From positions 1 through 64,000 of IMG/VR virus record IMGVR_UViG_3300032213_002091: a stretch of DNA of 64,000 bases; one strand, written 5' to 3'. The translations under genes and the position numbers were made by a program. The notes under the pieces are model-generated. The model made no database searches. It saw only the letters and a program-made list of their open reading frames with translations, and was not told the DNA's origin. Source of the stretch: a virus. Every line of letters begins with the position of its first letter. Positions within the stretch are counted from its first letter, which is position 1. Of this stretch, positions 1 through 64,000 are shown piece after piece.

Positions 1-222
1 CCCCTCCTGTACTCTTCGCGAGACGAGCAGTGGGATATCGACGTTCCGCTGTCCCTCCAGGAAATGCTCCTTTGGCGAAGCAGCCCCGCTGACCGCCCGC
101 TTCACTTCTCTTCGGTGTTCGACGCCTACGAGATTTACAAGAAGAACAAAGATATCGTTTACGAAAGCTCCGGTGTTCGCAACTTTGAGCTCAAAATGTT
201 CTCCTTCAACTCCGTAAACTAA
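1..222 (+). CDS. Unknown protein, C-terminal part (runs off left edge)
   Basis: An open frame enters from the left edge and stops with TAA at 220-222, giving 73 C-terminal residues. The visible part is mixed charged and aromatic and ends FSFNSVN. I do not recognise a family. The last A of the stop is the first A of the next ATG (TAATG), so the two genes are probably translationally coupled. Confidence 0.7.
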   Translation, partial: PLLYSSRDEQWDIDVPLSLQEMLLWRSSPADRPLHFSSVFDAYEIYKKNKDIVYESSGVRNFELKMFSFNSVN

Positions 223-479
223 TGGCAAGAGCTCTTCAGAAAGTTGACCACCTTATTGAAAAAGTTGGTATCGGTATCGTTCAGACGGTCGAAACGAAAT
301 ATCAGAAGTACCTTGAAGATCCCTCCGAACGTAATGCGAGGGAGTACGTCCTCTGGCGTTTGCGATTGCATCGCCGCCTCAAGAATGATCGGGAAACTCT
401 CGATTCAATCAACGAGGCAAGAAATCTTGGGCTTTATGACGAGGAACCAGGTAAGCTCTGCTGGGACTGTGTGTTCTAG
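222..479 (+). CDS. Small unknown protein, 85 aa
   Basis: It starts at the ATG overlapping the upstream stop and ends with TAG at 477-479. The protein is mostly helical by composition, rich in Arg, Glu and Leu, with a pair of Cys near the C-terminus (CWDC). No family is recognised. Its final base is the first G of a GGGTAAAA element. An alternative frame at 244-513 crosses the next gene start and is taken to be a shadow. Confidence 0.65.
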   Translation: MARALQKVDHLIEKVGIGIVQTVETKYQKYLEDPSERNAREYVLWRLRLHRRLKNDRETLDSINEARNLGLYDEEPGKLCWDCVF

Positions 480-486
480 GGTAAAA
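479..486 (+). promoter_or_regulatory. GGGTAAAA element (putative phage promoter)
   Basis: Exact copy, 23 nt before the ATG at 510. It overlaps the end of the upstream gene by one base. Confidence 0.6.
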
Positions 487-509
487 TTGTTCAACTGTGA
501 TGAAAGTGT

Positions 510-875
510 ATGAATCCCCGTGCTGTTCAGATGGCTAAAGCCGTAGCCGAGTACGACGCCGGATCTATTGATACCGAACTCCTAGGTAATATCCTGGCAC
601 CCCAATACAGAGGTTGGACAAACAACAGCGCAAATTACTATACACGTTCCGCCCCAATCCCCATCTGGGTTCAAGGATCACCGTTCATGGGGCAACCCTG
701 CGTGTACGGCTATTTAGACGATGGTACACCCGTATACAGGTGGTTTCCGGCGAGACCTTCAAACTTTTGGGTTTATGGTTCCTCGTATCCTGTGCGCGGT
801 ATTGTCCCTAGTTTGTTTTCCGGTGCACCAGAGCCGCCTCCGATCGATAATTTGGACCCATACTACACCCCTTGA
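510..875 (+). CDS. Unknown protein, 121 aa, Pro/Tyr-rich
   Basis: It follows a GGGTAAAA element by 23 nt. The C-terminal two thirds is rich in Pro, Tyr, Trp and Gly (for example YRWFPARPSNFWVYG), which suggests an extended or beta structure, perhaps virion-associated. No catalytic motif or family is recognised. The TGA at 873-875 is followed by 32 nt before the DNA polymerase gene. Confidence 0.6.
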   Translation: MNPRAVQMAKAVAEYDAGSIDTELLGNILAPQYRGWTNNSANYYTRSAPIPIWVQGSPFMGQPCVYGYLDDGTPVYRWFPARPSNFWVYGSSYPVRGIVPSLFSGAPEPPPIDNLDPYYTP

Positions 876-907
876 TTTACAGCGGTTGCGCTCCGCTATA
901 CTAAACC

Positions 908-3703
908 ATGAAAAATCTAACGTCCGTGAAGAAAACACAACTTGGATACCCTGTTCTGTCAGACGACCTGCACGACAAAATCTTTGGCACAGAAAAACCA
1001 CAGAAAATGTCTCGTCTGTCCATTCAGAAAGCAGAAAACCTGCTGAAAGAATTTGATATTTCTGTTCCTGTAGATCACCCTGCAGGTCTGTATGATGGCC
1101 CTCTGCCGCTTCCAGACTTGAAGGGTGATTTTTTGCGCGATCATTTCGAAAAGATCGCCAGCGACCAAGTTGGCCGCTACAAAGAGCTGGGCGATCAATT
1201 CTCCCGGTGCAAACTTCCCCCTCTGCCGCCGCCTGAAGAGTTCCGGTTTGAATCCGGCTGGACTCGGTACGAGTGGGTTGAGAATGATGCTGCCGGGGGT
1301 TGGTACATCGAGAAGGTGGACTTCCCTCAAGAGGAAGCGTTCACGTTCGATACCGAGACTTACGTACACGGCGGTGCGTTTCCGATCATCGGTACCGCCC
1401 TGAGCGCGAAAGCTGCATATGTTTGGCTAGCTTCTGAACTGATTGACCCGACAATCCCTGAAAGCCAGTGGGATCAACACGAGCTGATTCCGATTGGTAC
1501 CAACCGTTTCATTCCGGGCCACAACATCAGCTACGACCGTGTTCGTGCTCGCGAGGGTTACACTCTTGATCAAACTGCGCCCGAAAACTTTTACTTCGAC
1601 ACGCTATCCGCTCACATCGGTGTGTCAGGATTGGCCAGTGGTCAACGCTGGCTGTACGTTCTTGCAGGAAAAGACCCGGAGAGTCTGACGCCAGAAGAGA
1701 AGCGCAAGCTGCGTTATGCTCCGAAGTGGCTTGACAAAGGCGCTACTAACAGCCTTGTGCAGTGCTACAACTTTCACGTGGCAGCCGTCCGAAAGTATTT
1801 CGGTGAGGACGTAAAAGAACTGGGCGCAGTGGATAAAAAAGTTCGTGACATCTTCGTAGATGCGACTCATCTCTCGCAGATTCGTCAAGTTCTGACCGAA
1901 GCTCTTGATTACGCCCTGAAGGATGCTTACTACACTGCTGAACTCTTTCAGGCGCTGTGGCCAAAGTACCTGGATAGCACTCCTTCGATGGTTGCTCTCT
2001 GCGGTCACTATCACCTGAACGGTTCGATCATTCCGCTCGTCGACAACTGGTCCGAGTGGATTGAGGATGTTGAGCGTGTGTACAAAGAATACAACGACGA
2101 AATGACGCAGATCTGTAAGGATCTGGTGTGGAAAACTTACGAAGACTGGCGCGTTCTCTACCTCAACGACCCCATCAAGGCTCAGCAGTGGGTGCGCAAA
2201 GATCCGTGGGTTTCACAACTCGATTGGGAGGTCAAGTCTGCGAAAGGCAAGTATGCTCACATCCCAAACTGGGTTCGCCCTTTCATCAAGGACGAGAATC
2301 AGCATATCGGTGTGAAATCCAACCTGGCTCACCTGATGCTGAAGCTCAAGTACGAAGGTAGCCCGATGATCTTCACCAAGAATGACGGGTGGTGCTACCA
2401 CGACGAAGACGGTAATCTAACGAAGATCCCACACCCGAAAGGCAATGGCGACAACGTTGGTGGTGTGTTGAGTAAAGATTTCGTCGAAGATATGGCTGTT
2501 GGTCGCCTCAGCAGCGATCTTCCCGAGGCGAAACGCGCACTCGAGATTGCCAACTCCGTGTCCTACTGGACTTCCGTGCGAAAGCGTGTGATGGACCGCA
2601 TCTTCCTGCGTGCCAACAATCCTTACGGCGAGGACTCTCTGGTCACTCTGCCGGAGATTCTTTGCCACGGCACGGTTACTCGCAGAACCGTGGAATCGCT
2701 GATGGTTACGATGTGCTCCACCAAAAACTGGCGCATCGGCACTGAACTCAAAACGCGAGTCAAAGCTCCAGACGGTTGGAAGATTGTTGGTGCAGACTTT
2801 GACGGTCAAGAAATGCAGATCGCCTCGATCTACAGCGACAAGTGGGAAGGCGGTCACGTCGGTTGTTCACCCTTTGGCTACAACGTCCTGAGTGGCTCGA
2901 AAGAGGCAGGCACGGACCCCCACAGCGCCCTCGCCAAGCTGGCGGGAGTGGATCGGGACACAGCCAAGATCGCCGGTTTCGCTGTCCTGTACGGAGCTGG
3001 TGTTCGTGCTGTGCAGACTTACATTCGCCGCAAGTACCCTGAAAAGTCGCCTACAGAGGTGAAGAACTTTGCCTACCGCATTCTGGAGGGCAAGAAGGGT
3101 AAACACCGCTCTGGGCTCTATGAAGGCGGATCCGACTCCGGTTGCTTCAACTATATGGAAGAGATCGCAATGCGAACTCGTGTGCCCCAGCTCCCTTGCC
3201 TGGGCACCAAGATCTCGACTGCGATGCGTCCGGCTGCCGTGGGCGACGACTTCAAAACCGGGCGAGTGAACTGGACAATTCAATCCTCCGGCGCGGAAAT
3301 TCTGTCGATCTTCCTTACCTCCATTCATTGGCTCACCGAAGAATACAAGATTCCGGCACGGTTTATCCTCAGTATTCATGACGAGATCTGGTTTATGACG
3401 CCAGATCGTTATGCAGAGCAGTTTGCTGTTCTGTTTCAAATCGCTCACATGTACACCTGGTCACTGTTTCATTCTGCGGTTGGTATCCCCGAACTGCCGC
3501 TGTCACGAGCTTACTTCTCCAGTGTTGCAATCGACAACCGGATTCGTAAGTCGCCCAAGGAAAAGACTGTCACTCCTTCCAACCCTGGTGGCGACAAAGA
3601 GCCATCTGGCTTGGAGTACTCGATGAAAGAGTTGAGTGAGATTGGGGCCATCGATAAACTGACAACTCGTTTCAACGCAATCAAGAAAGGTCTCATCAAA
3701 TGA
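908..3703 (+). CDS. Family A DNA polymerase, mitochondrial Pol gamma-like
   Basis: A 931-residue replicative polymerase with a 3'-5' exonuclease and a family A polymerase domain. Exo I is FDTET (D148, E150), exo II is GHNISYDR (204-211), and exo III centres on YALKD (D339). Polymerase motif A is GADFDGQEMQIAS (D630), motif B is RDTAKIAGFAVLYGAG (about 683-698), and motif C is SIHDEIW (D825). The wording around these motifs (GHN-S-DR in exo II, TD-HS before motif B, AKI---YGAG, the tail after HDE ending in AFFSAV-like AYFSSVAID) matches animal mitochondrial Pol gamma more than E. coli Pol I or T7 gp5. Pol gamma relatives are known from some cyanophages. No 5'-3' exonuclease domain is present. 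A 4-nt ATGA overlap links it to the next gene. Confidence 0.93.
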   Translation: MKNLTSVKKTQLGYPVLSDDLHDKIFGTEKPQKMSRLSIQKAENLLKEFDISVPVDHPAGLYDGPLPLPDLKGDFLRDHFEKIASDQVGRYKELGDQFSRCKLPPLPPPEEFRFESGWTRYEWVENDAAGGWYIEKVDFPQEEAFTFDTETYVHGGAFPIIGTALSAKAAYVWLASELIDPTIPESQWDQHELIPIGTNRFIPGHNISYDRVRAREGYTLDQTAPENFYFDTLSAHIGVSGLASGQRWLYVLAGKDPESLTPEEKRKLRYAPKWLDKGATNSLVQCYNFHVAAVRKYFGEDVKELGAVDKKVRDIFVDATHLSQIRQVLTEALDYALKDAYYTAELFQALWPKYLDSTPSMVALCGHYHLNGSIIPLVDNWSEWIEDVERVYKEYNDEMTQICKDLVWKTYEDWRVLYLNDPIKAQQWVRKDPWVSQLDWEVKSAKGKYAHIPNWVRPFIKDENQHIGVKSNLAHLMLKLKYEGSPMIFTKNDGWCYHDEDGNLTKIPHPKGNGDNVGGVLSKDFVEDMAVGRLSSDLPEAKRALEIANSVSYWTSVRKRVMDRIFLRANNPYGEDSLVTLPEILCHGTVTRRTVESLMVTMCSTKNWRIGTELKTRVKAPDGWKIVGADFDGQEMQIASIYSDKWEGGHVGCSPFGYNVLSGSKEAGTDPHSALAKLAGVDRDTAKIAGFAVLYGAGVRAVQTYIRRKYPEKSPTEVKNFAYRILEGKKGKHRSGLYEGGSDSGCFNYMEEIAMRTRVPQLPCLGTKISTAMRPAAVGDDFKTGRVNWTIQSSGAEILSIFLTSIHWLTEEYKIPARFILSIHDEIWFMTPDRYAEQFAVLFQIAHMYTWSLFHSAVGIPELPLSRAYFSSVAIDNRIRKSPKEKTVTPSNPGGDKEPSGLEYSMKELSEIGAIDKLTTRFNAIKKGLIK

Positions 3704-3888
3704 AAAAGTCACGCAAGTCACGTGTCGCATCAGCTTCACTGGAAACCATGGTTGGTATTGCCGGAGTTTACTATCTGGTCACACCCTATGATAAAAAGGG
3801 ACGAGAAATTCCCTCCTCGGTCCATTGCGCTTACAACTCCGAGTACTTTTCTCCTCAACAAGCATTCACGATCTCTCGCGCCCTATGA
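3700..3888 (+). CDS. Small basic unknown protein, 62 aa
   Basis: Its ATG overlaps the polymerase stop (ATGA), so it is probably co-translated. The N-terminus is basic (KKSRKSR) and the centre is hydrophobic. No family is recognised. The next gene again starts with an ATGA overlap at 3885. A role near replication is suggested only by position. Confidence 0.6.
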   Translation: MKKSRKSRVASASLETMVGIAGVYYLVTPYDKKGREIPSSVHCAYNSEYFSPQQAFTISRAL

Positions 3889-4109
3889 CGCCGTTCCCCC
3901 TTCCAATTGACCCTTACTTTCGAAAAGAGATAGTCTTCATGTGGATATGCGATATCGAGGATCGACTGAAGCTGGAAGATCTTGAAGGCGCAAAACAGAG
4001 TTGGAAAACTGCTCAGGAAATTTACTTGTCTCTGCCGCCTGGCGAGGGTTCCGAGTCGATTGAAAAGCAGCTTGTTGACGCGAGGGTAAAACTTGACAGA
4101 TTCACTTAG
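3885..4109 (+). CDS. Small unknown protein, 74 aa
   Basis: The start at 3885 is chosen because ATGA overlaps the upstream stop. A longer frame from a TTG at 3825 would run deep into the previous gene. The C-terminal half looks helical and acidic/basic mixed, resembling a short helical hairpin. Its 3' end contains a GGGTAAAA element at 4084-4091. Unknown function. Confidence 0.6.
   Translation: MTPFPLPIDPYFRKEIVFMWICDIEDRLKLEDLEGAKQSWKTAQEIYLSLPPGEGSESIEKQLVDARVKLDRFT
4084..4091 (+). promoter_or_regulatory. GGGTAAAA element (putative phage promoter)
   Basis: Exact copy inside the last codons of the upstream gene, 26 nt before the ATG at 4118. It is followed directly by CTTGACA, as is the copy at 10586. 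Confidence 0.6.
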
Positions 4110-4117
4110 CAATTACT

Positions 4118-4447
4118 ATGCGAACCATTTCAACAGATGCTGGACAACCAACTCCGGCAGCGGACAAAAAACAAAAGCAGCTCGAAACATTCTCTACCAA
4201 GATTTCAGACGGTCGAGAGATTCAAATCCGCGAAATGACTGGCCGCGATCTCCTGTATATGGAGAAAGAACTTGGCAAAGCCGGTGACGTTGAGCGAGGT
4301 ATGAAGATCATCGAGCGCCTGATTGTAGGCTCCGACAAGATCACTTACGACGAAATTCTTGACCTCGGCGTAAGGGACTTCAAGAAACTCAGCGACCTCG
4401 TTGCCAAGGCAAGCGGATCCGATGAGGAAGATGCCGACCCAAACTAA
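4118..4447 (+). CDS. Tail assembly chaperone, short form (109 aa)
   Basis: A small, charged, helical protein of the size expected for the zero-frame tail assembly chaperone of long-tailed phages (lambda gpG, P2/Mu equivalents), which coats the tape measure during tail assembly. The family call rests mainly on architecture: a short acidic ORF whose last sense codons form a canonical slippery heptamer directly before the stop, followed by a -1 frame that is open for another 140 codons. No single sequence motif proves it. Confidence 0.7.
   Translation: MRTISTDAGQPTPAADKKQKQLETFSTKISDGREIQIREMTGRDLLYMEKELGKAGDVERGMKIIERLIVGSDKITYDEILDLGVRDFKKLSDLVAKASGSDEEDADPN
4438..4444 (+). promoter_or_regulatory. 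Programmed -1 frameshift site, C CCA AAC
   Basis: The heptamer fits X XXY YYZ in the reading frame of the 4118 gene (codons CCA and AAC) and is followed at once by the TAA stop. Slipping back one base continues as CTA ATC GTT into an ORF open to 4866. No strong downstream hairpin is obvious by eye. Confidence 0.75.
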
Positions 4448-4866
4448 TCGTTGAAGACCTTGAAGATTTCACGTATCTGCTAAGTTTCGGTAAGGGTGTT
4501 TCCCTTCACGTTCGAGAGCTTTGCCCGAAAGACTTTTATTTTGCGCAACTCCTTCGAAACAAAGAAACCGGGATGGTCCCTTTGATCTCCCGGCTTATAC
4601 AGAACCAAGACGACTTAGCGTATTTCACCCTTCCTCAAACGGAAAAAGTCTTCAAGTGGATTGGGGAAGAGATCATCAACGAGAAAGTCTTAACGGTCGA
4701 AAACTGGCTTGAGGTTTCTTTCCACTTGTGCAAACAACGTTGGGATAGCACTGTAGACTGGTTAGAGAAACAACCGATGAGCAAAATTCTTGCAATGATC
4801 AACATTGTTGAAGATTTTGCGGAAAAGCAAGAGCAAGCGATCAAAAAGAGCTCAAGGCAAAGATGA
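4444..4866 (+). CDS. Tail assembly chaperone, -1 frame extension (fusion of 249 aa)
   Basis: This frame is open from just after a TGA at 4423-4425 to the TGA at 4864-4866. It has no good start codon near its beginning; the first ATG is at 4573, well inside. It is most simply expressed as a fusion, join(4118..4444, 4444..4866), of about 249 residues, equivalent to lambda gpG-T. The extension is helical and rich in Trp and Lys near the end. Independent expression from 4573 cannot be excluded. The expected tape measure gene does not follow. Confidence 0.7.
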   Translation, partial: LIVEDLEDFTYLLSFGKGVSLHVRELCPKDFYFAQLLRNKETGMVPLISRLIQNQDDLAYFTLPQTEKVFKWIGEEIINEKVLTVENWLEVSFHLCKQRWDSTVDWLEKQPMSKILAMINIVEDFAEKQEQAIKKSSRQR

Positions 4867-5276
4867 TCAGTTTTCAAGTTAAGAAGGACGGTTTCCTTCA
4901 GTTTAACCTAGACTGGTGGAAGCCTACTCAGAAAGAGTGGGCGCCCATTCTCTTGAAAGATCATGCCGTTCCTTGGCGTCAGGAATCTGATCCCACTACG
5001 GGAAGACCTTGGGCTTCCCTTACACCAAAATACGCGATTGCGAAACTTCGCAAATACCCTGGCCAACCGATTCTACGGGCAACAGGGTTCATGCAAAACG
5101 AAGCCCAGATTTTACCGAAAGGAGAAGGCTTCGAGGTGAAGGCCGCCCCGTATGGCGTATATCACCAGTTCGGAACTTCAAAGATGGCTGCGAGGCCGTG
5201 GATGGGCGTTCCGGATAAGTCTCTCAAGCAGATTGTTCCGATCGCTTGGAAAAACATTCTCACACAAAAACGTTAA
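4863..5276 (+). CDS. Tail completion / virion morphogenesis protein (Mu gpG, P2 gpS type)
   Basis: 137 residues. It shows the family pattern of an early PW segment (AVPWRQ), a repeated Y--AKLRKYP--ILRATG core, and the C-terminal YHQFGTSKMAARPWMGV block seen in the phage virion morphogenesis family (PF05069-like). Members help finish the tail end that joins the head. The ATG overlaps the stop of the chaperone extension (ATGA), so the two are coupled. Family recognised by eye. Confidence 0.75.
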   Translation: MISFQVKKDGFLQFNLDWWKPTQKEWAPILLKDHAVPWRQESDPTTGRPWASLTPKYAIAKLRKYPGQPILRATGFMQNEAQILPKGEGFEVKAAPYGVYHQFGTSKMAARPWMGVPDKSLKQIVPIAWKNILTQKR

Positions 5277-5278
5277 TC

Positions 5279-5653
5279 ATGGCCAGAAAAAGAGCTCACA
5301 ACGAAGACGGAACTTTCACCGCCGACGACACTTCGACCCCACAAGCCAACGAGGCTTACGCGCAAGCTGAAGAGGTGAAAGCAGAGGCACAACCGGAACC
5401 CGCGAAGATTGAAGTTCAAACGCTGACAGAAGAGCCAGTTCCAGCCGCACCTGCTGTAGAAAAAGAGCAGATTGAGACCGACGTTCGCACGAAACTGCAG
5501 AGTCGCACTCAGGAAGAAGATATTTTCGTTCCAACCAGCCCCGCCGTTCTTGAAGCTGCTGCTAAGAAAGTGGCCGAAGAAGAAGGCTTTGAACTGAATC
5601 GTGGAACATCGATTGGCGCTCGTCTTTTGGCTCGTTCCCGTAAGATGGTCTGA
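5279..5653 (+). CDS. Unknown acidic protein, 124 aa
   Basis: The start is set at the ATG at 5279, just after the upstream stop; a TTG frame from 5246 would overlap the previous gene. The N-terminus is basic (MARKRA), the middle is low-complexity with Ala, Glu and Pro, and the C-terminus is helical and basic (GARLLARSRKM). It lies within the tail operon and is presumably a tail or assembly component. No family is recognised. Confidence 0.65.
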   Translation: MARKRAHNEDGTFTADDTSTPQANEAYAQAEEVKAEAQPEPAKIEVQTLTEEPVPAAPAVEKEQIETDVRTKLQSRTQEEDIFVPTSPAVLEAAAKKVAEEEGFELNRGTSIGARLLARSRKMV

Positions 5654-5655
5654 AA

Positions 5656-6018
5656 ATGATTACTCTGCCCTTCCAGCCCCAGTTCACCTGGAGGAAACTC
5701 GGGTACCAGTACTACACCAATTCTCTTGAGTACCGGGCGGTGCTTGAGTTGAATCCTCAGTGGGACGTTACTGAACTTCCCCCGATTGGTGCTCAACTCC
5801 TTCTACCCAACCCTGAGAGTCCTTCCGGAAGTTTGCAACAAGCTTCTTTTGTGTCTGGAACCGTTGAAGGGGCACAGGCAGACGAGATCTTTCCGTTTGA
5901 CTCAGAGTCTGAGTATGTTTCGTCGTTGAACAAATATACTCTGCAAGGCGTTGTCTTGCGAGAGTCTCTCAACGGGTTATCATTTGATAGTTTGCCTGCG
6001 ATTACTGGTATTCAATAG
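5656..6018 (+). CDS. Tail protein, gpX/LysM-like
   Basis: 120 residues. Residues about 12-50 follow the pattern of P2 tail protein X and LysM domains: a YQYYTN segment, VLELNPQWD, then a P-IGAQLLLP block. Such proteins sit near the tail spike or hub. The C-terminal half is not recognised. Its stop TAG shares its final G with a GGGTAAAA element. Context (between tail completion protein and sheath) agrees. Confidence 0.6.
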   Translation: MITLPFQPQFTWRKLGYQYYTNSLEYRAVLELNPQWDVTELPPIGAQLLLPNPESPSGSLQQASFVSGTVEGAQADEIFPFDSESEYVSSLNKYTLQGVVLRESLNGLSFDSLPAITGIQ

Positions 6019-6025
6019 GGTAAAA
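6018..6025 (+). promoter_or_regulatory. GGGTAAAA element (putative phage promoter)
   Basis: Exact copy, 102 nt before the chosen sheath ATG at 6128. This is the longest leader in the set. It overlaps the stop of the upstream gene. Confidence 0.55.
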
Positions 6026-6127
6026 GTTAGTACACTTTTGTGTCTCAACAGCAGCTCTACGGAGACCACGTAGGAGTCATCCTTGCCTGCACTGCTGAAG
6101 GGAAAGAAGGAACACCCTCTTAAAAAC

Positions 6128-9100
6128 ATGGCCACATTCTCTCTTGGCGGTGGAACAACCCCCGGAGCTCCTGGTGTATACATCAATGAGCGTGCCGGTG
6201 TTGTCGCAAACGCTGACGTTGCTAATTTTAGCACTGTTTACATGCTGGTGGAAGCCGAAGAAACAGTGCCGGTTACAGTTTTCCCCTATAACACACCCAC
6301 TCCGATCACTTCGCTGAACGATTATTTCGCCCTCGTTGGTGGAAGCGTTCCTGAGGCCCGGATTCCTTTGCTGAGCTACAACTGCGTTAACGAGTTTTTC
6401 CAGAATGCTCAGATTGGTGATCTACGCGTTGTTCGCGTTGGCACTCCTGATCAGATCGTAGAGATTGAGATTCTTCCTAACGGAACCAAGCAGAGCAACG
6501 CAGGTCTTCCCTCGAACTTCGAGGCTGGAGACGTTGTTTACGCGCAACTTGTAATCAACGGAAACCGCCTCGTAGCAGGTGATGGATCCACAGGTTACAC
6601 CAACGACGGAGAGTGGCTGGGTGTTCCGGTTACAATTCCCGTAGATTACATCCCTGGCGACGAAGTTAACAACCGCAGAATTTCTTCGGCTATCGCAATT
6701 GCGATCGCAGAGGCGATTGAGAGCAACCCGAGTGTTCGTAGCTCCGTCTACGTTCGTGATTTCGGTCTGGTAACTTCGATCGACCCTCTCTCAAACTCTG
6801 AGAATGCTTTCGTAAGCATTGCTGCCGCTACGTTTGACGCTAACGTGAGCGTTGTTCCGCTGGTTCTGCCAGTCGGTGCTCAGTACGTCATGATGCAGAA
6901 TGTTTATGACATTCAGAACATCGTTGGCCAACAGCAGAACCTGGAGCGAGTTCCCCAGGATTACATTCAGTGCATCGCGACCGCTTTCGACGGTCAGCAA
7001 GATCAAGGCTACCTGATCACTCCAACTGCGTACGCTCAGTTTGATGCTGATGGCCGTGCTGCTGTCGGAGCTGCTGCTGCCGATCATTGTGCCAACAACA
7101 ACTACAAGTGGATGGCTCTTGCTGATCCCGGTCCTTTCCTTGTGACCGACATCAACAAGTACAGCGCCTACACACCTCACGAGCCTGCCGCTGACCTGAT
7201 CACCGGAAATAAGTACCTGGTAGACAATGCCATGTACGAGTGGGTTGGTGCTGACGTATCCTACGATAAGCTCACCTACCAAGCTCTGATTGCTTCTCCC
7301 ACGGCAGAAACCGCTATCTCTCAGTCTCGGAGTGCAACTCCTGTCGCCGCTGGTGAGAAAGTTGGCCTGCTGGATTCAGCCACATTCGAGGTTGATTCAA
7401 CCGTCGACGACACAATGCTCGTTCTGTCAACTCAGAACTACTGGCCTGTGTCTTACCAGATTCAGGAAGTTACCTTCAGTAACGCCACTGGTGACATTCT
7501 GAGCACGATCGGGGAAGACGGAACGATCTTCGTTATTGCTCCTCCGTATGATCTGGAGGCAACCGGTGATTACTCGTTTAATAACGTGTTCTTCGCCTAC
7601 GACGCGCCTAACGCTGTGTCCGTTTTGGATGAAGTCATTGCTGCTGGTGGTTCAATCAACCTGACAACCCCTGCCAATGCGATCAACTTTGGTGGAGCCA
7701 CTGGAACCTGCGACTTCACATACGTTGTTCCTTTCTACAGCCTGCCTCAGACAATTAACGGTCAGACTTCAAACCTTCTGCAGAACATTACTGGGGCCGC
7801 TCAGTATGTCAACACACTGCACCTTCCTGCTAGCCTTCAGGATGCCACCGCTAACTACCGTCTGAACTTCGTATCTCGTACAATCCTGGACCCCGACGCT
7901 TCCGTGGCTGGTTCCACAGGAGCTTACACTGGCACGGCTCGGGTTACTTGTGTCGCTCACGGCTTGACGAGCGGTCAGAAACTGTACTTCACTCAATCGG
8001 TGAAGACCAACGCCGGAGTAAACCTCTTCCGCGCAACGACTAAAGTTTCTGAGGCTCTTTACTACGTTCAGGTGATCGACGCAGACACCTTCTGCCTGGC
8101 TGAGAGCTTAACCTCTTACACGGCTTCTTCTTTCGTAACGATTCCGAGCGGTACAACCTCTTTTGTCTCTAGCCCCACAATCTTCTACACGAAGGTTCTT
8201 GGCGGTGAGGCAACTTCGGCCACTCTGGCTGAACTGTCGGTTATCCCGTTTGTTCGTGCTCGGAAGTACGGTCTGAATAGCGGCCTGATCGCTTCAGAAG
8301 CAGCTGTTGCAACTGCAGCTCCTGCTCCTGCCGCGAGCAACCCGGACGTCTCGATCTTCTTCAACAATAGCTTGACCGCTCTTGGTGTTGGTTTGATTTC
8401 ACCTTTCGGTGAGAATTCTACTGCAGGTTGGCTGCCTGAGCTTACTCTTTCGGCCCCCGGCTCTCCTTCCACAACTCTTGAGAACTGGTACTGCACCCCA
8501 ACCGTTGACCAGAACTTTGCTTCACAAGCATTCCTGGTTCCTTCAATCGATCCGATTGCAGGCGGTAACTACGAGGCCGCTACCTCTGCCACGTTAGGTG
8601 TCCTGGACACTGCGACTCTCTACGTTACTTCGACCGGCCTCGCCGTGTCAGATACTGGGGTTGACATTCAAACTGCTGTTGCTAAACTCGTCGGGGTTTA
8701 CTTCAACGTTACTGTGGCTCCTGCTGGTGCCGTCGGCCCTGATGGAGTAACTGAGGTTGAATTAGGTGATCGGATCGCCGTGACTTACAACGGAACCGCT
8801 TACGACTGGGTGGTTATCCCTGCTGGTGGCGACTTGAGTGTTGCTGGTCAACCTTGCTACGGCTCACAAGTTGGTCTGAACTTCACCCCTGAGGCAACTC
8901 CTCCGAGTGCTCTCTGGCGCTTTGACCCAATCACCTCCACCGAAATCATCAGCGATGCGATCCGTGGCGTTGGGTTCAACGGTGTTCCCCAGGCTGAGTT
9001 CATTGAGGCTGGCGTTGACAATGTCAACCGTCTGTACAACGATAGCCAAAGGTACTTCCAACCGTTCGGCTTTATCGCTTACTACGGTCCTTACATCGAG

Positions 9101-9760
9101 AACGCTTCGGGTCAGTGGATTCCCCCTTCACCTTACGTGACCGGAATTGCTCTGCGTCGTTACCGCGCTGAAGGGTATCAGTTCCCGCCTGCTGGTGTCA
9201 AGTATCAACTTGCCGACGCAGTGGCAGCTCAGATTCCGATCAACTCGGCTCAGCAAAACCTTCTCAACCCTGACGGTTGCAACGCAATCCGTACTCTGCC
9301 TGGTTACCCAACCAGCGCCGTGTTTGTCTGGGGTGGAAGAACTCGCGTTAACACTGCTGACGCTCAACAGCGTCTGTACCAGTTCGTAAACACTCGCGTC
9401 ATTCTGAACGTTGTTTACGGTTCGCTGAGAAATGCCTTCGATAGCCAGATCTTCAACGTTATCGACGGATTCGGTGTGGCGTTCAACCAGATCATTTCGG
9501 TTGGCAACAGCGTTCTGAACCAGCTGTACTCTCGTGGTGCTCTGTTCGGCGCTCGCCCAAGCGACGCTTTCCAAGTTATCTGTGATGCTCGAATTAACCC
9601 TCCTGCCTCACTCGAGAACGGAATCATTAACGCCAAGGTGTTTGTGACTCCTGTTCCGACTCTGGAAAGAATTCAGATCGATCTGATCCGCGTTGCCGTT
9701 GGTCAGATGCAGAACGAGCTGAACGCTCAGGGACTGGGAACTAACAACACCGGTTTCTAA
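6128..9760 (+). CDS. Contractile tail sheath protein, 1210 aa
   Basis: The N-terminus (PGAPGVYINERAG) and the C-terminal domain are typical of sheaths: a VWGGRTR block, an FVNTRVILNVVYGSLR helix, GALFGARPSDAFQVICD, then INPPASLENG and an ERIQIDLIRV end. T4 gp18 is about 660 residues, so this is nearly twice that size. The extra mass is mid-protein beta-rich sequence, including a module at about residues 600-680 with HGLTSG--LYF and YYVQVIDADTFCLAE, a pattern also seen in phage fibre proteins. The ATG at 6128 is preferred to a TTG at 6083 because MATFSLGG begins the conserved sheath N-terminus. Confidence 0.92.
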   Translation: MATFSLGGGTTPGAPGVYINERAGVVANADVANFSTVYMLVEAEETVPVTVFPYNTPTPITSLNDYFALVGGSVPEARIPLLSYNCVNEFFQNAQIGDLRVVRVGTPDQIVEIEILPNGTKQSNAGLPSNFEAGDVVYAQLVINGNRLVAGDGSTGYTNDGEWLGVPVTIPVDYIPGDEVNNRRISSAIAIAIAEAIESNPSVRSSVYVRDFGLVTSIDPLSNSENAFVSIAAATFDANVSVVPLVLPVGAQYVMMQNVYDIQNIVGQQQNLERVPQDYIQCIATAFDGQQDQGYLITPTAYAQFDADGRAAVGAAAADHCANNNYKWMALADPGPFLVTDINKYSAYTPHEPAADLITGNKYLVDNAMYEWVGADVSYDKLTYQALIASPTAETAISQSRSATPVAAGEKVGLLDSATFEVDSTVDDTMLVLSTQNYWPVSYQIQEVTFSNATGDILSTIGEDGTIFVIAPPYDLEATGDYSFNNVFFAYDAPNAVSVLDEVIAAGGSINLTTPANAINFGGATGTCDFTYVVPFYSLPQTINGQTSNLLQNITGAAQYVNTLHLPASLQDATANYRLNFVSRTILDPDASVAGSTGAYTGTARVTCVAHGLTSGQKLYFTQSVKTNAGVNLFRATTKVSEALYYVQVIDADTFCLAESLTSYTASSFVTIPSGTTSFVSSPTIFYTKVLGGEATSATLAELSVIPFVRARKYGLNSGLIASEAAVATAAPAPAASNPDVSIFFNNSLTALGVGLISPFGENSTAGWLPELTLSAPGSPSTTLENWYCTPTVDQNFASQAFLVPSIDPIAGGNYEAATSATLGVLDTATLYVTSTGLAVSDTGVDIQTAVAKLVGVYFNVTVAPAGAVGPDGVTEVELGDRIAVTYNGTAYDWVVIPAGGDLSVAGQPCYGSQVGLNFTPEATPPSALWRFDPITSTEIISDAIRGVGFNGVPQAEFIEAGVDNVNRLYNDSQRYFQPFGFIAYYGPYIENASGQWIPPSPYVTGIALRRYRAEGYQFPPAGVKYQLADAVAAQIPINSAQQNLLNPDGCNAIRTLPGYPTSAVFVWGGRTRVNTADAQQRLYQFVNTRVILNVVYGSLRNAFDSQIFNVIDGFGVAFNQIISVGNSVLNQLYSRGALFGARPSDAFQVICDARINPPASLENGIINAKVFVTPVPTLERIQIDLIRVAVGQMQNELNAQGLGTNNTGF

Positions 9761-9777
9761 ACTAAATGAGAGTCATA

Positions 9778-10056
9778 ATGAACAAGGAATTAACGTTACT
9801 GATTCCTGACTCTCTTCTACTACAGCTTGAACTAAGGGCCAGAGAGCAAGGGGTTTCAGTTGAAACCCTTTGCCTCTCCCTTCTTTCCGGCGTAAAACAA
9901 GAAGAGGATCTGGTTGATCCTTCCTACTATCGATCCTTGAGCCACACCGGAATGCGGCAAGAGGTGAACAAAGTCATTGAGAGTTCCCTTCCATCCGAAG
10001 AAATTCGCAGAAGGTTGAACAACCTGGAATTTGAAATTTCCCGTAGATACCGATGA
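9778..10056 (+). CDS. Small protein with ribbon-helix-helix-like N-terminus
   Basis: Residues about 3-35 (a strand of alternating hydrophobics, then LLLQLELRAREQGVSVETLC) resemble the ribbon-helix-helix fold of CopG/Arc-type DNA-binding proteins. The remainder is a charged helical tail. It could be a small regulator encoded inside the tail operon, or a structural protein that matches by chance. The ATG at 9778 has GAGAG upstream; an in-frame ATG at 9766 (adds MRVI) has none. The 3' end overlaps the next gene by ATGA. Confidence 0.6.
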   Translation: MNKELTLLIPDSLLLQLELRAREQGVSVETLCLSLLSGVKQEEDLVDPSYYRSLSHTGMRQEVNKVIESSLPSEEIRRRLNNLEFEISRRYR

Positions 10057-10430
10057 GCGTAACCGAGCCTTTAGCAGCGAGTATTCGAGGATTGGCTTAC
10101 CCTTTGACTATCGTCAACGGGAATTTAGCGACAAGTGTAGACTACGCTTTGATAACGCAGCAAATTCGGAGCGTAGTTGAAACCCGTTACTACGAGCGGG
10201 TTATGAGAGCAAACTACGGGATAGCAGATCAGGTTCTGAACGTCCTAAATCCGGGTCAAATCAACTCTGAACTGCAGGCATCAATTTCTGCAAACGTTTC
10301 AGGGTTATCTGACCTGAGCGTAACAGGGGACTGGAAATCACAGGGCGATGACGGGGTGTACCACGTTTTCATCCAGTACGCTGTGAACGGAGTTCCCCAG
10401 CCACCGATGCAGTTTACTCTGGCAAACTGA
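10053..10430 (+). CDS. Baseplate wedge protein, gp25/W-like
   Basis: 125 residues matching the GPW/gp25 family: ALITQQIRSVVETRYYERVM, then RANYGIADQVLNVLNPG and a short helix before beta strands. In T4 gp25 and P2 gpW these proteins help set the sheath-baseplate junction. An ATGA overlap with the upstream gene and a TGATG overlap downstream place it in a coupled string. Confidence 0.8.
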   Translation: MSVTEPLAASIRGLAYPLTIVNGNLATSVDYALITQQIRSVVETRYYERVMRANYGIADQVLNVLNPGQINSELQASISANVSGLSDLSVTGDWKSQGDDGVYHVFIQYAVNGVPQPPMQFTLAN

Positions 10431-10591
10431 TGTACTCTCTACAAGAAAAAGACATCTACCGGCTAATCTCAGCTTGTCGGCACTACATGAGCCAAACATC
10501 AAGCGAAAAGATCTACGACGAATACTCGAGAATCCTGGCCAAACTTGAAAATTATATCTCGCAAAACTTCCCCGAGTCGCCTCGAGGGTAA
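10430..10591 (+). CDS. Small unknown protein, 53 aa
   Basis: A short gene starting at the ATG that overlaps the baseplate gene stop (TGATG) and ending with a TAA that lies inside the next GGGTAAAA element. It begins MYSLQEKDIY and ends FPESPRG. It is helical and charged, with no family recognised. The tight coupling and full use of the gap argue that it is real. Confidence 0.6.
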   Translation: MYSLQEKDIYRLISACRHYMSQTSSEKIYDEYSRILAKLENYISQNFPESPRG

Positions 10592-10593
10592 AA
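10586..10593 (+). promoter_or_regulatory. GGGTAAAA element (putative phage promoter)
   Basis: Exact copy that contains the TAA stop of the upstream small gene; 34 nt before the portal ATG at 10628. Followed by CTTGACATAAGG. Confidence 0.6.
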
Positions 10594-10627
10594 CTTGACA
10601 TAAGGACTAGAACTACCAGAGGATTGG

Positions 10628-12025
10628 ATGGCTCAGAGATTTAAGACAGCCCCAGTGCCATCGGGAGAGGTAGCTCGTTACACTTCTGACCCCTATAATC
10701 TATCTTCGATCTACATGTTCGGGTCTAGCAGCCCGTTCACTGGTCAAGGTAACACGATTGTCAGGCCTAACGATGATCTCCTCATTCAAAAAGGCGGGAA
10801 CCGTGCGCTAGTTGTATACCAGCGCCTTCTTTACGACGAGCAAGTTCAGGGCTGTTTTGCCAAACTTGTTCAAGAAATTACCTCCCGTCCGTGGTACGTT
10901 GAGCAATATAGTGACAAACCCGGCGACGTAGCTGTAAGGGATTTCGTAAGCGAAGTGCTTGAAGAAATTCCTCTTGATGATATTTATAAGGGACTTGCGG
11001 AAGCAATCATCACAGGGTTCTCCGTCGGAGAAGTGATGTGGAAGAAAACGAAAAGAGGCGTTATTCCGTTTGATGTGCGGATGCGTGATCAACGTCGTTT
11101 CGTTTTCCAAGAAAAGGAAGATGCCCAGACGGGTTTCACGATGCGCTGCCTGACATTCAACCGAATGTTCGAAGGTGTTGAGCTTCCGACGCGCAAATTC
11201 ATTGTCAATCGGTACTGGGTTTCTCACAATGGCGACCCTTACGGTTCATCCTTGGGCCGAATCTTGTACCCGCTCGTCAAGTTCCGTCGCAGGGCGATTG
11301 AGTCCTACGTGCTTTACGGTGACCGCTACGCCACGCCGACAGCCGTTGCGAAAGCCCCTTTGAGCGCAAGTACAAAAGAAATCGACACGTTGTACGACCA
11401 TCTTTCCAACTTGAGCCAGGAGACGGCAATGATCCTCCCGGAGGGTTACGAGTTAGAGTTCGTAACGCCATCCGGAAGCCCCGATGTGTTCAAGAACCTG
11501 ATTGACTACATCGACAAAGAAATCAGCGTGTTGATTTGCGGAGAGAACGAAGCGGGGCAAGCTGAGGCTGGTTCCCGTGCTTCCTCCCAGGTGGCGAATG
11601 TTGTCCGAGTCGTGAAGGCGTCAGAACTTTCTGAGATCATTTCGCAGAATCTCACGCAAACACTCATTCGATGGATCGTTGACCTGAACTTCGGAACTGA
11701 CGTCGCTGCTCCCGTTCTTACTCGGGAGTTCCGAATCGAGGAATCAACTCTCACGATGCCGGACGTTTCTCTGCTTATTCAATCTGGTTTTACGCCGAAG
11801 AAAGAATGGCTGGAGAGACACTTCCGCGTTGAGTTGGAAGAGAAGAAAGAAAGTGGTGGCCCTGCTGACACCGCTTCAGCAACGACTTACAACCCTGAAG
11901 AAGATCAGGACCTGTTCGGTTCAATTTTCGGGGATCAAAGTGGAACTGCGACCGAAGAAACTCCCCTCCCCGAGGAGGAGCCAGCAGACCAGCAGGAAAC
12001 CTTGATTGCTGAGCAAGAAGGGTAA
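10628..12025 (+). CDS. Portal protein, Mu gp29-like (DUF935)
   Basis: 465 residues. The pattern AIITGFSVGEVMWKK, followed by RMRDQRRFVF, is characteristic of DUF935 Mu-type portals, which form the dodecameric DNA gate of the head. Later helices (FRRRAIESYVLYGDRYATP) and the GENEAGQAEAGSRAS loop fit as well. The C-terminus is acidic and low-complexity. The start is preceded by AGAGG. The stop TAA lies inside a GGGTAAAA element. A protease and a MuF-like gene follow in Mu-like order. Confidence 0.85.
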   Translation: MAQRFKTAPVPSGEVARYTSDPYNLSSIYMFGSSSPFTGQGNTIVRPNDDLLIQKGGNRALVVYQRLLYDEQVQGCFAKLVQEITSRPWYVEQYSDKPGDVAVRDFVSEVLEEIPLDDIYKGLAEAIITGFSVGEVMWKKTKRGVIPFDVRMRDQRRFVFQEKEDAQTGFTMRCLTFNRMFEGVELPTRKFIVNRYWVSHNGDPYGSSLGRILYPLVKFRRRAIESYVLYGDRYATPTAVAKAPLSASTKEIDTLYDHLSNLSQETAMILPEGYELEFVTPSGSPDVFKNLIDYIDKEISVLICGENEAGQAEAGSRASSQVANVVRVVKASELSEIISQNLTQTLIRWIVDLNFGTDVAAPVLTREFRIEESTLTMPDVSLLIQSGFTPKKEWLERHFRVELEEKKESGGPADTASATTYNPEEDQDLFGSIFGDQSGTATEETPLPEEEPADQQETLIAEQEG

Positions 12026-12027
12026 AA
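12020..12027 (+). promoter_or_regulatory. GGGTAAAA element (putative phage promoter)
   Basis: Exact copy containing the portal stop codon; 25 nt before the GTG start at 12053. TTATAGA lies downstream. Confidence 0.6.
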
Positions 12028-12052
12028 AATGTTATCAGATCCCTTATAGACT

Positions 12053-14434
12053 GTGTTCACTAAAAGAATTCACGTATTTCGTGCGGGTGATCAGACCTCT
12101 GCCCAAGGAATCAAGCGGACATTCTCTCCAGAAGATCTTCAGCAAGTTGTCGACACATATGACCCTTCGGTCCATGAAGCTCCCATAGTTCTTGGCCACC
12201 AGGGTGATAACGACAGTTTGCCTTCTTTTGGGTGGATCCAAGGATTTTCAAGGGAGGGACAAAATCTTTACGCAGATGTCTCTTTTACGGACACCGCTAA
12301 AGATTTGGTCAAGAACGGTCACTACCGAAAAGTATCAATTTCCTTCTACTCCCCTGATAGCCAAATCAACCCGCACGGGGGAAAGTGGAGCGCAAGGCAC
12401 CTGGCCTTGCTGGGGGCATCTCCCCCGGCTGTTAAAGGACTCGAACCTTTCTCATTCAATGAGGCAGAGGGGTGCTTTGACTTCGCAGTGACTTTGTCCC
12501 CGGACCAAATCTTTGATGACGAACTCGGTCCTACCTTGATCGTTGAAAAGAGCCCTCTCGAGGTTCTTCGCCAAAAACTTGAGGAAGTTCGACAAGATGT
12601 TTCATCCGCTGTCAAAGATCTTCAAGAATCTGACGAAACTCAGAAGGAAACTAACGTGGATGAAGCGGCTGGTGCACAAGCTCCGACCGAAATAACCAGC
12701 CCCGAGGAAAACCAACAATTTACGGAGGGCGCCAAAATCAACGAAATCACTCAGCAGACGGCTGAACTTGAAGACCAATTCCCAGAGGAACAATTTATGG
12801 AAGACGGAAAAATCAGCCGTAAGCACGCCAAAGGTGCCCACGGCCAAGTAATGCAGGTTGTAGAAAACGTCTACGACGAGCAACACAAAGAGCTGCCCCC
12901 TGCTCTTAAGAAGAAAGCCGAAGAAATGAAGGCCAAAGCCAAGGCTAACCCTGGCGAAAAGGTTGAAATGGAAGAAGGCGACGAAATGGACTATGATGAG
13001 TCCGGTCGTTATGAAACAGCCCGTTCATCTGACAACGGTTACGCCGACCGGATGAGCACAGGCAAGGAAGGCAAAGGTGGTGTTGGCGACGACCGCATGA
13101 ACACTGCCAAGAGTGGTGAGCAGGAAGCCGATCGCGTTAGCGTTGCCAAGAACTCTGAGCAGGATTCCGATCGCAAAAAGACTGCCAAAGACGGCTCAGA
13201 TAACGCAACTGGTGAATCCCGTTGGGCCGGTCAAGCCGATGCTGAAGATCGCACCATGAACGGCAATCAGTACGACACCGACGCTGACAGCTATCCTGAA
13301 CCGAATCAGCCTAAAACTGCTTCCGGTTCTAACCCTGCTGGCCGCGAAGACGCTGATACCAAGATTCCTACCGAAACTGAAGAATCGCCTGACAACGAAG
13401 TGTTCGCAGTTAGCACCATCAACGTTATGTCTGATGGAAGCATGCGCGTAATGCGTCAAAAGAGCAGCGACGGTCGTCAAGCCACCAAGGGCGGCAAGAT
13501 TGACCACGCCGAGCCTGAGGCAGACGAGGTAACTTCCGAGATGGGCGTAACTGCGATGGGCGAAGTTGACGATCTGACTCAAGGCAAAGCCAAACTCAAG
13601 AAAGGTCAACTGGAGCCTGGCCACTTTGAAGGTGGTGTTGCCGAAATCACCGGTCCTGACGGTGTGTTCGCAGAAGGTTACAAAGGAGAGAAGAAATCTT
13701 CCAAGAAGCAACTCACTCCTGGTGCAATGGATGAGATTGACGAAGCTGCTCAAGTTGTTGGTCCCGAAGGCGCTTTCGCTGAGGACAATCTGAGCGGTGA
13801 TTTTGAAGGTGGCCCTAATCAAACTGCCAAGCGTTCCGGAGGCGTTTTCGCTGAAGAGCACGGTGAGAAGAAGAGTCCTTACACCAAGACTGGATTCGGT
13901 TCCACTTACGAGGAAGACGGCGATGACGACGCCGACGAGGAAGACTACAACGAACTTTCCGCTGACCATTGTGGAATGGACTACGGCATGGGTTCAATGG
14001 CCCAGGCCAAGCCGGACGGTTTCCCCGCCGCCATCTTCGAGGAGCTCAACCGCCTGAAGAAAGAGCACTCTGAACTGCAGCGTCGCTTCGCTGAAGAGAA
14101 GATGAATGCCCGCAAGGCCAAGATCGCCTCTTTCGTTGAGTCACTCTACGAAGATGGTCGCCTGACCGACGGCATCATGCCTCAGTCCGAGCTGCAAAGC
14201 TACTGCGAAGGGCTTGACTTCGGAACTCTTGAGTTCTCCGAAGGTGAAACTGCCGCTACGAAGCTGCTTGGCCTGCTGAGCAAGCTTCCTCCGATGGTTT
14301 ACTACGATGAGGTCGCCGGTGGAACTTTCCAGTTCGCTGAGGAAGATCTTGACCCTCACGCAAAAGCTCTGAAACTGGTTGAATCCGAAGGAATCGACTA
14401 CGTTGAAGCTATCAAGCGCACAATGTACAACTGA
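12053..14434 (+). CDS. Head maturation protease with scaffold region, Mu gpI-like
   Basis: 793 residues from a GTG start; no ATG fits the conserved N-terminus (RIHVFRAGDQ). Residues about 20-125 match Mu-type prohead proteases: YDPSVHEAPIVLGHQ, then SFGWIQGF and YRKVSISFY. The middle (about 200-640) is highly acidic low-complexity sequence with loose repeats such as DRMNTAKSGEQEADR and GVFAE blocks. A C-terminal coiled coil (LNRLKKEHSELQRRFAEEK) precedes a globular end like the scaffolds fused to such proteases. Its role is to build and then cleave the prohead core. The middle region is unusually long for the family. Confidence 0.8.
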   Translation: MFTKRIHVFRAGDQTSAQGIKRTFSPEDLQQVVDTYDPSVHEAPIVLGHQGDNDSLPSFGWIQGFSREGQNLYADVSFTDTAKDLVKNGHYRKVSISFYSPDSQINPHGGKWSARHLALLGASPPAVKGLEPFSFNEAEGCFDFAVTLSPDQIFDDELGPTLIVEKSPLEVLRQKLEEVRQDVSSAVKDLQESDETQKETNVDEAAGAQAPTEITSPEENQQFTEGAKINEITQQTAELEDQFPEEQFMEDGKISRKHAKGAHGQVMQVVENVYDEQHKELPPALKKKAEEMKAKAKANPGEKVEMEEGDEMDYDESGRYETARSSDNGYADRMSTGKEGKGGVGDDRMNTAKSGEQEADRVSVAKNSEQDSDRKKTAKDGSDNATGESRWAGQADAEDRTMNGNQYDTDADSYPEPNQPKTASGSNPAGREDADTKIPTETEESPDNEVFAVSTINVMSDGSMRVMRQKSSDGRQATKGGKIDHAEPEADEVTSEMGVTAMGEVDDLTQGKAKLKKGQLEPGHFEGGVAEITGPDGVFAEGYKGEKKSSKKQLTPGAMDEIDEAAQVVGPEGAFAEDNLSGDFEGGPNQTAKRSGGVFAEEHGEKKSPYTKTGFGSTYEEDGDDDADEEDYNELSADHCGMDYGMGSMAQAKPDGFPAAIFEELNRLKKEHSELQRRFAEEKMNARKAKIASFVESLYEDGRLTDGIMPQSELQSYCEGLDFGTLEFSEGETAATKLLGLLSKLPPMVYYDEVAGGTFQFAEEDLDPHAKALKLVESEGIDYVEAIKRTMYN

Positions 14435-14442
14435 GGTTTGAA

Positions 14443-15096
14443 ATGGATCTCCTCTCTCTGATTGGCATGGCCACGAAACGGAGGGGAGATTATTTCACCC
14501 AGGCCGAGGCTCTACGAAAGAAAGTGAACTCCCAAGCTGAGCTTGAAGAGCGCATGACGGAGGAGTCGAAAGTTTTGGTGAAAGGTCTTCGAGATAAGCA
14601 AATGAGATGGGAGGAGTACGAAAGGTCTCTTCTCGATAAAACTCTCATCTCTGCGCTTGCCGCTGTCAACCTCGGCTCCGAAGATATCAACCCTCGCGGT
14701 AAAATGGAGCGGGCGTGGCCAACCATCGTTGGCGAAATGTTACCGCCCTTGCATGAATTTTTGGTTGAAACGAAAGACGCACTCGACAACGGAGGTATTC
14801 TGTTGGGCGACAAAACACAAGATTTTAGTGAAGTTAAGAGTTGGCCTGGGCTGTTAGTTCGCGTTATTCGCTACCTAGCAAACCCCTCCTACTCTTTCTT
14901 CAACCTTGGCCAATATTACGTTCGACAAGATCAGGGATACAGGGAAATGCAGAGAGTTCCGAAACTCGACTCAAGAACTTGTCCTGATTGTATAATGTTT
15001 GGTCGACTTGGTTGGCAACCTCTGGGCACCCTCCCCATGCCAGGTAAAGAATGTCAGTGCTACGACCGCTGCCGGTGTAGCATTGAATACCGTTAA
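14443..15096 (+). CDS. Minor head protein, MuF-like
   Basis: 217 residues. The C-terminus has the Cys arrangement typical of MuF-type head morphogenesis proteins: TCPDC, then GTLPMPGKECQCYDRCRC, likely a metal site. The rest is helical. GAGG precedes the start, and the gene follows the protease by 8 nt. Such proteins bind the portal and may be injected. The family's usual N-terminal block is only weakly visible, so the call rests on the C-terminus and context. Confidence 0.65.
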   Translation: MDLLSLIGMATKRRGDYFTQAEALRKKVNSQAELEERMTEESKVLVKGLRDKQMRWEEYERSLLDKTLISALAAVNLGSEDINPRGKMERAWPTIVGEMLPPLHEFLVETKDALDNGGILLGDKTQDFSEVKSWPGLLVRVIRYLANPSYSFFNLGQYYVRQDQGYREMQRVPKLDSRTCPDCIMFGRLGWQPLGTLPMPGKECQCYDRCRCSIEYR

Positions 15097-15104
15097 GGGT
15101 AAAA
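15097..15104 (+). promoter_or_regulatory. GGGTAAAA element (putative phage promoter)
   Basis: Exact copy directly after the TAA of the upstream gene; 74 nt before the ATG at 15179, with a hairpin in the leader. Confidence 0.6.
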
Positions 15105-15111
15105 CCATTCA

Positions 15112-15147
15112 GTTTAACTGGGTGTAAAAACAAGTCCCAGAGTAAAC
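15112..15147 (+). promoter_or_regulatory. 5' leader hairpin of decoration gene
   Basis: GTTTA (15112-15116) pairs with TAAAC (15143-15147), and CTGGG (15118-15122) with CCCAG (15136-15140), around a 13-nt loop. The core GGGTGTAA...AGTCCCA recurs in the leader of the next gene at 15685. Confidence 0.45.
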
Positions 15148-15178
15148 AAATTGAAGTCCTCATACTTTGGAGAATTCC

Positions 15179-15658
15179 ATGGCAACTAATGCAGGCCCCG
15201 TATACGGCCGTCAGTACATCCGTTACGCAGAAACTTTCGAAGCTCCTGCTGACAATCAAGATGGCGATCCCGGCGTAGTTGAAATCGGCGAATTCCGCGC
15301 CGTTTCTTATGCTACCTGGGCTGGCCCTAACTTCGCTGCTGCCCCCGATGCTTTCACTACCCCTGGTAGCGTAGACACCATCGTTGGTATCAACCAGGCT
15401 TACATGCCTACCGCTCTGGCTCAACCTTACACCGCTCGTCAGCTGACCGTTGCCACCTCCGGTCTTCTGCTGGTTGAAGTTGCTCCAGCTGCTGTTCTGA
15501 CCGATCTGACTCTGAACACTCAGCTCGAAATCAACTCCCTCGGCCAAGCCGTTGGCGTTGGCGACGGCACCCCCGTCACCCTGGACGGCACCACTCCTCT
15601 GATTCGCGAGCAAATCGGAATCGGCGGTCGTAAGTTCGCCCTTGTCAGCTTCGCCTGA
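15179..15658 (+). CDS. Capsid decoration protein (probable)
   Basis: 159 residues, beta-rich, Ala/Thr/Gly-rich and nearly free of Lys. It lies directly before the major capsid gene, the usual place for decoration or head-stabilising proteins (DUF2190/gpD-like). The start is the ATG at 15179 with GGAG at 15169; the TTG at 15167 is upstream of the ribosome site and rejected. Its own promoter element and structured leader suggest high expression. The identity rests on position and composition. Confidence 0.6.
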   Translation: MATNAGPVYGRQYIRYAETFEAPADNQDGDPGVVEIGEFRAVSYATWAGPNFAAAPDAFTTPGSVDTIVGINQAYMPTALAQPYTARQLTVATSGLLLVEVAPAAVLTDLTLNTQLEINSLGQAVGVGDGTPVTLDGTTPLIREQIGIGGRKFALVSFA

Positions 15659-15668
15659 TAATTAACTT

Positions 15669-15707
15669 CAGTTGGGCATCCTCCGGGTGTAAGTCCCAAC
15701 TGTGGTT
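15669..15707 (+). terminator. Hairpin with short T run between decoration and capsid genes
   Basis: Perfect 8-bp inverted repeat CAGTTGGG (15669-15676) / CCCAACTG (15695-15702) with an 18-nt loop, then TGGTTTTC. It may act as a weak terminator, attenuator or mRNA stabiliser. The loop contains GGGTGTAAGT, as in the previous leader. Confidence 0.4.
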
Positions 15708-15751
15708 TTCAACCATTTGAAGTCGTTTAACTATCTCGGAGCCTCCCTCCC

Positions 15752-16804
15752 ATGATGAACCTCCAGCAAACCTATGCTGGCGTAGATCCAATTCTGACTA
15801 CGCTCGCACAAGGTTTCATGCTTCCGGCGACTAATATCGCCAACTTTATTGCCCCCGTTGTTGACACCCCGACTCGTGCTGGCCGCATTCTGCGCTTCGG
15901 CAAAGAGCAATTCGCCATCAACGACTTCCGTCGTGCATACGGAACCAACATTCCGTTCGTTCAAAGCCGTTACGATGCTGAGCCTTATGCGCTTGAGCAA
16001 GAAGTCGTGGCTTGGGAACTGCCCGAAGAAGTCATCGAGAACGCTGGTGAAGGTCCTGCTCAGGTTGACCTGCGTGCGATCGAAACTCGCAACGCCATGT
16101 CTCGCCTGATGAATGCTTACGAGTACACTGTAAGCCAGGCCGTAACCGTAACCGCTGGTTACAACCCTTACGAGCCTACCGCTGGTGCTGGTACTCAGAC
16201 CGGCCTTGGTTTCACCACCTGGGCTAACTTCCAGACCGCCTACGGTTCTGCCGCTGGTCCTTCGGCTTGGTCTTCACTGACTTCCAACCCGATCGAGGAC
16301 ATCCTGACCCTGAAGCGTTCGGTTGCCAACCAAATCGGTATCCGTCCGAACTCGATGGTTCTGGGAACTGCCGTGTTTGATCAACTGCTGACCAACCAGG
16401 CTATCCTTGAGCGCATCAAGTACACCACTGCCGATTCAATCGACACAGACCTGCTTGCTCGTTACTTCGGTCTTGAGCGTGGTCTGCGCGTTGCTGAGGG
16501 CCGTTATCTTGCCACCGATGGCACCCTGCAGCCTGTGTTCCCTTCAAACGGAATCCTGCTGTTCTACAGCCCCAATGGTCCTTCAGATAGCGTAATGCCT
16601 GCTGGCGGTGCTAATGCTGCTACCCCTGCTTTCGCTTACACCTATCAACTGACTGGCACCCCTGCTGTTCGCCCCGAGTACTACATTCGTGAGCGTCGCG
16701 TGGTTCGTGCTGAAATCACTGTTGAGCGTGTTGTTAACCTGGTGGGTCTTGGTGCCACTGGTCTTATCGGTTCTGGCGCGATGATCTCCAACATTCTTGG
16801 TTGA
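15752..16804 (+). CDS. Major capsid protein
   Basis: 350 residues of HK97-fold type by pattern: a start of the form DPILTTLAQGFMLPATNIANFIAPVV, TRAGRILRFGKEQF, then EVVAWELPEEV, a D--AIETRNAM helix and a C-terminal YYIRERRVVRAEITVERV strand. It follows the decoration gene and precedes the tail tube gene. Two adjacent in-frame ATGs exist (15752, 15755); GGAG at 15738 fits the first slightly better. No GGGTAAAA element is found directly upstream, so it probably reads through from 15097. Confidence 0.82.
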   Translation: MMNLQQTYAGVDPILTTLAQGFMLPATNIANFIAPVVDTPTRAGRILRFGKEQFAINDFRRAYGTNIPFVQSRYDAEPYALEQEVVAWELPEEVIENAGEGPAQVDLRAIETRNAMSRLMNAYEYTVSQAVTVTAGYNPYEPTAGAGTQTGLGFTTWANFQTAYGSAAGPSAWSSLTSNPIEDILTLKRSVANQIGIRPNSMVLGTAVFDQLLTNQAILERIKYTTADSIDTDLLARYFGLERGLRVAEGRYLATDGTLQPVFPSNGILLFYSPNGPSDSVMPAGGANAATPAFAYTYQLTGTPAVRPEYYIRERRVVRAEITVERVVNLVGLGATGLIGSGAMISNILG

Positions 16805-16818
16805 TCCAAGAAATACAT

Positions 16819-16826
16819 AAGGAGGT
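16819..16826 (+). promoter_or_regulatory. Very strong ribosome binding site, AAGGAGGT
   Basis: A full-length anti-Shine-Dalgarno complement 6 nt before the ATG at 16833. It is the best such site I saw in the window, where many genes lack a recognisable one. Confidence 0.8.
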
Positions 16827-16832
16827 GTCATC

Positions 16833-17276
16833 ATGGCTATTTTAAGACCGATTACCAAGTCTCAGTACGAAGTTTCATTCACAGCTCTTGGCGGACCCAC
16901 TTTCACAGCGGTGTTCACTAAGTTCAGCGGTGTCAAGGATTCAGCCGAAGACAGCAAGTACGCTAACGGTTCTGGAAACAGACTGTACCACGTCATTGGA
17001 CCGAGAACCGCAGACGACGTAACGTTAGAGGCCCCGTACGACCCTACCATCTTCAAACAACTCGAGCAATTCTGGCTTTCGTACAACTGTGAGGAAATCA
17101 CAGTTACCGTGACCCCTAAAGATTGCGTCGGCGCTGGTTCTGCTCCTGCAGGCGGCCAATACGTGCTTTACGGTTGCCAATACAAGTCAGTCTCAACCGC
17201 TGACGTTGACCGTGAGAGCGGAAACGTTCAGACGATCGAGTGCTCGTTCACAGTTAACTACTGGGAGAGAACCTGA
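16833..17276 (+). CDS. Tail tube protein
   Basis: 147 residues. The pattern FTKFSGVKDSAEDSKYANGSG, followed by LYHVIGPRTADDVTLEAPYDP, is typical of contractile-phage tail tube proteins, which form the inner channel under the sheath. High output is expected from the very strong ribosome site. An intrinsic terminator follows 21 nt after the stop. It is well separated from the sheath gene (6128), unlike in many phages where the two are adjacent. Confidence 0.82.
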   Translation: MAILRPITKSQYEVSFTALGGPTFTAVFTKFSGVKDSAEDSKYANGSGNRLYHVIGPRTADDVTLEAPYDPTIFKQLEQFWLSYNCEEITVTVTPKDCVGAGSAPAGGQYVLYGCQYKSVSTADVDRESGNVQTIECSFTVNYWERT

Positions 17277-17297
17277 TCCTCGGGTTCAGAGTTACTT

Positions 17298-17324
17298 ATC
17301 CCCGGCTTCGGCTGGGGATTTTTT
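17298..17324 (+). terminator. Strong rho-independent terminator
   Basis: A 9-bp stem (one G-U pair), ATCCCCGGC / GCTGGGGAT, closed by a stable TTCG loop (17307-17310) and followed by TTTTTT. It ends the head/tube unit just before the next GGGTAAAA element. Confidence 0.92.
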
Positions 17325-17327
17325 GTA

Positions 17328-17335
17328 GGGTAAAA
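17328..17335 (+). promoter_or_regulatory. GGGTAAAA element (putative phage promoter)
   Basis: Exact copy immediately downstream of the strong terminator and 30 nt before the ATG at 17366, as expected if it restarts transcription. Confidence 0.65.
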
Positions 17336-17365
17336 CCAATTCAAGAAGGCAATCCGTAGGGATTC

Positions 17366-17935
17366 ATGAAGACAACTTTTTCTAGTGGTGTAATCGTTAC
17401 AAGCCAGTGGCTTAACGGTGCTAAGCAAATTACGTTCGATGGTCAAGATCTCGATTGGCACTACCCCCCACTTGGTCTAAACTCGTTCATCACGGCTGGC
17501 CCGAACGGGCTTGACTCAAGATACGTCACTTTAAGCACCCCTCAACCAAACCTGGAAGGGGACCAATTCGTTAGCGGGCTAGCAATTTCTGGCACTAAGG
17601 TTGTCACGGGTGTTTGGAATTTTGGTTATGCGGACGGAAAGACCAACCCAGAGAACGTAATTGAAAACGCACCGAAAAGCTATACCACCAACGACAAATA
17701 TAACTTCGCTGCTGGGATCAACCCCTCCACGATCCCACAAAGGTTCGACGCTCTTCAACTTGAGGACTTGATCACAAAACTCGTTCTCAAAGAGCAGATT
17801 GAGTACTTGTTGGACACTTTGGTGATTGATAACGGCTTCTACTACCTTGAGAACTCGGCGGGAGATCCTTGCCCCTGCAACAACTACTCTGCACCGGCAC
17901 CTAACGCCAGCGAAACGATTTGCGAACCCTGCTGA
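17366..17935 (+). CDS. Unknown virion protein, 189 aa
   Basis: First gene of the baseplate unit. The N-terminal half is beta-rich (SQWLNGAKQITFDGQDLDWHYPP). A helical part includes LEDLITKLVLKEQIEYLLD, and the C-terminus carries a Cys cluster (CPC, CEPC). It resembles phage structural proteins generally but no family is recognised. It is followed after 9 nt by the J-like baseplate gene. Confidence 0.6.
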   Translation: MKTTFSSGVIVTSQWLNGAKQITFDGQDLDWHYPPLGLNSFITAGPNGLDSRYVTLSTPQPNLEGDQFVSGLAISGTKVVTGVWNFGYADGKTNPENVIENAPKSYTTNDKYNFAAGINPSTIPQRFDALQLEDLITKLVLKEQIEYLLDTLVIDNGFYYLENSAGDPCPCNNYSAPAPNASETICEPC

Positions 17936-17944
17936 GGCTGATAA

Positions 17945-20900
17945 ATGCCTAGATACGCACCATTACCGTCAGTTTCGATTGACCCTCGAAATGAAGCAGA
18001 GCTTGTTCAAGCTGCTTCACAAAGAGTATATCAAGCCTCTAACCAAACGTTAAACGACTTCAGCTCTGGAAACCCTCTGGCTGCTTTGCTGGAAGGGCAG
18101 GTTTTCGCGCAGGGTGAGTTTCTCTTTTGGGCGAACCAGCTGCCAGAAAAGATTCTGCTTGAGTGGATTGGTCCTTTCCTGGGTGCGATGAGACGCCTTG
18201 GAACTGCGTCTCTCGCTCGTCTCGTACTTACAATACCACCTTCAAACAGCCCCGTCACAATTCCCTCCGGCTCTTCGTTCACAACTGACCCGAACATCAC
18301 CGGCGGCCAAGTTTATTCTTTCCTGACTGCTGAGAATTACACTTTCTCGCCAGGAGAGACGGTTATTTACGTGCCGGTGTTCTCAGAGTTTGTCGGGTCG
18401 CTTTACAACGTGCCTGCGAACTCGATCGTCGGCTCTTCAGCGATAAACGTCGCGGGTTTGAGTGCAATAAATCCCGAGCCCGCAACCGGCGGATCGGACG
18501 TTGAAACTTACCAGGAAGTTCAGGAACGTTTCTTCACGTTAATCCGTCGAAAGAACCCTGTAAGCGCGCAAGATTGGCAGGACTTCTTCATCGACTTTTA
18601 CGGAGTAGGGACTCAAACATCGGTGCAACCCAACAGAGGCTCTGAATTCTCGTATAATTACTTAACCGACTACATTCTGCCAAGCGGCCAAGTATCATTC
18701 TTCGTTCTTGGTCCTGGCGGTGTTGAACTGACTGAGGAACAACTCAGCAGAGGTCAGAATGTCGTGAACTTCTCTGTTCCGATCGGAACAACGGGGCACC
18801 TGTACCCTCTAACACTTAGCCAGGTTCAATACGACATTACCCTGGAAGTGGATGCCAACAGTTCTTTCGGAGTGAATCTACGGAACTCCTCGTTGAACTT
18901 CCGGGACAGGCTTTTCCAGTTGCTTCAGCCCGGCAACGTTTTTCCTTCCTCTACCGATCCGAGCGTAAGCGACGTTGATTCCGCTTTCTACGCAACGTTT
19001 GACGCGGACACCCGGTACGTTAACCCACGAATTGTGACCGCAAAGGCATACAACACTCCGCCACAACTCGGACCTTCTGCTGCGCTTTATACGCAGGTCT
19101 ACGCTTTTGACCCATCTGAGCAACTTCTGAATCAAAACGATCTGGTTCTTGAGACGATTCCAACAACGTCTTATTATCCAGTCCTTGCCTCTTTCACTCC
19201 GTACTCTGCCGAAAAGAAAGATCAGACGATTTACGGAAATCTGGTCATGAGGCAAATTGAACTTCTGCAAGCGGGAAGTTACAACCAAGGTGACGTTGTT
19301 TACTGGAGCCCAGCGAGCGGTGGTGACGGAAAACTCCGTGTGATCCTTGACAACATCAACATCGGCTCCTTAGCAGAAATTCCCCTTCTCATTGCGGCTG
19401 GAGGCAAGATATCCGGAGAGAAAACCTACTCACCGTGGGTGGTTGGAAACAGTTACGTAAGCGGTTTTGGCAGTTTTTACGACCCTGAGATAGTAGAATA
19501 CGATTATGTTCCAGGCGACGGTCAATTCGTTCCCGAAACGCCCCAAGAACTCTTGATCGGTCCCATTTCCGCCTTAGGGACAATTACTCCTGGTTTGGGA
19601 TACACAGACGGAAATTATACGAATGTTCCTTTTGTTAACACCACCGGATTCGGTGGGGGGGCAACAGCAAACATCACGGTTTCCGGCGGCGTTGTGACAG
19701 ACGTGGCGCTTATCTTCCCAGGTGAAGGTTATACGCCAGGGTCGATTTTAACAGCAGATGACTCAAACCTTGGCAACAGTGGAGTTGGCGCTGGTTTTAG
19801 TATCCCTGTCACAGCGGTCACAGTCCCAAGAATCGGAAGTTTGGTTTGGGTTGTTGATCAAAACTTCACTCTCGAGGCTCCCTCAAATATCACAACAAGC
19901 GCACTTTCCGCAGGTCTTTTAGGAAGTTCGGTGGTTCCCGACTCCCTGGTTCCCGGAAACTCGTATTTGTCTGGAACGTGGGTTACCACTCCTCAAATCG
20001 GATCCGGACCGAATGCGGTGGCAGACCCTTACTACAACTACGTGGACCCTTTGAAGGGTGGCGTGAACAAATTTGCCTACGTTTTGCAGGGATTTGTGTA
20101 CGAGCCAAACGACTTAGCGGTCAAAGAATACTTCGACCTACTTGTTGAGCTCGGCATCATCCAAGAAATCGTGGTTCAAAATGCAGACCTCGGTTTGCCA
20201 GTATACAAGTACAAACCCCGTTTCCCGGTGGGAACCTACCTGGAGTACAAAGAATCGAGTGTGTCAGCACCGCAGTATTTTGTAGCAACTCAGTACTTCA
20301 CGCCGGACAGCACTCTGATCAATGATCTACTGGATCAAAACCTCGTTTTACCGTTGGCTTACACGCCTTCTCAGGTAGTTTCACTTGCTGAGTCTATTAA
20401 CAACGGCACGGTTAAAACTCCGCAAAGAATGTTCCGGTTCTTCAAGGGTGACACCACATTCTTCAGACAAGGTAGTCAGATTTTATCCTACACTGCGACG
20501 ACGAACGTAACACCTCTGTTTGACTTTTCAGTCTACTTTGAGAACCAAGTGTTTGTGCCCTCGGCTGATGTCGCTGACAGCGCCCTCTTGACTCTGCCGT
20601 ACATTCCTTACTTCAACCCGGACTACTCGCTCTATTCCGAGGATACGATTGTTTCGGAGGATGGTAGAAACTTGTATCGAGTCATGCGAGCTTTCTCGCC
20701 AGTGCCAACCGTTACCGACTGGACGAACACCACTGTCGTCAACACAACCAGAATCGAAGAGTACGAAGGTAACCTTCTCCGGTACGTGAATGCTTACACT
20801 TGCGACGAGCAGATCAAATCTCAGTTTGGTCGGGATATATCGGCGATCAAACTTGGCATCGCAAGCATTACGTTGATTCCTAAGAATGGTGGCAGGTTCA

Positions 20901-21037
20901 GTAACGCTTCGGCTCCCTACCTGTACGTTTGGGAGAATGCTTCCACTTCGACGGAAGTTCCGCAGCTTTCCTGGTTCACTGGAACAACCTACCCCTATTC
21001 GCCGCCGAACTATAGAAACGGGACTATGGGACTATGA
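17945..21037 (+). CDS. Baseplate wedge protein, J/gp6-like, 1030 aa
   Basis: The N-terminal third follows the baseplate J family: a helical start, IPSGSSFTT, NVPANSIV, then the diagnostic TGGSDVETYQEVQERFF and NPVSAQDWQDFF. This family (P2 gpJ, Mu gp47, T4 gp6) forms the baseplate wedge ring. The long C-terminal part (about 480-1030) is beta-rich, with modules such as PGLGYTDGNY and PGEGYTPGS like those in the fibre gene at 49175. It is about three times the length of P2 gpJ. GAGG precedes the start. Confidence 0.8.
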   Translation: MPRYAPLPSVSIDPRNEAELVQAASQRVYQASNQTLNDFSSGNPLAALLEGQVFAQGEFLFWANQLPEKILLEWIGPFLGAMRRLGTASLARLVLTIPPSNSPVTIPSGSSFTTDPNITGGQVYSFLTAENYTFSPGETVIYVPVFSEFVGSLYNVPANSIVGSSAINVAGLSAINPEPATGGSDVETYQEVQERFFTLIRRKNPVSAQDWQDFFIDFYGVGTQTSVQPNRGSEFSYNYLTDYILPSGQVSFFVLGPGGVELTEEQLSRGQNVVNFSVPIGTTGHLYPLTLSQVQYDITLEVDANSSFGVNLRNSSLNFRDRLFQLLQPGNVFPSSTDPSVSDVDSAFYATFDADTRYVNPRIVTAKAYNTPPQLGPSAALYTQVYAFDPSEQLLNQNDLVLETIPTTSYYPVLASFTPYSAEKKDQTIYGNLVMRQIELLQAGSYNQGDVVYWSPASGGDGKLRVILDNINIGSLAEIPLLIAAGGKISGEKTYSPWVVGNSYVSGFGSFYDPEIVEYDYVPGDGQFVPETPQELLIGPISALGTITPGLGYTDGNYTNVPFVNTTGFGGGATANITVSGGVVTDVALIFPGEGYTPGSILTADDSNLGNSGVGAGFSIPVTAVTVPRIGSLVWVVDQNFTLEAPSNITTSALSAGLLGSSVVPDSLVPGNSYLSGTWVTTPQIGSGPNAVADPYYNYVDPLKGGVNKFAYVLQGFVYEPNDLAVKEYFDLLVELGIIQEIVVQNADLGLPVYKYKPRFPVGTYLEYKESSVSAPQYFVATQYFTPDSTLINDLLDQNLVLPLAYTPSQVVSLAESINNGTVKTPQRMFRFFKGDTTFFRQGSQILSYTATTNVTPLFDFSVYFENQVFVPSADVADSALLTLPYIPYFNPDYSLYSEDTIVSEDGRNLYRVMRAFSPVPTVTDWTNTTVVNTTRIEEYEGNLLRYVNAYTCDEQIKSQFGRDISAIKLGIASITLIPKNGGRFSNASAPYLYVWENASTSTEVPQLSWFTGTTYPYSPPNYRNGTMGL

Positions 21038-22317
21038 GTCAACAGCTTATTCCCATTGACGGTGGGGTTCAAACCATTCAGACGAGCACGCAAGGTAGGA
21101 CTATTAGCACCTTGTCTGATCAGTCAATCGAGGTTAAGAACCTGAGAACCAGGGAAACCGAATGGATTCCAGGGGGAAGGCCGATTTACAGACGCTTGCC
21201 CGCTGTAAGTGAGACCTATCAGGTCAACTTCTTTGACATAATTCCTGCGTCAAACACTGCTATTCAACTTGACACAGTTCAAGATGTAGGGTATGTTTTC
21301 ATCCCGTGGGGAGAAGGCATCTTCGGACCTACTTCCCTTGAGGTGGTTGCTTCTGCAACTTTTGAAAACTTGATTGTCAAGTCGGGTCAGGTTGTGTGGA
21401 AGTATGGGACGATCGCAGTCCCTCCGACCATTCTCAATCTGCAGGAGTTGGATTTCGACAGCGGTCGCTATCTTGTTGCTTATCAGCTTAGCTACGACGA
21501 CAGCCCAGTTGAACATCTTTACCAAGTTAACGACTATTTGTTAACTGGAACCAAGTTGCTGATCACATCGAGCACCGATTCGGTTATCGGTTGGAGATAC
21601 CCTGCTCTGAACGCTTTCCTAAGCTCAGACACCTTTTGGTCGAATCAGGACAGCTACTTCCCGCCTTCAACTCAGCCCACTTCCACTTTCCTGGAGTGGG
21701 TTAGTGGCGATGACCTACCTTCGGCTTTTTCAAAGGTTGTTTTGCGGTGCCCGTCAGGTTCGAGCTTTTCTGGAAGCGCAACGTTGAGCTATGTTCTGAG
21801 CAGCGGTCCACAAGAAGTTGTCACAGCTTCTGTGAGTCTGGACGAAACTAGTCAATACTTCGAGTTTCTTATCCCTTCACCTAGTTTTCAAACCGGGTGG
21901 AGAGTGGATTTCACCGATCTGAACATGAAAATTCAGACGATCACTGTGTCAGGGATAGTTACCAAGATGACGAAGAAAGCTGGAGCTTCTTCGCGTTGTG
22001 CGCTTTCAATCTACCCTGAGAACGCTGTTCCAAACACAGTTACAAACACTGACGGGGAAGAAATTCCCGTAACCTACTGCAACCTTGCGTTCATAGATGT
22101 TGGCTCAGACTATCTGTTGCAAGACATACAGGATATTCGACCAATCATTCACCGCGAATACAAACCCGTTGCGGACTGGTTGACGAAGCCTTTCGATGAA
22201 GAACTCATCGACTTCTATGAACAATTCTCAGGGTATTCTGTTTTGTGGATGAACCCGGTCGTCTGCATGAGCCAAGAATATCTGTCTCTTGAACTTTACG
22301 GTGTGGAACTAACTTAA
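21034..22317 (+). CDS. Unknown baseplate/tail protein, 427 aa
   Basis: Coupled to the J-like gene by an ATGA overlap and followed without a gap by the next gene. Almost entirely beta-like and aromatic-rich, with no catalytic motif seen. Position between J-like and large fibre-like genes suggests a baseplate or fibre-network part (an I/gp7-like location), but no homology is visible. Confidence 0.6.
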   Translation: MSQQLIPIDGGVQTIQTSTQGRTISTLSDQSIEVKNLRTRETEWIPGGRPIYRRLPAVSETYQVNFFDIIPASNTAIQLDTVQDVGYVFIPWGEGIFGPTSLEVVASATFENLIVKSGQVVWKYGTIAVPPTILNLQELDFDSGRYLVAYQLSYDDSPVEHLYQVNDYLLTGTKLLITSSTDSVIGWRYPALNAFLSSDTFWSNQDSYFPPSTQPTSTFLEWVSGDDLPSAFSKVVLRCPSGSSFSGSATLSYVLSSGPQEVVTASVSLDETSQYFEFLIPSPSFQTGWRVDFTDLNMKIQTITVSGIVTKMTKKAGASSRCALSIYPENAVPNTVTNTDGEEIPVTYCNLAFIDVGSDYLLQDIQDIRPIIHREYKPVADWLTKPFDEELIDFYEQFSGYSVLWMNPVVCMSQEYLSLELYGVELT

Positions 22318-25300
22318 ATGACAGAAGCAAATCCTAGTTTTAGTCCAAGCGAATTTGAGCTTCGGAATTTCACTAACAAGTATCTGTCACCCGAGCAAAC
22401 CACTCAGGTTGACCTTGCCAAGTCACGAGTAAACGGGCAACTGGACTTCCTGGCGCAAATGCTGGGCTGGAGCGGAAGCAACTACTGGACAAATCTCCCT
22501 GAAACCGTTTCTCAGAAAAGGCAACTTCTGGGGGGAACGTTCGGAGTATACAACAATTTCGTTCTTCCTCGTGTCTTCTCTGTCAGAACTTGGGACAATA
22601 TTGAAGATTTTTCCGCACCGAATGTTGCAGTTGTTGAGATTGAAAGAGACGACCGAATTTCCGCAGGGCAGACGGCATACCTTGACACCGACAGTTACAC
22701 CATTCAGTCGCTCTCGGAAACTTCCGGCAGAATGCTTCTAAACTTTGGGGAAGTAGACGACACATTCTTCACAAAGATCAACAGCAATGTTCAGCTGCGA
22801 ATTGACGTTCCTGGCGCAAGACCAGCACCGTTTCTTCGTCCGAGCATCGGAGTTGCTGGAGATAATTCTTTCCACTGTAAGGAAGAACTATCCTCTAGTC
22901 CCGCAGGGATTTTGTTTGATGGCCCGACTTTGTTCGATGTTCCGCCTCCAACTATTGGGAAACTTATTTTGTTCCCGAGTTACGACACCGGCGAACTTTT
23001 TCCTTACCTTTTCCCCATCTTGTTCGCGGGATCTGTGTATGCGTTTGACAAACCTGTGTTCCTGTCGTACAGCAGTTCTCTGAGTGTAGATATCGCCCCC
23101 GAGTACGACGAAACGATTGAGCGCTGGGTGCTTAGGTTGCCGGCCAATCTGACCCCGACTTCTATAGGAGTTACCGCATTTCTGTCGACAGACGGCTATA
23201 GCCTTGAAGTTAAGATTCAAAGTTGGGTTGACCCGTCTGATTGGGGAGGGTCTTGCAGCCTTGAGAATTTCCGCGGAGCGTGGGGAAACAAAGGCGGTGC
23301 GCTGCCGTTCAACTTGGCTTTCGACAGTCTTTCCATTCACGGGTACGACGAAGAAAAGTCTCTATATTTCCCCACTCTTGAGAGAAGTCTGGAGTTCAAC
23401 GATCTGGTAGACCGGGTTTATGCACAGCGGGCTGAAGTTGATGCAGGTATTCCAGGCGATCTGCCGCCAGGGAAACTTTGGTGGAACAGTTCCACAGGAA
23501 AACTCGCGGTCCAAGTGAAGCAAGAAGGTGATTGCCCATTTTGGGTGGAAGTCACCTACAGAGAAGCACCTGAGCAAGAGTTGATCCCTGACTTTGTGTT
23601 TCCGGATGTCGATTCCTTTTTGTCAGGCTACAGCCTGGTGCCAGAAAATACGACTTGCATCGTCATTGTTGACATACAAGGTTTGACCGACTCGGCGAAC
23701 ATTCTAGGCATTGAAGGGGGATTCCCTGGTCCTGGTAGTTTGTACCTGTACCCTCAGCCCGGAACGCAGTACTGGGTTCCGATTCGTTTCCTATTTCAGA
23801 ACGAGTTTGACTTCTCTGCGGCGAGCCAAGGTATACCGTTAAATGTGCCGACCTACGTTTACAACTCAGATGGGCTTTCGCCGTCCACTTCAAACTACTC
23901 GGTCAACAATTTAGAGTTTGTGGTCTCAGGGCAATACCAAACAATCCTGTGCAAGGAAGAAAATAACTTTGACTGGACCTTGTTTCCAGACTCAATCTTG
24001 AAGTTTATTGCGGACAGTTCTCTTTATGATGGTCCGCTGGAAGGCGAACTGTGGTGGGATTACGCTGAAGCGAACGTAGGAGCACGTAATGCTCAGATTT
24101 TGCTTGAAAGTGGCTGGACCCCCTTGAATGACAACGTGGCACTTTCGTCTCCGCCGAGCACCTATAACCCGAGTACAGTGCGTTTCTATTGCGATGGGAA
24201 CTTGCTCGAGAACGGGCAAAGCCTCGTAACAACAGACTACAACATTTCCTACGAAACCACAACAGCGGTAGGTTTTTACAGTTTCACATACCGAGCTTTC
24301 AACCTTCAAGGAAAAACACAATTCCCCCGGATTGAAATCTCTGACTCACTAACCTCTTCGTATCGTCTGGACATCTCGTCGTTGGTTTTCAGCGGTGTGA
24401 TTTACAAGATGTCGCCCAATGTGTACGACGCTGAAACCCCGCTAAGGTTGTGGAAGACCCAGCATCTTCAAAGCTCAGACTCAGAGAGTTTGATTGCGCG
24501 GGGGACTTACCCGAACCCACTGGTGGCGGACCTCAACAACGGGCCAGCTCTCGATAACTGGCAACGTTTCTTCGTTCGTCTCCCTCTCGATTACGGTCGC
24601 AATGAAGCACTGTGGCAGAAGACTGCCCTGGTTTGCGAAGATTTCGCTTACTTCGGTAGCAACATCGAGCCGGAGAGAATGGATTGCCCGCCACCTGCGA
24701 GCCTTCCGGAAATTTACGAAGAAGTTTCCCTGCGGGGCGATAGAACGGACTACACCTATGTGTATTCTGAGCCTTACTTCTACTCTACCGTTCTGTACGA
24801 CGATTTCTCGTTTGTGGATGCGTCCTATACAAATGCTTCGGTTCGCCCGATCGTCGATATTGACTACGACGATTTCACGGAAGCGCAGTTTGTGGAGTAT
24901 GACCCTCTTCACAACCGACTCGTAGACTTCTCCAAAGAAGGTTTCGGTAACTGGCAAGGTGTTTACTTGAACATCAGCGCATGCAGTTTCCTTTCAGGGT
25001 ACTATGTGAATGACCTTTTGGATGGGGCAGTAGAGTTAATTGAAGCGCCAGTCTGGGACGCAAGCATTTACAAGTTCCCCCCAACCTGCGACAATCCGTC
25101 AAAGACTTACGATGTAGATGCAAACAACTACAAGATCGGTTACGCATACTTTGTGGCCGATGCGTCCGCTGCGGAGGACGGTTTCTTCGACGTTCAGCAG
25201 GAAGCAGCGTGGAGGTTTGCTGAAACGCAACCGCAAACTCTTTATATCACGCCGGATTGCCCTGCCGAGCCTTCCGGACCCGGAGAGCCAATCACCGTAA

Positions 25301-25401
25301 CAATCTTGCCGACACCGCCTCCCATAGACTCGCCCACCTTTGAAGCCACTTGGTTAAACTGCAGCAGTCTAACTTCCTTCCCCGTAGCTAACCCGGAGTA
25401 G
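22318..25401 (+). CDS. Large baseplate/fibre protein, 1027 aa, with one BspA-type unit at the C-terminus
   Basis: A helical N-terminus of about 60 residues is followed by beta-rich sequence. Two blocks (PPGKLWWNSSTGKLAVQV and LEGELWWDYAEANVG) match the GxLWWN modules common in phage fibres. The last 22 residues (TWLNCSSLTSFP core) are a single BspA-like repeat of the same kind as the array in the next gene, 2 nt downstream in another frame. I see no slippery site that would fuse them. Likely a baseplate or fibre-connector protein. Confidence 0.65.
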   Translation: MTEANPSFSPSEFELRNFTNKYLSPEQTTQVDLAKSRVNGQLDFLAQMLGWSGSNYWTNLPETVSQKRQLLGGTFGVYNNFVLPRVFSVRTWDNIEDFSAPNVAVVEIERDDRISAGQTAYLDTDSYTIQSLSETSGRMLLNFGEVDDTFFTKINSNVQLRIDVPGARPAPFLRPSIGVAGDNSFHCKEELSSSPAGILFDGPTLFDVPPPTIGKLILFPSYDTGELFPYLFPILFAGSVYAFDKPVFLSYSSSLSVDIAPEYDETIERWVLRLPANLTPTSIGVTAFLSTDGYSLEVKIQSWVDPSDWGGSCSLENFRGAWGNKGGALPFNLAFDSLSIHGYDEEKSLYFPTLERSLEFNDLVDRVYAQRAEVDAGIPGDLPPGKLWWNSSTGKLAVQVKQEGDCPFWVEVTYREAPEQELIPDFVFPDVDSFLSGYSLVPENTTCIVIVDIQGLTDSANILGIEGGFPGPGSLYLYPQPGTQYWVPIRFLFQNEFDFSAASQGIPLNVPTYVYNSDGLSPSTSNYSVNNLEFVVSGQYQTILCKEENNFDWTLFPDSILKFIADSSLYDGPLEGELWWDYAEANVGARNAQILLESGWTPLNDNVALSSPPSTYNPSTVRFYCDGNLLENGQSLVTTDYNISYETTTAVGFYSFTYRAFNLQGKTQFPRIEISDSLTSSYRLDISSLVFSGVIYKMSPNVYDAETPLRLWKTQHLQSSDSESLIARGTYPNPLVADLNNGPALDNWQRFFVRLPLDYGRNEALWQKTALVCEDFAYFGSNIEPERMDCPPPASLPEIYEEVSLRGDRTDYTYVYSEPYFYSTVLYDDFSFVDASYTNASVRPIVDIDYDDFTEAQFVEYDPLHNRLVDFSKEGFGNWQGVYLNISACSFLSGYYVNDLLDGAVELIEAPVWDASIYKFPPTCDNPSKTYDVDANNYKIGYAYFVADASAAEDGFFDVQQEAAWRFAETQPQTLYITPDCPAEPSGPGEPITVTILPTPPPIDSPTFEATWLNCSSLTSFPVANPE

Positions 25402-25403
25402 TC

Positions 25404-27542
25404 ATGCCAAACTTCAACTGTGACCCTAATGCAGACACTGCCGGATTGGTAGATTTATCCTACGGTTGGGCGAGCTGCACCTCCATAGTAAGCTTCCCAC
25501 CCAAAGATTTCAGCTCGGGGCTCAATTTCGATTACACTTGGGCTAATTGCTCTTCAATGGCGATTATCGCTGAGCTTTACCTGTACGACCAGTTGCGAGA
25601 CGCAACCGAGTTGGTACGAACGTGGGAGGGTTGTTCGAGTCTTACAAGTTTTCAGGACAATTTGTACTTGAAGGCAACTTTGTTTGATCGAACATGGAAA
25701 AATTGCAGCAGTTTGACAAGTTTTCCACCTACCACTATTGAGTCGGGTGTTACTTTCACGGAAACATGGTCCGGTTGCTCCAGCCTAACCTCTTTCCCCC
25801 TGTTGAATACGGGTCAAGGCACTAATTTCCAAGCTGCGTGGTTCGAGTGTAGTGGGTTAGTTTCTTTCCCGCTGTTAAACACAAGCCAAGGGACAAATTT
25901 CATCGGCACTTGGGCGTATTGCTCAAACCTCACTTCATTCCCCCTGTTAAACACAAGTCAAGGCACTAACTTTGCGGGCGCTTGGGCGTATTGCTCAAAC
26001 CTCACTTCATTCCCCCTGTTAAACACAAGTCAAGGCACTGACTTTGCGGTCGCTTGGGCCGACTGCAGTAGTTTAACATCCTTTCCGCTATTGGACACAA
26101 GTCAAGGCACTAATTTTTTTGCCACTTGGGCGCTGTGCGGCGGGTTGACTTCGTTCCCGCCACTAGACACAAGTAAGGGCACTAATTTCCAGTCAACTTG
26201 GGAGCAGTGCAGCGGATTAACTTCGTTCCCGTCTTTGAATTTGAGTCAAGGAACCAACTTTTCCGGTACCTGGTTAGGTTGCGTAAGTTTAGCCGACTTC
26301 CCGCCGAACATGTTTGACTCGTCACTCACCGGCAATTTCAGTCGAGCTTGGGAAGTTTGTGCGCTGACCCCCGAAAGTATCGAAAATATCTTTGTTTCCC
26401 TCGACACCAGCGGGGTAGTGAACGGTACGTGTACTGTTGCTGGAGGGACCAACGCCTGCTTCGGGGAGTGGACTGCTCTTGCCACTGCCGCTTACGATAA
26501 TCTAATTGGCAAATCCTGGACCATTGAATACAACTATTGCCCGCCTCCGGCAGAAGCACTAATCACATTAACTGCCTCGCCTACCGCAGTCGTTAATACC
26601 GGGGCAACCAACATTATTTTCAGCTTCACGCGGACCGGGTCAACAGCTAACCCTCTAACTGTTAATTTCAACGTTGGGGGGACGGCGACTCTTGGAACGG
26701 ACTACACTCAGTCTGGCGCCGCTTCTTTCTCGCCAACCAGCGGAAGCATTCTCATTCCTGCAGGGCAAACCACTGGTCAAATTACGATTGACCCAGACCC
26801 AGCCGCCTCGATCGTATCCAGCGAAACTGTTGAAATTACCTTGGTTTCGGGCTCCGGGTACACGCCGGTAACGACCAACCCGGTGGTTGGAACTATCTAC
26901 GAGGATATACTCCCTGTTGCAATACAGCAGACTATCTATATTCGAAGCATTCTTGGAACCATCGGTGGAAACCTGCTGACCGGAGAAGTTAACACCCCTG
27001 GACCCAACCCGACTCTTCCGGTGGTTTCCGTGCCGCCTGTTGTGGGTGCTGGGGGACCGGACTACCAAATTTTTGAGCTTATCAGTGATTCCATTGGGTC
27101 CTACGGTATATTCACCTTGAGTTCAAACGGGGATTTTGAGTACATTGTTGATTTAACCAACCCGATAGTCCTTAACCTCAGCCCTTACACCCCTCCTTAC
27201 TACACCGGTGTGAGTGAACCATTCCAATTCCGTGTTACAGACCTCGCCGGAAACACTAGCGAGGGTGTTGTAAACGTTTCTATACAGGCCAGTTACACAA
27301 GGGTCGCTGCTGCTTTCACTTTTGACCCTATTCCTCCCGTTCCCCCAAATCAAGGGAGGAAAATGTGGCATCTAAACGAACCCCTTGTATCCACACTATC
27401 CAACCCGAACTACTCATTCTTCGGCTTAAACTACCCGTGGACCGGGCCAGTAACAGATCCCCCCCCATACATCACAGGTTATACCGATCAGCCTGGAAAT
27501 TGGCTTATAGGTGGCCCTCCCCCTAGTGGTTTCTTTGACTGA
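25404..27542 (+). CDS. BspA-like repeat / Calx-beta / cadherin-like surface protein, 712 aa
   Basis: Residues about 20-310 hold roughly twelve units with the CSSLTSFP...TW core, most 24 residues long, typical of BspA/DUF285 leucine-rich surface repeats. Residues about 381-495 are a Calx-beta domain (VNFNVGGTATLGTDYTQSG, then ITIDPDP and SETVEITL). Residues about 515-640 resemble cadherin-like/VCBS domains (FTLSSNGDFEYIVD, FRVTDLAGNTSEG). All three are adhesion modules, so receptor binding or virion surface display is likely. Two repeat units are 70/72 identical in DNA, showing recent duplication. Confidence 0.75.
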   Translation: MPNFNCDPNADTAGLVDLSYGWASCTSIVSFPPKDFSSGLNFDYTWANCSSMAIIAELYLYDQLRDATELVRTWEGCSSLTSFQDNLYLKATLFDRTWKNCSSLTSFPPTTIESGVTFTETWSGCSSLTSFPLLNTGQGTNFQAAWFECSGLVSFPLLNTSQGTNFIGTWAYCSNLTSFPLLNTSQGTNFAGAWAYCSNLTSFPLLNTSQGTDFAVAWADCSSLTSFPLLDTSQGTNFFATWALCGGLTSFPPLDTSKGTNFQSTWEQCSGLTSFPSLNLSQGTNFSGTWLGCVSLADFPPNMFDSSLTGNFSRAWEVCALTPESIENIFVSLDTSGVVNGTCTVAGGTNACFGEWTALATAAYDNLIGKSWTIEYNYCPPPAEALITLTASPTAVVNTGATNIIFSFTRTGSTANPLTVNFNVGGTATLGTDYTQSGAASFSPTSGSILIPAGQTTGQITIDPDPAASIVSSETVEITLVSGSGYTPVTTNPVVGTIYEDILPVAIQQTIYIRSILGTIGGNLLTGEVNTPGPNPTLPVVSVPPVVGAGGPDYQIFELISDSIGSYGIFTLSSNGDFEYIVDLTNPIVLNLSPYTPPYYTGVSEPFQFRVTDLAGNTSEGVVNVSIQASYTRVAAAFTFDPIPPVPPNQGRKMWHLNEPLVSTLSNPNYSFFGLNYPWTGPVTDPPPYITGYTDQPGNWLIGGPPPSGFFD
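25909..26052 (+). repeat. Tandem 72-bp repeat pair, 70/72 identical
   Basis: Units 25909-25980 and 25981-26052 differ at two bases and each encodes one 24-residue BspA unit. Neighbouring units are more diverged, so this pair is the most recent duplication. Confidence 0.9.
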
Positions 27543-27547
27543 GCCCT

Positions 27548-27577
27548 AGACTGTGAGCGGGTAAAACTAAACAGTCT
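27548..27577 (+). promoter_or_regulatory. Inverted repeat surrounding a GGGTAAAA element
   Basis: Perfect 7-bp arms AGACTGT (27548-27554) and ACAGTCT (27571-27577) with the element in the 16-nt loop. It could be a terminator remnant, an operator, or chance. Confidence 0.35.
27559..27566 (+). promoter_or_regulatory. GGGTAAAA element (putative phage promoter)
   Basis: Exact copy, 22 nt before the ATG at 27589, in the loop of an inverted repeat. Confidence 0.6.
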
Positions 27578-27588
27578 TCAACCCACAG

Positions 27589-27843
27589 ATGGCCCCTAGA
27601 CGACGCAAAACACCTTCGCAGATCGAACCGAGTACAATTGAAACTATGGAAGACGAATCAACATTTAGCCTGGAAGAAACGGTTGAAACTCCTTTGGAAA
27701 CAGTTGAAGTAGTTGAAACGGTAAAAGAACCTTTGGAGCCGAAACCAACAGGTCGAACGATTTCTCCGCCGGTTGCACCCGTTCCACCCAAACGCCATCC
27801 CCGAAACTTACCGAAATTTTCACAGTTTCGTAAGGACATTTGA
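27589..27843 (+). CDS. Small acidic Pro-rich unknown protein, 84 aa
   Basis: A basic N-terminus (APRRRK), a long Glu/Thr/Val stretch with repeated ETVE units, and a Pro-rich basic end. Probably disordered; it may be an assembly factor or linker. The spike-like gene starts 2 nt after its stop. No family is recognised. Confidence 0.6.
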   Translation: MAPRRRKTPSQIEPSTIETMEDESTFSLEETVETPLETVEVVETVKEPLEPKPTGRTISPPVAPVPPKRHPRNLPKFSQFRKDI

Positions 27844-27845
27844 GA

Positions 27846-28649
27846 ATGCACCAGCCCAAACTCAGAGCTTCTGAATTTGTAAGCCAGTTTGTTGCAATGC
27901 TCAATGCAACTGAGGCGAACATGAAGTTTGCTGGACTGCCTCGGGGAACGCTTCGTGGAACGATTGTGGATATCAACGATCCGCTGGATCGGGGAAGAGT
28001 GAAGGTCATCTTTGACGACCACAACATCGAAATTCCCCAAATCTCTGGTGCCACCGGAGAGTTTTCCGCCGAGCGCGAAGGCCAACAAGCCAAACCATCA
28101 CACTGGATTGACACTTCCCCTGCGTTCAAGGGGAAACAACCGAAAGGATTGGTCGGAAAGCGTGTAAACATCGTACCGTCAAGCGGAGAGTACCAGTACG
28201 CCATCCTCCAAGATGTCTTGTACGACCCCCAACTTCTGACTTCAAAGGCAGAGAAAAACCTCAAGATGCCGGACAACAGCACGATGATTCGGCTGCCGGT
28301 ATACCCCGCAGGAAGCCTTCCGCCCGCATCCAAAGAAAACCACGGTTGCACCGTGATTGAAGAAGGGGGGCCAATGAGCTCCGACTGGTTGTGTGTCTGT
28401 CTGAAACGAAACGGCAGCTATATCTGGGTCCGCCACGTTGACTTAGCACATGGTCACGCAGGCGAAAACGATGGAACTCAGCCAAACGACAGCCGTGGCG
28501 ACGCAGAACAGCCTGTCAAGGAGCAATCCATTTGGGACTTTGTTTTCCCCACTTCGGCAAAGGAAATGAGCAAAAACTCTGCTTACGGAACTTCTCCTCG
28601 CCCAAACCCCTACGGCGGAAAAGCCACCTGGTACAAACCTCCCTCTTGA
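27846..28649 (+). CDS. Baseplate spike protein with gp5/VgrG-type OB fold
   Basis: 267 residues. Residues about 35-60 (GTLRGTIVDINDPLDRGRVKV) fit the OB-fold start of gp5/VgrG/gpV central spikes, where a G-V-D-DP---GRVKV pattern is typical. The later parts are unassigned, and no lysozyme domain or long beta-helix repeat is seen. The ATG at 27846 is preferred to the overlapping TTG at 27840. Location among baseplate genes agrees with a spike or hub role. Confidence 0.65.
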   Translation: MHQPKLRASEFVSQFVAMLNATEANMKFAGLPRGTLRGTIVDINDPLDRGRVKVIFDDHNIEIPQISGATGEFSAEREGQQAKPSHWIDTSPAFKGKQPKGLVGKRVNIVPSSGEYQYAILQDVLYDPQLLTSKAEKNLKMPDNSTMIRLPVYPAGSLPPASKENHGCTVIEEGGPMSSDWLCVCLKRNGSYIWVRHVDLAHGHAGENDGTQPNDSRGDAEQPVKEQSIWDFVFPTSAKEMSKNSAYGTSPRPNPYGGKATWYKPPS

Positions 28650-28652
28650 ACT

Positions 28653-29075
28653 ATGGCAATTCGTCGTCCCGGAATTCAATCGCCCACTTGGCTCTTTCAG
28701 GATTTTCTTTACTTTGAAGATCCTCCGAGTGAGTTACGATACCTATTGGTGAAGTGGGACGGTGAGATTTTCGATCGAGTCTCAGAAACTTTCGACTATA
28801 GCAATCCGCCTTACGCTGACGATGAGCAGCGCGGCGGTTCAATCGTTGCTCGAATCGACTACACGATCGAAGGTTTTCTTGTTACAATCGACTCCTGGGA
28901 GGTGAACTGGAGGGACGAGTGGCCGCTCCGGTTGGCTTCGAATTACCTTCGAAATTGCAAATACCGGGAGTTGGACGGTTACGTCATTCAAGTTCCACAA
29001 GACGCTTATTCGTTCTGGGTGAGTGAGTACTTCCACCCGTTCTCCAACGACCCTCGTACCAATCTTTATAGCTGA
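28653..29075 (+). CDS. Unknown protein, 140 aa
   Basis: It lies between the spike-like gene and the gp36-like gene. Rich in Trp, Tyr and Asp; its central part (VTIDSWEVNWRDEWPLRLA) is distinctive but not recognised. Probably a tail or baseplate component. It starts 3 nt after the previous stop. Confidence 0.6.
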   Translation: MAIRRPGIQSPTWLFQDFLYFEDPPSELRYLLVKWDGEIFDRVSETFDYSNPPYADDEQRGGSIVARIDYTIEGFLVTIDSWEVNWRDEWPLRLASNYLRNCKYRELDGYVIQVPQDAYSFWVSEYFHPFSNDPRTNLYS

Positions 29076-29083
29076 GGAAGCTG

Positions 29084-30163
29084 ATGGCTGCGCCTAAGAT
29101 CAAGGAAATTCTAGTTTCGACACCGACGACGGTTGTTCTGTACTTTGACGCGCCACTGGACACAAATGTTCCGGTTCCGCTTACTTCCTTTACCGTCAAC
29201 TACGGGCAGTACGGGGTGGAAACCCTGATCTATTCTTCGGACACGATGGTGTCTCTTGGGTTGGACAGCACTCTAACTCCCTGGGACCAAGCATTCGTTT
29301 CCTACGAGCCGCCTCTTGACCTCAACCTTTGCCTGCGCGGGCCGATTCCCCCTACGGCGAACGACGTTGTCAAGAAACGCAATGCCTCTCGCGCTTTTTA
29401 TCGCGTTGCAGCGAGAAACACTCTTGCACCGGATGAAACAACCGATGGCTCTCGAGTTCAGTCTAACCTGGGCCAAACCATCGGCGGATACGGTTTCCCT
29501 TACCAGAACCGTTCCGGCGTACTCACAAACAACAAGACCGACCCAAGGAGTGCCTCACCCGACGACTTCATTATCGCGTTCGGCCTCAAAGAAGCCATTC
29601 AGCTAACAAACATTGATGACGCAGCAGCCACGACAGTGAATGTGGCGAAGCTGCACATGGCGATTCAAGACGCCAACTCTCTGATTGACTCGTATATTGA
29701 GCAGTCGGGTAAGGCTGGCATGGTGCTAATCACAAGCAATCGCCGCCGCACCGCACTCACAATCGCCCGTTACTACCTCGACACGGTTCGCCGCAGAGAA
29801 GACGTCTACAAGGATTACGACGCCGCTCTGAAGCAGATGCAGGCCGAGATGGGAATGACTGCGATTCGCGCAGGAAATGGGGACTCCGCCATTGATACGC
29901 CTCAGGGAATTATGCGGTCCTGGCGCATTCCTCAACGTTACAACTCGGTTTCTGGCAAAGGTCTTTCAGGCTGGACAACCGACACCGCTGGAGACCAGGC
30001 CCCGGATTACCGCTTCGGTTGGGGCGCAATCGGGCAGAATAACGACTTCCCGAACTGGATTACGGCCAACAATTTCCTGGAGTTGGGCGGAACGCTGCAG
30101 ATTGCTGAACCGAACGATGCTGGCGGCTGGTATATCGACGGCTCAAACACGAATTTCCCGTAA
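29084..30163 (+). CDS. Head completion/connector protein: SwmB-like domain plus Mu gp36-like (DUF1320) domain
   Basis: 359 residues in at least two parts. Residues about 4-95 look like a beta-sandwich of SwmB type (VVLYFDAPLD, a DTMVSLGL strand, FVSYEPPLD). Residues about 165-255 fit Mu gp36/DUF1320 head-tail connector proteins: AIQLTNIDD, AIQDANSLIDSYI, ALTIARYYLDTVRR, then YDAALKQMQAEMG. The C-terminal 100 residues are unassigned. The sheet-domain fusion is unusual for a connector. GAGGAAG precedes the start, and the gp37-like gene follows as in Mu. Confidence 0.65.
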   Translation: MAAPKIKEILVSTPTTVVLYFDAPLDTNVPVPLTSFTVNYGQYGVETLIYSSDTMVSLGLDSTLTPWDQAFVSYEPPLDLNLCLRGPIPPTANDVVKKRNASRAFYRVAARNTLAPDETTDGSRVQSNLGQTIGGYGFPYQNRSGVLTNNKTDPRSASPDDFIIAFGLKEAIQLTNIDDAAATTVNVAKLHMAIQDANSLIDSYIEQSGKAGMVLITSNRRRTALTIARYYLDTVRRREDVYKDYDAALKQMQAEMGMTAIRAGNGDSAIDTPQGIMRSWRIPQRYNSVSGKGLSGWTTDTAGDQAPDYRFGWGAIGQNNDFPNWITANNFLELGGTLQIAEPNDAGGWYIDGSNTNFP

Positions 30164-30166
30164 ACC

Positions 30167-31384
30167 ATGGAATTGAATACAATCAGTCGTATCGAGCAGT
30201 TCATTGTTGATGCTCTTGTTGCCTCCCCCCTGATTCCAATCAGCGTGAATGTTCTTCGCCTCGCAGACGCGATCGAAAACGAGGGAGTGGTGCAGCAAAC
30301 TAACAACATCGTCGTGCGTTACACGGGTTCTTCAAACACAGTCAAGAATCGCATTCCGATGGTTTTCGAGCGGAGTATGAGCTTCGAGCTGAACTTCTCC
30401 TGCCAAAACTATCTCACCTCCTCGGGTCACGATTTCGCCACTCAACTTCTTGCAGGCGCTTTCAACACGATAAACGGCAGTGTTCCGTCCGGTGCGTCAG
30501 TGCAGACGATCGAACCTTTCACGTGTCAAAACGAACTGTTCACTGGCATCAGTCCCGAATCTCAGTACACCTACACTCAAACTTACGTTCTCACGATTGA
30601 GGAAACGCTGCCGTATGTTGCCCTTGACCCTTGCGTTCAACGTGGCGATTGCCGGCAAATCTTTCCGGGACCGAACGTTGAAACGCGCCTTCCCCTGGCC
30701 GGAGTTGTTGACACTGCAAGCGGAGAGATTTACGTTCCGTGGTACACGGGAATCAAGTTACCCCTGGAAGACTATTCCGCCCCGTACGGTGTTCGTTGGA
30801 GCAATCCTGCGACTTCGTCAGGAAACTGGGTGTTTGTTTGCGACCCGGACACGGTATTCCTCCCAGATCCACTCAACCAACCGATTTATCTTTTGAGCAA
30901 CAACAGCTATACTGAAGATGGCAGGTTAGTTGTGACCGTCTGGGACGCCGAGACCTCGGAACCGATTGAGGAAGTTTTCTACTCGCCGACCGGAAAGTTT
31001 TTGGCGCGGTACGCGATCGAGCTGTGGAATGACGTCGCAGGCAAAGCCGATCCGATTTCCGACCGGGCTTCAAAATATGCTGAGTGGTTCACAGGCATGA
31101 ACGTAGGTGAGTTTGCGGTCATTACCGGAGCGTACACCTTCTTGAACATCGACCCGCTGAACCCGGAGGCAAAACAACTGTACCTCGAGGGCGGTTCCGT
31201 GATCGGAATTGTCCCCGAGACGTTCATTCAGACCCCGAAGGGAAGGTACTACTTTGTGGCTAAATCTCCTCAAGGGAAAGGGTGGATTCTGGAAGATACA
31301 TTCCAGCTCGCCTCTATCAACTCACTGTGGAAGTTAGGTTGCGTTCCCTGTGAAGGCAATCCCGGTCCCATCGCCCCTTGTTAA
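30167..31384 (+). CDS. Mu gp37-like tail terminator with long C-terminal extension
   Basis: 405 residues. About the first 150 fit DUF1834/gp37: a helical start (IEQFIVDALVAS), a VRYTGSS strand and a paired strand-helix region (MSFELNFSCQ..., DFATQLLAGAFNTI). The adjacency to the gp36-like gene supports this. The remaining 250 residues are beta-rich with several Cys and no recognised fold, making it more than twice the usual length. Its stop TAA overlaps the next ATG. Confidence 0.5.
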   Translation: MELNTISRIEQFIVDALVASPLIPISVNVLRLADAIENEGVVQQTNNIVVRYTGSSNTVKNRIPMVFERSMSFELNFSCQNYLTSSGHDFATQLLAGAFNTINGSVPSGASVQTIEPFTCQNELFTGISPESQYTYTQTYVLTIEETLPYVALDPCVQRGDCRQIFPGPNVETRLPLAGVVDTASGEIYVPWYTGIKLPLEDYSAPYGVRWSNPATSSGNWVFVCDPDTVFLPDPLNQPIYLLSNNSYTEDGRLVVTVWDAETSEPIEEVFYSPTGKFLARYAIELWNDVAGKADPISDRASKYAEWFTGMNVGEFAVITGAYTFLNIDPLNPEAKQLYLEGGSVIGIVPETFIQTPKGRYYFVAKSPQGKGWILEDTFQLASINSLWKLGCVPCEGNPGPIAPC

Positions 31385-31542
31385 TGGACTCATCACAAGA
31401 ACTTTGGAACAGTTACCACATCGCCGTGCAGCGCGGCGACATGGAAGAAGCAAAGAAGATCTTGCAAAAGATCGTGTCATACAAGGGGAATCCCCCGCCA
31501 CCGAGAGGTGGTTGCTCCAAATGTAGAAAGAGGCTTTACTGA
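31384..31542 (+). CDS. Small protein with CxxC motif, 52 aa
   Basis: Starts at an ATG overlapping the previous stop (TAATG) and ends with a TGA overlapping the next ATG (TGATG), so it is coupled on both sides. An N-terminal helix (MEEAKKILQKIV) precedes a Pro/Gly turn and CSKC near the C-terminus. No family is recognised. It falls below common ORF length cutoffs. Confidence 0.65.
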   Translation: MDSSQELWNSYHIAVQRGDMEEAKKILQKIVSYKGNPPPPRGGCSKCRKRLY

Positions 31543-31820
31543 TGGCTAAATCACGCGAAGACATTATCAAGCAGAAAGAGATTCTGGCTCAAGACACCCT
31601 TCTTGTGGCGAAAGACGCTCTGGATCAGCTTGCCAACCAGATGGAAGAGTGCTCCACTCGCGACCTCGTTTCCATCTTCAACAGTGCGATCAAAGCGCAC
31701 AGAGAAATTACTTCGGACATCGTTGCCCTGACCCAAGTTGATTCAAAAAGCGAGCAGGAATTAGCTGTTGCGTACGACGGAAAAGTTGGGGAGCTTCTGA
31801 AAAAACTGACGGGGGATTGA
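31542..31820 (+). CDS. Possible terminase small subunit, 92 aa
   Basis: A helical, charged protein directly before the large terminase gene (1 nt gap), the standard place for the small subunit that recognises phage DNA. No helix-turn-helix can be pointed to with confidence, and it is shorter than typical small subunits, so the call rests on position. Confidence 0.45.
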   Translation: MAKSREDIIKQKEILAQDTLLVAKDALDQLANQMEECSTRDLVSIFNSAIKAHREITSDIVALTQVDSKSEQELAVAYDGKVGELLKKLTGD

Positions 31821-31821
31821 T

Positions 31822-33555
31822 ATGCGTCCCGTAATCACGAAAGCCAGCCAGCTCGAAGAACACAGCTCGTGGAGAAAATACCAGCGAGGCATACGTGAAC
31901 TGACGCTTATGGAAGCACCACGCATGGTGATTCAGGATTTTCGGTACAAAGCTGCTCGCGATTGTTTTCTTGCTTTTTGCGACATTATGAAGCACGGCGA
32001 CCTGCAGGTTGCCCCGTTTCATGAACTGATCGGCTCAGCGTTTGAAGACCTTGCTACGCGAAGGTACAAGCGATTGATTGTTTCCTGCCCGCCACGATCG
32101 GGGAAGTCAATGCTTGCGACCATGTTCCTAGCATGGCTTCTCGGGCGAGACCAAAGGACACAACACGTCATTGCCTCTTACGGTGCGTCCCTCTCCTTCA
32201 AATTTCACCGTGAAGTAGTTCACATGATGAAGTCGAAGGAGTTCAAGCGGGTGTTCCCTGAGTGGCTTGGATTCTCACCGGACTCAAAGTATGACATGGT
32301 CGGCGGCGGTTACATTCTTGCCACTTCCGTTGGCGGGGTTCTAACCGGTTTCACCGCCGGAACAACAGATATGGACAGCCCTGGCGTTGGCGCCATGGTG
32401 ATTGACGACCCGCTCAAATCTTCGGACTCTAAACAAGCACTCGACAACCTTGAATCTTGGTGGCAAGAGCAGGCGTCCACCCGAAGAACCAACCACTACT
32501 GCCAGATGGTTATCGCAACTCGCTTCCACGAGAAAGATTTGCATGGCGTTCTGATGGAAGGCGACGGCCTTTACGACGAAGTTCACAACCCGTTTGGTTG
32601 GCGTTGGATCAATATCGCAGGACTTTGCGAAGACCCGCGCACTGACCCGCTTGAGCGGCAGATCGGTGATTCGCATTGGGGTGACAATCCGACTTTTTCT
32701 GTGCCGATGCTTGAGTCGCAGAAGAAGATTATGGGAAGCTTCAAATTTGCGGCGCTTTACCAAGGCGTTCCCGTTGCTGCGGAAGGCCAGATTGTCAAGA
32801 ACAGTTGGATTGAGGTTATCGAAGAAGAAGATTGCCCGCCACTTGATGTCGTGTGGTTAGCGGCTGACTGCGCTTTCTCCGAGAAACAAATGGCGGACGA
32901 AACCGCGATTTGCGTGGCTGGGATTAGTATGCGAGATCCGACTGTGATCTACATTCGGGAGATCGTGAAAGGTCGATGGGGTTTCCCCGACTTGGTTGAA
33001 GCCGTGAAGCAAAACTACACATATTATCAGGCAAAAGTTCTATGTATCGAAAAAGCAGCTTCGGGGCACTCTCTCATTCAAGTTCTTCGAAAAGAAGCGA
33101 GAGTTCCGATCGAAGAGATGAAGCCGTTGAAGTCGAAGACTACGAGACTTCAGGCCGTTTGTCCTTTACTGGAGAACAGCCGGGTTAAACTGGTTCAAGG
33201 GCACTGGACTGACACATTCATCAAGGAATTAACCTCATTCCCGTTTGTCCGTCACGACGACAGTACGGACGCTTTTGCTTGGGCGCTCACTTACTATGCA
33301 ATGAAAATGGACGTTGTTGATCGTAACCTGCAGGACACGATTATTCAAAACAAGCGATTCAAAGGAGATTTACTTCGCGATGGGCTCGGGGATAAGTCCG
33401 TCTTTGGGGAAATTCGCACAGGACGGCAGAAGTTGTTCTCGGGCGACACCGCAATTAACGACCCGGACTACGACGCTTCAACGATGGGTGTTGATGCTCG
33501 TTCACCTTTCGTGAGCGGAAGACGGGGTGGAAGAGGACGACTCGGCTACGAATGA
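31822..33555 (+). CDS. terL: Terminase large subunit
   Basis: 577 residues. The ATPase part has Walker A CPPRSGKS (89-96), Walker B AMVIDDP (191-197) and a coupling segment IATRFHEKDLHG (231-242). The C-terminal nuclease has an acidic strand WLAADCAFS (D349) and the HDDSTDAFAWAL block (478-489). It cuts and pumps DNA into the prohead through the portal encoded at 10628. The gene follows the putative small subunit and ends the joining/packaging unit. Confidence 0.95.
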   Translation: MRPVITKASQLEEHSSWRKYQRGIRELTLMEAPRMVIQDFRYKAARDCFLAFCDIMKHGDLQVAPFHELIGSAFEDLATRRYKRLIVSCPPRSGKSMLATMFLAWLLGRDQRTQHVIASYGASLSFKFHREVVHMMKSKEFKRVFPEWLGFSPDSKYDMVGGGYILATSVGGVLTGFTAGTTDMDSPGVGAMVIDDPLKSSDSKQALDNLESWWQEQASTRRTNHYCQMVIATRFHEKDLHGVLMEGDGLYDEVHNPFGWRWINIAGLCEDPRTDPLERQIGDSHWGDNPTFSVPMLESQKKIMGSFKFAALYQGVPVAAEGQIVKNSWIEVIEEEDCPPLDVVWLAADCAFSEKQMADETAICVAGISMRDPTVIYIREIVKGRWGFPDLVEAVKQNYTYYQAKVLCIEKAASGHSLIQVLRKEARVPIEEMKPLKSKTTRLQAVCPLLENSRVKLVQGHWTDTFIKELTSFPFVRHDDSTDAFAWALTYYAMKMDVVDRNLQDTIIQNKRFKGDLLRDGLGDKSVFGEIRTGRQKLFSGDTAINDPDYDASTMGVDARSPFVSGRRGGRGRLGYE

Positions 33556-33579
33556 GTGGTGATCTGGTAACCACCACTC
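33554..33579 (+). terminator. Stem-loop after terminase gene
   Basis: GAGTGGTG (33554-33561) pairs with CACCACTC (33572-33579) around a 10-nt loop, starting inside the stop codon. There is no T run, so it is a weak terminator or an mRNA end-stabiliser. Confidence 0.35.
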
Positions 33580-33585
33580 TATAAT
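33580..33585 (+). promoter_or_regulatory. Possible -10 box TATAAT
   Basis: A perfect TATAAT 32 nt before the ATG at 33618, but the -35 position (TGGTGA) is poor. The only start in this part of the window without a GGGTAAAA copy or tight coupling. Confidence 0.25.
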
Positions 33586-33595
33586 CTAAAAGTTG

Positions 33596-33611
33596 CTGTT
33601 GTTTACAACAG
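33596..33611 (+). promoter_or_regulatory. Small perfect hairpin before start codon
   Basis: CTGTTG (33596-33601), loop TTTA, CAACAG (33606-33611), ending 6 nt before the ATG at 33618. It occupies the ribosome-binding region and may affect translation. Confidence 0.35.
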
Positions 33612-33617
33612 ATTACC

Positions 33618-33815
33618 ATGGCTATTCATCCGACTGACTTTAACAGTGAGATTATGCGTGCCGAACACGGCACTGTGGTATTGGCAACTTCGCCAATAGC
33701 TGACCAGTATTTGGCAAAAGCAAGGGACAAACAATACAACGTGCCGACCGACCGGTACTCTCGATGGTGTGGCGGAAAAGGCGGATTCGATGACTTCGCA
33801 GAGCGACTTCACTGA
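33618..33815 (+). CDS. Small unknown protein, 65 aa
   Basis: A single-gene unit between terminase and the minus-strand desaturase, converging on the latter with a 3-nt gap. The sequence has no recognised family (central ADQYLAKARDKQYNVP). A small hairpin sits just upstream of the ATG. The perfect -10-like box upstream hints at independent transcription. Confidence 0.5.
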   Translation: MAIHPTDFNSEIMRAEHGTVVLATSPIADQYLAKARDKQYNVPTDRYSRWCGGKGGFDDFAERLH

Positions 33816-33838
33816 GAGTTAAACTCGCTCCAGTGAAG
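33807..33838. terminator. Inverted repeat across convergent gene ends (possible bidirectional terminator)
   Basis: Perfect 8-bp arms CTTCACTG (33807-33814) and CAGTGAAG (33831-33838), with an inner GAGT/ACTC pair, covering both stop codons. There is no long T run on either strand. Confidence 0.4.
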
Positions 33839-34508
33839 AAGCTGCCCAGTAAATAAGATCGAATTTGTGCATCTTTTTTCGTTCAGGGTGACGGTGGTGG
33901 TCAGAATGAAACTCTTCTCCCCACATCAAGGGGTACAACAGGGGGAGATTCAAAGCACTGCCCCCTTCACCCTCACCTAAGTGATTCACAATGAAGATGA
34001 GGTTCAGCATCCAGAAAGAAACCACTGGTATGAAAGGGAACACCAGAGAGGAAAGTAGGAAAAAATTAGCATTATTTCGATGCTGCAGGCAAATCTCTGG
34101 ATCTCGCAGATACCTGACGTAGGATTTCACCGGCGGGTAGAATGTTTCGTCCCAACGCTTGAAAACGGTTCTCACGAGCCCTATCCTGCGAAAATCGTGA
34201 GGGTCTAGAGTCGTATCGGTGTGCTTGTGATGTTCAACATGAACGGCGCAACTCACTGCAAGACTTCCGAATCCGCACATCGAGAAAAGATCGCACAGAA
34301 ACTTCTTGACACGGCGTGAAAATTGAAACTGATTGTGGGCCACCGCCCTATGCATAAACGCATACGAGGCGATGTTGAAGCTGAGCAGTCCCACGAACAA
34401 GGCAGCCAGCATATAGGTGTAGCCGAACACGTAGGAATACACGCCAAAGGTAATATGGCTTAGCGCGTAGAGAGTGGCGTACAGCCTGACGCTTCTTTGC
34501 AATTTCAT
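33819..34508 (-). CDS. Fatty acid desaturase (acyl-lipid / acyl-CoA desaturase family)
   Basis: 229 residues with the three histidine boxes of membrane di-iron desaturases: HRAVAH (53-58), HVEHHKHTD (90-98) and HSDHHRHPE (201-209). Hydrophobic segments lie at about 18-50, 75-90 and 150-178. These enzymes insert a double bond in membrane lipid acyl chains using O2 and electrons from ferredoxin. In a phage it would act as a host-metabolism gene altering membrane fluidity. The start at 34508 (TAAGATG coupling with the upstream gene) is preferred to an upstream start at 34547 that overlaps it. At 229 residues it is shorter than typical DesC proteins. Confidence 0.85.
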   Translation of the reverse strand: MKLQRSVRLYATLYALSHITFGVYSYVFGYTYMLAALFVGLLSFNIASYAFMHRAVAHNQFQFSRRVKKFLCDLFSMCGFGSLAVSCAVHVEHHKHTDTTLDPHDFRRIGLVRTVFKRWDETFYPPVKSYVRYLRDPEICLQHRNNANFFLLSSLVFPFIPVVSFWMLNLIFIVNHLGEGEGGSALNLPLLYPLMWGEEFHSDHHRHPERKKMHKFDLIYWAASSLERV

Positions 34509-34509
34509 C

Positions 34510-34962
34510 TTAACCTGCTGCACTAAAGTCCCTGAAGTAAAGACCAAGTTTGAGAGAGGGCTTAAACTGAAACCGTTTTAGAAGTTTGTCCGAGATTTTA
34601 CCATTCTTTCGGAGAACAGCCACCCCTTTTACGCAAGGCCGATTCAAATCACGCAAAAGTTTGAAGGTTCTTTCTAGAATTTTAGGTCTATCCCCGTGGT
34701 TCGGTAGAATAAAGACCCCTAAATAGTAGTATTTGCCCTTCAGGTACGGGGAGTATCTGGCATCCCCTGTAACCGTTCCGACAACTGTATTGGTGGGATT
34801 GTGTAAAATCGCCATTACGACTTTGTTAACCCGTACTTTCGCAAGATTGAGGCTGTAAACTTTGTTGTTCACCCATAACTCTACAGCTTGAGTTTGGACA
34901 ACCGCAGATTTCAGGCCGTCGCCGAAGAGTAAGCTGTATTCGGTAGTTTGATCTTCAGTCAC
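34510..34962 (-). CDS. Unknown protein, 150 aa, first gene of the minus-strand desaturase unit
   Basis: Starts with GTG at 34962; an ATG two bases upstream is out of frame and closed at once by TGA. Alternating strands and helices (VVMAILHNPTNTVVGTV, KYYYLGVFIL, ERTFKLLRDL) faintly recall a GNAT acyltransferase fold, but the acetyl-CoA loop is not evident. A GGGTAAAA element lies 31 nt upstream on the same strand. It is coupled to the desaturase by one base, so a shared role in lipid modification is possible. Confidence 0.6.
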   Translation of the reverse strand: MTEDQTTEYSLLFGDGLKSAVVQTQAVELWVNNKVYSLNLAKVRVNKVVMAILHNPTNTVVGTVTGDARYSPYLKGKYYYLGVFILPNHGDRPKILERTFKLLRDLNRPCVKGVAVLRKNGKISDKLLKRFQFKPSLKLGLYFRDFSAAG

Positions 34963-34993
34963 ATCTCAAAGGGGAATGACCAATGTATTTCGA

Positions 34994-35001
34994 TTTTACC
35001 C
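34994..35001 (-). promoter_or_regulatory. GGGTAAAA element on minus strand (putative phage promoter)
   Basis: Exact copy on the minus strand, 31 nt before the GTG at 34962. It lies back to back with the plus-strand copy at 35036. Confidence 0.65.
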
Positions 35002-35035
35002 ACCAGCCTGTGTTCGTTGAGAGTGGGGTAAAATT

Positions 35036-35043
35036 CACTGTAC
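35036..35043 (+). promoter_or_regulatory. GGGTAAAA element (putative phage promoter)
   Basis: Exact copy, 17 nt before the ATG at 35061. It falls inside the longest possible reading frame of phoH (from 34983), arguing for the shorter start. Confidence 0.6.
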
Positions 35044-35060
35044 GAGTTGCCCTTCCAACC

Positions 35061-35882
35061 ATGACTCGTTCCATTCGTTCTGAAGGGGGTGATAAGGATG
35101 TAATCCTGTTAAGCAGCAAAGTGTATGACCTACCCACCGACTGTATCACTCCCTTAAACATGTTAGATTCAAAGACAAAGCGCAAGGCTCGCCGTGCTGA
35201 AAATGCCCAGATGCTAGAACAATCCTACCACAAAGGAATGGATGTCATGCCTCCCAAGTTTCTGACTTGGCGGCAAGAAGATCTGTGGAATTCCCTCAAG
35301 AAAAACACTGTTACTCTCGCCCATGGCTGTGCCGGAACCGGGAAAACGCTGATTGCGTTGCATTACGGATTGTATGGTGTCGCCTCCGGCGATTTCAACA
35401 AAGTGTACTACGTTCGAAGTGACGTGGGTGTTGAATTCCAGCGCGGGCGCGGAGCGCTGCCTGGAGACCTTTCCGAGAAGATCGCACCCCTGATTGCGCC
35501 TGTTCTTGACAACTTGCCCTGCATCATGAGATCGCACGGTGCAAGTGAGTACCTGCTGAACAAGAAAATTATCGAGCCTGTTCTCCTGGAAGACATTCGG
35601 GGACGCTCACTCAACGAGGCTTTCATCATTGTTGATGAGGCTCAGAATTTCCTCCCTTCACAAATCAAAACCGTCCTGACTCGCGTCGGCAAAGATTCGA
35701 AGATCCTTCTGATTGGTGACACGAAGCAGACCGATATGGAAGTGTTTCGAAGGGAAAATGGTTTGGTCGACGCTATTCACCGACTGCGCCACCTGTCGGA
35801 AGTTGGAATCGTAGAGTTCTCAAAAGAGGACATCGTTCGTAACTCCGTTATCGCTCACATTCTCGACCGTTACGAAGACTGA
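35061..35882 (+). CDS. phoH: PhoH-like P-loop ATPase
   Basis: 273 residues from the ATG at 35061. Walker A is GCAGTGKT (89-96), Walker B FIIVDEAQN (188-196), and a GDTKQTD motif follows, all typical of PhoH-type ATPases/RNA helicase-like proteins that are common in marine and freshwater phages. Its role in phages is unsettled (phosphate-related, RNA processing). An ATG at 34983 would add 26 residues (MYFDF...) but places the GGGTAAAA element inside the gene. It diverges from the desaturase unit. Confidence 0.88.
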   Translation: MTRSIRSEGGDKDVILLSSKVYDLPTDCITPLNMLDSKTKRKARRAENAQMLEQSYHKGMDVMPPKFLTWRQEDLWNSLKKNTVTLAHGCAGTGKTLIALHYGLYGVASGDFNKVYYVRSDVGVEFQRGRGALPGDLSEKIAPLIAPVLDNLPCIMRSHGASEYLLNKKIIEPVLLEDIRGRSLNEAFIIVDEAQNFLPSQIKTVLTRVGKDSKILLIGDTKQTDMEVFRRENGLVDAIHRLRHLSEVGIVEFSKEDIVRNSVIAHILDRYED

Positions 35883-35887
35883 TTGCA

Positions 35888-37525
35888 ATGGGAAGTAAGT
35901 ATCGCTGGTTTGACTTTGCAGACTCTCGCAATCTGCAAGGGGACGACGCAACTGTGGAGCGTCTTGGGCAAAAACAAGGAATCACAGGAGCATCTTCACC
36001 TTTGCCTAGCAAACCAGCGGCTTCCTCCAAATCAGAGGGACCTACTTCTTCTGCTATCCGACAGGCAAACGAAAAGGCTGTTGGGGGGAAGCAGAAAAGA
36101 TGTTCGGTTGGAAAGAAATGTAACGCAACGTGCATCCACATCAATGACGACTGTTTAGTAGGCCTCAGCCCTTCTGTTGGGGCAGCTTTAAGCAGAGTTT
36201 CTAAGATTCTTTCGGAGCAGGTGGAAGGCGGACGAGTTACCGAAGAGACCGCCGAAGAAGTTGTAGAAAAAGTTAAAGAACTGGAACAGTCTCAGACAAA
36301 AGCATTCTCAACGTTTAAGAGTTTACTCGACTCCGGTAAAACCTCCGATGCTGAAGCAGATGGTGTTGCAAAACTTCTCGTTAGCACGATTATCACTCCC
36401 GGCCAAGACCGGAATATCGTTCGCAAAATGAGTTTTGAAGACATTGAGGCCGCCCTTAAGCCCGGCAGACTTGAAGCCCTGGAGCAAGCGTATCAGAAAT
36501 CTTTCAAATCTGACGGTAAGTTTGACCCTTCTCAGAAAGGTGGAATGGGGGACTTGATTAAGTCCACTTTCCTGAAACACGAAATTTCTGATGAGGTTGC
36601 CCAAGCCGCCTATTACATGCTTCCCTCGAAAGTCCGGTCCGCGATCGATAAAGCAGGGGCAGTAAAAGGAACCGCCGTAATGTATGGGGGTGACGACAGT
36701 AATGGAAACCCGACATTCACCGACAAACCTTCACGAGAACGTGGAATTTTCCTTGTGAAACGGTGGATGGAGCAGGGTGGCCTAGATCCATACACTGGAA
36801 GACCCATCGATATTCGCAACGCGGAGCCTGAGCATATGGTTGCGTTTGCTCACGCCCTTGCGAAAGGTGGTGGTGGTGACCAACCGCGAAACCTTTTGTG
36901 GGCGGCACCTCAACCTAACAACCAGAAAGCGGGAGCCGACGATAATTTCGTCACCTGGAAAAAGAATTTGGAAGAATATCGGAAAATGGGTAAAGACCGC
37001 TACGATAACGAAATATACAAACCCGCTTTGCAGGAGTCCGAGTCAACCAAAGGAAAGAAGGGGGCAGCACCAACCGACTTGGCAAATGCTTTGAGTTCAA
37101 CTTCTCCCGAGGAACGTGTGGCCACCACTCGTAAACTCGTTGACTCGTATGGAGATAAAGTTCGCTACCTTGTCCGCGCAGCTGGAGTTGGTTGGCAGCA
37201 CCAGGATCGAGATCTTGATCACAGACTAGGTGGAAAACCAGCCTTCATGAACAACGGGGTTCCGAAGCTACCCGGAACTAATGTTAAACCAAGTACGGCT
37301 GTTCTTATTGCACTTTCCGCAGTTGACCCAGCTAAGCGTGAATCCTTGAAAGAACGACTAGAAGAATTACGGAAAGCTCGCATTTTAACTGATTCCGAAG
37401 CAGCGGCCGTAAGAGGCGACAACTCCGCACGGCTAAGTCTACAGGGGCAAAAGAGTAAAGACTATGGTGATGACCTTGCATCCCTTCTGAACGAGTTTGT
37501 ACCCAACCTTGATTCTTTCTTGTAA
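35888..37525 (+). CDS. HNH-like nuclease protein with N-terminal Cys motif, 545 aa
   Basis: The N-terminus is Ser/Lys-rich, then carries a Cys motif (C72-x5-C78-x3-C82-x6-C89; KRCSVGKKCNATCI). Residues about 290-350 resemble an HNH nuclease: LDPYTGRPIDIRN, AEPEHMVAF (first His), PRNLLWAA (Asn) and NNQKAG, consistent with the treble-clef H-N-N pattern. A second His/Asp-rich stretch (WQHQDRDLDHRLGG) lies near 435. The middle is helical. The same Cys motif with identical spacing starts the kinase-like protein at 42687. Possibly a virion-packaged or virion-processing nuclease; function is inferred from motifs only. Confidence 0.6.
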   Translation: MGSKYRWFDFADSRNLQGDDATVERLGQKQGITGASSPLPSKPAASSKSEGPTSSAIRQANEKAVGGKQKRCSVGKKCNATCIHINDDCLVGLSPSVGAALSRVSKILSEQVEGGRVTEETAEEVVEKVKELEQSQTKAFSTFKSLLDSGKTSDAEADGVAKLLVSTIITPGQDRNIVRKMSFEDIEAALKPGRLEALEQAYQKSFKSDGKFDPSQKGGMGDLIKSTFLKHEISDEVAQAAYYMLPSKVRSAIDKAGAVKGTAVMYGGDDSNGNPTFTDKPSRERGIFLVKRWMEQGGLDPYTGRPIDIRNAEPEHMVAFAHALAKGGGGDQPRNLLWAAPQPNNQKAGADDNFVTWKKNLEEYRKMGKDRYDNEIYKPALQESESTKGKKGAAPTDLANALSSTSPEERVATTRKLVDSYGDKVRYLVRAAGVGWQHQDRDLDHRLGGKPAFMNNGVPKLPGTNVKPSTAVLIALSAVDPAKRESLKERLEELRKARILTDSEAAAVRGDNSARLSLQGQKSKDYGDDLASLLNEFVPNLDSFL

Positions 37526-37529
37526 AACC

Positions 37530-37862
37530 ATGCGCAAAGACACTCGATTTAATCGCCCCGAGCGGCAAGAAATTGAAACCAAACTGAAGCCTGGAACTCT
37601 GGCCGATGCTCAAGCACTCGGGGTATGGAATATGATGCTGCAAGCTGACGACCCGTCGGAAGTCTGCCGGTGGTATCGTTCCTATCGTGACAGCGATCAT
37701 TGCACTCTCCCGCGAGAGCAACTGCGAAATATGCGCGACACAATGGTTCAGTCGATGCGAGAAACCAACCGCCAAGATTCAAACCCCCGCAAAGAAAAGA
37801 AGAAAGGGGTTCACTACGACCACCACAACGACGGTCGCATTCGCCCAAGATCCGGAGCCTGA
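37530..37862 (+). CDS. Unknown protein, 110 aa, basic and helical
   Basis: Start set at the ATG at 37530, 4 nt after the upstream stop; the non-ATG frame from 37497 overlaps it. Rich in Arg, Asp and Gln, with a helical centre (LREQLRNMRDTMVQSM-like) and a His/Lys-rich tail (KKKGVHYDHHND). No family is recognised. Part of the accessory cassette. Confidence 0.6.
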   Translation: MRKDTRFNRPERQEIETKLKPGTLADAQALGVWNMMLQADDPSEVCRWYRSYRDSDHCTLPREQLRNMRDTMVQSMRETNRQDSNPRKEKKKGVHYDHHNDGRIRPRSGA

Positions 37863-37863
37863 C

Positions 37864-38310
37864 ATGAACGCACTCGAAGAAATTTCTCAGCACAGGGTTC
37901 CCTGTGGCCCGATGACTGTGGCTGCTTCGGGTGTCTGCAGAAGGCGGCTGCGCGACTCTTACGACCGCCTTCTTGATCGTCTGGCACAAGAAATTCACCA
38001 GGAGTACACTCCGCCGGAACTTCCAAAGGATCACAAATTTGACAAAGAAGGAAAACTTGTTCACAAGGAAGAACTTGCCAAGCGTGAGCAAACTGCGAAA
38101 ACAATGCAGAAGGGCAAAGAGAAGGCAAAGAAAGAGCGAGAGAAGAATGCTCCGCATTCTCCAGAGATTTTAGAATCCAAGAAAGAAAAGCTGCTGCAGG
38201 AAGGTATGATGAAGGCCGATGTCAAGAAGCAAGTGAAAGAGTACGAAGAGAAATTGATGGGGAATAGCAAGATGGGGCAAGATATCACGGGCAAGATCAA
38301 GAAACGTTAA
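37864..38310 (+). CDS. Lys/Glu-rich helical protein with CxnC motif, 148 aa
   Basis: Start set at the ATG at 37864, 2 nt after the previous stop. An N-terminal VPCGPMTVAASGVCRRR block has two Cys like other proteins of this cassette. From residue about 55 on it is nearly all Lys, Glu and Ala, a long charged helix (probable coiled coil) ending GKIKKR. Such composition is common in DNA-associated or packaged virion proteins. Confidence 0.6.
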   Translation: MNALEEISQHRVPCGPMTVAASGVCRRRLRDSYDRLLDRLAQEIHQEYTPPELPKDHKFDKEGKLVHKEELAKREQTAKTMQKGKEKAKKEREKNAPHSPEILESKKEKLLQEGMMKADVKKQVKEYEEKLMGNSKMGQDITGKIKKR

Positions 38311-38318
38311 GGGTAAAA
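38311..38318 (+). promoter_or_regulatory. GGGTAAAA element (putative phage promoter)
   Basis: Exact copy immediately after the TAA of the upstream gene; 23 nt before the ATG at 38342. Followed by CTTGA. Confidence 0.6.
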
Positions 38319-38341
38319 CTTGAGCAGATTACATTAGTGTT

Positions 38342-39064
38342 ATGCTCGGTTCTTTTTCAGAGGAAGCTCTCTTCAAGTATTCGGAGATGGTTTCACAAAC
38401 ACAATCTGCAGACTTCTCCGAAGGAGAGAGTTACGACTTCACACGGTGTATGCGACCTAACGGGTCTATCTACGGTACGCGAGGGCAATGCCGCAAAGGT
38501 GTAGAATCCACCAAAGGCGCAGCAGCCAAAGTAGCGGAAAGAGCAGCGAAACTGGCACGTCAGAGAAAGAATCAAACACCTGAAAGAAAAGACATGTATG
38601 ACCGACTCGCAGCGAACGCCGCCGGTCGTGCGCGTGAACCTTTTGAGAAGGGCGATACCAGGGGGAATATGACGCCCGGTGAAAGGGAAAGACGCAGAGA
38701 AGCTGACGCGTACGAGTCAAGTCTATACGGGCATAAAAATAACACTTACGGGCCAGGGGGTGTGACCAAGGATACGGGAAAGAAGAGAAAGCAAGAAGCA
38801 CTCGGCGAATTCGCCAAGGCTGGATTACCATCAAGAGTTGACGAGGCCATCGCAAGGGTTATGGAGCACCCGAAATTACAGAAATACGTTGACAAAAACG
38901 CCGCCTACGATGATATTGCAGCTACGGTACCAAAAAAAGTTCTGAAGAAAGTGTTGGGGTGGACCGACAAAGACCTCGTGGCAATTGTTAGGGGGACAGA
39001 CCCTTACGAGGGAACTATTTACGAGGACGACGAAGGGAATTACCAGTTTTACGGGGCGGCCTGA
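38342..39064 (+). CDS. Lys/Arg-rich protein with C-MRPNGSIYGTRGQC motif, 240 aa
   Basis: An acidic N-terminus leads to a CMRPNGSIYGTRGQCRKG motif near residue 38, a short module I know from small phage proteins but without an assigned function. The middle is basic and helical with low complexity. The C-terminal 60 residues (VLGWTDKDLVAIVRGTD then acidic) look globular. Part of the accessory cassette; virion or DNA-associated role inferred only from composition. Confidence 0.6.
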   Translation: MLGSFSEEALFKYSEMVSQTQSADFSEGESYDFTRCMRPNGSIYGTRGQCRKGVESTKGAAAKVAERAAKLARQRKNQTPERKDMYDRLAANAAGRAREPFEKGDTRGNMTPGERERRREADAYESSLYGHKNNTYGPGGVTKDTGKKRKQEALGEFAKAGLPSRVDEAIARVMEHPKLQKYVDKNAAYDDIAATVPKKVLKKVLGWTDKDLVAIVRGTDPYEGTIYEDDEGNYQFYGAA

Positions 39065-39066
39065 GC

Positions 39067-39074
39067 GGGTAAAA
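39067..39074 (+). promoter_or_regulatory. GGGTAAAA element (putative phage promoter)
   Basis: Exact copy 2 nt after the upstream stop codon; 27 nt before the ATG at 39102. Confidence 0.6.
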
Positions 39075-39101
39075 TAATTAAAGTTCTATAACAACTGACA
39101 A

Positions 39102-39464
39102 ATGAGCAACAGAATTGGAGGCGACTTCGACATGGACGCCGTTGAAGCATTTCGCGATGCGTACGCATCTCGTCTAATGACTCCGGAGGATCAAGACGTT
39201 GATGCGTTCACAGGTCTCCCCACTGGCGAAATCTCAAACACTTCTCCGTGGCTTGCCCACACAGGATTGTGGAAATACCCAAGCGGAAAAGGCCCCGACG
39301 ACGATCTGAAACAACCCTTCCAACCGGAATCCTACTACGAGGAGGAAGAGACCGACGAGGATGAGGAGCTCACTGAAGAAGAGATTGATACCCTTATCGA
39401 TGAAATTCTTGACGAAATTAGAACGGAGGGAGACGATGGGTCTACTGACGAAGACAACGAATAA
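39102..39464 (+). CDS. Strongly acidic unknown protein, 120 aa
   Basis: The N-terminal half looks globular (AVEAFRDAYASRLM, then FTGLPTGEIS). The C-terminal 45 residues are almost all Glu and Asp, probably a disordered acidic tail. Overlaps the next gene by 29 nt. No family is recognised. An acidic tail could interact with the basic proteins of the same cassette. Confidence 0.6.
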   Translation: MSNRIGGDFDMDAVEAFRDAYASRLMTPEDQDVDAFTGLPTGEISNTSPWLAHTGLWKYPSGKGPDDDLKQPFQPESYYEEEETDEDEELTEEEIDTLIDEILDEIRTEGDDGSTDEDNE

Positions 39465-39756
39465 TTTTAATGAGCGGCGTTTTCTGATTCGCAGCCTCGT
39501 TATCATTTTCTTGATTCAGTTTGCATCTACTGGTGCGCAGTTTGCCAACTGTTTCAAACTCTCAAACAGCTCGGCTGAAACCGAGCGCACGAACCTCGTC
39601 TGCAGCCAGGCAAATTCAAGTTTCTCCGAGACTAGCAAATTAGCGTTGACAACTCTGCTGGCTTTGTTAGTTCCCGCCGCGCCTGCAGGCGGTGCCGTGG
39701 TTGAGCAAGGGACTCGCCGTCGCAAAACTACTGAAGAGTCCGAGAATCTTTCGTAA
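39436..39756 (+). CDS. Small membrane protein, possible holin
   Basis: 106 residues from the ATG at 39436 inside the end of the acidic gene. Two hydrophobic segments (SLVIIFLIQFASTGAQF at about 20-36 and LALTTLLALLVPAAPAGG at about 72-89) flank a polar loop; the tail is basic (RRRK). Two membrane helices with a charged C-terminus fit a class II holin, but no endolysin is seen nearby, so other membrane roles are equally possible. Confidence 0.45.
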   Translation: MGLLTKTTNNFNERRFLIRSLVIIFLIQFASTGAQFANCFKLSNSSAETERTNLVCSQANSSFSETSKLALTTLLALLVPAAPAGGAVVEQGTRRRKTTEESENLS

Positions 39757-39757
39757 A

Positions 39758-39765
39758 GGGTAAAA
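39758..39765 (+). promoter_or_regulatory. GGGTAAAA element (putative phage promoter)
   Basis: Exact copy just after the upstream stop; 25 nt before the ATG at 39791. Confidence 0.6.
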
Positions 39766-39790
39766 GGAAAGTATTGCCACTACCCCCTGT

Positions 39791-40498
39791 ATGTACGGAT
39801 CCCGTCTCGACTTCTCCGACGTTTCGCTTCCTGGCGTGGGCGGTAACATTAACGCCTCAAATGCGATTAGCGTGGACAGGTTGAAAGAAATGAACGCCTC
39901 CGGCAAGAAGTGGGCTCCCGACATTACTGGCGGGATGTCTCACCACAACGAAAGTGTTCTGAAAATGAACGCTGCCAATCGCGAAAAACGTGCCAACCTC
40001 GTCAACCGGGATTACAACGAAAATTGCGATGGCAACAAAGCAATGAAAGAGATTTTCGACCGCAAAAAGTCTCGCATGGCCTCCTTCAAGGAGCTTAAGA
40101 AAGCCGAGTATGGGTTCGCCGAAGGTGATTCCCAGGACACCGAGCTGCTTGCAATCCCGCAACCTTTCGCAATGGCCGAATGCAAATGCGGAGGAACCTG
40201 CCCCGTTTGCCGCGATAAAAAGCGCAAAGATGCAGAGTACCGTGAGTGGAGCACGGAGAAGCGCAAAGAACTGAAAGAAGGGGGAGTTAAGGGGGAGTTC
40301 GCCGGGCCTGAAATGTCCTTCCCAATCTCGAGCCCTGAGGACGTTGCCGCTGCATGGTCTTCTGTAGGCAGAGGAAAAAACCCTCGTCAAATCATGGCTA
40401 ACATCATTCGTATCGCGAAGAAACACGGCTGGGAGTCGGGTTTGCCGCAGTCCGTAAAAGACCGTCTAGCCTCAGGTCAATCTGGTCTGCCGGAGTAG
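39791..40498 (+). CDS. Unknown basic protein with CxCxxxCxxC cluster, 235 aa
   Basis: The N-terminal part is polar. A Cys cluster (CKCGGTCPVC at about 131-140), probably a metal knuckle, is followed by a Lys/Arg-rich linker. The C-terminus (MSFPISSPEDVAAAWSSVGR, then IIRIAKKHGWESGLP) matches a short helical module I know from other phage head-region proteins; function not established. Part of the accessory cassette. Confidence 0.6.
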   Translation: MYGSRLDFSDVSLPGVGGNINASNAISVDRLKEMNASGKKWAPDITGGMSHHNESVLKMNAANREKRANLVNRDYNENCDGNKAMKEIFDRKKSRMASFKELKKAEYGFAEGDSQDTELLAIPQPFAMAECKCGGTCPVCRDKKRKDAEYREWSTEKRKELKEGGVKGEFAGPEMSFPISSPEDVAAAWSSVGRGKNPRQIMANIIRIAKKHGWESGLPQSVKDRLASGQSGLPE

Positions 40499-40499
40499 T

Positions 40500-40766
40500 A
40501 TGGAACCCGTAACAATCTTAAGTATTGTGGCGTCAGTCGTAACAACCGTGTCTGGAATCGGGTGGGTTCTGGAACGAAACGGTAAGCGCATTGACGACAG
40601 ATTTGGAACCATTATCCGTCATATGGAGAAGATGGAAAGGGTTCTTGACAACCTAAGAACGGACCTGCCAATCAAGTACACTCTGCGGGAAGATCACTTG
40701 CGCTTAACGGAAAAAGTCGAGGATATCCAGAAAGAACTCATCATTTGGAAGACCACGGAGTCATGA
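40500..40766 (+). CDS. Small membrane-anchored coiled-coil protein, 88 aa
   Basis: One N-terminal hydrophobic segment (VTILSIVASVVTTVSGIGWVL, residues about 4-24) is followed by a charged helix suited to a coiled coil. This layout recalls i-spanin or holin-associated proteins, but it is also common in phage proteins of unknown role. It starts 1 nt after the previous stop and ends 1 nt before the next start. Confidence 0.5.
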   Translation: MEPVTILSIVASVVTTVSGIGWVLERNGKRIDDRFGTIIRHMEKMERVLDNLRTDLPIKYTLREDHLRLTEKVEDIQKELIIWKTTES

Positions 40767-40767
40767 A

Positions 40768-41325
40768 ATGAACTTTGAAGATTATGACTGGAATCGCCTT
40801 GACGGGCTAGGTTTCAAAGAAAGTACAAAAGATGATCTCAAAGACGCCTGCTGGTCTGGCTATAAGGCGTATGGTCTCAAGAAGAAAGGTGGGAGAATGG
40901 TTCCCAACTGCGTAAAGATCGATAGTAAGCACAGTGAAGGTGACATTGCCACTGCGGAAATGACACCGAACTACCTACCGAAAGAACCAGGCGAAGGCGA
41001 CGAAAAAAACCCCCAAATGAATGAAGGAACCCCGATTCGAATGCCCCGCATGGAAGTGATCAAGAAGGCAGCCGATAAAAACGGTCAGCTTGCTATGCAC
41101 GCTTCTGTCAACGACTCCACTTATTCCGAGGTTCTTCAATCCACTGAGAACAACGGCGGAATGATCATTACCCAGCTTCGTGTTGCTCTGGAGAAGATCG
41201 AAATTATGCTCGATATGCTCGATGCAGAAGACAATCTTCCACCGTGGGCTGCAACCAAAATTGCAAACGCTGGTGTTGCCTTAGCAAGCGTTGGCGACTA
41301 CATTCGTTTCGGCGAGGAAGGTTGA
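40768..41325 (+). CDS. Unknown protein with GYKxxGxKKKGGRxVPNC motif, 185 aa
   Basis: Residues about 28-50 (CWSGYKAYGLKKKGGRMVPN then C) form a short basic Cys-flanked module that recurs in cyanophage proteins; its function is not known. The C-terminal half is helical (LRVALEKIEIMLDMLDAE, then WAATKIANAGVALASVGDYI). Coupled to the next gene by TGATG. Confidence 0.6.
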   Translation: MNFEDYDWNRLDGLGFKESTKDDLKDACWSGYKAYGLKKKGGRMVPNCVKIDSKHSEGDIATAEMTPNYLPKEPGEGDEKNPQMNEGTPIRMPRMEVIKKAADKNGQLAMHASVNDSTYSEVLQSTENNGGMIITQLRVALEKIEIMLDMLDAEDNLPPWAATKIANAGVALASVGDYIRFGEEG

Positions 41326-41633
41326 TGTGGGGTTCTTTCTTTGCGGGAGTTCTTGAGCGGTTTTACCAGGACTACGCCGAAAAAGCAAACTTAGCCTGCA
41401 ACAAACCGCAGGCGGACACTCAAGGCGGACACAGCCATGTTGTCAAAGCGTGTTACGACGGTCAGGAAAAGTTGATTCGGTTCGGTCAAGCTGGCGTCAA
41501 AGGTTCCCCTAAGAAAGAAGGTGAGTCGGAGTCTTACAAGGCTCGACGCGAAGCTTTCAAAGCGCGGCACGCAAAAAACATCGCGAAAGGACCGTCTTCC
41601 GCCGCATATTGGGCCAACAAAGTTAAGTGGTGA
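41325..41633 (+). CDS. Small basic phage protein with KARHAKNIAKG / SAAYWANKVKW domain
   Basis: 102 residues from the ATG overlapping the previous stop. It contains a CNKPQ...HVVKACYDGQEKLIRFG block, then a Lys/Arg-rich C-terminal domain ending SAAYWANKVKW. This module is widespread in phage small proteins, usually near structural genes, but has no known activity. The Cys pair again fits the pattern of the cassette. Confidence 0.65.
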   Translation: MWGSFFAGVLERFYQDYAEKANLACNKPQADTQGGHSHVVKACYDGQEKLIRFGQAGVKGSPKKEGESESYKARREAFKARHAKNIAKGPSSAAYWANKVKW

Positions 41634-41638
41634 ATCTC

Positions 41639-42142
41639 ATGCAAAGCAATTTCAATTTCCCCTCCGTTGACCACCTGATTGAAGGTGTTCACTACACTAT
41701 CGTAGACTGGGACTTCGCGGACGGCCAAGGTTGCGGAGATGGCGAGAAGATGGTTTTTGGCGTCTGTCGCAAAGTTGGTGGTGGAACGGGTGAGAAAGAC
41801 TTCGACTCCAGCAAGAAAACAAAGCAGGAAGAAGAAGGGGAAGCCGAAGCTAAGAAGCAAGGTTCCGACGTCAAAAGCAACAAACCGGTGACAGTGAACG
41901 GCAAGAAGATGGGCTGGGCCGTCAAAAACGGGAAGCCCGTGCTTGTTGAGTGGGGTTCAGTCGCTGGTGAAAAGAAAGTGGGTCCGAAACCCGTAAAACC
42001 AAGTCAATCGCCCCGCCCAAAAAACGTTCAAGCGCCCTCCCCTGCCCAACCGGCTTCAGCTTTGGCGAACCCGAACGCTAGCAGCTCGGCTCGACAGCAG
42101 GCTATCAACACAATCGGTCGCAACACCCTTCAAAACACTTGA
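41639..42142 (+). CDS. Unknown Lys/Pro-rich protein with Cys motif, 167 aa
   Basis: Start set at the ATG at 41639; GTG codons at 41627 overlap the previous stop. The N-terminal 55 residues look folded and include GQGCGDGEKMVFGVCRKVGG, a Cys-pair module similar in style to its neighbours. A short central block (VTVNGKKMGWAVKNGKPVLV) is followed by a disordered Pro/Ser/Ala tail. No function known. Confidence 0.55.
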   Translation: MQSNFNFPSVDHLIEGVHYTIVDWDFADGQGCGDGEKMVFGVCRKVGGGTGEKDFDSSKKTKQEEEGEAEAKKQGSDVKSNKPVTVNGKKMGWAVKNGKPVLVEWGSVAGEKKVGPKPVKPSQSPRPKNVQAPSPAQPASALANPNASSSARQQAINTIGRNTLQNT

Positions 42143-42144
42143 TA

Positions 42145-42152
42145 GGGTAAAA
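42145..42152 (+). promoter_or_regulatory. GGGTAAAA element (putative phage promoter)
   Basis: Exact copy 2 nt after the upstream stop; 25 nt before the ATG at 42178. Followed by a CATAAAG sequence. Confidence 0.6.
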
Positions 42153-42177
42153 GTATCCATAAAGCCTCCGTCCCGAC

Positions 42178-42690
42178 ATGCGTACAGACGCCATTTCTGA
42201 AAAGGCTATTGAACAAGCCTACTTGATTTATTCGGAGCGGGGACACCAGATCCTCGATTACTCCCACACACCGACAGATTACGCTCGCGGAACCGTTCTA
42301 GAACCCGAGAATACATCTGTGATCAACTCCCGTTTCGGCGAGCTTCTGCCGGAAAGCATTCGGGATGGCGGAGAGTATGACAGCCTTTCCGAGCAAGAAA
42401 GATCCCTCGATCTGCGCATCGACTCTCTTCAAAACGAGATGCGTACCTCGCGTATGCGTGGAAATTTCAAGGGCCTGCAAGCTCAGATGAAGGAAATGCA
42501 CAACCTAATCAAAGCCAAAGAGGCGCTTGACGCAAAGCTCGCCACGCTTGATCTTGGTTGCAAACAAATGGACGATTACGACCGGACGATGAATCAGGAC
42601 GATTCTTACTCCGAGCAAATTCAGTCCGTCGGAGCTCGCATTTCTGAACTCGAAGCCAAACTTGAAGAGTACCGGGAGAGCCGCCAGTGA
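42178..42690 (+). CDS. Coiled-coil protein, 170 aa
   Basis: The first 70 residues are mixed. Residues about 68-120 and 140-168 are charged heptad-like helices (LDLRIDSLQNEMRTSRM; ISELEAKLEEYRE), giving a probable coiled-coil dimer. Overlaps the kinase-like gene by ATGA, so the two are probably made together; it could be its partner or scaffold. No family is recognised. Confidence 0.6.
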   Translation: MRTDAISEKAIEQAYLIYSERGHQILDYSHTPTDYARGTVLEPENTSVINSRFGELLPESIRDGGEYDSLSEQERSLDLRIDSLQNEMRTSRMRGNFKGLQAQMKEMHNLIKAKEALDAKLATLDLGCKQMDDYDRTMNQDDSYSEQIQSVGARISELEAKLEEYRESRQ

Positions 42691-44660
42691 AAAAGAGATG
42701 CAGCCGCAGTAAAGCGTGTGGAGCAGGTTGTATCAGCAATTCAAAAGCGTGCCGGCTCAACTTCCCAACCACTGTAAACAACATTCTCAACAAAGCCTCG
42801 GATCAAGTCGGGGTTGTTGAACTCTACCGTGCTGCTGCTGCAGGCGGAAAGCGCGGCGGCGCGGCTCAGTTCGAGAAGATCAAGAAGGAACTTCGCCAAG
42901 AACTCGGCAGAAACATTCGCGCAGGCGAAGACGCACGGGAACTCAAGCGACGCCTCGTTGCGGCTGGCGTGATTCCAGCACGAGGTGCTGCAGCACCTAA
43001 GACAGAAGAAAACGCTGGGCAAATTTTCCAGAAAGCCGTCGCACAACCACAATCGGTTCCTTCCGCTCTGAAGCAAGAACTGAATCAAATCGCGGCTAGA
43101 GATCAGCAACAAAAAGATAACAAACCCGACTCCTTGTACGGAGCATGGGATACGAATCTTCTAGTTAGGTTCCGGAAAGATCTCTCGAACCAAAAATTTG
43201 AGGATAGGGAGATCATTAAGCTAGCTAAAAATAGAGTAGACCGGGAGTTAGCTCGCAGAGAGGAAAAACCGAGTGAGAAACCTCCGGTAGTTCTCGCAGC
43301 GCGGCAACTTGATAAGTCACCCGGCGCTCGAACAAGAACGGTCCCCCCGCCAAGGGGAATAACGAATGGCGAATCCGATAACTGGCAATGGACCGGCGTG
43401 ACTGACGTATTCGACGATATTTCACGCATAATGAGGGGAGTATCTCCGCGACACATTTCCATGGTTGGTGACGAAAGTGCGCGAGTCAAGAAATCACAAA
43501 TCGCGCAACTTCAATCCGTGTTGGGTCTCGGAGCTCAAACGAGGAAAGAAGTTGGCCGTGACCTGGAAGGGCTTCTCGATGAGGCAAGAAATCTGAAAGG
43601 CAGACTCATTAGTCAGCAGAAAAGGTTCAAAGGTAGTGACCAGGAGAGATTGGTTTTACTCGATCGTCTCAAGAAAGTTCGAGAAGCGATTCAAGGTCCT
43701 GCCACCAAAGCAACCGGAAACGTTCGCTACGCTCGTGAAGATGCCCGCGACCATGACGGTGATATGCTGAGCAAAGGAATTTCTCGTGAGCTTGGAAACA
43801 AGTCGTATCGCTGGGAAGATTCTTACGGCTCCGGCTCAACTCTTCTCGGAAGAGGTGCCTATGGAACTGTTCTTCGTGAACCAAACAAGGGTAACGCCAT
43901 CAAGAGAGGCGAAGTTGGCAAAATTGAGGCCGATCTGATTGATCGCCTTGGTAAAGTTGATCTTGGTCCGAAACTTCTTGCTGCACAACTTGACGGTGAT
44001 TCTCAGTATAACCCTGGAACGAAGATCGGTCGCGTGGCGATGAGCGTGGTTGCAGGAAGTCCGATCGGCTCAAAAGCGCCCGACAAAGAAATTGGCGGTG
44101 TCAAAGTCGCTGATGCGTATTGGATTGCTCGAGCAAATCTTCACAGAATGGGTATCGCTCACAACGATATGCACATTGATAACGTCCTTGTTGATCGCAA
44201 AGGTAAAGCCCGTTTCGTTGACATGGGCCTCGCTCAGGATTCACCGAAGGCAGCTTTAGCTGAGGCAATGGGTGTTTTTCTTCCACCGAGGGGATCTACG
44301 GCAGATAGAGGACGTGGTGCTGCAGGGCAAGGGGACTGGCAAGTTCGCAGATGGAAGGGAACGGCAGGCGATCTGTTGTCAATATATGAGAAGGGAACTA
44401 AAAATGGTGGTACCCCGCTGGCAACAGAGAGAGCCCGGAAAGATCTAGAGACAAAAGCCCCCATCCTTGCTAAAGTTCGAGAAAACAAAAACGAAGTGCA
44501 GTTTGCGATGCTTCGAGATGGTTTCTCCAAAGACGACATCGCCACCGTGATGGACCACGGGATTCGCTCGCCGATGGAGACTTACGAGCAGGGCGTCTGG
44601 GCTAAAATAAGCAACGAACAGGCACAAAAATACATCTCGATTCTTTACGACGGAGTTTGA
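42687..44660 (+). CDS. Protein-kinase-like protein with N-terminal Cys motif, 657 aa
   Basis: The N-terminus has C5-x5-C11-x3-C15-x6-C22, identical in spacing to the HNH-like protein at 35888. A long helical, Ala/Lys/Arg-rich middle follows (about 30-340). Residues about 385-520 resemble a protein kinase fold: glycine loop LGRGAYGTV (387-395), AIK with K406, catalytic loop HNDMHIDNVLVD (492-503, H-D-H-N like RIO/ABC1-type kinases) and VDMGLA (D512) in place of DFG. This suggests ATP-dependent phosphorylation of host or virion proteins. Activity is inferred from motifs; the Asp of the catalytic loop and the metal Asp are present. Confidence 0.7.
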   Translation: MKKRCSRSKACGAGCISNSKACRLNFPTTVNNILNKASDQVGVVELYRAAAAGGKRGGAAQFEKIKKELRQELGRNIRAGEDARELKRRLVAAGVIPARGAAAPKTEENAGQIFQKAVAQPQSVPSALKQELNQIAARDQQQKDNKPDSLYGAWDTNLLVRFRKDLSNQKFEDREIIKLAKNRVDRELARREEKPSEKPPVVLAARQLDKSPGARTRTVPPPRGITNGESDNWQWTGVTDVFDDISRIMRGVSPRHISMVGDESARVKKSQIAQLQSVLGLGAQTRKEVGRDLEGLLDEARNLKGRLISQQKRFKGSDQERLVLLDRLKKVREAIQGPATKATGNVRYAREDARDHDGDMLSKGISRELGNKSYRWEDSYGSGSTLLGRGAYGTVLREPNKGNAIKRGEVGKIEADLIDRLGKVDLGPKLLAAQLDGDSQYNPGTKIGRVAMSVVAGSPIGSKAPDKEIGGVKVADAYWIARANLHRMGIAHNDMHIDNVLVDRKGKARFVDMGLAQDSPKAALAEAMGVFLPPRGSTADRGRGAAGQGDWQVRRWKGTAGDLLSIYEKGTKNGGTPLATERARKDLETKAPILAKVRENKNEVQFAMLRDGFSKDDIATVMDHGIRSPMETYEQGVWAKISNEQAQKYISILYDGV

Positions 44661-44821
44661 TGGGCAAGCACGACGAACAGTATATCGCTCTGATGTCACG
44701 TTACAAGGAGCGCAGACAAGAGCTGGGCGAAAGAGCGGATCTCTACCTTGAGGCGGCAATGAAGCTTCGAGAGAAGGGAGAAGTGAGCGAAGACGCGATT
44801 ATCGGCGGGGCCTACCTGTAG
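44660..44821 (+). CDS. Small charged helical protein, 53 aa
   Basis: Starts at the ATG overlapping the kinase-like gene stop (TGATG) and ends with a TAG whose G begins a GGGTAAAA element. Begins MGKHDEQYIA; almost all helical with many Glu, Arg and Lys. No family recognised. Missed by a 60-residue cutoff. Confidence 0.6.
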   Translation: MGKHDEQYIALMSRYKERRQELGERADLYLEAAMKLREKGEVSEDAIIGGAYL

Positions 44822-44828
44822 GGTAAAA
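44821..44828 (+). promoter_or_regulatory. GGGTAAAA element (putative phage promoter)
   Basis: Exact copy overlapping the upstream TAG by one base; 41 nt before the ATG at 44870. Confidence 0.6.
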
Positions 44829-44830
44829 GG

Positions 44831-44854
44831 TTGAAGCGTCATTACGCGTTTCAA
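44831..44854 (+). promoter_or_regulatory. Leader hairpin before fibre gene
   Basis: TTGAAGCG (44831-44838) pairs with CGTTTCAA (44847-44854), one G-U pair, 8-nt loop. It starts 2 nt after the promoter element, so it would lie at or near the mRNA 5' end. Confidence 0.4.
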
Positions 44855-44869
44855 CTCGCTCTTTAGCAA

Positions 44870-47800
44870 ATGTCTGCTGTAAAAATCGTTTTCAAGCGTT
44901 CGAGCATTCCGGGAAAGCGCCCGACGAGCTCAAACCTTGAGGTTGGTGAGATTGGCCTAAATACGAACTCAAACGATCCCGGTCTATTCTTTGAGGTTAA
45001 CAACGACACTGTTGTTAAAGTAGGTCCAACATCGGTTCTTCCGCAGGCTCCGACAAGTTTACCCTCGAAAGGTGAACTCTGGTTGAATACGCAAGACGGA
45101 ACCCTGAATTGCGGTGTCTTCAAAGATTTCACCTCTCAATGGCAAACGATTGCAGCACCCTACCTCGGCGGTGGTGGATATGTTGTGTTCGTTGCCCCCG
45201 AATTTCTTGGCTCCACGGATTCAATTCTGAATGATGGCCAAGCGTTGCCGTTTCAGACTCTGACACGCGCAATCCTGGAGCTAAGCAAAATTACAATCAA
45301 TGCAATCTTGACGGGTGCGACTCCCGCAAGCGAGAATAGCAAATATACGATTTACCTCGCCCCTTCTCGCGTCACTGCGAACAATGGCCCTGGCGCAAGT
45401 CTTGCCGAGTTCAACGTTAACTTCTCGTCAGATCCGTTTGCTCAGGTTACAACAACTCAGCTAACTCAGTTCAACAGTCCTACCGGGGGAATCATCGTTC
45501 CTCGGGGAATTTCGATTGTTGGCCTTGACCTCAAGAAGTGCATCTTGAGCCCAACATACGTCCCCAATTACAAGAACCCTGCGTACCCCGCCGGAGTCGA
45601 TGGCGACTTTGACCAACCGATTACATCAGTCCTGAAGTGGACTGGTAACACTTACCTCAACAACTACTCCATTCTTGACAAAGTTCAGTCACGGGATGTG
45701 TATAAAATTGAGTCCTCAACAAACGGGGAAGCAGTGTTTTACTCGACTCGACCACACGGTCTAGAGGTGAACGATCTTGTTGAGGTCGAGTTCGCAGCCA
45801 GTGTGAATCAAATCACAGGAACTTTCTTAAACGGCAAATACTACGCCTACCCGATTGATACTTTCTCTTTCTACTTGCGCACTGCGCCGGAAGCTCTATA
45901 CGTAAAATACTCCGCCCTTCCGACGATTTCAACGTCCGACTCGATAATTCTTTACGTCACAAATACACTCAAGTCAGCCCACCGCCTTCGCGGTAGCTTG
46001 AACACGACTCTGAGCGAGTTGGCAGATTATTACACCAAAGTTCAAAGGGCTTTCCCCGACTTCTTTGGCGGACAGGTAACTAACGGAGCTCTCCTGGTAA
46101 GTCAGGCTGAGTTCGTTATCGTGGCACCTACGAATTCCGACTACCCAAACAACCGAGCTGCTAACAGCACCAGCAACTCCTCAGCTTACGCGAACAGCGT
46201 AAACGTTCGTTCCGATTACGGCATGTGCTGGGGCGAGGTAATTGGTAACCAGATTCAAGGATTCAGGTCTCTCATCGCAAACGAATGCACTTGCGTTTCA
46301 TTGCAGAACGACCCGGCGGCGTACGAAATTTACACGACTCTGCTCAACCCGATCACAAACATTTCGGAACAAAAGTGGTGGTCTCTCGCAAGAGCAACGT
46401 ACCTTTCACTTCCGCTGAACGAGCGTCCTTCAACAATCGATGCGGTTTCAGTAGAGGCTCAACTCGACCTTCTCAACAGAACTCAGATTAAGAACATTCG
46501 TTACTACTACCAAAATCAAGTTACGGAAAGCAACGAAAGTATTGGCATTGTTAACACAGAGGTGGACTTCCGTCACTTCGGGTTTAGAATTCGAGATGGT
46601 GCATACGGTCAACTTCAGTCGATTTACACGATTGGTTGCGCAGTGGGCACGTGGGCTTTGAACGGAGGTTTCGTTTCCCTCACAAACAGCACGAGCAACT
46701 TCGGGTCAGTTGCGATCAAATCTGAAGGATTCTTCGGAATCAACACTGTTGGTGGTGCAGATGCCAACCAAACCGGTTTTCTGTTCGAGGGTATTCAACG
46801 ACCTCTTGCGCTCACAGAGTCTCAAGTTGTGTCGGACCAGAACAAACAAATTCTTTCTCTTGGGGCGAAAGTAGTCTCGGTCACTATTGATTCGGTGCTG
46901 GATCCGGGCATTCAATTGATTGAGCTCAGTTCAGAGTTTTCTCCTTGCTATCTTCTGCCGTACTCACTTAACCCTGGAAGTGCCGTATGGGTGAGAAACT
47001 CGACCAACGGGCAAACTTATCGAGGTTTCTTTGCAACAGATGGCGGACCAACGGTAGTTCCAACCCCTGGATCTTGCGGCCTCACTTCAACCCTAAGGTT
47101 GAGAGCATCCGACAGCAGCATTCCTTTGGCGGCGGCTGTAACTGAGCTGGAAGTCCCCTATATTCGTCGATTTGTTGATCCCCGTCCGGAGTTTGACCGG
47201 GCCTATAGTTTCAAAGTGTCGAACACATATCCAACCGTTATTCCTCCCCAGGTAGGTTCAGTTCTTCGCCTCAACCAAACCAACCAAGCGATCAACCCTG
47301 GAACTCTTCGCCCCAACGTTCAATTCGACCCTGGCGTGTTGGGGGGGTGGGGGAGAATCTTCACCGTAGACCACGTATTTACCGCAGCTTTGGCGGAGTC
47401 GCCGCAATTCAACTACGTTATCGGAGACAGCAACGAGAACGTAAACTACTACTTCACGGCCACCGTTTCTGACTACGCCAGACCCTGGAAGCAGGAGTTT
47501 GATAACTCTACCGGTACGATTGTCACTTACCAAGAGAGAAACTGGTACACGGCGGAAAATAACATTTGGGACAATCTTTACTACGGAAGTGCGAACAACT
47601 TCCGACCAAGCGCAGGTCCGTTGAAACTTGCCCCCACCGAATCTTGCTCACCGTTTGTGGATACGAGCGTTACTGAACGACAGGAGCGAATCTCCACAAC
47701 TTACCAAGGAAGTTATGCGCCAGATGTGTACATCGAAGGAGATGTGTACTCGGAGACGGACACCTATTTCCGAGGGTCAACCTACCCCTACCCTTCCTAC

Positions 47801-48682
47801 AGTGTTCAATCTTACTTTGACGGAGATGATGGTTCTCCCAGCCTAGGAATCTGTCTAAGCGACATTCCTAATGGATCTACAACTCAAACTAGCGGCGGGC
47901 TAACTGTTATTCAGACTTCTCTATCAGCTGGGGCCACAACAAGATATCGGCCTGCGGTTGTTCAGTTTTCAGTGGCAAATGCCTCGGTTATCCCGAACCC
48001 TGAGGAAGAAGTTTCGATCATCCAACTTGTTGGAGGGGGCAATTTTGAGTACATGCAGGTGATTGACGTTTCCGGGTCAACCTTGAAAGCGATTCGCCTA
48101 AATCGAACCAACAGTTACTACCCGAACCCTTCTGCGGAGAATCAGAATTGGCCCTCAGGCACATCTGTGATTGTTTGCGAAACAAACAAAACACCGAGCC
48201 CAGAAATTTACGACCCGATCTGGAGCAACACGAAGCAAGCTGTTCTTCGTTTCTTCGAGATCATGGGTTACTCGAACGAGGAGATTCTTCCGTATCTTGG
48301 TCCAATGTACTGGGGCGACAGAACTCTGGCAATTACGTCCATTCCGTTGACCCCCGCCCAAGGGTACGCTCTGGTTACCGAGCGCTGGCCACTCGAGTTC
48401 AACAGTCCTTCAACGATTATTGCCAACACTCATACTTGGGCCTTCACCGGATACTTAAACTACTCCCGTGGCCTACCCAAGTTCCAGAATAACGAGTTGT
48501 CCAGAAAACTTTCCGCCGACTACCAGTCGACTGTTCTGTGGGGCGGTAAAGTTACGATCACTGGAGTAAGCAACCGAGGGGAAATCGTTCTGTTTGGCCC
48601 GCAACGTCAGGCTTTGACGGGAAGGTTCTACGAAGATGTCAACCCCCTGGTCAATCCCGCGAACCAACAACTTTCTCAGTGA
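44870..48682 (+). CDS. Large tail fibre/baseplate-associated protein, 1270 aa
   Basis: The N-terminal module (LEVGEIGLNTNS, then PGLFFEVNND and VKVGPTSV, GELWLNTQDG) is a fibre attachment pattern shared with the protein at 49175. Residues about 105-240 (LNDGQALPFQTLTRAI, then VPRGISIVGLDLKKC) look like the start of a right-handed beta-helix. A THE-HGLEVND--EVEF module near 295 resembles the insertion in the sheath. The rest is beta-rich and unassigned. Probably a long tail fibre or fibre network protein. Confidence 0.7.
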   Translation: MSAVKIVFKRSSIPGKRPTSSNLEVGEIGLNTNSNDPGLFFEVNNDTVVKVGPTSVLPQAPTSLPSKGELWLNTQDGTLNCGVFKDFTSQWQTIAAPYLGGGGYVVFVAPEFLGSTDSILNDGQALPFQTLTRAILELSKITINAILTGATPASENSKYTIYLAPSRVTANNGPGASLAEFNVNFSSDPFAQVTTTQLTQFNSPTGGIIVPRGISIVGLDLKKCILSPTYVPNYKNPAYPAGVDGDFDQPITSVLKWTGNTYLNNYSILDKVQSRDVYKIESSTNGEAVFYSTRPHGLEVNDLVEVEFAASVNQITGTFLNGKYYAYPIDTFSFYLRTAPEALYVKYSALPTISTSDSIILYVTNTLKSAHRLRGSLNTTLSELADYYTKVQRAFPDFFGGQVTNGALLVSQAEFVIVAPTNSDYPNNRAANSTSNSSAYANSVNVRSDYGMCWGEVIGNQIQGFRSLIANECTCVSLQNDPAAYEIYTTLLNPITNISEQKWWSLARATYLSLPLNERPSTIDAVSVEAQLDLLNRTQIKNIRYYYQNQVTESNESIGIVNTEVDFRHFGFRIRDGAYGQLQSIYTIGCAVGTWALNGGFVSLTNSTSNFGSVAIKSEGFFGINTVGGADANQTGFLFEGIQRPLALTESQVVSDQNKQILSLGAKVVSVTIDSVLDPGIQLIELSSEFSPCYLLPYSLNPGSAVWVRNSTNGQTYRGFFATDGGPTVVPTPGSCGLTSTLRLRASDSSIPLAAAVTELEVPYIRRFVDPRPEFDRAYSFKVSNTYPTVIPPQVGSVLRLNQTNQAINPGTLRPNVQFDPGVLGGWGRIFTVDHVFTAALAESPQFNYVIGDSNENVNYYFTATVSDYARPWKQEFDNSTGTIVTYQERNWYTAENNIWDNLYYGSANNFRPSAGPLKLAPTESCSPFVDTSVTERQERISTTYQGSYAPDVYIEGDVYSETDTYFRGSTYPYPSYSVQSYFDGDDGSPSLGICLSDIPNGSTTQTSGGLTVIQTSLSAGATTRYRPAVVQFSVANASVIPNPEEEVSIIQLVGGGNFEYMQVIDVSGSTLKAIRLNRTNSYYPNPSAENQNWPSGTSVIVCETNKTPSPEIYDPIWSNTKQAVLRFFEIMGYSNEEILPYLGPMYWGDRTLAITSIPLTPAQGYALVTERWPLEFNSPSTIIANTHTWAFTGYLNYSRGLPKFQNNELSRKLSADYQSTVLWGGKVTITGVSNRGEIVLFGPQRQALTGRFYEDVNPLVNPANQQLSQ

Positions 48683-48691
48683 GTGATTAAA

Positions 48692-48699
48692 GGGTAAAA
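48692..48699 (+). promoter_or_regulatory. GGGTAAAA element (putative phage promoter)
   Basis: Exact copy, 27 nt before the ATG at 48727. Followed by CCTTGCATAGG. Confidence 0.6.
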
Positions 48700-48726
48700 C
48701 CTTGCATAGGCCGTTTTGAGACCCAA

Positions 48727-49113
48727 ATGTCTTTACCAACTCCCCCTCCTTTCTCAGATCCTATTCCCAACCCTTCGCCGACAGTCCCTAACGTACCCGA
48801 GGAGTACATCGTGAAGGGTCCTTACTGGGATATGAAAGTTGTGACGACAAGCGGATTGTCTGTCACTTCCGGCGGAAAACTTCAAGTGACTGGTTCTCCT
48901 ACGGTGTACTCGTCAGCCGAGACGTCTAATCTTACCAGTTACTCTGGACATCTGAACATCGGTAACGGCATTGGAGTTGTAGGAGGAAACAATCTGCAAA
49001 TTGGCACAGGAACCAACACGATTCCTTACTATGTGAAGACAGCCCAGGGACTTTTGATTCTTGGGAATGGTTTCGATGTAAATAGCGCAACAGGCACTCT
49101 GAGCCAGGACTGA
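48727..49113 (+). CDS. Small fibre-associated protein, 128 aa
   Basis: A Pro-rich N-terminus (LPTPPPFSDPIPNPSPTVP) is followed by short beta repeats rich in Gly, Ser and Thr (GNGIGVVGGNNLQIGTGTN). It forms its own unit between two large fibre genes. Probably a fibre or adaptor component; no family is recognised. Confidence 0.6.
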   Translation: MSLPTPPPFSDPIPNPSPTVPNVPEEYIVKGPYWDMKVVTTSGLSVTSGGKLQVTGSPTVYSSAETSNLTSYSGHLNIGNGIGVVGGNNLQIGTGTNTIPYYVKTAQGLLILGNGFDVNSATGTLSQD

Positions 49114-49115
49114 CA

Positions 49116-49123
49116 GGGTAAAA
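49116..49123 (+). promoter_or_regulatory. GGGTAAAA element (putative phage promoter)
   Basis: Exact copy 2 nt after the upstream stop; 51 nt before the ATG at 49175. Followed by CTTACTATATTT. Confidence 0.6.
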
Positions 49124-49174
49124 CTTACTATATTTCTAAACAACTTCCCTTTCGAAACTTAGTCAGCATAAGTA

Positions 49175-51418
49175 ATGGCCAATTCGATCCCAATTCAATT
49201 ACTACGTTCAAAAGCTTTCCGACAGAGGCCAGACGCTGCCTTTCTGCTGGAAGGTCAGCCCGCCGTCAACATCAACGAGTTTGAGCCGGGGCTGTTCTTC
49301 TCGGATTCTGCGAACAACCTGTTCAAAGTAGGTCCCACTTCAGTCGGCCCGGAAGCTCCGAACTCGGGTATTTCCGGCTCTGGGGCGCAATTTCTTCTGG
49401 TGGGAGCTGTTACAGCAGTTTCCGTTGAGGACGGAGGAACAACTTACGCCGTTAACGATGTTCTTACCGTTATTGGGGGATCGGGTACTGCCGCTACGCT
49501 TGAGGTTACAGGGGTTTCCGCAGGTGAAATCACTTCCGTCACCCTTCTGAACGCAGGCAACTACTCAGTCTTCCCGGTTTCTCCTGTAATTGTCTCCGGG
49601 GGCTCAGGCTCTGGGGCAACATTCAATTTGACTGGAGGAGTTACCTCCGCCGCTGTAAGTTTTGGTGGAACGAACTACTTCGTAGGAAATATTCTGACCC
49701 TTTCGGGTGGCACTGGCATTCCTGCGGTTCTTCAAGTTCAGACTGTGTCTGGAACTTCGGTTACCTCGGTCAGTCTGGTGACGCCGGGAAGTTACACCGT
49801 GTTCCCGGTTCCGCCTGCCGGTGTTATCGAAAGCAGCGGCACGGGTGGAAATTCGGTTGGGGAGCAGTGGCTAGACACCTACAACCCGAATGCCCCAGGA
49901 TTGAAAGTATTTGATGGTGTTCGGTGGAGAGGAATCACACCGATCTCAAATACCCTGTGGGTTGACGTGAACGGGAATGACGGGAATGACGGAACGAGTC
50001 CGCAAACAGCGAAGAGAACAATCAAGAGCGCCTTGGCACTGGCTGAAGTTGGCACTCAAATTCGGGTTTCTACTGGTAACTTCGAAGAGCAGAACCCCCT
50101 GGTGTTCCCTTACACGGACGTCTCGATTGTTGGAGCAGACCTGCGCGCCACGACCATCACCCTTCTGAATCCGAACAACGATCTGTTCCACGTTCTTAAC
50201 GGTTGCTATGTTCAGAACTTTTCCTTCTTAGGGGAAGTGAACAAGATCCCAAACCCCCTGAACCCGTTGGAACAAATCCAGGGGTACGGGATTATGTCCT
50301 TCAAGCCCGGTGCGCCTGATATCAACACACCTGGCTCGCCGTTGTATATCACACAGAGCCCTTACGTTCAGAACTGCACAAACTTCGTTACCAACAGCAT
50401 TGGCCTGAACGTTGACGGTAGCAAAGCGGGCGGCCTGCGAAGCATGGTGCTCGACAGCTTCACTCAATACAACCCTGACGGTTTGGGCGTCAAAGTTTAC
50501 AACAAAGGTTACTGCCAAGTCGTGAGTATGTTCACGATCTGCGCGGATAAGTCCGTGTTGGCAGAAACCGGTGGAACAGTTAGCGTTACCAACAGTAACT
50601 CTGACTTTGGAAACTACGCGATGTACGCAGATGGTACGGGACCACTGGAGCAATCCGGTGAGCTGGCGAGTGCCGCGACAGTTAACAACAGCGTGTTTAG
50701 CCTAGAAAACCTGACAACGAATCAGATTCCTTACGTGGGGCAGGTGATTACGGTTGGTGAGCTTTACTATAATGTGTCTGGTTTCGAGATTACGAATCCG
50801 GGCAGTGGTTTTACAAGCACCCCGACTGTCACTGTGTCGATTGGAACGGGTCCGAATGCAATTCGGGCCCAAGGTATCGCGGTAATTAAGAACAACCAAC
50901 TGATTGATATCGAGGTTGCTTCTTCTGGTCAGAACTACACAGCTTCAGACACGATTGTCGTCACGATTACCGGGGGAGGCGGTGTCGGAGCAACTGCAAC
51001 GGCAGTGAAAAATCCTGTGTATTACACCGTTGCCGGAGTCACAGAACCTTACGACAGCATTACGGATACGGTTTCGATCGCGATTCAAGAAAACCTCCCA
51101 TACACACCTTCAGTTGGCGACACCGTAAACTTCTGGCGTGTTAGCCGGATCATTGCGAACTCTCACTGTATGGAATACGTGGGTAGCGGAACCGACATCA
51201 ACACTGCTATTCCCTTTACAGGTGGAACTGCCATCCAAGCTAACGAAGTCATTCAAATCAACGGTGGTCGCGTTGCCATTACTAGCACGGACCAACTTGG
51301 TGACTTCCGCGTTGGCGAAGACCTGGTAATTAACCAAAACACTGGAACAATCTCTGGCCAAGCGTTTAGAAAGTCGATCCTGGCCATCGTGATTCCTTAC
51401 ATCCTCGCCCTCTCCTGA
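49175..51418 (+). CDS. Tail fibre protein with beta-helix region, 747 aa
   Basis: The N-terminus (FEPGLFFSDSANNLFKVGPTS) is paralogous to that of the protein at 44870. Residues about 70-215 hold two copies of a Gly-rich module (YAVNDVLTVIGGSG; YFVGNILTLSGGTG), each followed by a YSVFPV/YTVFPV end. Residues about 262-350 (VDVNGNDGNDGTSPQTAKRT, then VSIVGADLRATTITLL) look like the start of a pectate-lyase-type beta-helix. The C-terminus repeats the Gly-rich modules. Receptor-binding or adhesin role inferred. Confidence 0.72.
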   Translation: MANSIPIQLLRSKAFRQRPDAAFLLEGQPAVNINEFEPGLFFSDSANNLFKVGPTSVGPEAPNSGISGSGAQFLLVGAVTAVSVEDGGTTYAVNDVLTVIGGSGTAATLEVTGVSAGEITSVTLLNAGNYSVFPVSPVIVSGGSGSGATFNLTGGVTSAAVSFGGTNYFVGNILTLSGGTGIPAVLQVQTVSGTSVTSVSLVTPGSYTVFPVPPAGVIESSGTGGNSVGEQWLDTYNPNAPGLKVFDGVRWRGITPISNTLWVDVNGNDGNDGTSPQTAKRTIKSALALAEVGTQIRVSTGNFEEQNPLVFPYTDVSIVGADLRATTITLLNPNNDLFHVLNGCYVQNFSFLGEVNKIPNPLNPLEQIQGYGIMSFKPGAPDINTPGSPLYITQSPYVQNCTNFVTNSIGLNVDGSKAGGLRSMVLDSFTQYNPDGLGVKVYNKGYCQVVSMFTICADKSVLAETGGTVSVTNSNSDFGNYAMYADGTGPLEQSGELASAATVNNSVFSLENLTTNQIPYVGQVITVGELYYNVSGFEITNPGSGFTSTPTVTVSIGTGPNAIRAQGIAVIKNNQLIDIEVASSGQNYTASDTIVVTITGGGGVGATATAVKNPVYYTVAGVTEPYDSITDTVSIAIQENLPYTPSVGDTVNFWRVSRIIANSHCMEYVGSGTDINTAIPFTGGTAIQANEVIQINGGRVAITSTDQLGDFRVGEDLVINQNTGTISGQAFRKSILAIVIPYILALS

Positions 51419-51422
51419 TAAC

Positions 51423-51758
51423 ATGGCACTTCCATTAACAGTCTTTAAGACGATTCCCGTCGACGTTCCTACTTCGGCCACGAACGTTTACACCGCGCCC
51501 ACTGGTTACAACGCGATTGTTCTGACAGCGCAAGCGGTTAACACAGATGCCGCCGCTCAAAACTTCTCGATGAGGCTTGTTCGGAACTCAACTGTGCATC
51601 CTATAGTCTTCAACTATGCGATTCCTTCTCAGGAAGTTTTGATTGCGTCGGGCGGAACCGCTGGCAAACTTGTTCTTCAGACCGGGGACACTCTCTCGAT
51701 CGTCGGAACAACCACAAACATCAAATTTACTTTAAGTGTCCTTGAAACGCTGATCTAA
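51423..51758 (+). CDS. Small beta-rich tail/fibre protein, 111 aa
   Basis: A beta-sandwich-like protein of a kind common beside phage fibre genes (VYTAPTGYNAIVLTAQAVNTD, then TGDTLSIVGTT). No known activity. Four nt after the preceding fibre gene and 3 nt before the collagen-like fibre gene, so all three are probably one unit. Confidence 0.6.
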   Translation: MALPLTVFKTIPVDVPTSATNVYTAPTGYNAIVLTAQAVNTDAAAQNFSMRLVRNSTVHPIVFNYAIPSQEVLIASGGTAGKLVLQTGDTLSIVGTTTNIKFTLSVLETLI

Positions 51759-51761
51759 GCC

Positions 51762-53483
51762 ATGGCAGGATTTTTCGATGGAAGGGTAATTCCCGTTCCC
51801 CCAACTTTAGCGAACGCTACTCGTTACGAAATTCTTGGTTTGGCCGACACAGAGCCCAACCTTGGAGTTCCGCCAGTTGATGGCTACGGGTTAGTTAGTA
51901 CGGCGGCGGGTGTGCGAAGCTGGCAACTTGTTCCCCCGGCAGGACCGCCAGGCCCTCCGGGAGCACCGGGGCCAACAGGAGGCACAGGAGCTTCCGGGCC
52001 GCCTGGTCCCTCCGGTCCATCGGGAACGCCTGGCACTCCTGGCACACCTGGCCCAGTTGGACCTCCAGGGTCCGGCGGGGGATCAGGCGCACTTAACGCA
52101 AAATATATTGACAGTATCTCGTTTAACGGAACTCAAACCACTTTCACTCTGACATCTGCTGGAGTAAATCTTCCTATCACAGTTCTGCAGCAAGATTTAG
52201 TTCTGTTTATTGGTGGTGCAATTCAACTTGCAGGGACGGCTTTCACATGGAACGCTGGTCTGAGCCAGGTTACGTTCACGAGTGCGCCACCTGCAGGAGA
52301 TTACTTTGTAGGTTGGGTTGCGAGTCAAGTTGCCACCGGACCAACCGGACCTACAGGGCCAACTGGCGCGGGTGGACTTGAGCGTCTTGATAACATTAGC
52401 GGCGGTTTCAACGGCTCAACAGTTACTTTCACTCTGACGTACCTGGGCGGAACAACGCTGCCTTCGAACGTAACCGCAGACGATTTAGTTTTGTTTATCG
52501 GCGGCGCTGTTCAATCCACGGCAGCATTTTCGTGGAACCCCGCGCTGAGCCAAGTAACCTTCTCGACTGCCCCGCTAGCGGGAGATTATTTCGTCGGATT
52601 TGTTGGAAACACCGTTGCTATCGCGGGCGTTCCCACCGGTCTGATTTCCATGTGGTCTGGTTCAGTTGCGGCCATCCCAGGCGGTTGGCAACTGTGCGAC
52701 GGAACAAACGGAACACCGGACTTGCGGGACAGATTCATTGTCGGTGCAGGAAGCAGTTACGCCCCTGGTAACACTGGCGGTCAGAATGCGGTCACTTTAG
52801 GCATTGGCGAAATGCCTAACCACGGCCACGGATTTTCCGATCCTGGTCACTCTCACCAGTCGACCAGGAATGACTTTGCCGCAAATACCGGGGGGTATGG
52901 TTCCGGTTCTGGCGGAGGTGGACTGGGTCCAAATACAGTCTTTACAAACAACGTAGGTACTGGAATAACATTCGTTGCGGAGGGTGGGAGTGGAGCTCAC
53001 GAAAACAGACCTCCTTACTACGCCCTTGCGTACATTATGTGCATAAGCGGCAGCAGCAGCGGTGGAGGTTCAGTTACCGGAACCGTTATTTGGTCGTCAG
53101 CCTCTACAGCGCCTATTGGCTACGTTGCGTGTAACGGAGCGGCTGTCTCACGAACCACCTATAGTAATTTGTTCGCTGTTATCGGAACCACTTACGGCAG
53201 TGGGGACGGAAGCACAACATTCAATCTTCCGGACTTGAGAGGCGAATTCATTCGAGGTTGGGACGCCGGTCGTGGAGTTGACTCAGGCCGAGTTTTTGGT
53301 AGTTCTCAGCTGGATGACTTTGCGAGTCACGATCACCCGCTCTTCAACCAAATATCTGGACCGGGAACTTCTGTCATTAGCGGACCCTCCGGTAGTAATA
53401 CAATTAACACGGTAACCGGCAGTACCGGTGGAACTGAGACTCGTCCTCGCAACGTTGCACTTCTCCCCTGCATCAAGTTCTGA
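51762..53483 (+). CDS. Collagen-like tail fibre with two tail-collar domains, 573 aa
   Basis: Residues about 58-107 are Gly-X-Y repeats with many Pro. Two similar beta modules follow (each ending in SQVTF...[10 protein letters not shown]-type sequence) separated by a short [10 protein letters not shown] linker. Two tail-collar domains follow: [19 protein letters not shown]...[10 protein letters not shown] with HGH/HSH metal-ligand histidines, and [19 protein letters not shown]...[13 protein letters not shown] with a HDH. Short-tail-fibre-like receptor binding is likely. The next gene is a fibre assembly chaperone. Confidence 0.85.
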
Positions 53484-53491
53484 TAATAACC

Positions 53492-53935
53492 ATGAAAATC
53501 TATCACTATCACCCAGTCTACAAATACTTCTTGGAGGAGGGAATCGCAGATTCCTCCCCTCTGGACCCTCCAGGCGTATGGCTGATTCCCGCTCACGCAA
53601 CTGAAGAAGAACCGCCCAGCTTTTCTTCGGGCCGCATTCCCGTTTTTCAGGAGGATTCTTGGAAAGTTGTGAAAGACAAAAGGGGGGTTTATTACCGCAC
53701 CTCGGATCCAACGCAACGTCTCGAAAACTTTGATCCGTCCGAAGCTCCGAGGGGCTACACTAAAAAAGTTCCACCCGAAGTTCCACCCGGAAAAGAATTA
53801 ACTTGGGATGACGGGTGGGTTCTCGTTGACGCGGAGATCAAACCTCTCGTCGAAACCACTTTGAGCCCACACGAGAAGCTGGAAAAACTGGGCCTTACTC
53901 CCGACGACCTCAAGGCAATCCTCGGCCTTTCCTGA
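53492..53935 (+). CDS. Tail fibre assembly chaperone (Caudo_TAP-like)
   Basis: 147 residues with the family N-terminus: KIYHYHPVYKYFLEEGIADSS, then WLIPAHATEEEPP, a W-V-KDKRGVYY segment and a helical end (SPHEKLEKLGLTPDDLKAIL). Related proteins (Mu gpU, P2 gpG, T4 gp38-like) help fold or attach fibre tips. The position directly after the collar-domain fibre gene fits. Confidence 0.8.
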   Translation: MKIYHYHPVYKYFLEEGIADSSPLDPPGVWLIPAHATEEEPPSFSSGRIPVFQEDSWKVVKDKRGVYYRTSDPTQRLENFDPSEAPRGYTKKVPPEVPPGKELTWDDGWVLVDAEIKPLVETTLSPHEKLEKLGLTPDDLKAILGLS

Positions 53936-53961
53936 CCTAACATACGATCAAAACACCCCTA

Positions 53962-54564
53962 ATGAAAAACCCACTTATTCAGGTTGTTCCAACCCTGAGC
54001 AAAGAAGAGTTGCGCGTTGTCAATCAATTTTGCGACCGCAAAGAGAATTTACGCTTAAAGAACACTGTTTTCTCAGGTGAAAGTTTTCGAGTGGACACTT
54101 CTCTTCGCTCGAGTGAAGGATTCACTCTGGTGGAAGAAACTGCGATCACCGACTTAGTCGGGAAAGCTATAAATACTGCTCTGCTTGAATACCGAGACCG
54201 CCTCGGGGGAATCCACCCTTCGCTCGTCAGCTATACTCTCGCCCCTGGCGCTGCAGGAACTCGATCTCACCGCGAAGGCATTCAAATTCTTGAGTACGGG
54301 CCTGGTCAGGAATACAAATTCCATTACGATCAGAATTGGGACCGGGCGCAGAACACTTTTTATCGAACGATTTCTGTTGTTCTTTACCTCACCTCTGACT
54401 TTGAAGGTGGCGGAACCGAATTCATCGACGAAGTCTATAAACCGAAACCGGGCCACGCACTGATCTTCCCTTCGAGTTGGTGTTTTCCTCACCGAGGCCA
54501 AGTTGTAACATCCGGACTCAAAAGAGTCGCTGTTACATGGTACTACGTCTACCCGGCTTCGTAA
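53962..54564 (+). CDS. 2OG-Fe(II) oxygenase, prolyl-4-hydroxylase-like
   Basis: 200 residues. The double-stranded beta-helix core has iron ligands H121 and D123 (FHYDQ) and H177 (CFPHRGQ), with K187/R188 in GLKRVAVTWYY placed to bind 2-oxoglutarate. This is the P4H-type pattern H-x-D...H...K. Such enzymes hydroxylate prolines in X-P-G repeats. It is encoded between genes for collagen-like fibres (51762, 58285, 59071) whose Y-position prolines would be natural substrates; that link is an inference from context. 2OG oxygenases of unknown substrate are common in cyanophages. Confidence 0.85.
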   Translation: MKNPLIQVVPTLSKEELRVVNQFCDRKENLRLKNTVFSGESFRVDTSLRSSEGFTLVEETAITDLVGKAINTALLEYRDRLGGIHPSLVSYTLAPGAAGTRSHREGIQILEYGPGQEYKFHYDQNWDRAQNTFYRTISVVLYLTSDFEGGGTEFIDEVYKPKPGHALIFPSSWCFPHRGQVVTSGLKRVAVTWYYVYPAS

Positions 54565-54567
54565 ATG

Positions 54568-54575
54568 GGGTAAAA
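54568..54575 (+). promoter_or_regulatory. GGGTAAAA element (putative phage promoter)
   Basis: Exact copy 3 nt after the upstream stop; 68 nt before the ATG at 54644. Confidence 0.58.
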
Positions 54576-54594
54576 TTGCCTCAGTTGAACTGGA

Positions 54595-54616
54595 GAAGTT
54601 GGCTCGCCTCAACTTC
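54595..54616 (+). promoter_or_regulatory. Leader hairpin before fibre gene
   Basis: GAAGTTG (54595-54601) pairs with CAACTTC (54610-54616), extendable by one G-U pair. It lies between the promoter element and the start codon. Confidence 0.4.
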
Positions 54617-54643
54617 ACGGGCTGTTATCGCTAAAGAATCACA

Positions 54644-55759
54644 ATGGCAATTAGTAAAGTTGAACTCTTAGATGACACCGGCGTAGTAGCTGGAAGTTAC
54701 ACTACCTCCAACATCACAATCAGTTCGGACGGTAGAATCACCAGCGCCACGAACGGTTCCCCAGCCGCCACAGGTGTCACTCCCGGAACGTACACGAATC
54801 CGTCATTTACGGTTGGCGCAGATGGTAGGCTCACAGCTGCTTCAACCTTGGGGTCGATCGATCTTCCTGGCGTAAGTGCCGGGGATGGGGACATTTTGAG
54901 TGCTGGCGGCTTCGACGGCATGGTGGGATTGTACAACACTAACACCTCAGCAGCAAACAGAAATATCAACTTCAACCTGAATAACAACTCAGGTGCTAAT
55001 TCCTCTTATCTTGTCGTCGGGCGAGACGCGGGTACAGGATCTTTTCTTACGGATGTCTTGACGAATTTCCGGGCCGCCCAAGGAGCTTTCACTATAACAA
55101 ACGGAGACGGTTTTACAATTTGGGGGGATAAAGGCGATGTCTTGGTTAACGGCGGTATAGACGGAACGTGGGGCATGTTCCTTCAGTCCAATGCCGCTGA
55201 CCGAAATATGGGGTTTTATACTTATAACGATTTTGGCAATATTTTTCCTATTTTGACTTTAGGCCGGGACCCAAACACCGGACGATATTACGCGGCAGTT
55301 AATAGTGCAGCGCCGTCCGGAGGTTCTGATTTGTTCGTCAACGCTGGCAACCTCAACGTAAACGGCGTAAAGAATTTCCGAATCAATCACCCCTTGGACG
55401 AGAATAAGTACCTCGTTCACACATCGGTTGAGGCACCGCGAGCCGACCTGATTTACAGGGGGACGGTTCAGCTGGTGGCTGGAACTGCCGCAATCACGCT
55501 CGACGAGGAATACGGCTTGATTCCTGGCACTTGGGAGGAACTCTGCAGAAATCCGCAAGTTTGGGTCACAAGCGTCGATGGCTGGGAACTTTGCAAGGGT
55601 TCGGTCGTTGACGGAGTCTTAACCATTCAAGCGAAAGATCCCGCATGCGTTGAAACTGTCAGTTGGTTGGTAGTTGCCGAGCGCCAAGACGAAGTTATGT
55701 ACACCTACGGGCACGACGAAGACGGTCGCCCGCTTCTTGAGCCAGACAAAAGTATTTGA
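54644..55759 (+). CDS. Tail fibre protein, 371 aa (paralogue of the protein at 61252)
   Basis: The N-terminal module (KVELLDDTGVVAGSY, then GADGRLTAAST) is shared with the fibres at 59071 and 61252. The C-terminal about 140 residues (NFRINHPLDENKYLVHTSVE, then RADLIYRG and YGLIPGTWEELCRNPQVWVT) are shared only with 61252. The middle is variable and beta-rich. The conserved C-terminus may be a trimerisation or tip domain. Own promoter element and leader hairpin. Confidence 0.7.
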   Translation: MAISKVELLDDTGVVAGSYTTSNITISSDGRITSATNGSPAATGVTPGTYTNPSFTVGADGRLTAASTLGSIDLPGVSAGDGDILSAGGFDGMVGLYNTNTSAANRNINFNLNNNSGANSSYLVVGRDAGTGSFLTDVLTNFRAAQGAFTITNGDGFTIWGDKGDVLVNGGIDGTWGMFLQSNAADRNMGFYTYNDFGNIFPILTLGRDPNTGRYYAAVNSAAPSGGSDLFVNAGNLNVNGVKNFRINHPLDENKYLVHTSVEAPRADLIYRGTVQLVAGTAAITLDEEYGLIPGTWEELCRNPQVWVTSVDGWELCKGSVVDGVLTIQAKDPACVETVSWLVVAERQDEVMYTYGHDEDGRPLLEPDKSI

Positions 55760-55770
55760 TTGACCCGAGA

Positions 55771-55778
55771 GGGTAAAA
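55771..55778 (+). promoter_or_regulatory. GGGTAAAA element (putative phage promoter)
   Basis: Exact copy, 43 nt before the ATG at 55822. Followed by CCGTATATCAG. Confidence 0.6.
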
Positions 55779-55821
55779 CCGTATATCAGACCCACTCTTA
55801 GACCCTTGTTCTGTTCAGATT

Positions 55822-56853
55822 ATGGCCGTAACAAAACAAATTTACTCGCTGACAGTTGGCTTCAGCCAGACCGACGTCATTGATCAACTGGAGCAAGCCC
55901 TCATTGACGCGGGTTTGATGACGGGTTGGCACGACTCTTTTACGTCCGGAGCCCGCGCATACGGTGTGTTTGAGTGCGTTTACGATCCCACGAAAACGTT
56001 TGGAACCACCTACTACTTGTTCACTATTGAGCAACAGCGAATCGGTGTTTCAATCGGAACGGGTTGGGATACCGCTACGAACACCTTTACAGGGACACAG
56101 TACCTGGACTACTTTCTTCAGCCCCCGGATATTCAGGTTTATGGGAACTACGGTGCCACAGCCATCGGTCAGCCGGGTGTTGAAACGTACAGTAACACCA
56201 CTACCTTTAACATTTATCGCTACACATCCACGGTCAACAGCAATCAGAGTTGGTTCGTATTTCAGCAAGGTTTCAACATAAGTTACCCCTTCACCTTCCA
56301 CAACCCTGCGGAGACCCTTTACCCTTGGTTGGATCTGGATCTAGGCATGATTCCGGGCCTTTACGCAACTATCTGCGGTGTAAATTACAACGCAGGTGCC
56401 ACAAGTTTCTGCCTCCAGTCGAACATTCGTCGTGCCTACCCGTACGGGCAGGTCTTAACGGGCTACTCAAACTACTACGGCAATGATACTTTCAACGGTC
56501 TTAAGACTCCATCCTACACCTACTACGGCTGCGGTAAAACGAACAATGCTGCGACCTACAACTTTCCCCCAGGGGGCGCCAAAATCGTTATTCCGGTAGG
56601 GTCGCCCGACGCGAACCCCGCTTACTCTCAAAATTACGTTCCGATCTGCTCCGATCTACCTTGGACCCCGTTCTCTTCTTCTCCCTTGGCGACGGATTTC
56701 GGTGTCTACATGCATTACGCGAACAACACTCTGAACTTTGAAGATCGGTTCGTCGTTGACCCTGGCGTTGAAGAGTGGGAAATTCTGTACTGTGTGAATA
56801 ATCCTACGGTCACAACCGGTGCGAGTTCGACATTCCTGGCTCGCGTGGTCTGA
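55822..56853 (+). CDS. Unknown tail/fibre-region protein, 343 aa
   Basis: A helical N-terminus (QTDVIDQLEQALIDAGLM) leads into beta-rich, Tyr/Asn/Gly-rich sequence. It resembles uncharacterised structural proteins beside phage fibres. The next gene begins 2 nt after its stop. Probably a virion protein; no specific family. Confidence 0.6.
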   Translation: MAVTKQIYSLTVGFSQTDVIDQLEQALIDAGLMTGWHDSFTSGARAYGVFECVYDPTKTFGTTYYLFTIEQQRIGVSIGTGWDTATNTFTGTQYLDYFLQPPDIQVYGNYGATAIGQPGVETYSNTTTFNIYRYTSTVNSNQSWFVFQQGFNISYPFTFHNPAETLYPWLDLDLGMIPGLYATICGVNYNAGATSFCLQSNIRRAYPYGQVLTGYSNYYGNDTFNGLKTPSYTYYGCGKTNNAATYNFPPGGAKIVIPVGSPDANPAYSQNYVPICSDLPWTPFSSSPLATDFGVYMHYANNTLNFEDRFVVDPGVEEWEILYCVNNPTVTTGASSTFLARVV

Positions 56854-56855
56854 CG

Positions 56856-57089
56856 ATGGCCACCTTTCCGATTGGCGACGATTTTATTTACGATCTTGTC
56901 AACTCCACCTCTTTCACAGAGGTAACTGATGGTAGCCAGCCGGTTTTATCGCCAAAATTGTTAGTGATTAGTAACAACCGAATCAGCCTCGACTTATTTC
57001 CCTCGGAGGATTGCCCAACTCTGCCAAATCAGGGTCAAGTTTGGCCGCAAGGGTTATTCTTCGGGTCTTACGCTAACCGCGCAAACTAA
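56856..57089 (+). CDS. Short protein, 77 aa, truncated-looking paralogue of 57154 gene
   Basis: The first 28 residues (ATFPIGDDFIYDLVNSTSF then TEVTDGSQ) nearly match the start of the protein at 57154, and the C-terminal NQGQVWPQGLFF echoes its TTGQIWPLNNYF. It lacks the long central and LamG-like parts. It looks like a duplicated copy that lost its interior, or a minimal donor module for fibre exchange. Confidence 0.6.
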   Translation: MATFPIGDDFIYDLVNSTSFTEVTDGSQPVLSPKLLVISNNRISLDLFPSEDCPTLPNQGQVWPQGLFFGSYANRAN

Positions 57090-57153
57090 GCCCCCAGTCG
57101 TTCCGAGTTGATCTCGTTGATTACTCTAGTCTGTGTTAAATTGACGATGTAAG

Positions 57154-58242
57154 ATGGCAACTTTTCCGATTGGCGACGACTTTATCTTCAACCTTGTTAG
57201 CTCCACTTCGTTTACAGAGGTGAGTGATGGCAGCCAAGGGGAATTGTTGCCAAGGTATTGGTCTGCCCAAGGGTTACTTGATCTACTTCCGGGCTTCACG
57301 TCTTTCACGCCCATACTTAACCAGACGAGCCAAGTGTCCGTTCGCACTTGGCCCGCTCAAGGTTTACTCAACCTGCTGCCGGGGTTCACGTCTCTGACGC
57401 CCCTGGTTAATCAAACAAGTCAGGTGTCGGTTAAAACTTTCGTTGCGACGAACACACTAAACTTGAATCTGCCAAACGCACCCACTTGCAACTGGCCGAC
57501 CCTTCCAACTACGGGACAAATCTGGCCGTTAAACAATTACTTCTACGAGTACGTGCCAGCTCCCCCTGCACCCACGGACCCAATTCCAGCATTGTCCCCC
57601 GTTCTCTGGTATGACTTTGCCGATGAATCGACTGTTACCACTTCGGGAACTGCGATCACTTCGGTTACAGACAAGGGCAGCAATGGCTGGACATTATCAG
57701 TTGGCGGCACAAGCCCTCAGTATGTAACTGGCATTAATGGCAATAAGTGTTTAGATTGGGGCGTAAGTCCGTCTCATGCCAACTTCATGTACAACAGCAG
57801 CAGCACTTCTACAACAATCGGCGAAGTGTACGTTGTTGTTGATGCTAGTTTTGGTGGCACTGCAGGTAACTATGCCGGTCTTTTTACCTCATACAACAAC
57901 GCCTGGTACATGCTGGCATTCTCTTCATCTCTTGATGAGTCGGGCACAGGTTTCAATCAGCTATTTGTCAATGGTGGCACCAGCAACAGGTTCTCAGGGG
58001 GATTGTTTACCTCGCCTTCGATCGACAACCCTGCGATCATGCGTATCAACAACTCATCTGGCACCGCATTCAACACAACCGGTGGCTTTGAAATCGGCAA
58101 TGATCGCGGAAACTCCAGCCTCAATCGCGGCTGGCCTGGCTTGATTGGGGAGTACATTGTCTTTCCCTCCGTTCTAAGCCCCACCGACCGCGATTCTGTG
58201 CAGGCATGGCTTGCCTCCAAATGGGGCATCACGCTGGTTTGA
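57154..58242 (+). CDS. Fibre-region protein with LamG/concanavalin-like domain, 362 aa
   Basis: The N-terminal module duplicates that of the preceding gene. Residues about 36-95 are two 30-residue tandem units (SAQGLLDLLPGFTSF; PAQGLLNLLPGFTSL). Residues about 150-362 (PVLWYDFADESTVTTSG, then NGWTLS and a PSVLSPTDRDSVQAWLASKW end) look like a jelly-roll sugar-binding domain of the LamG type. Possible glycan receptor binding. No exact GGGTAAAA is upstream; a degenerate GTGTTAAA lies at 57133-57140. Confidence 0.65.
   Translation: MATFPIGDDFIFNLVSSTSFTEVSDGSQGELLPRYWSAQGLLDLLPGFTSFTPILNQTSQVSVRTWPAQGLLNLLPGFTSLTPLVNQTSQVSVKTFVATNTLNLNLPNAPTCNWPTLPTTGQIWPLNNYFYEYVPAPPAPTDPIPALSPVLWYDFADESTVTTSGTAITSVTDKGSNGWTLSVGGTSPQYVTGINGNKCLDWGVSPSHANFMYNSSSTSTTIGEVYVVVDASFGGTAGNYAGLFTSYNNAWYMLAFSSSLDESGTGFNQLFVNGGTSNRFSGGLFTSPSIDNPAIMRINNSSGTAFNTTGGFEIGNDRGNSSLNRGWPGLIGEYIVFPSVLSPTDRDSVQAWLASKWGITLV
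57259..57438 (+). repeat. Tandem 90-bp repeat (two units) in fibre gene
   Basis: Units 57259-57348 and 57349-57438 each encode 30 residues starting W-[SP]-AQGLL. They are clearly related but diverged at third positions, so older than the 25909 pair. Confidence 0.75.
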
Positions 58243-58248
58243 CCGCAG

Positions 58249-58256
58249 GGGTAAAA
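58249..58256 (+). promoter_or_regulatory. GGGTAAAA element (putative phage promoter)
   Basis: Exact copy, 28 nt before the ATG at 58285. Followed by CCTCCTATAAAG. Confidence 0.6.
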
Positions 58257-58284
58257 CCTCCTATAAAGGGTTTAAGTTTGTTGT

Positions 58285-59061
58285 ATGCCAACTCTAATTT
58301 TCCCGTCGCCTGCTTACAACGGACAGATCTACCCTGATCCCCCCATCGTAGGTGTAGATCAATATCAGTATAACGAGCAATTTGACACTTGGGAGTTGCT
58401 TTCAAGCGGACCTGGACCGGTTGGGCCTGTCGGGCCACCGGGACCGCCAGGACCTTCTGGCACTCCGGGTACTCCCGGAACTTCTGGTTCACCTGGACCT
58501 ACAGGTTCACCTGGACCTACAGGTTCACCTGGGCCTACAGGACCAACTGGTACTCCTGGAAATAATGGGACTCCTGGTTCACCGGGTACTCCTGGGACTC
58601 CTGGTTCACCTGGGCCTACAGGTTCGCCGGGGCCGGAAGGACCTACGGGACCTGTGGGGCCTCCCGGGGGAGGGTCAGAATATACTTTCACGGACTTTAC
58701 AACAAGCGTACTTCCTGCAGGAGGAGTGCAAGACTTCCAACTTGCGTTGGGTGGTTTATTCCACTTGGTGGCAATTTCTTCGGACTTGCCTATGTGGATT
58801 CGCGTTTACGGGGACTCAGCATCGAGAGCCGCTGACACAAGGACATCTCCGGGAGGAACTCCCCCTTTAAGCGGAACCGGTTTCTATGCCGAAGTTGTAA
58901 CGACCACGGCAGACGAGACAATCGACTTCGCACCCTTGCCAGCGGTTTATGCAGGGTTTGGCCTAACTTTCTTCAGAGTGGTAAACATGGGAGTCAGCTC
59001 TGTGGCTTTCCAGTTGCAGTTCAAAACGGTCGAAGTCGTTCCTGGCCTCACACCTGGCTGA
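58285..59061 (+). CDS. Collagen-like fibre protein, 258 aa
   Basis: A short N-terminal domain (about 1-40) is followed by about 29 Gly-X-Y triplets (42-129), many of the form G-S-P, G-T-P or G-P-T, so Pro occurs at both X and Y. A C-terminal beta domain (about 135-258) may trimerise the collagen helix. Likely a thin fibre shaft. The adjacent collagen gene at 59071 and the P4H-like gene at 53962 belong to the same array. Confidence 0.8.
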
Positions 59062-59070
59062 TAAAATCCT

Positions 59071-60507
59071 ATGGCACTCGACAAAGTTCAACTGCTGAAT
59101 AATACCGGGGTAGCAGCCGGAACATACGTTAACCCGAACCTCACCGTAACCTCTGACGGCAGAATTTCGAGTATTTCTTCGGATCCTACTCCTGGCCCTG
59201 CGGGACCACCTGGTACTCCGGGAACTAACGGGACTCCTGGTTCACCTGGGCCTACAGGTTCTCCTGGACCTACAGGGCCAACCGGTCCAACCGGGCCAAC
59301 TGGTACTCCGGGGAATGATGGGACTCCTGGTTCACCGGGGCCTACAGGTCCAACTGGTACTCCTGGAACTGACGGGACTCCTGGTTCCCCTGGGCCTACG
59401 GGTCCAACCGGTGATCCTGGCACCCCTGGAACTGACGGGACTCCTGGTTCCCCTGGGCCTACAGGACCAACCGGTGATCCTGGCACCCCTGGAACTGACG
59501 GGACTCCTGGTTCCCCTGGGCCTACAGGACCAACCGGTCCAACTGGGCCTACAGGACCCACAGGTCCCACACCGTTCATCCCCTCCGGATCCCCGGCAAA
59601 TAAAATTGTCTCCCCGTTAGAAGTTTTAACAGGAACTTACTTCTGTAATGATTTCACCCTTAACAGTGGCACAAGCTGCTACATTCGGGACACGGTTTAC
59701 ATCATGGCCCGTGGCAACGTAATTATCGACGGCCTTATATCAGGCGACGGATCCACCGCGAATGGTCCTCCCCCGATGAATTATGCCTATTTAGGGAGCC
59801 AATGGATTTCAACAGGGGTTGGCCAAGGCGGTCAGTTTGGAAACTACGGAAACTACAACGGTGCAGGTATTGCCGGAGGGCGGACGTCCATAGGCGGTTT
59901 GGCCTCTGACGCGATTGTGAATTTACGCGGTTCAGATGGTGCCTCAGGGTACATGGCTAATTCGGACACGGTAACCGTTTCTGGTCATTACTCTTCGGGG
60001 GGTCTTGCCGGAAAGACCCTCATCATTCGAGCGTTAGGATCCATTCTAATTGGTCCCAGTGCTGTAATTAACTGCAATGGGGCCTGGGGACAAAATTGGA
60101 ACCTTCTATTCCCCTTCCCCGCGACGCTTTTGTACTCAGGTGCCGGTGGTGGATCAGGGGGCGCAATTATTTTAGACGCTGACGGGGATTGCATCAATAG
60201 TGGGAGTCTTGCCGCCACCGGTGGCAACGGAAGCGATGGTCTAAATGGTACTTATGGTGGTGGTGGTGGTGGTGGTGGTATTATTATCGTTCAGTCGCGT
60301 TATGGGACCTCCTCGGTAGGGACTGCGATTGTAAGCGGGGGACTTGCGGGCAACAGTTCAGGTACTACCTTGGGTTCAGGGGGCGGAGGAGGTTGCGGTG
60401 GGTTTGGCGGAAATGGGGGATTCGGGTACGTACCTGGTGATCCCACTCCTGTTGCTCCGTATAACGGCCTAGCAGGAGTTGTTCGACAATGGGGTACTCC
60501 TTGGTAA
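59071..60507 (+). CDS. Collagen-like fibre protein with Gly-rich C-terminal region, 478 aa
   Basis: The N-terminal module ([16 protein letters not shown], then TSDGRISS) is shared with fibres at 54644 and 61252. About 42 Gly-X-Y triplets span residues 42-168. The C-terminal part (about 170-478) is beta-rich and very Gly-rich, with GGGGGGG and [10 protein letters not shown] runs, resembling beta-helix or polyglycine-type fibre tips. Its stop overlaps the next ATG (TAATG). Confidence 0.8.
59410..59535 (+). repeat. Perfect 63-bp tandem duplication in collagen region
   Basis: Units 59410-59472 and 59473-59535 are identical in all 63 bases and encode 21 residues (seven Gly-X-Y triplets). A partial third copy lies just upstream. 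Confidence 0.92.
60256..60276 (+). repeat. (GGT)7 microsatellite in fibre gene
   Basis: Seven perfect GGT triplets encode Gly7. In-frame slippage would change loop length without frameshift. Confidence 0.85.
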
Positions 60508-60839
60508 TGACTTTAGACACAAACATGAACTATTCTGTCACTGATTGCTACTACGCGGATGTAGACCACAAAACCATAGCTTGCTGGCTAGAGATACCAG
60601 ATGCTGAAAAAATGTTTCTACTTCTTACGGCGGACGCTCCCGATTCAACAGCAACTTTTTATGAAAACGCCCTGAACGGAGATTATGGGCCCATCACAAG
60701 TTACGCTGACTCTCACTGGTATTGCACACTACACGGGTTTTACTGGAATAACCAGTACTACGGTTTAGGGGATGTGATGATTTCCCCTTCTGGAGAACAA
60801 CCTCCCAACGCAACTCAAACACCCCCTCCACGACCCTGA
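60507..60839 (+). CDS. Unknown small protein, 110 aa
   Basis: Start chosen at the ATG overlapping the upstream stop (TAATG); an ATG at 60489 lies inside the collagen-like gene. Rich in Tyr, Asp and Trp (HWYCTLHGFYWNNQYYGLGD), with a Pro-rich tail. Location after a fibre gene suggests a fibre accessory or chaperone. No family is recognised. Confidence 0.55.
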   Translation: MTLDTNMNYSVTDCYYADVDHKTIACWLEIPDAEKMFLLLTADAPDSTATFYENALNGDYGPITSYADSHWYCTLHGFYWNNQYYGLGDVMISPSGEQPPNATQTPPPRP

Positions 60840-60845
60840 GCTAAA

Positions 60846-61178
60846 ATGTTACAACCCCAAAACCTATTTGTCAGCTGGGACGGAGAGGGCTGGCGTCAGT
60901 CCCCCTTTGACTGGAACAACTCTCTGGATGACTCGAAAGAGTTTATGATCTCCCAGACGAATTCTTTCGCTTACAAAACTCTCTCCCCAAGCGACTGGTA
61001 CGTTACACGTCAAGTTGAAGCGGCGGTTCCCGTTCCAGCGGAACTGGGTGCATGGCGGCAGGAAATCCGAGACGCAGCCAGAGTCAAGAGAGAAAGTGTG
61101 CTGGAATGCGACACGAAAGAAGAGCTGAACACGTACACCAAGAGCGAAGAATACCTGTTCTGGCCTGATCAACCCTGA
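60846..61178 (+). CDS. Possible fibre assembly protein, 110 aa
   Basis: The centre (TLSPSDWYVTRQVEAAVPVPAE) and the following helical part (WRQEIRDAARVKRESVLEC) resemble the C-terminal part of phage tail fibre assembly or chaperone proteins, where a P-DWYV-R--E--VP pattern is common. Position after two fibre-array genes agrees. The match is short. Confidence 0.5.
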   Translation: MLQPQNLFVSWDGEGWRQSPFDWNNSLDDSKEFMISQTNSFAYKTLSPSDWYVTRQVEAAVPVPAELGAWRQEIRDAARVKRESVLECDTKEELNTYTKSEEYLFWPDQP

Positions 61179-61186
61179 TATTTATT

Positions 61187-61211
61187 TCAAGACTTAAAAA
61201 TCAAGACTTAA
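61187..61211 (+). repeat. 11-bp direct repeat TCAAGACTTAA (two copies)
   Basis: Copies at 61187-61197 and 61201-61211 sit just upstream of the GGGTAAAA element at 61218. It could be an operator-like pair or chance. Confidence 0.6.
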
Positions 61212-61217
61212 CCTTAG

Positions 61218-61225
61218 GGGTAAAA
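61218..61225 (+). promoter_or_regulatory. GGGTAAAA element (putative phage promoter)
   Basis: Exact copy, 26 nt before the ATG at 61252. Confidence 0.6.
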
Positions 61226-61251
61226 TACCAAAAAGAAGGTGTGAAATTTCA

Positions 61252-62667
61252 ATGACACTCGACAAAGTTCAACTCCTGGACGACAGCGGGGTAACCCCTG
61301 GAAGTTACACCCTTACCAATCTTACGGTGGGTGCGGATGGAAGACTCACAGCCGCTTCTAGTGGCTCTCTGAATGCTACAGGTGTGACTCCTGGAAGTTA
61401 CAATCTTTCCAGCATTACGGTGGGTGCGGATGGGAGACTCACAGCCGCTTCCACTCCCACAAGTATTAACTTGCCTTCTATCGCAAACCCCGGTGACGGG
61501 GATATCACTAGTGCGGGTGGGTCCGACGGAATATTCACTATATCCAACTCGTCTAACGACACACCAATGTTGCTAGGGGCCACAACAGGTGGTGTTATGG
61601 GTCCTAAAGTTGTATTAGATCCTCGTCCGAGCAACTGTTACACGTGGCCTTTCGTTCTGCCGGGGTCATCCCCTAATGGTTATTTCTATGTCAAAGGTAA
61701 CTTACTACTTGGAACTCAGTTTGATGACTCGGGGGAACTATCCAGCACAGGTGGCAGTGACGGCAATTTCGGCATATTTAATGGAGCGGAAACCCTAGGC
61801 GACCCTATCAACACTACCTCAAGGTCTATTTCTTTCTGGACAAAAACTTACTCAAATAATAACACGGAGTGCAGATTTACTATTAACCAGTACGGTTCTA
61901 CATCTCTTCAAAGTTTGGGGTACTTAGGTCAACTTATTGGTGTAGGTGGTGGTGCTTTAGGGTCCAGCGATATGGTCGTTGATGGTGGCACTGATGGGCA
62001 GTTCGTTATTTTCAATAACAGCGGCGCTGCTGCCAGGATGATATCCCTTGCCATTAACAACGAATCTTTAAATGGGCCCGACGCATTGCTCCGGTGCTAC
62101 AGGGATGGTGGTACTGGAGCACGCATTGTAGATTGCCCCCTCCCTGGAACTACCTTTGATGTGAACGGTACTAAACTGTTCCGAATCGAACATCCTATCG
62201 ATAGCTCTAAAGACCTCGTTCATGTTTCAATCGAAGGGCCAAGAGCCGATCTAATTTACCGCGGAAACGTAAAACTCATAAACGGTGGGGCGACCGTCGA
62301 TTTAGACGAAGAGTATGGGCTGATTCCGGGAACTTGGAAGTCGCTTTGCAGAAACCCCCAGGTTTGGATTACAAGTGTAGATGGTTGGGAGCCCTGCAAA
62401 GGCTCCGTTTCTGACCAAATCCTTACAATATACTCCAAAGACTCAAATTCTAAGGAAACAGTTAGCTGGTTGGTGGTGGCGGAACGGAAGGATTCGGCTA
62501 TGTATGGCCCCTCTAGTGATGAAGAGGGTAGACCGATTCTTGAACCAAACAGAAGGCCCCCAAACAACCCTCACCCCTACCCGGATTTTCCAAATTCACC
62601 AGTTCAACAGACTCAGTCAAACTCTAGTGAGAGTTCTTCAGAAGACGACGCAGCAAAACTTCCATAA
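61252..62667 (+). CDS. Tail fibre protein, 471 aa (paralogue of the protein at 54644)
   Basis: The N-terminal module is present twice in tandem (TGVTPGSYTLTNLTVGADG; TGVTPGSYNLSSITVGADG). The variable middle differs from 54644. The C-terminal block (LFRIEHPIDSSKDLVHVSIE, then YGLIPGTWKSLCRNPQVW) is shared with it. A Pro/Ser-rich tail follows. The last 55 nt overlap the antisense DUF3223-like gene. End of the fibre array. Confidence 0.7.
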   Translation: MTLDKVQLLDDSGVTPGSYTLTNLTVGADGRLTAASSGSLNATGVTPGSYNLSSITVGADGRLTAASTPTSINLPSIANPGDGDITSAGGSDGIFTISNSSNDTPMLLGATTGGVMGPKVVLDPRPSNCYTWPFVLPGSSPNGYFYVKGNLLLGTQFDDSGELSSTGGSDGNFGIFNGAETLGDPINTTSRSISFWTKTYSNNNTECRFTINQYGSTSLQSLGYLGQLIGVGGGALGSSDMVVDGGTDGQFVIFNNSGAAARMISLAINNESLNGPDALLRCYRDGGTGARIVDCPLPGTTFDVNGTKLFRIEHPIDSSKDLVHVSIEGPRADLIYRGNVKLINGGATVDLDEEYGLIPGTWKSLCRNPQVWITSVDGWEPCKGSVSDQILTIYSKDSNSKETVSWLVVAERKDSAMYGPSSDEEGRPILEPNRRPPNNPHPYPDFPNSPVQQTQSNSSESSSEDDAAKLP

Positions 62668-63368
62668 AGTCCTTCCGGAGTCTCATATTCACCGCAACCC
62701 TTACTTCGGTTGGCACTGGCGAGGACGATTGCGTACCTCGCCTTTTCATTATGGAACTTTTTCCACGACTCCCAGAGCGCCTCGAGTCGAAACTTCTTCG
62801 CAGTCGGCGGACCAACCAACGCAATGTCCGTGTACTTCAGTTTATTTTCAGTCATGAAAATATCGGCAATCTCGCTGAACGACAGCCCAGTATGATCGAC
62901 GTCTGTGCGCATTCCTCGACGAATTTGCTTGCCCGTTAGGCAGCAGACGCAGGGCAACTCAACCTGATCTCGAAATCTCTTCAACTGATCTTTGACGGCG
63001 CCACGCATCGCAGACTTCACGGCATTGTAATGTTTTTCCTCCGAAGTTGCCGCAGTGGCGATCTTCTTGGTCGGATACAACGCCTCCACCAGCTTGCTCT
63101 TTGAAATCGGCTGGCGAGTTCCAGCTCTCTCGAGTGAGAGCATCTTCACTTTTCGCCCACCGGCAATCTCAACGTTGCGAAGGTAAACAGCAGTCTCAGA
63201 ATCCTGGCCCAGTTTCCCCCACTGTTCGGTCAATCGGCAGCTGCGAAGAATGAACTCGGCAGGCTCACCACACAGACGACTGCCTGCGCGATGGTTGCCA
63301 ATTATTCGGCCAATCTTTTCGTTGTACTGACCTTTGTTCAGATCGAAAGTAGTTTTTCCAAGTGTCAT
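62613..63368 (-). CDS. DUF3223 (DCL)-like protein with HNH-like nuclease region, 251 aa
   Basis: The N-terminal about 105 residues (FDLNKGQYNEKIGRIIGNHR, SRLCGEPAEFILRSC, VYLRNVEIAGGRKVKMLS) fit the DUF3223/DCL-type domain seen in plastid DCL and phage proteins. The C-terminal part has LPCVCCLTGKQI with CxxC, DVDHTGLSF and a late ANRSKGCG block, an arrangement typical of HNH/treble-clef endonucleases attached to DUF3223. It could be a free-standing mobile endonuclease. Transcribed against the fibre array, from a GGGTAAAG variant 39 nt upstream. Confidence 0.65.
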   Translation of the reverse strand: MTLGKTTFDLNKGQYNEKIGRIIGNHRAGSRLCGEPAEFILRSCRLTEQWGKLGQDSETAVYLRNVEIAGGRKVKMLSLERAGTRQPISKSKLVEALYPTKKIATAATSEEKHYNAVKSAMRGAVKDQLKRFRDQVELPCVCCLTGKQIRRGMRTDVDHTGLSFSEIADIFMTENKLKYTDIALVGPPTAKKFRLEALWESWKKFHNEKARYAIVLASANRSKGCGEYETPEGLYGSFAASSSEELSLEFD

Positions 63369-63407
63369 GACATATTTCGCGGAATATCCCGCAGTTTCCC
63401 TCGATAA

Positions 63408-63415
63408 CTTTACCC
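63408..63415 (-). promoter_or_regulatory. GGGTAAAG, one-mismatch variant of the GGGTAAAA element
   Basis: On the minus strand, 39 nt before the ATG of the 62613-63368 gene. The position and orientation match the exact copies. Confidence 0.4.
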
Positions 63416-63435
63416 ACCACGGCTCTCGCTATAGT
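63409..63435 (+). promoter_or_regulatory. Possible sigma70-like promoter, TTTACC-15-TATAGT
   Basis: The -10-like TATAGT (63430-63435) with a poor, closely spaced -35 would start RNA just before 63446. It overlaps the minus-strand GGGTAAAG element. Low confidence. Confidence 0.25.
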
Positions 63436-63445
63436 GAATGAGTGA

Positions 63446-63817
63446 GTGGTACCCGTCGATGTGAACACCGTTATTCGTCAACGCGACGACCTACGACTGC
63501 TGGAAGGCACGCAGGTTGAATGTTCGGGTCGGGTCAAAGAGTTTCGCCGCCACGAAAAACGTCAAGACCTTGACACCATTCTCCTTGTCAGCTTGATCGT
63601 TACTCCCCTACCAATCGGAGAGTCGATTCTGGTTAGCCACCTGTGGTTTCTTCGCCGCCAGTTCAAGAAGATTGGTCGCGTGCCAGAGCAAAACGAGCGT
63701 GTCAAATTCTTCGGGGAAATCTACTGTTACACTCGCCTCGGAGGGAAATCCATCGACCGAAACCTGTTCGGATCTACCGACTACGGGATTAAGCCACTAA
63801 GTTACAATGCAAATTGA
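63446..63817 (+). CDS. Unknown protein, 118-123 aa, OB-fold-like
   Basis: The start is uncertain: GTG at 63446 or GTG at 63461. The second overlaps the TGA of an 8-codon ORF (ATG at 63438), a possible coupled leader. The core (VECSGRVKEFRRHEKRQD, then LLVSLIVTPL, ILVSHLWFLRRQF, NERVKFFGEIYCYTR) has the strand order and G-V-F / V-F-G-I-Y spacing of an OB-fold, suggesting nucleic-acid binding, but no family is certain. Overlaps the next gene by 11 nt. Confidence 0.55.
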   Translation: MVPVDVNTVIRQRDDLRLLEGTQVECSGRVKEFRRHEKRQDLDTILLVSLIVTPLPIGESILVSHLWFLRRQFKKIGRVPEQNERVKFFGEIYCYTRLGGKSIDRNLFGSTDYGIKPLSYNAN

Positions 63818-64000
63818 GATTGTCAACCACTTCACCAACACCGGAAAAGAGTTCTTTCGATTTGAACTCTACGACGGGCCAGACGGAATCGAGCACGTAA
63901 GCGGTTTCGCCTCCGATCTGGTTGAAGCTTTCAGCAAGATTATTGAGTGGAGAGAGCGAATCGGCCAAGACTACTACAACGAAATTAACGATGAAACCGA
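63807..64000 (+). CDS. Unknown protein, N-terminal part (runs off right edge)
   Basis: Begins with ATG at 63807, overlapping the previous gene by 11 nt, and is open to the right edge (64 complete codons visible). N-terminus MQIEIVNHFTNTGKEFF, then a helical segment (DLVEAFSKIIEWRERIG). No family is recognised. Confidence 0.6.
   Translation, partial: MQIEIVNHFTNTGKEFFRFELYDGPDGIEHVSGFASDLVEAFSKIIEWRERIGQDYYNEINDET

What the first reader, a model, noticed from the sequence alone, without database searches (positions are those of the whole stretch)
35888..44660. An HNH-like protein and a kinase-like protein share an identical N-terminal Cys motif: possible virion-cargo tag
The proteins at 35888 and 42687 are otherwise unrelated, yet both carry KRCS-x-K-C-A-x-CI with exact spacing C-x5-C-x3-C-x6-C near the N-terminus, followed by a helical linker and a C-terminal enzyme-like domain. 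A shared small domain on different effectors is the pattern of a targeting or packaging tag. Such tagged enzymes could be loaded in the head and injected to act on the host at once.
Basis: partly seen in the sequence, partly recalled or inferred. Interest (0 to 1): 0.76.

Follow-up and report, generated by a model that had tools for sequence, protein, structure and literature searches.

The report
Cysteine tag on cyanophage virion cargo
Two unrelated enzymes of a cyanobacterial virus carry the same small four-cysteine tag near their start, and because all three kinases reported in the particles of a related phage carry it too, it most likely addresses enzymes into the virus particle.

Summary
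The 35888 (HNH-like) and 42687 (kinase-like) proteins share C-x5-C-x3-C-x6-C; a tag profile built without them finds only these two ORFs in the window (E 5.5e-14, 7.5e-11). The window lies in an 89-kb cyanomyovirus contig whose head genes are 58-68% identical to Synechococcus phage S-CBWM1. S-CBWM1 has exactly five tagged proteins: APH-, ChoK- and RIO-like kinases, a 'virion structural protein' homologous to the 35888 protein, and gp106. [quoted passage not shown] an untagged fourth kinase is not named. The tag sits on kinases, HNH nucleases, ADP-ribosyltransferases and others, up to ten per contig. A strict tag pattern occurs in 74 viral stretches but six in 257 Gb of cellular genomes. T4-like cyanophages lack it; their homologous virion kinases begin with a T4-CTS-like peptide. 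Best explanation: a capsid-targeting tag for injected enzymes, analogous to T4 CTS but unrelated in sequence. Not shown: sufficiency, receptor, metal binding, injection, proteomics of this virus. A related S-TIM5 HNH protein lacks the tag; a similar Cys core exists in small bacterial proteins.

The parts
35888..37525 (+). Tagged HNH-nuclease-like protein, 545 aa
   Evidence: ORF; 45% identical over 99% to S-CBWM1 gp174 'virion structural protein'; family profile matches Cas9 HNH domains, E 1.8e-7; phrog_3561, unknown function
36101..36154 (+). Four-cysteine tag core C-x5-C-x3-C-x6-C (residues 72-89)
   Evidence: the four Cys, Gly75 and Lys76 invariant in 20 tagged homologues (homologues found by a pattern that includes these positions)
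36785..36919 (+). HNH-like region with invariant D300, E315-H316, N335 and nearly invariant N344
42687..44660 (+). Tagged kinase-like protein, 657 aa, GTG start overlapping the stop of the preceding gene
   Evidence: ORF; Pkinase/APH/ABC1/RIO hits across the family; kinase-fold matches in PDB
42699..42752 (+). Four-cysteine tag core (residues 5-22)
   Evidence: four Cys, K9 and G12 invariant in 24 tagged kinases
43839..44261 (+). Kinase-like domain; invariant K406, E414, H492-x-D494, D512, nearly invariant N499
39737..39755 (+). Site where the near relative G033 (L180) holds an extra 693-bp tagged gene (231 aa), absent here
31822..33555 (+). Context: terminase large subunit, 58% identical to S-CBWM1
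34983..35882 (+). Context: PhoH-like gene directly upstream of the tagged HNH gene; same order in S-CBWM1 (gp103 terL, gp105 phoH, gp106 tagged)
10628..12025 (+). Context: portal protein, 65% identical to S-CBWM1
15752..16804 (+). Context: major capsid protein, 68% identical to S-CBWM1
44870..48682 (+). Context: tail fibre gene directly downstream of the tagged kinase gene

Best explanation
The four-cysteine module is an N-terminal capsid-targeting tag used by S-CBWM1-like cyanophages and relatives. Late-cluster host-takeover enzymes (kinases, HNH nucleases, ADP-ribosyltransferases and others) carry it. During head assembly the tag, probably folded around a metal ion, binds a head component (portal, scaffold or capsid interior), so the enzymes are enclosed with the DNA and enter the host at infection. 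Shown: shared tag, its spread over unrelated domains, near restriction of its strict form to viruses, link to a head lineage, and (from a paper, second hand) presence of tagged proteins in virions of S-CBWM1. Inferred: that the tag causes packaging, metal binding, the receptor, and ejection into the host.
For: S-CBWM1 has exactly five tagged proteins; the three kinases reported in its virions, APH, ChoK and Rio2 (PMC10665884), are all among them, and gp174 is annotated virion structural. gp173, an untagged kinase of the same family, is not named among virion kinases. The tag lies on at least six unrelated cargo types. 29 of 41 tagged virus records carry two or more tags, up to 8 in 47 kb and 10 in 154 kb. 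26 of 41 (many are fragments) have the S-CBWM1-type portal or capsid protein. Strict pattern: 74 viral stretches against 6 in 257 Gb of cellular genomes; 1 of 299 Pseudomonadota genomes has a match at E<=1e-4, weak and partial. T4-like cyanophages with homologous kinase or HNH proteins have no tag; in S-CREM2 all four ORFs with a T4-CTS-like start (SAM hydrolase, gp13, kinase, NMNAT-like) are in its mass-spectrometry virion proteome, whereas S-CBWM1 and the window have no CTS-like start. A near relative has gained, or the window lost, one whole tagged gene between conserved flanks.
Against: No proteomics of this virus; the S-CBWM1 virion data were read second hand, and the source warns that highly expressed proteins can co-purify. 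NMNAT is reported in S-CBWM1 virions but S-CBWM1 gp39 is untagged. S-TIM5 has a distantly homologous portal and capsid protein, and an HNH homologue annotated as virion protein, without the tag. A similar four-cysteine core ends small bacterial proteins. The tag fold is poorly predicted and has no solved relative by sequence.
Confidence: 0.75

Rival explanations
1. The tag is a basic zinc knuckle that binds nucleic acid (or the host RNA polymerase) and places the enzymes at their substrate in the infected cell; any presence in virions is a by-product of binding packaged DNA.
For: Four Cys and a strongly basic core: mean net charge +4.9 over 22 residues, +4.1 in the first 11. The HNH partner is a predicted nuclease.
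Against: Partners include kinases, ADP-ribosyltransferases and alpha/beta hydrolases that need not act on DNA; in T4-like cyanophages the position is taken by a CTS-like peptide in homologous virion kinases. DNA binding could still be the packaging mechanism.
Confidence: 0.13
2. The tag is a generic small cysteine module, related to that of small bacterial secreted proteins, kept for stability or redox sensing and without an addressing role.
For: The same C-x5-C-x3-C-x6-C core ends small bacterial proteins, e.g. CCKVCRKGKACGNSCISRSYTCHQPPGCACDG.
Against: Those are C-terminal in short proteins with extra Cys and mostly K-A/P-C-G; the phage tag is near the N-terminus (93% in the first third of the ORF), mostly K-S-C-G, repeated on unrelated proteins, and the strict form is nearly absent from cellular genomes.
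Confidence: 0.06
3. The two proteins are structural or morphogenetic (tail or head assembly) proteins and the tag is an assembly-contact domain, not cargo addressing.
For: Genes lie in the late cluster between terminase/PhoH and tail fibre; S-CBWM1 gp174 is annotated virion structural next to the capsid gene; one tag-like copy follows a portal domain (L110).
Against: Kinase catalytic residues are invariant, HNH residues are conserved, and tagged genes are gained, lost and expanded, which is unusual for structural parts.
Confidence: 0.06

Closest known systems
T4 capsid targeting sequence (CTS) of internal proteins and the packaged ADP-ribosyltransferase Alt
   Same: Short N-terminal element shared by otherwise diverse injected proteins (PMC3012670; Alt in PMC5512222); homologous kinases in T4-like cyanophages carry a CTS-like start
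   Different: Sequence unrelated: a four-cysteine module, not M-x-F-x-x-F-[LI]-x-E; cleavage by a prohead protease not shown
Virion-associated kinases of cyanophages S-CBWM1, S-CRM01, S-CREM2
   Same: Same kinase family; those of S-CBWM1 carry the same tag
   Different: S-CRM01 and S-CREM2 kinases lack the tag; the papers read and searched here do not describe a shared tag
Polyvalent proteins (Iyer et al. 2017, PMC5512222) and MuF-linked effectors
   Same: Injected-effector domain repertoire, late gene neighbourhood, distant multi-tag versions in long proteins
   Different: Window proteins are tag plus one enzyme domain; no MuF domain detected
Small bacterial proteins ending in a similar Cys module (no NCBIfam model matched)
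   Same: Core spacing C-x5-C-x3-C-x6-C
   Different: C-terminal, additional Cys, short proteins, cellular

Membership tests
T4-type capsid targeting sequence | Shared short N-terminal element on otherwise unrelated cargo | tested here: met
   Tag on kinases, HNH, ART, zeta-toxin-like and other proteins; in the HNH family it lies tens of residues in
T4-type capsid targeting sequence | CTS-like start M-x(1-5)-[FYL]-x2-F-[LIMN]-x-[EQ] | tested here: not met
   No such start in the window or S-CBWM1; present in S-CREM2, S-CRM01, S-B68
T4-type capsid targeting sequence | Sufficient to bring a foreign protein into the head | not testable with these tools
   Needs a tag-reporter experiment
T4-type capsid targeting sequence | Removed by prohead protease | not testable with these tools
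   Needs N-terminal peptides from virion mass spectrometry
Virion-associated protein of S-CBWM1 type | Detected in purified virions | tested here: inconclusive
   Reported for APH, ChoK and Rio2 kinases of S-CBWM1 (PMC10665884); not for this virus; original paper not held
Protein-kinase-like fold | Catalytic Lys, Glu, HxD, Asn, DxG conserved | tested here: met
   K406, E414, H492-x-D494, D512 invariant and N499 nearly so; PDB kinase matches; window protein below Pfam gathering score
HNH nuclease | HNH motif homologous to known HNH domains | tested here: met
   Family profile to Cas9 HNH domains E 1.8e-7, HNH_4 in 4 of 22 members; no match by fold search
MuF-linked toxin | MuF domain | tested here: not met
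   No MuF hit in either protein
Polyvalent protein | Two or more effector domains in one polypeptide | tested here: not met
   One recognisable enzyme domain each in the window proteins; distant CL131 gp048 does carry several hydrolase-like stretches
Zinc-binding module | Four metal ligands in a folded site | tested here: inconclusive
   Four invariant Cys, but low model confidence and no PDB relative by sequence

The most novel reading that the evidence does not exclude
A second capsid-addressing code, unrelated in sequence to the T4 CTS, works as an interchangeable cassette: any enzyme fused to the four-cysteine tag is loaded into S-CBWM1-type heads and injected, and phages swap this tag for a CTS when the same kinase moves between head lineages.
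Probability: 0.55. Interest if true: 0.85.

Novelty: new variant of a known kind. Interest (0 to 1): 0.74.

Why it matters
If right, the tag lets one predict injected effectors of a large group of uncultured cyanophages from sequence alone, gives functional meaning to many hypothetical genes, offers a possible tool for loading proteins into phage heads, and makes the question of how non-T4 phages select internal proteins directly testable in a cultured phage (S-CBWM1).

Tried and rejected
The original S-CBWM1 proteome paper is not held, and supplements, including the CL131 mass-spectrometry table, were not readable. Tag profile against PDB: nothing. Foldseek of the HNH model: no credible match; the sequence profile gave Cas9 HNH instead. 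Considered and set aside: pure chance; generic bacterial motif (cellular scans); MuF linkage (no hit). A cyanobacteria-only profile search could not be set up for lack of a cyanobacterial genome handle; the strict pattern scan of 84,980 species covers cyanobacteria only for the K-S-C-G form. Plasmids: no match. Literature searches for a described shared tag found nothing. The conservation of Gly-Lys and Cys positions among tagged proteins is biased because the search pattern fixed them.

Full report
Observation. In 418 six-frame ORFs of the window only these two have the exact spacing; shuffling gives 0.037 on average and never two in 1000 trials; a profile built from 37 tags of other proteins finds the two at E = 5.5e-14 and 7.5e-11 and nothing else below 0.1.

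What the window is. It is 64 kb of an 89-kb virus record with tail sheath, portal, baseplate and tail fibre genes. Terminase, portal and major capsid protein are 58%, 65% and 68% identical to the cultured Synechococcus myovirus S-CBWM1. In both viruses terminase and PhoH are followed by a tagged HNH-like gene, several small genes, a tagged kinase gene and tail genes.

The attached enzymes. The kinase family keeps the catalytic Lys, Glu, HxD and Asp invariant and the Asn nearly so in 24 tagged homologues; Pfam finds protein kinase, APH, ABC1 or RIO models in most members and the model matches kinase structures. The HNH family conserves D, EH, N and N; its profile matches Cas9 HNH domains at E = 1.8e-7, while the window protein alone gives no Pfam HNH hit.

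Link to virions. S-CBWM1 has exactly five proteins with the motif: gp106, gp113 (RIO-like kinase), gp161 (ChoK-like kinase), gp162 (APH-like kinase) and gp174, annotated virion structural protein. The tags of gp113 and gp161 lie at or upstream of the annotated starts; for gp113 an ATG behind a purine-rich, ribosome-binding-like stretch lies just before the tag. [quoted passage not shown] All three are thus tagged. The untagged gp173 belongs to the same kinase family and is not named. This is second-hand, and the paper warns about co-purification.

Census. A strict DNA pattern for the tag hits 74 stretches of viral contigs and six in 257 Gb of cellular genomes. About 100 tagged phage proteins fall into two large families, kinase (42) and HNH (24), and many small ones, including ADP-ribosyltransferase, zeta-toxin-like, PGDYG and LPD1/zincin-like domains. 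Of 41 tagged virus records (chosen because they match) 29 have two or more tags, one 47-kb contig has eight and one 154-kb contig ten; 26 have S-CBWM1-type portal or capsid proteins, and many of the rest are fragments. Among 50,697 phage records only S-CBWM1 (two entries) and, weakly, Aphanizomenon phage CL131 match a consensus tag. In 299 Pseudomonadota genomes the profile gives a single weak partial hit.

Signal swap. S-CREM2, S-CRM01, S-TIM5 and S-B68 have no tag although they hold homologues of the kinase or the HNH protein. The S-CREM2 and S-CRM01 kinases, both reported in virions, start with T4-CTS-like peptides. In S-CREM2 a genome-wide scan for such starts returns four ORFs, SAM hydrolase, gp13, kinase and NMNAT-like, all in its measured virion proteome. 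I wrote the pattern after seeing gp13 and gp14, so only the other two are independent. S-CBWM1 and the window have no such start.

Mobility. A near relative (G033, HNH protein 93% identical) has one additional tagged gene of 693 bp cleanly inserted where the window has 17 bp.

Mechanism. I infer a capsid-targeting tag that loads enzymes into the head for delivery at infection. Packaging of tagged proteins is supported through S-CBWM1; causation by the tag, metal binding, receptor and injection are inferred. Against it stand the untagged NMNAT, S-TIM5 with distantly homologous head genes and an untagged HNH homologue annotated as virion protein, and a similar cysteine core at the end of small bacterial proteins.

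Comparison with the known. It works like the T4 capsid targeting sequence, a conserved element on a diverse set of internal proteins (PMC3012670), but it is not a CTS by sequence. It is not a MuF fusion, and the window proteins are not polyvalent proteins in the sense of PMC5512222, although diverged tags occur in long multi-domain proteins such as CL131 gp048. I therefore rate it a new variant of a known kind.

Noticed in passing
relatives of window 15752-16804 (G004, G006, G014, G016, G017, G020, G021, G027, G031): The homologous major capsid protein gene is split into two or more separated pieces in several related viruses, suggesting introns or insertions.
   Followed up: no
window 40768-41325: A second short module, ACWSGYKAYGLKKKGGRMVPNC, matches six or more PHROG families at different positions, so it may also be a shared add-on module of phage proteins.
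   Followed up: no
window 38342-39064; L179, L181, L182: Another repeated Cys module, FTRCMRPNGSIYGTRGQCRKG, recurs in several small genes of related viruses near tagged genes.
   Followed up: no
S-CBWM1 MG450654 gp113 (70464) and gp161 (117887): Annotated starts cut off all or part of the tag; upstream ATGs at 70398 and 117830 restore it.
   Followed up: partly
L188/L195, Aphanizomenon phage CL131 gp048; L190, L191: Very long proteins carry several diverged tags (CKVGKQCGDICIPKxxxC); in CL131 the gene sits next to the tape measure gene and has alpha/beta-hydrolase-like stretches between tags.
   Followed up: partly
L184 7704-10313 (S-CREM2 gp12): The virion protein annotated as Cas9 matches this HNH family weakly in its HNH region (E 4e-4) and may be an HNH cargo protein rather than a Cas9.
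   Followed up: no
window 33819-34962, minus strand: A fatty-acid-desaturase gene and a second small gene on the opposite strand sit between terminase and PhoH; similar genes lie there in relative G022.
   Followed up: no

Follow-up and report, generated by a model that had tools for sequence, protein, structure and literature searches.

A P4H-type oxygenase gene in a cyanophage tail-fibre module, predicted to act on collagen-like fibres

The gene at 53962-54564 of the window, by which we mean the whole 64,000-nucleotide stretch of viral DNA that was analysed, most likely codes for a peptidyl (prolyl) hydroxylase dedicated to the phage's fibres, a predicted activity; to the full reading given below, with Y-position proline as the main target, we assign a probability of about 0.5. 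Computation placed the product in the P4H family of 2-oxoglutarate (2OG)-Fe(II) oxygenases with its catalytic residues intact, and its gene at a conserved place in a fibre module and beside fibres enriched in proline at the Y position of their Gly-X-Y repeats (Y-Pro). Comparison with other phages suggests that the enzyme's targets are fibres of the virus itself. It probably acts on one residue or another of these fibres, and the odds that this residue is mainly Y-Pro in the window phage seem roughly even. The features concerned are the following:

51762..53483, + strand: tail fibre with a Gly-X-Y segment (PF01391 match) and a Phage Tail Collar domain (PF07484)
51942..52094, + strand: Gly-X-Y segment of that fibre, 17 triplets, with Pro at Y in 8 and Pro at X in 8
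53492..53935, + strand: tail-fibre assembly protein (chaperone; phrog_35518, E=2e-20; phrog_105, E=1.8e-16)
53962..54564, + strand: P4H-type 2OG-Fe(II) oxygenase, 200 aa (Fe ligands H121/D123/H177, 2OG-binding K187, P4H-like R49-x-S51)
54644..55759, + strand: 371-aa protein encoded next to the enzyme, probably a virion protein, with only weak similarity to function-unknown phage proteins
58285..59061, + strand: collagen-like fibre (PF01391), with Gly-X-Y repeats at 58414-58674 (29 triplets, Pro at Y in 15)
59071..60507, + strand: collagen-like fibre (PF01391), with Gly-X-Y repeats at 59194-59571 (42 triplets, Pro at Y in 19)

No tRNA genes were found in the window.

The oxygenase matched the domain profile PF13640 (E=5e-16) and phrog_61, named '2OG-Fe(II) oxygenase' (E=4.5e-32). 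The family profile aligned in part only. Across an alignment of 50 homologues, H121, D123, H177 and K187 did not vary; R49, E105, Y118 and R135 were also invariant and S51 nearly so. An invariant HxD...H iron triad was found in a protein whose model has fold matches of the double-stranded beta-helix type. K187 lies 10 residues past the distal histidine, a spacing that is equal in the alignment with B. anthracis P4H, and the IR[ST]S motif and the core-strand Glu, Tyr and Arg align with the Bacillus and Chlamydomonas P4Hs. In P4Hs, an R-x-S motif precedes the core on its N-terminal side, and the peptide groove is lined by Glu, Tyr and Arg; the PHD and PKHD types have Arg instead of Lys at the 2OG-binding position.

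When the sequence profile was run against solved structures, B. anthracis P4H came first (3.4e-15), followed by the P4Hs of Chlamydomonas (8e-10) and PBCV-1 (4e-9), human P4H alpha-2 (6e-6) and P3H1 (1.5e-4), with a PKHD type last (1.6e-3); the first eight PDB matches were all P4Hs. By this measure its closest relatives of known structure are without exception P4Hs, and placement of the enzyme in the P4H branch of the 2OG-Fe(II) oxygenases is supported. B. anthracis P4H (3itq, 5hv0), a small bacterial-type P4H, shares the ligands, the H-to-K spacing and the IR[ST]S motif, at about 23% identity over the structural alignment. X-Pro-Gly model peptides are among its reported substrates (PMC8968730). 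Unlike the phage enzyme, it is cellular, where it occurs with BclA-type collagen-like proteins, was studied in vitro on synthetic peptides and has no tie to a virion fibre module. A search for the oxygenase family in cellular genomes gave just 3 matches, on contigs that are themselves probably viral, to judge from their Gly-X-Y fibres and their metagenomic or single-cell origin.

The phrog_61 oxygenases of other cyanophages, labeled 'PiuC' in P-SSM2 and 'putative prolyl 4-hydroxylase' in S-CAM7, belong to the same family (40-50% identity) and take the same position among the tail-fibre genes. In P-SSM2 the Gly-X-Y fibre is PSSM2_028 and the enzyme PSSM2_031. Published guesses on the function of cyanophage 2OG-Fe(II) oxygenases in general, however, are metabolic (PMC3037559). 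Read in this way, and with the P-SSM2 label in mind, the gene would be an auxiliary metabolic gene whose product draws down 2-oxoglutarate and thereby affects NtcA/nitrogen signalling, or one that serves DNA repair or iron uptake. We consider this very unlikely. PiuC/PKHD membership was rejected, since NCBIfam PRK05467 gave 24 bits against a cut-off of 143 and the residue for 2OG is Lys, not Arg; the PKHD structure was also the weakest profile match. Moreover, a 2OG sink would have no reason to lie among fibre and fibre-chaperone genes, and the other 2OG genes of an ACG-2014f record score far lower with the P4H family profile and are mostly located elsewhere.

An AlphaFold model of the oxygenase (pLDDT 91.3) was compared with solved structures using Foldseek. 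Among the matches listed, most were prolyl hydroxylases, including the viral collagen hydroxylase vCPH, and the best was the complex of EF-Tu with P. putida P4H (PPHD, 4iw3), although at TM-scores of 0.55-0.68 collagen P4Hs are not separable from PHD or EF-Tu hydroxylases. PPHD is of similar size but has EF-Tu as its substrate and is absent from the sequence-profile matches. This best match, together with the B. anthracis P4H entry 5v7y, whose title has the enzyme modifying EF-Tu, would fit hydroxylation of a host protein such as EF-Tu, with altered host translation and a merely incidental fibre-gene neighbourhood. Such a role seems improbable to us. The lysine at H+10 is that of B. anthracis P4H and the collagen P4Hs and not the arginine of PHD types, the place by fibre and fibre-chaperone genes is kept in two phage families, and a host-directed gene is not expected to follow fibre composition. 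PBCV-1 vCPH (5c5t; TM up to 0.74 by target) is, like the window enzyme, a virus-encoded P4H, but from a virus of a eukaryotic alga and in another gene context.

As candidate substrates, the three fibre genes offer Y-Pro in 42 of their 88 triplets (48%), made up of GTP (19), GSP (12), GPP (8), GDP (2) and GAP (1). The X-Pro-Gly substrate of collagen-type P4Hs is thus present in the same system; Pro at X is as common as Y-Pro (41/88). The window fibre genes are of the kind known for phage collagen-like tail fibres (PF01391 with the tail collar PF07484), but whereas most of these have Thr, Gln or Ala at Y, the Y-Pro share in the window exceeds the usual level of phage Gly-X-Y fibres. The first-pass annotation had called both a P4H-type oxygenase with these four residues and three Gly-X-Y fibre genes rich in Y-Pro, and both calls were borne out. 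It had also described the oxygenase as embedded in the fibre array. The gene does lie within the array, but only the first collagen fibre is its neighbour, with the chaperone intervening (51762, 53492, 53962), and four non-collagen ORFs (54644, 55822, 56856 and 57154) come before the other two. The 51762 fibre, two genes upstream, is the nearest candidate substrate.

The order Gly-X-Y fibre, tail-fibre assembly chaperone, P4H, large fibre is common to the window and the Kyanoviridae, a cyanophage family unrelated to the window virus, and the chaperone families differ between the two. Synteny with a fibre and a fibre chaperone is therefore conserved across unrelated phages. As a PF01391 search misses short GPP runs, repeats were counted directly: PF01391 had no match in G021-G024, and the enzyme-near fibres in L017, L052 and L062 still have GPPGPPG-type segments. 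Same-strand Gly-X-Y repeats were found at most 6 kb upstream in 47 of 51 homologue loci, compared with any Gly-X-Y at most 6 kb away in 1 of 22 loci anchored on TerL. In three of the four remaining homologue loci, a neighbouring fibre has short GPP runs. Close homologues without collagen-like repeats, which had been named beforehand as evidence against a link, were largely not encountered.

The fibres beside the enzyme are also enriched in Y-Pro. A share of at least 15% was reached in 14 of 29 enzyme clusters, in none of 28 gp5-anchored loci without P4H and in none of 68 contigs sampled by GPT repeats; in phage fibre contigs sampled in that way the median was 1.4%. Picking control contigs by GPTGPT disfavours Y-Pro; for this reason another sample, Y-agnostic and drawn by X-Pro runs, was added, and it lessened the contrast (10/60 rather than 0/68). 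When only X-Pro-rich fibres were considered, Y-Pro was found in 13 of 17 enzyme clusters and in about 9 of 57 of the Y-agnostic sample (Fisher p=6e-6, with shared ancestry corrected in part only). Within the window's own lineage, eight P4H-bearing contigs had 19-51% Y-Pro; P4H-less relatives, isolate S-CBWM1 included, had 6/158, 1/32 and 1/26 (at most 4%).

Y-Pro hydroxylation is not, on this evidence, a general rule. The share of Y-Pro was below 15% in 15 of 29 enzyme clusters and near zero in several, with Gln, Thr or Lys at Y, so that repeats flanking the enzyme do not uniformly carry it. Closely related, even near-identical, enzymes accompany different fibres, as in L060 (Y-Pro 53%) and L084 (Y-Lys 61%), or L018 (Y-Pro 52%) and L029 (Y-Gln 56%). 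The idea that the enzyme tree tracks the Y residue was discarded, as the tree required 14 state changes. Conversely, Y-Pro runs did not predict a PF13640 gene (5/41 virus contigs with four GXP triplets versus 5/50 GPT-repeat contigs, and 5/37 in a third sample), and many viruses have Y-Pro runs without a PF13640 enzyme. The link between enzyme and fibres drawn in the first-pass annotation thus holds as far as the P4H branch, the kept place in the fibre module and the enrichment in Pro-rich fibres go; it does not extend to about half of the enzyme clusters, which have little or no Y-Pro.

Possibly, the enzyme is a fibre-modifying hydroxylase of other or broader specificity, directed at X-Pro, Lys or a non-repeat residue of the collar or tip domains, perhaps followed by glycosylation; in that case Y-Pro in the window would only reflect, by coincidence, the composition of Pro-rich repeats. 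Enzyme clusters by Gly-X-Lys fibres (L037/38/41/43, L084, L011) and by Pro-less Gln/Thr fibres speak for this, as do group-1 glycosyltransferases between collagen fibre and enzyme in S-CAM7 and ACG-2014f, and the presence of another PF13640 enzyme next to the P4H homologue or close by in L017, L062, L074, L079 and L086. In addition, B. anthracis P4H hydroxylates both X and Y prolines of (PPG)n (PMC8968730). We nevertheless hold it unlikely: among solved structures, the enzyme's closest relatives hydroxylate prolyl rather than lysyl residues, and it is in Pro-rich fibres that Y-Pro is specifically enriched.

Under the preferred reading, fibre-dedicated prolyl hydroxylation, the predicted activity, substrate, timing and effect on stability would be as follows. 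A small cytoplasmic P4H-type oxygenase, part of the cyanophage tail-fibre assembly module, would hydroxylate the phage's collagen-like fibre chains late in infection, mainly at X-Pro-Gly sites (GTP, GSP, GPP), before or during their trimerisation by the assembly chaperone. The resulting 4-hydroxyproline at Y may make the triple helix more stable or serve as a starting point for further modification. More tentatively, cyanophages may possess a self-contained fibre-maturation cassette, composed of collagen-like fibre, chaperone, P4H and in some cases also another 2OG oxygenase with one or two glycosyltransferases, which would hydroxylate the tail fibres and, in some phages, add sugars to them as well. 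Mimivirus likewise has both collagen-like proteins and their hydroxylase/glycosyltransferase enzymes (L230 and others), but it is a giant virus and not a tailed phage, and lysyl hydroxylase/glucosyltransferase biochemistry has been shown for it (PMC9546862). If the cassette exists, bacteriophages would have a parallel to the collagen processing of animals and giant viruses, and fibre maturation would be a main function for one subfamily of the 2OG oxygenases that abound in cyanophages.

The role of these oxygenases has been an open question since at least 2010; according to a paper published in 2022, which describes a phage carrying 24 2OG oxygenase genes, viral functions had not been specifically investigated until then (PMC9602691). 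In the literature searched, we found neither their synteny with fibre and chaperone genes nor their association with Y-Pro. The conserved fibre-chaperone-P4H order and the Y-Pro enrichment make a direct, cheap test feasible for one oxygenase subfamily. If the enzyme acts as proposed, abundant phages of marine and fresh waters would mature their tail fibres post-translationally, with a bearing on how stable the fibres are and how the phages adsorb to hosts, and the pair would be a compact prokaryotic enzyme-substrate system for production of hydroxylated collagen.

As a separate observation, the C-terminal half of the 54644-55759 product resembles 61252-62667 by eye.

The virus record is 89 kb long, and the window covers its first 64 kb. 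The large terminase is 58% identical to its counterpart in Synechococcus phage S-CBWM1, and both the polymerase (mitochondrial-type exonuclease plus family A) and the Mu-type portal fit a tailed phage; together, these features make a cyanobacterial host likely. The genes of the fibre module are:

Starts at 51762, 58285 and 59071: three ORFs with Gly-X-Y repeats
53492-53935: tail-fibre assembly gene in the first fibre/enzyme interval (phrog_35518, 2e-20)
53962-54564, + strand: 2OG-Fe(II) oxygenase, 200 aa (PF13640, 5e-16; phrog_61, 4.5e-32)

The first-pass annotation placed the oxygenase among three Gly-X-Y fibre genes, which is correct, although the enzyme adjoins only the first of them (51762). 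The three ORFs total 88 triplets, with Pro at Y in 42 and at X in 41; the Y-Pro triplets are GTP (19), GSP (12), GPP (8), GDP (2) and GAP (1).

The ligands proposed for the oxygenase (H121, D123, H177 and K187) were borne out, being invariant in 50 homologues, as are R49, E105, Y118, R135 and W193. A family profile matched the prolyl 4-hydroxylase (P4H) of B. anthracis best (3.4e-15), then those from Chlamydomonas (8e-10) and PBCV-1 (4e-9), human P4H alpha-2 (6e-6) and prolyl 3-hydroxylase 1 (1.5e-4); a PKHD-type enzyme (1.6e-3) ranked lowest. The IR[ST]S motif in the N-terminal part lines up with bacterial and algal P4H. The label "PiuC" carried by the P-SSM2 homologue is unsupported (24 bits, cut-off 143). 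The AlphaFold model (pLDDT 91.3) matched mostly prolyl hydroxylases among the Foldseek matches listed, including the algal P4H in a structure with the peptide (Ser-Pro)5 and, slightly lower, the viral collagen hydroxylase vCPH. The top match was a complex of P. putida P4H and EF-Tu, which bears on the rival view that the enzyme modifies a host target such as EF-Tu; the TM-scores (0.55-0.68, by query) do not discriminate collagen from EF-Tu or HIF types, and sequence separates these types only in part.

Eighty viral contigs carry homologues, as do the cyanophage isolates P-SSM2, S-CAM7 and ACG-2014f. Only three relatives were detected in 84,980 cellular genomes, all on contigs that appear viral. 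The first-pass proposal to check whether the gene co-occurs with collagen-like fibres gave a largely positive answer: same-strand repeats of at least four triplets lay no more than 6 kb upstream at 47 of the 51 viral homologue loci with at least 4 kb of upstream sequence, versus any Gly-X-Y within 6 kb at 1/22 terminase-anchored loci. A rival reading of the enzyme is that of a metabolic 2OG sink; for cyanophage 2OG oxygenases, a role in nitrogen signalling or DNA repair has been proposed (PMC3037559). The window lineage and Kyanoviridae have in common the order fibre, chaperone, P4H, large fibre; in the Kyanoviridae, the chaperone belongs to families other than the window's (PF16778, phrog_4912). 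Group-1 glycosyltransferases separate collagen fibre and P4H in S-CAM7 and ACG-2014f, possibly forming a hydroxylation and glycosylation cassette, and several marine and freshwater fibre loci carry a second oxygenase adjoining or near the P4H:

L010:12024-13993 and L014:12914-14002: group-1 glycosyltransferases, collagen-like fibre/P4H interval, S-CAM7 and ACG-2014f
L017:10601-11137, L062:9037-9600, L074:5836-6423, L079:1396-2043 and L086:9677-10264: second PF13640 genes

We then counted Gly-X-Y triplets, with enzymes grouped into clusters. Y-Pro reached at least 15% in 14/29 enzyme clusters and in none of 28 loci with the baseplate gene gp5 as anchor and no P4H inside the locus. It also did so in 0/68 contigs sampled by GPT repeats, a sample biased against Y-Pro; a second sample was therefore drawn by X-Pro runs, blind to Y, and gave 10/60 (with slightly different run and triplet thresholds). 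For fibres with X-Pro of at least 20%, the figures were 13/17 versus about 9/57 (p=6e-6, uncorrected for shared ancestry). Within the window lineage, Y-Pro was 19-51% in eight P4H-bearing contigs, three of which have near-identical enzymes, and 6/158, 1/32 and 1/26 in the P4H-less relatives S-CBWM1, G011 and G016, the last two seemingly close relatives of each other.

Y-Pro is nevertheless neither necessary for enzyme retention nor sufficient to predict the enzyme. Entire enzyme clusters have fibres with Gln/Thr at Y (L026-L028, L032, L049, L051, L053, L054, L059, L070, L083, L085) or with Lys at Y (L037, L038, L041, L043), and almost no Pro. Close enzyme relatives accompany differing fibres (L060 and L084; L018 and L029), the fibres of a single phage differ (L008: Y-Pro 50-59% upstream, 0-8% downstream), and viruses without a PF13640 gene also carry Y-Pro runs. 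A broader or non-proline modification of fibres is the rival that these loci bring in. GXK repeats, a lysyl hydroxylase context, reach 61% at P4H loci L037, L038, L041, L043, L084 and L011. The viral contig L331 (record G079, with a PF13640 gene) has 614 triplets, with Y-Pro at 61% and no X-Pro.

The best-supported reading, from the computed enzyme class and gene context, is that of a late, cytoplasmic peptidyl hydroxylase dedicated to fibres. It would act on newly made chains, perhaps before or during trimerisation, and in the window phage most likely at X-Pro-Gly sites in Gly-X-Y segments; hydroxylated fibres would presumably benefit the phage. A virus-encoded P4H is already known from PBCV-1, viral collagen processing from mimivirus (PMC9546862) and a bacterial P4H active on collagen-like peptides from B. 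anthracis (PMC8968730). Cyanophage genes annotated as P4H are also known, and a Baltic Sea study named viral P4H and collagen tail fibres together, terming their use cryptic (PMC9301287). A search of open-licence papers turned up neither the fibre-chaperone-P4H synteny nor the Y-Pro enrichment.

Elsewhere in the window, a fatty-acid desaturase gene (33819-34547, - strand; PF00487, 5e-10) is flanked by terminase and PhoH-like genes, and CSSLTSFP-type repeats, resembling surface-protein leucine-rich repeats and lacking a Pfam match, occur in the structural region (25404-27542). A protein-kinase-like domain under the Pfam cut-off lies at 42687-44660; in S-CBWM1, a RIO-like kinase gene precedes the baseplate gene.
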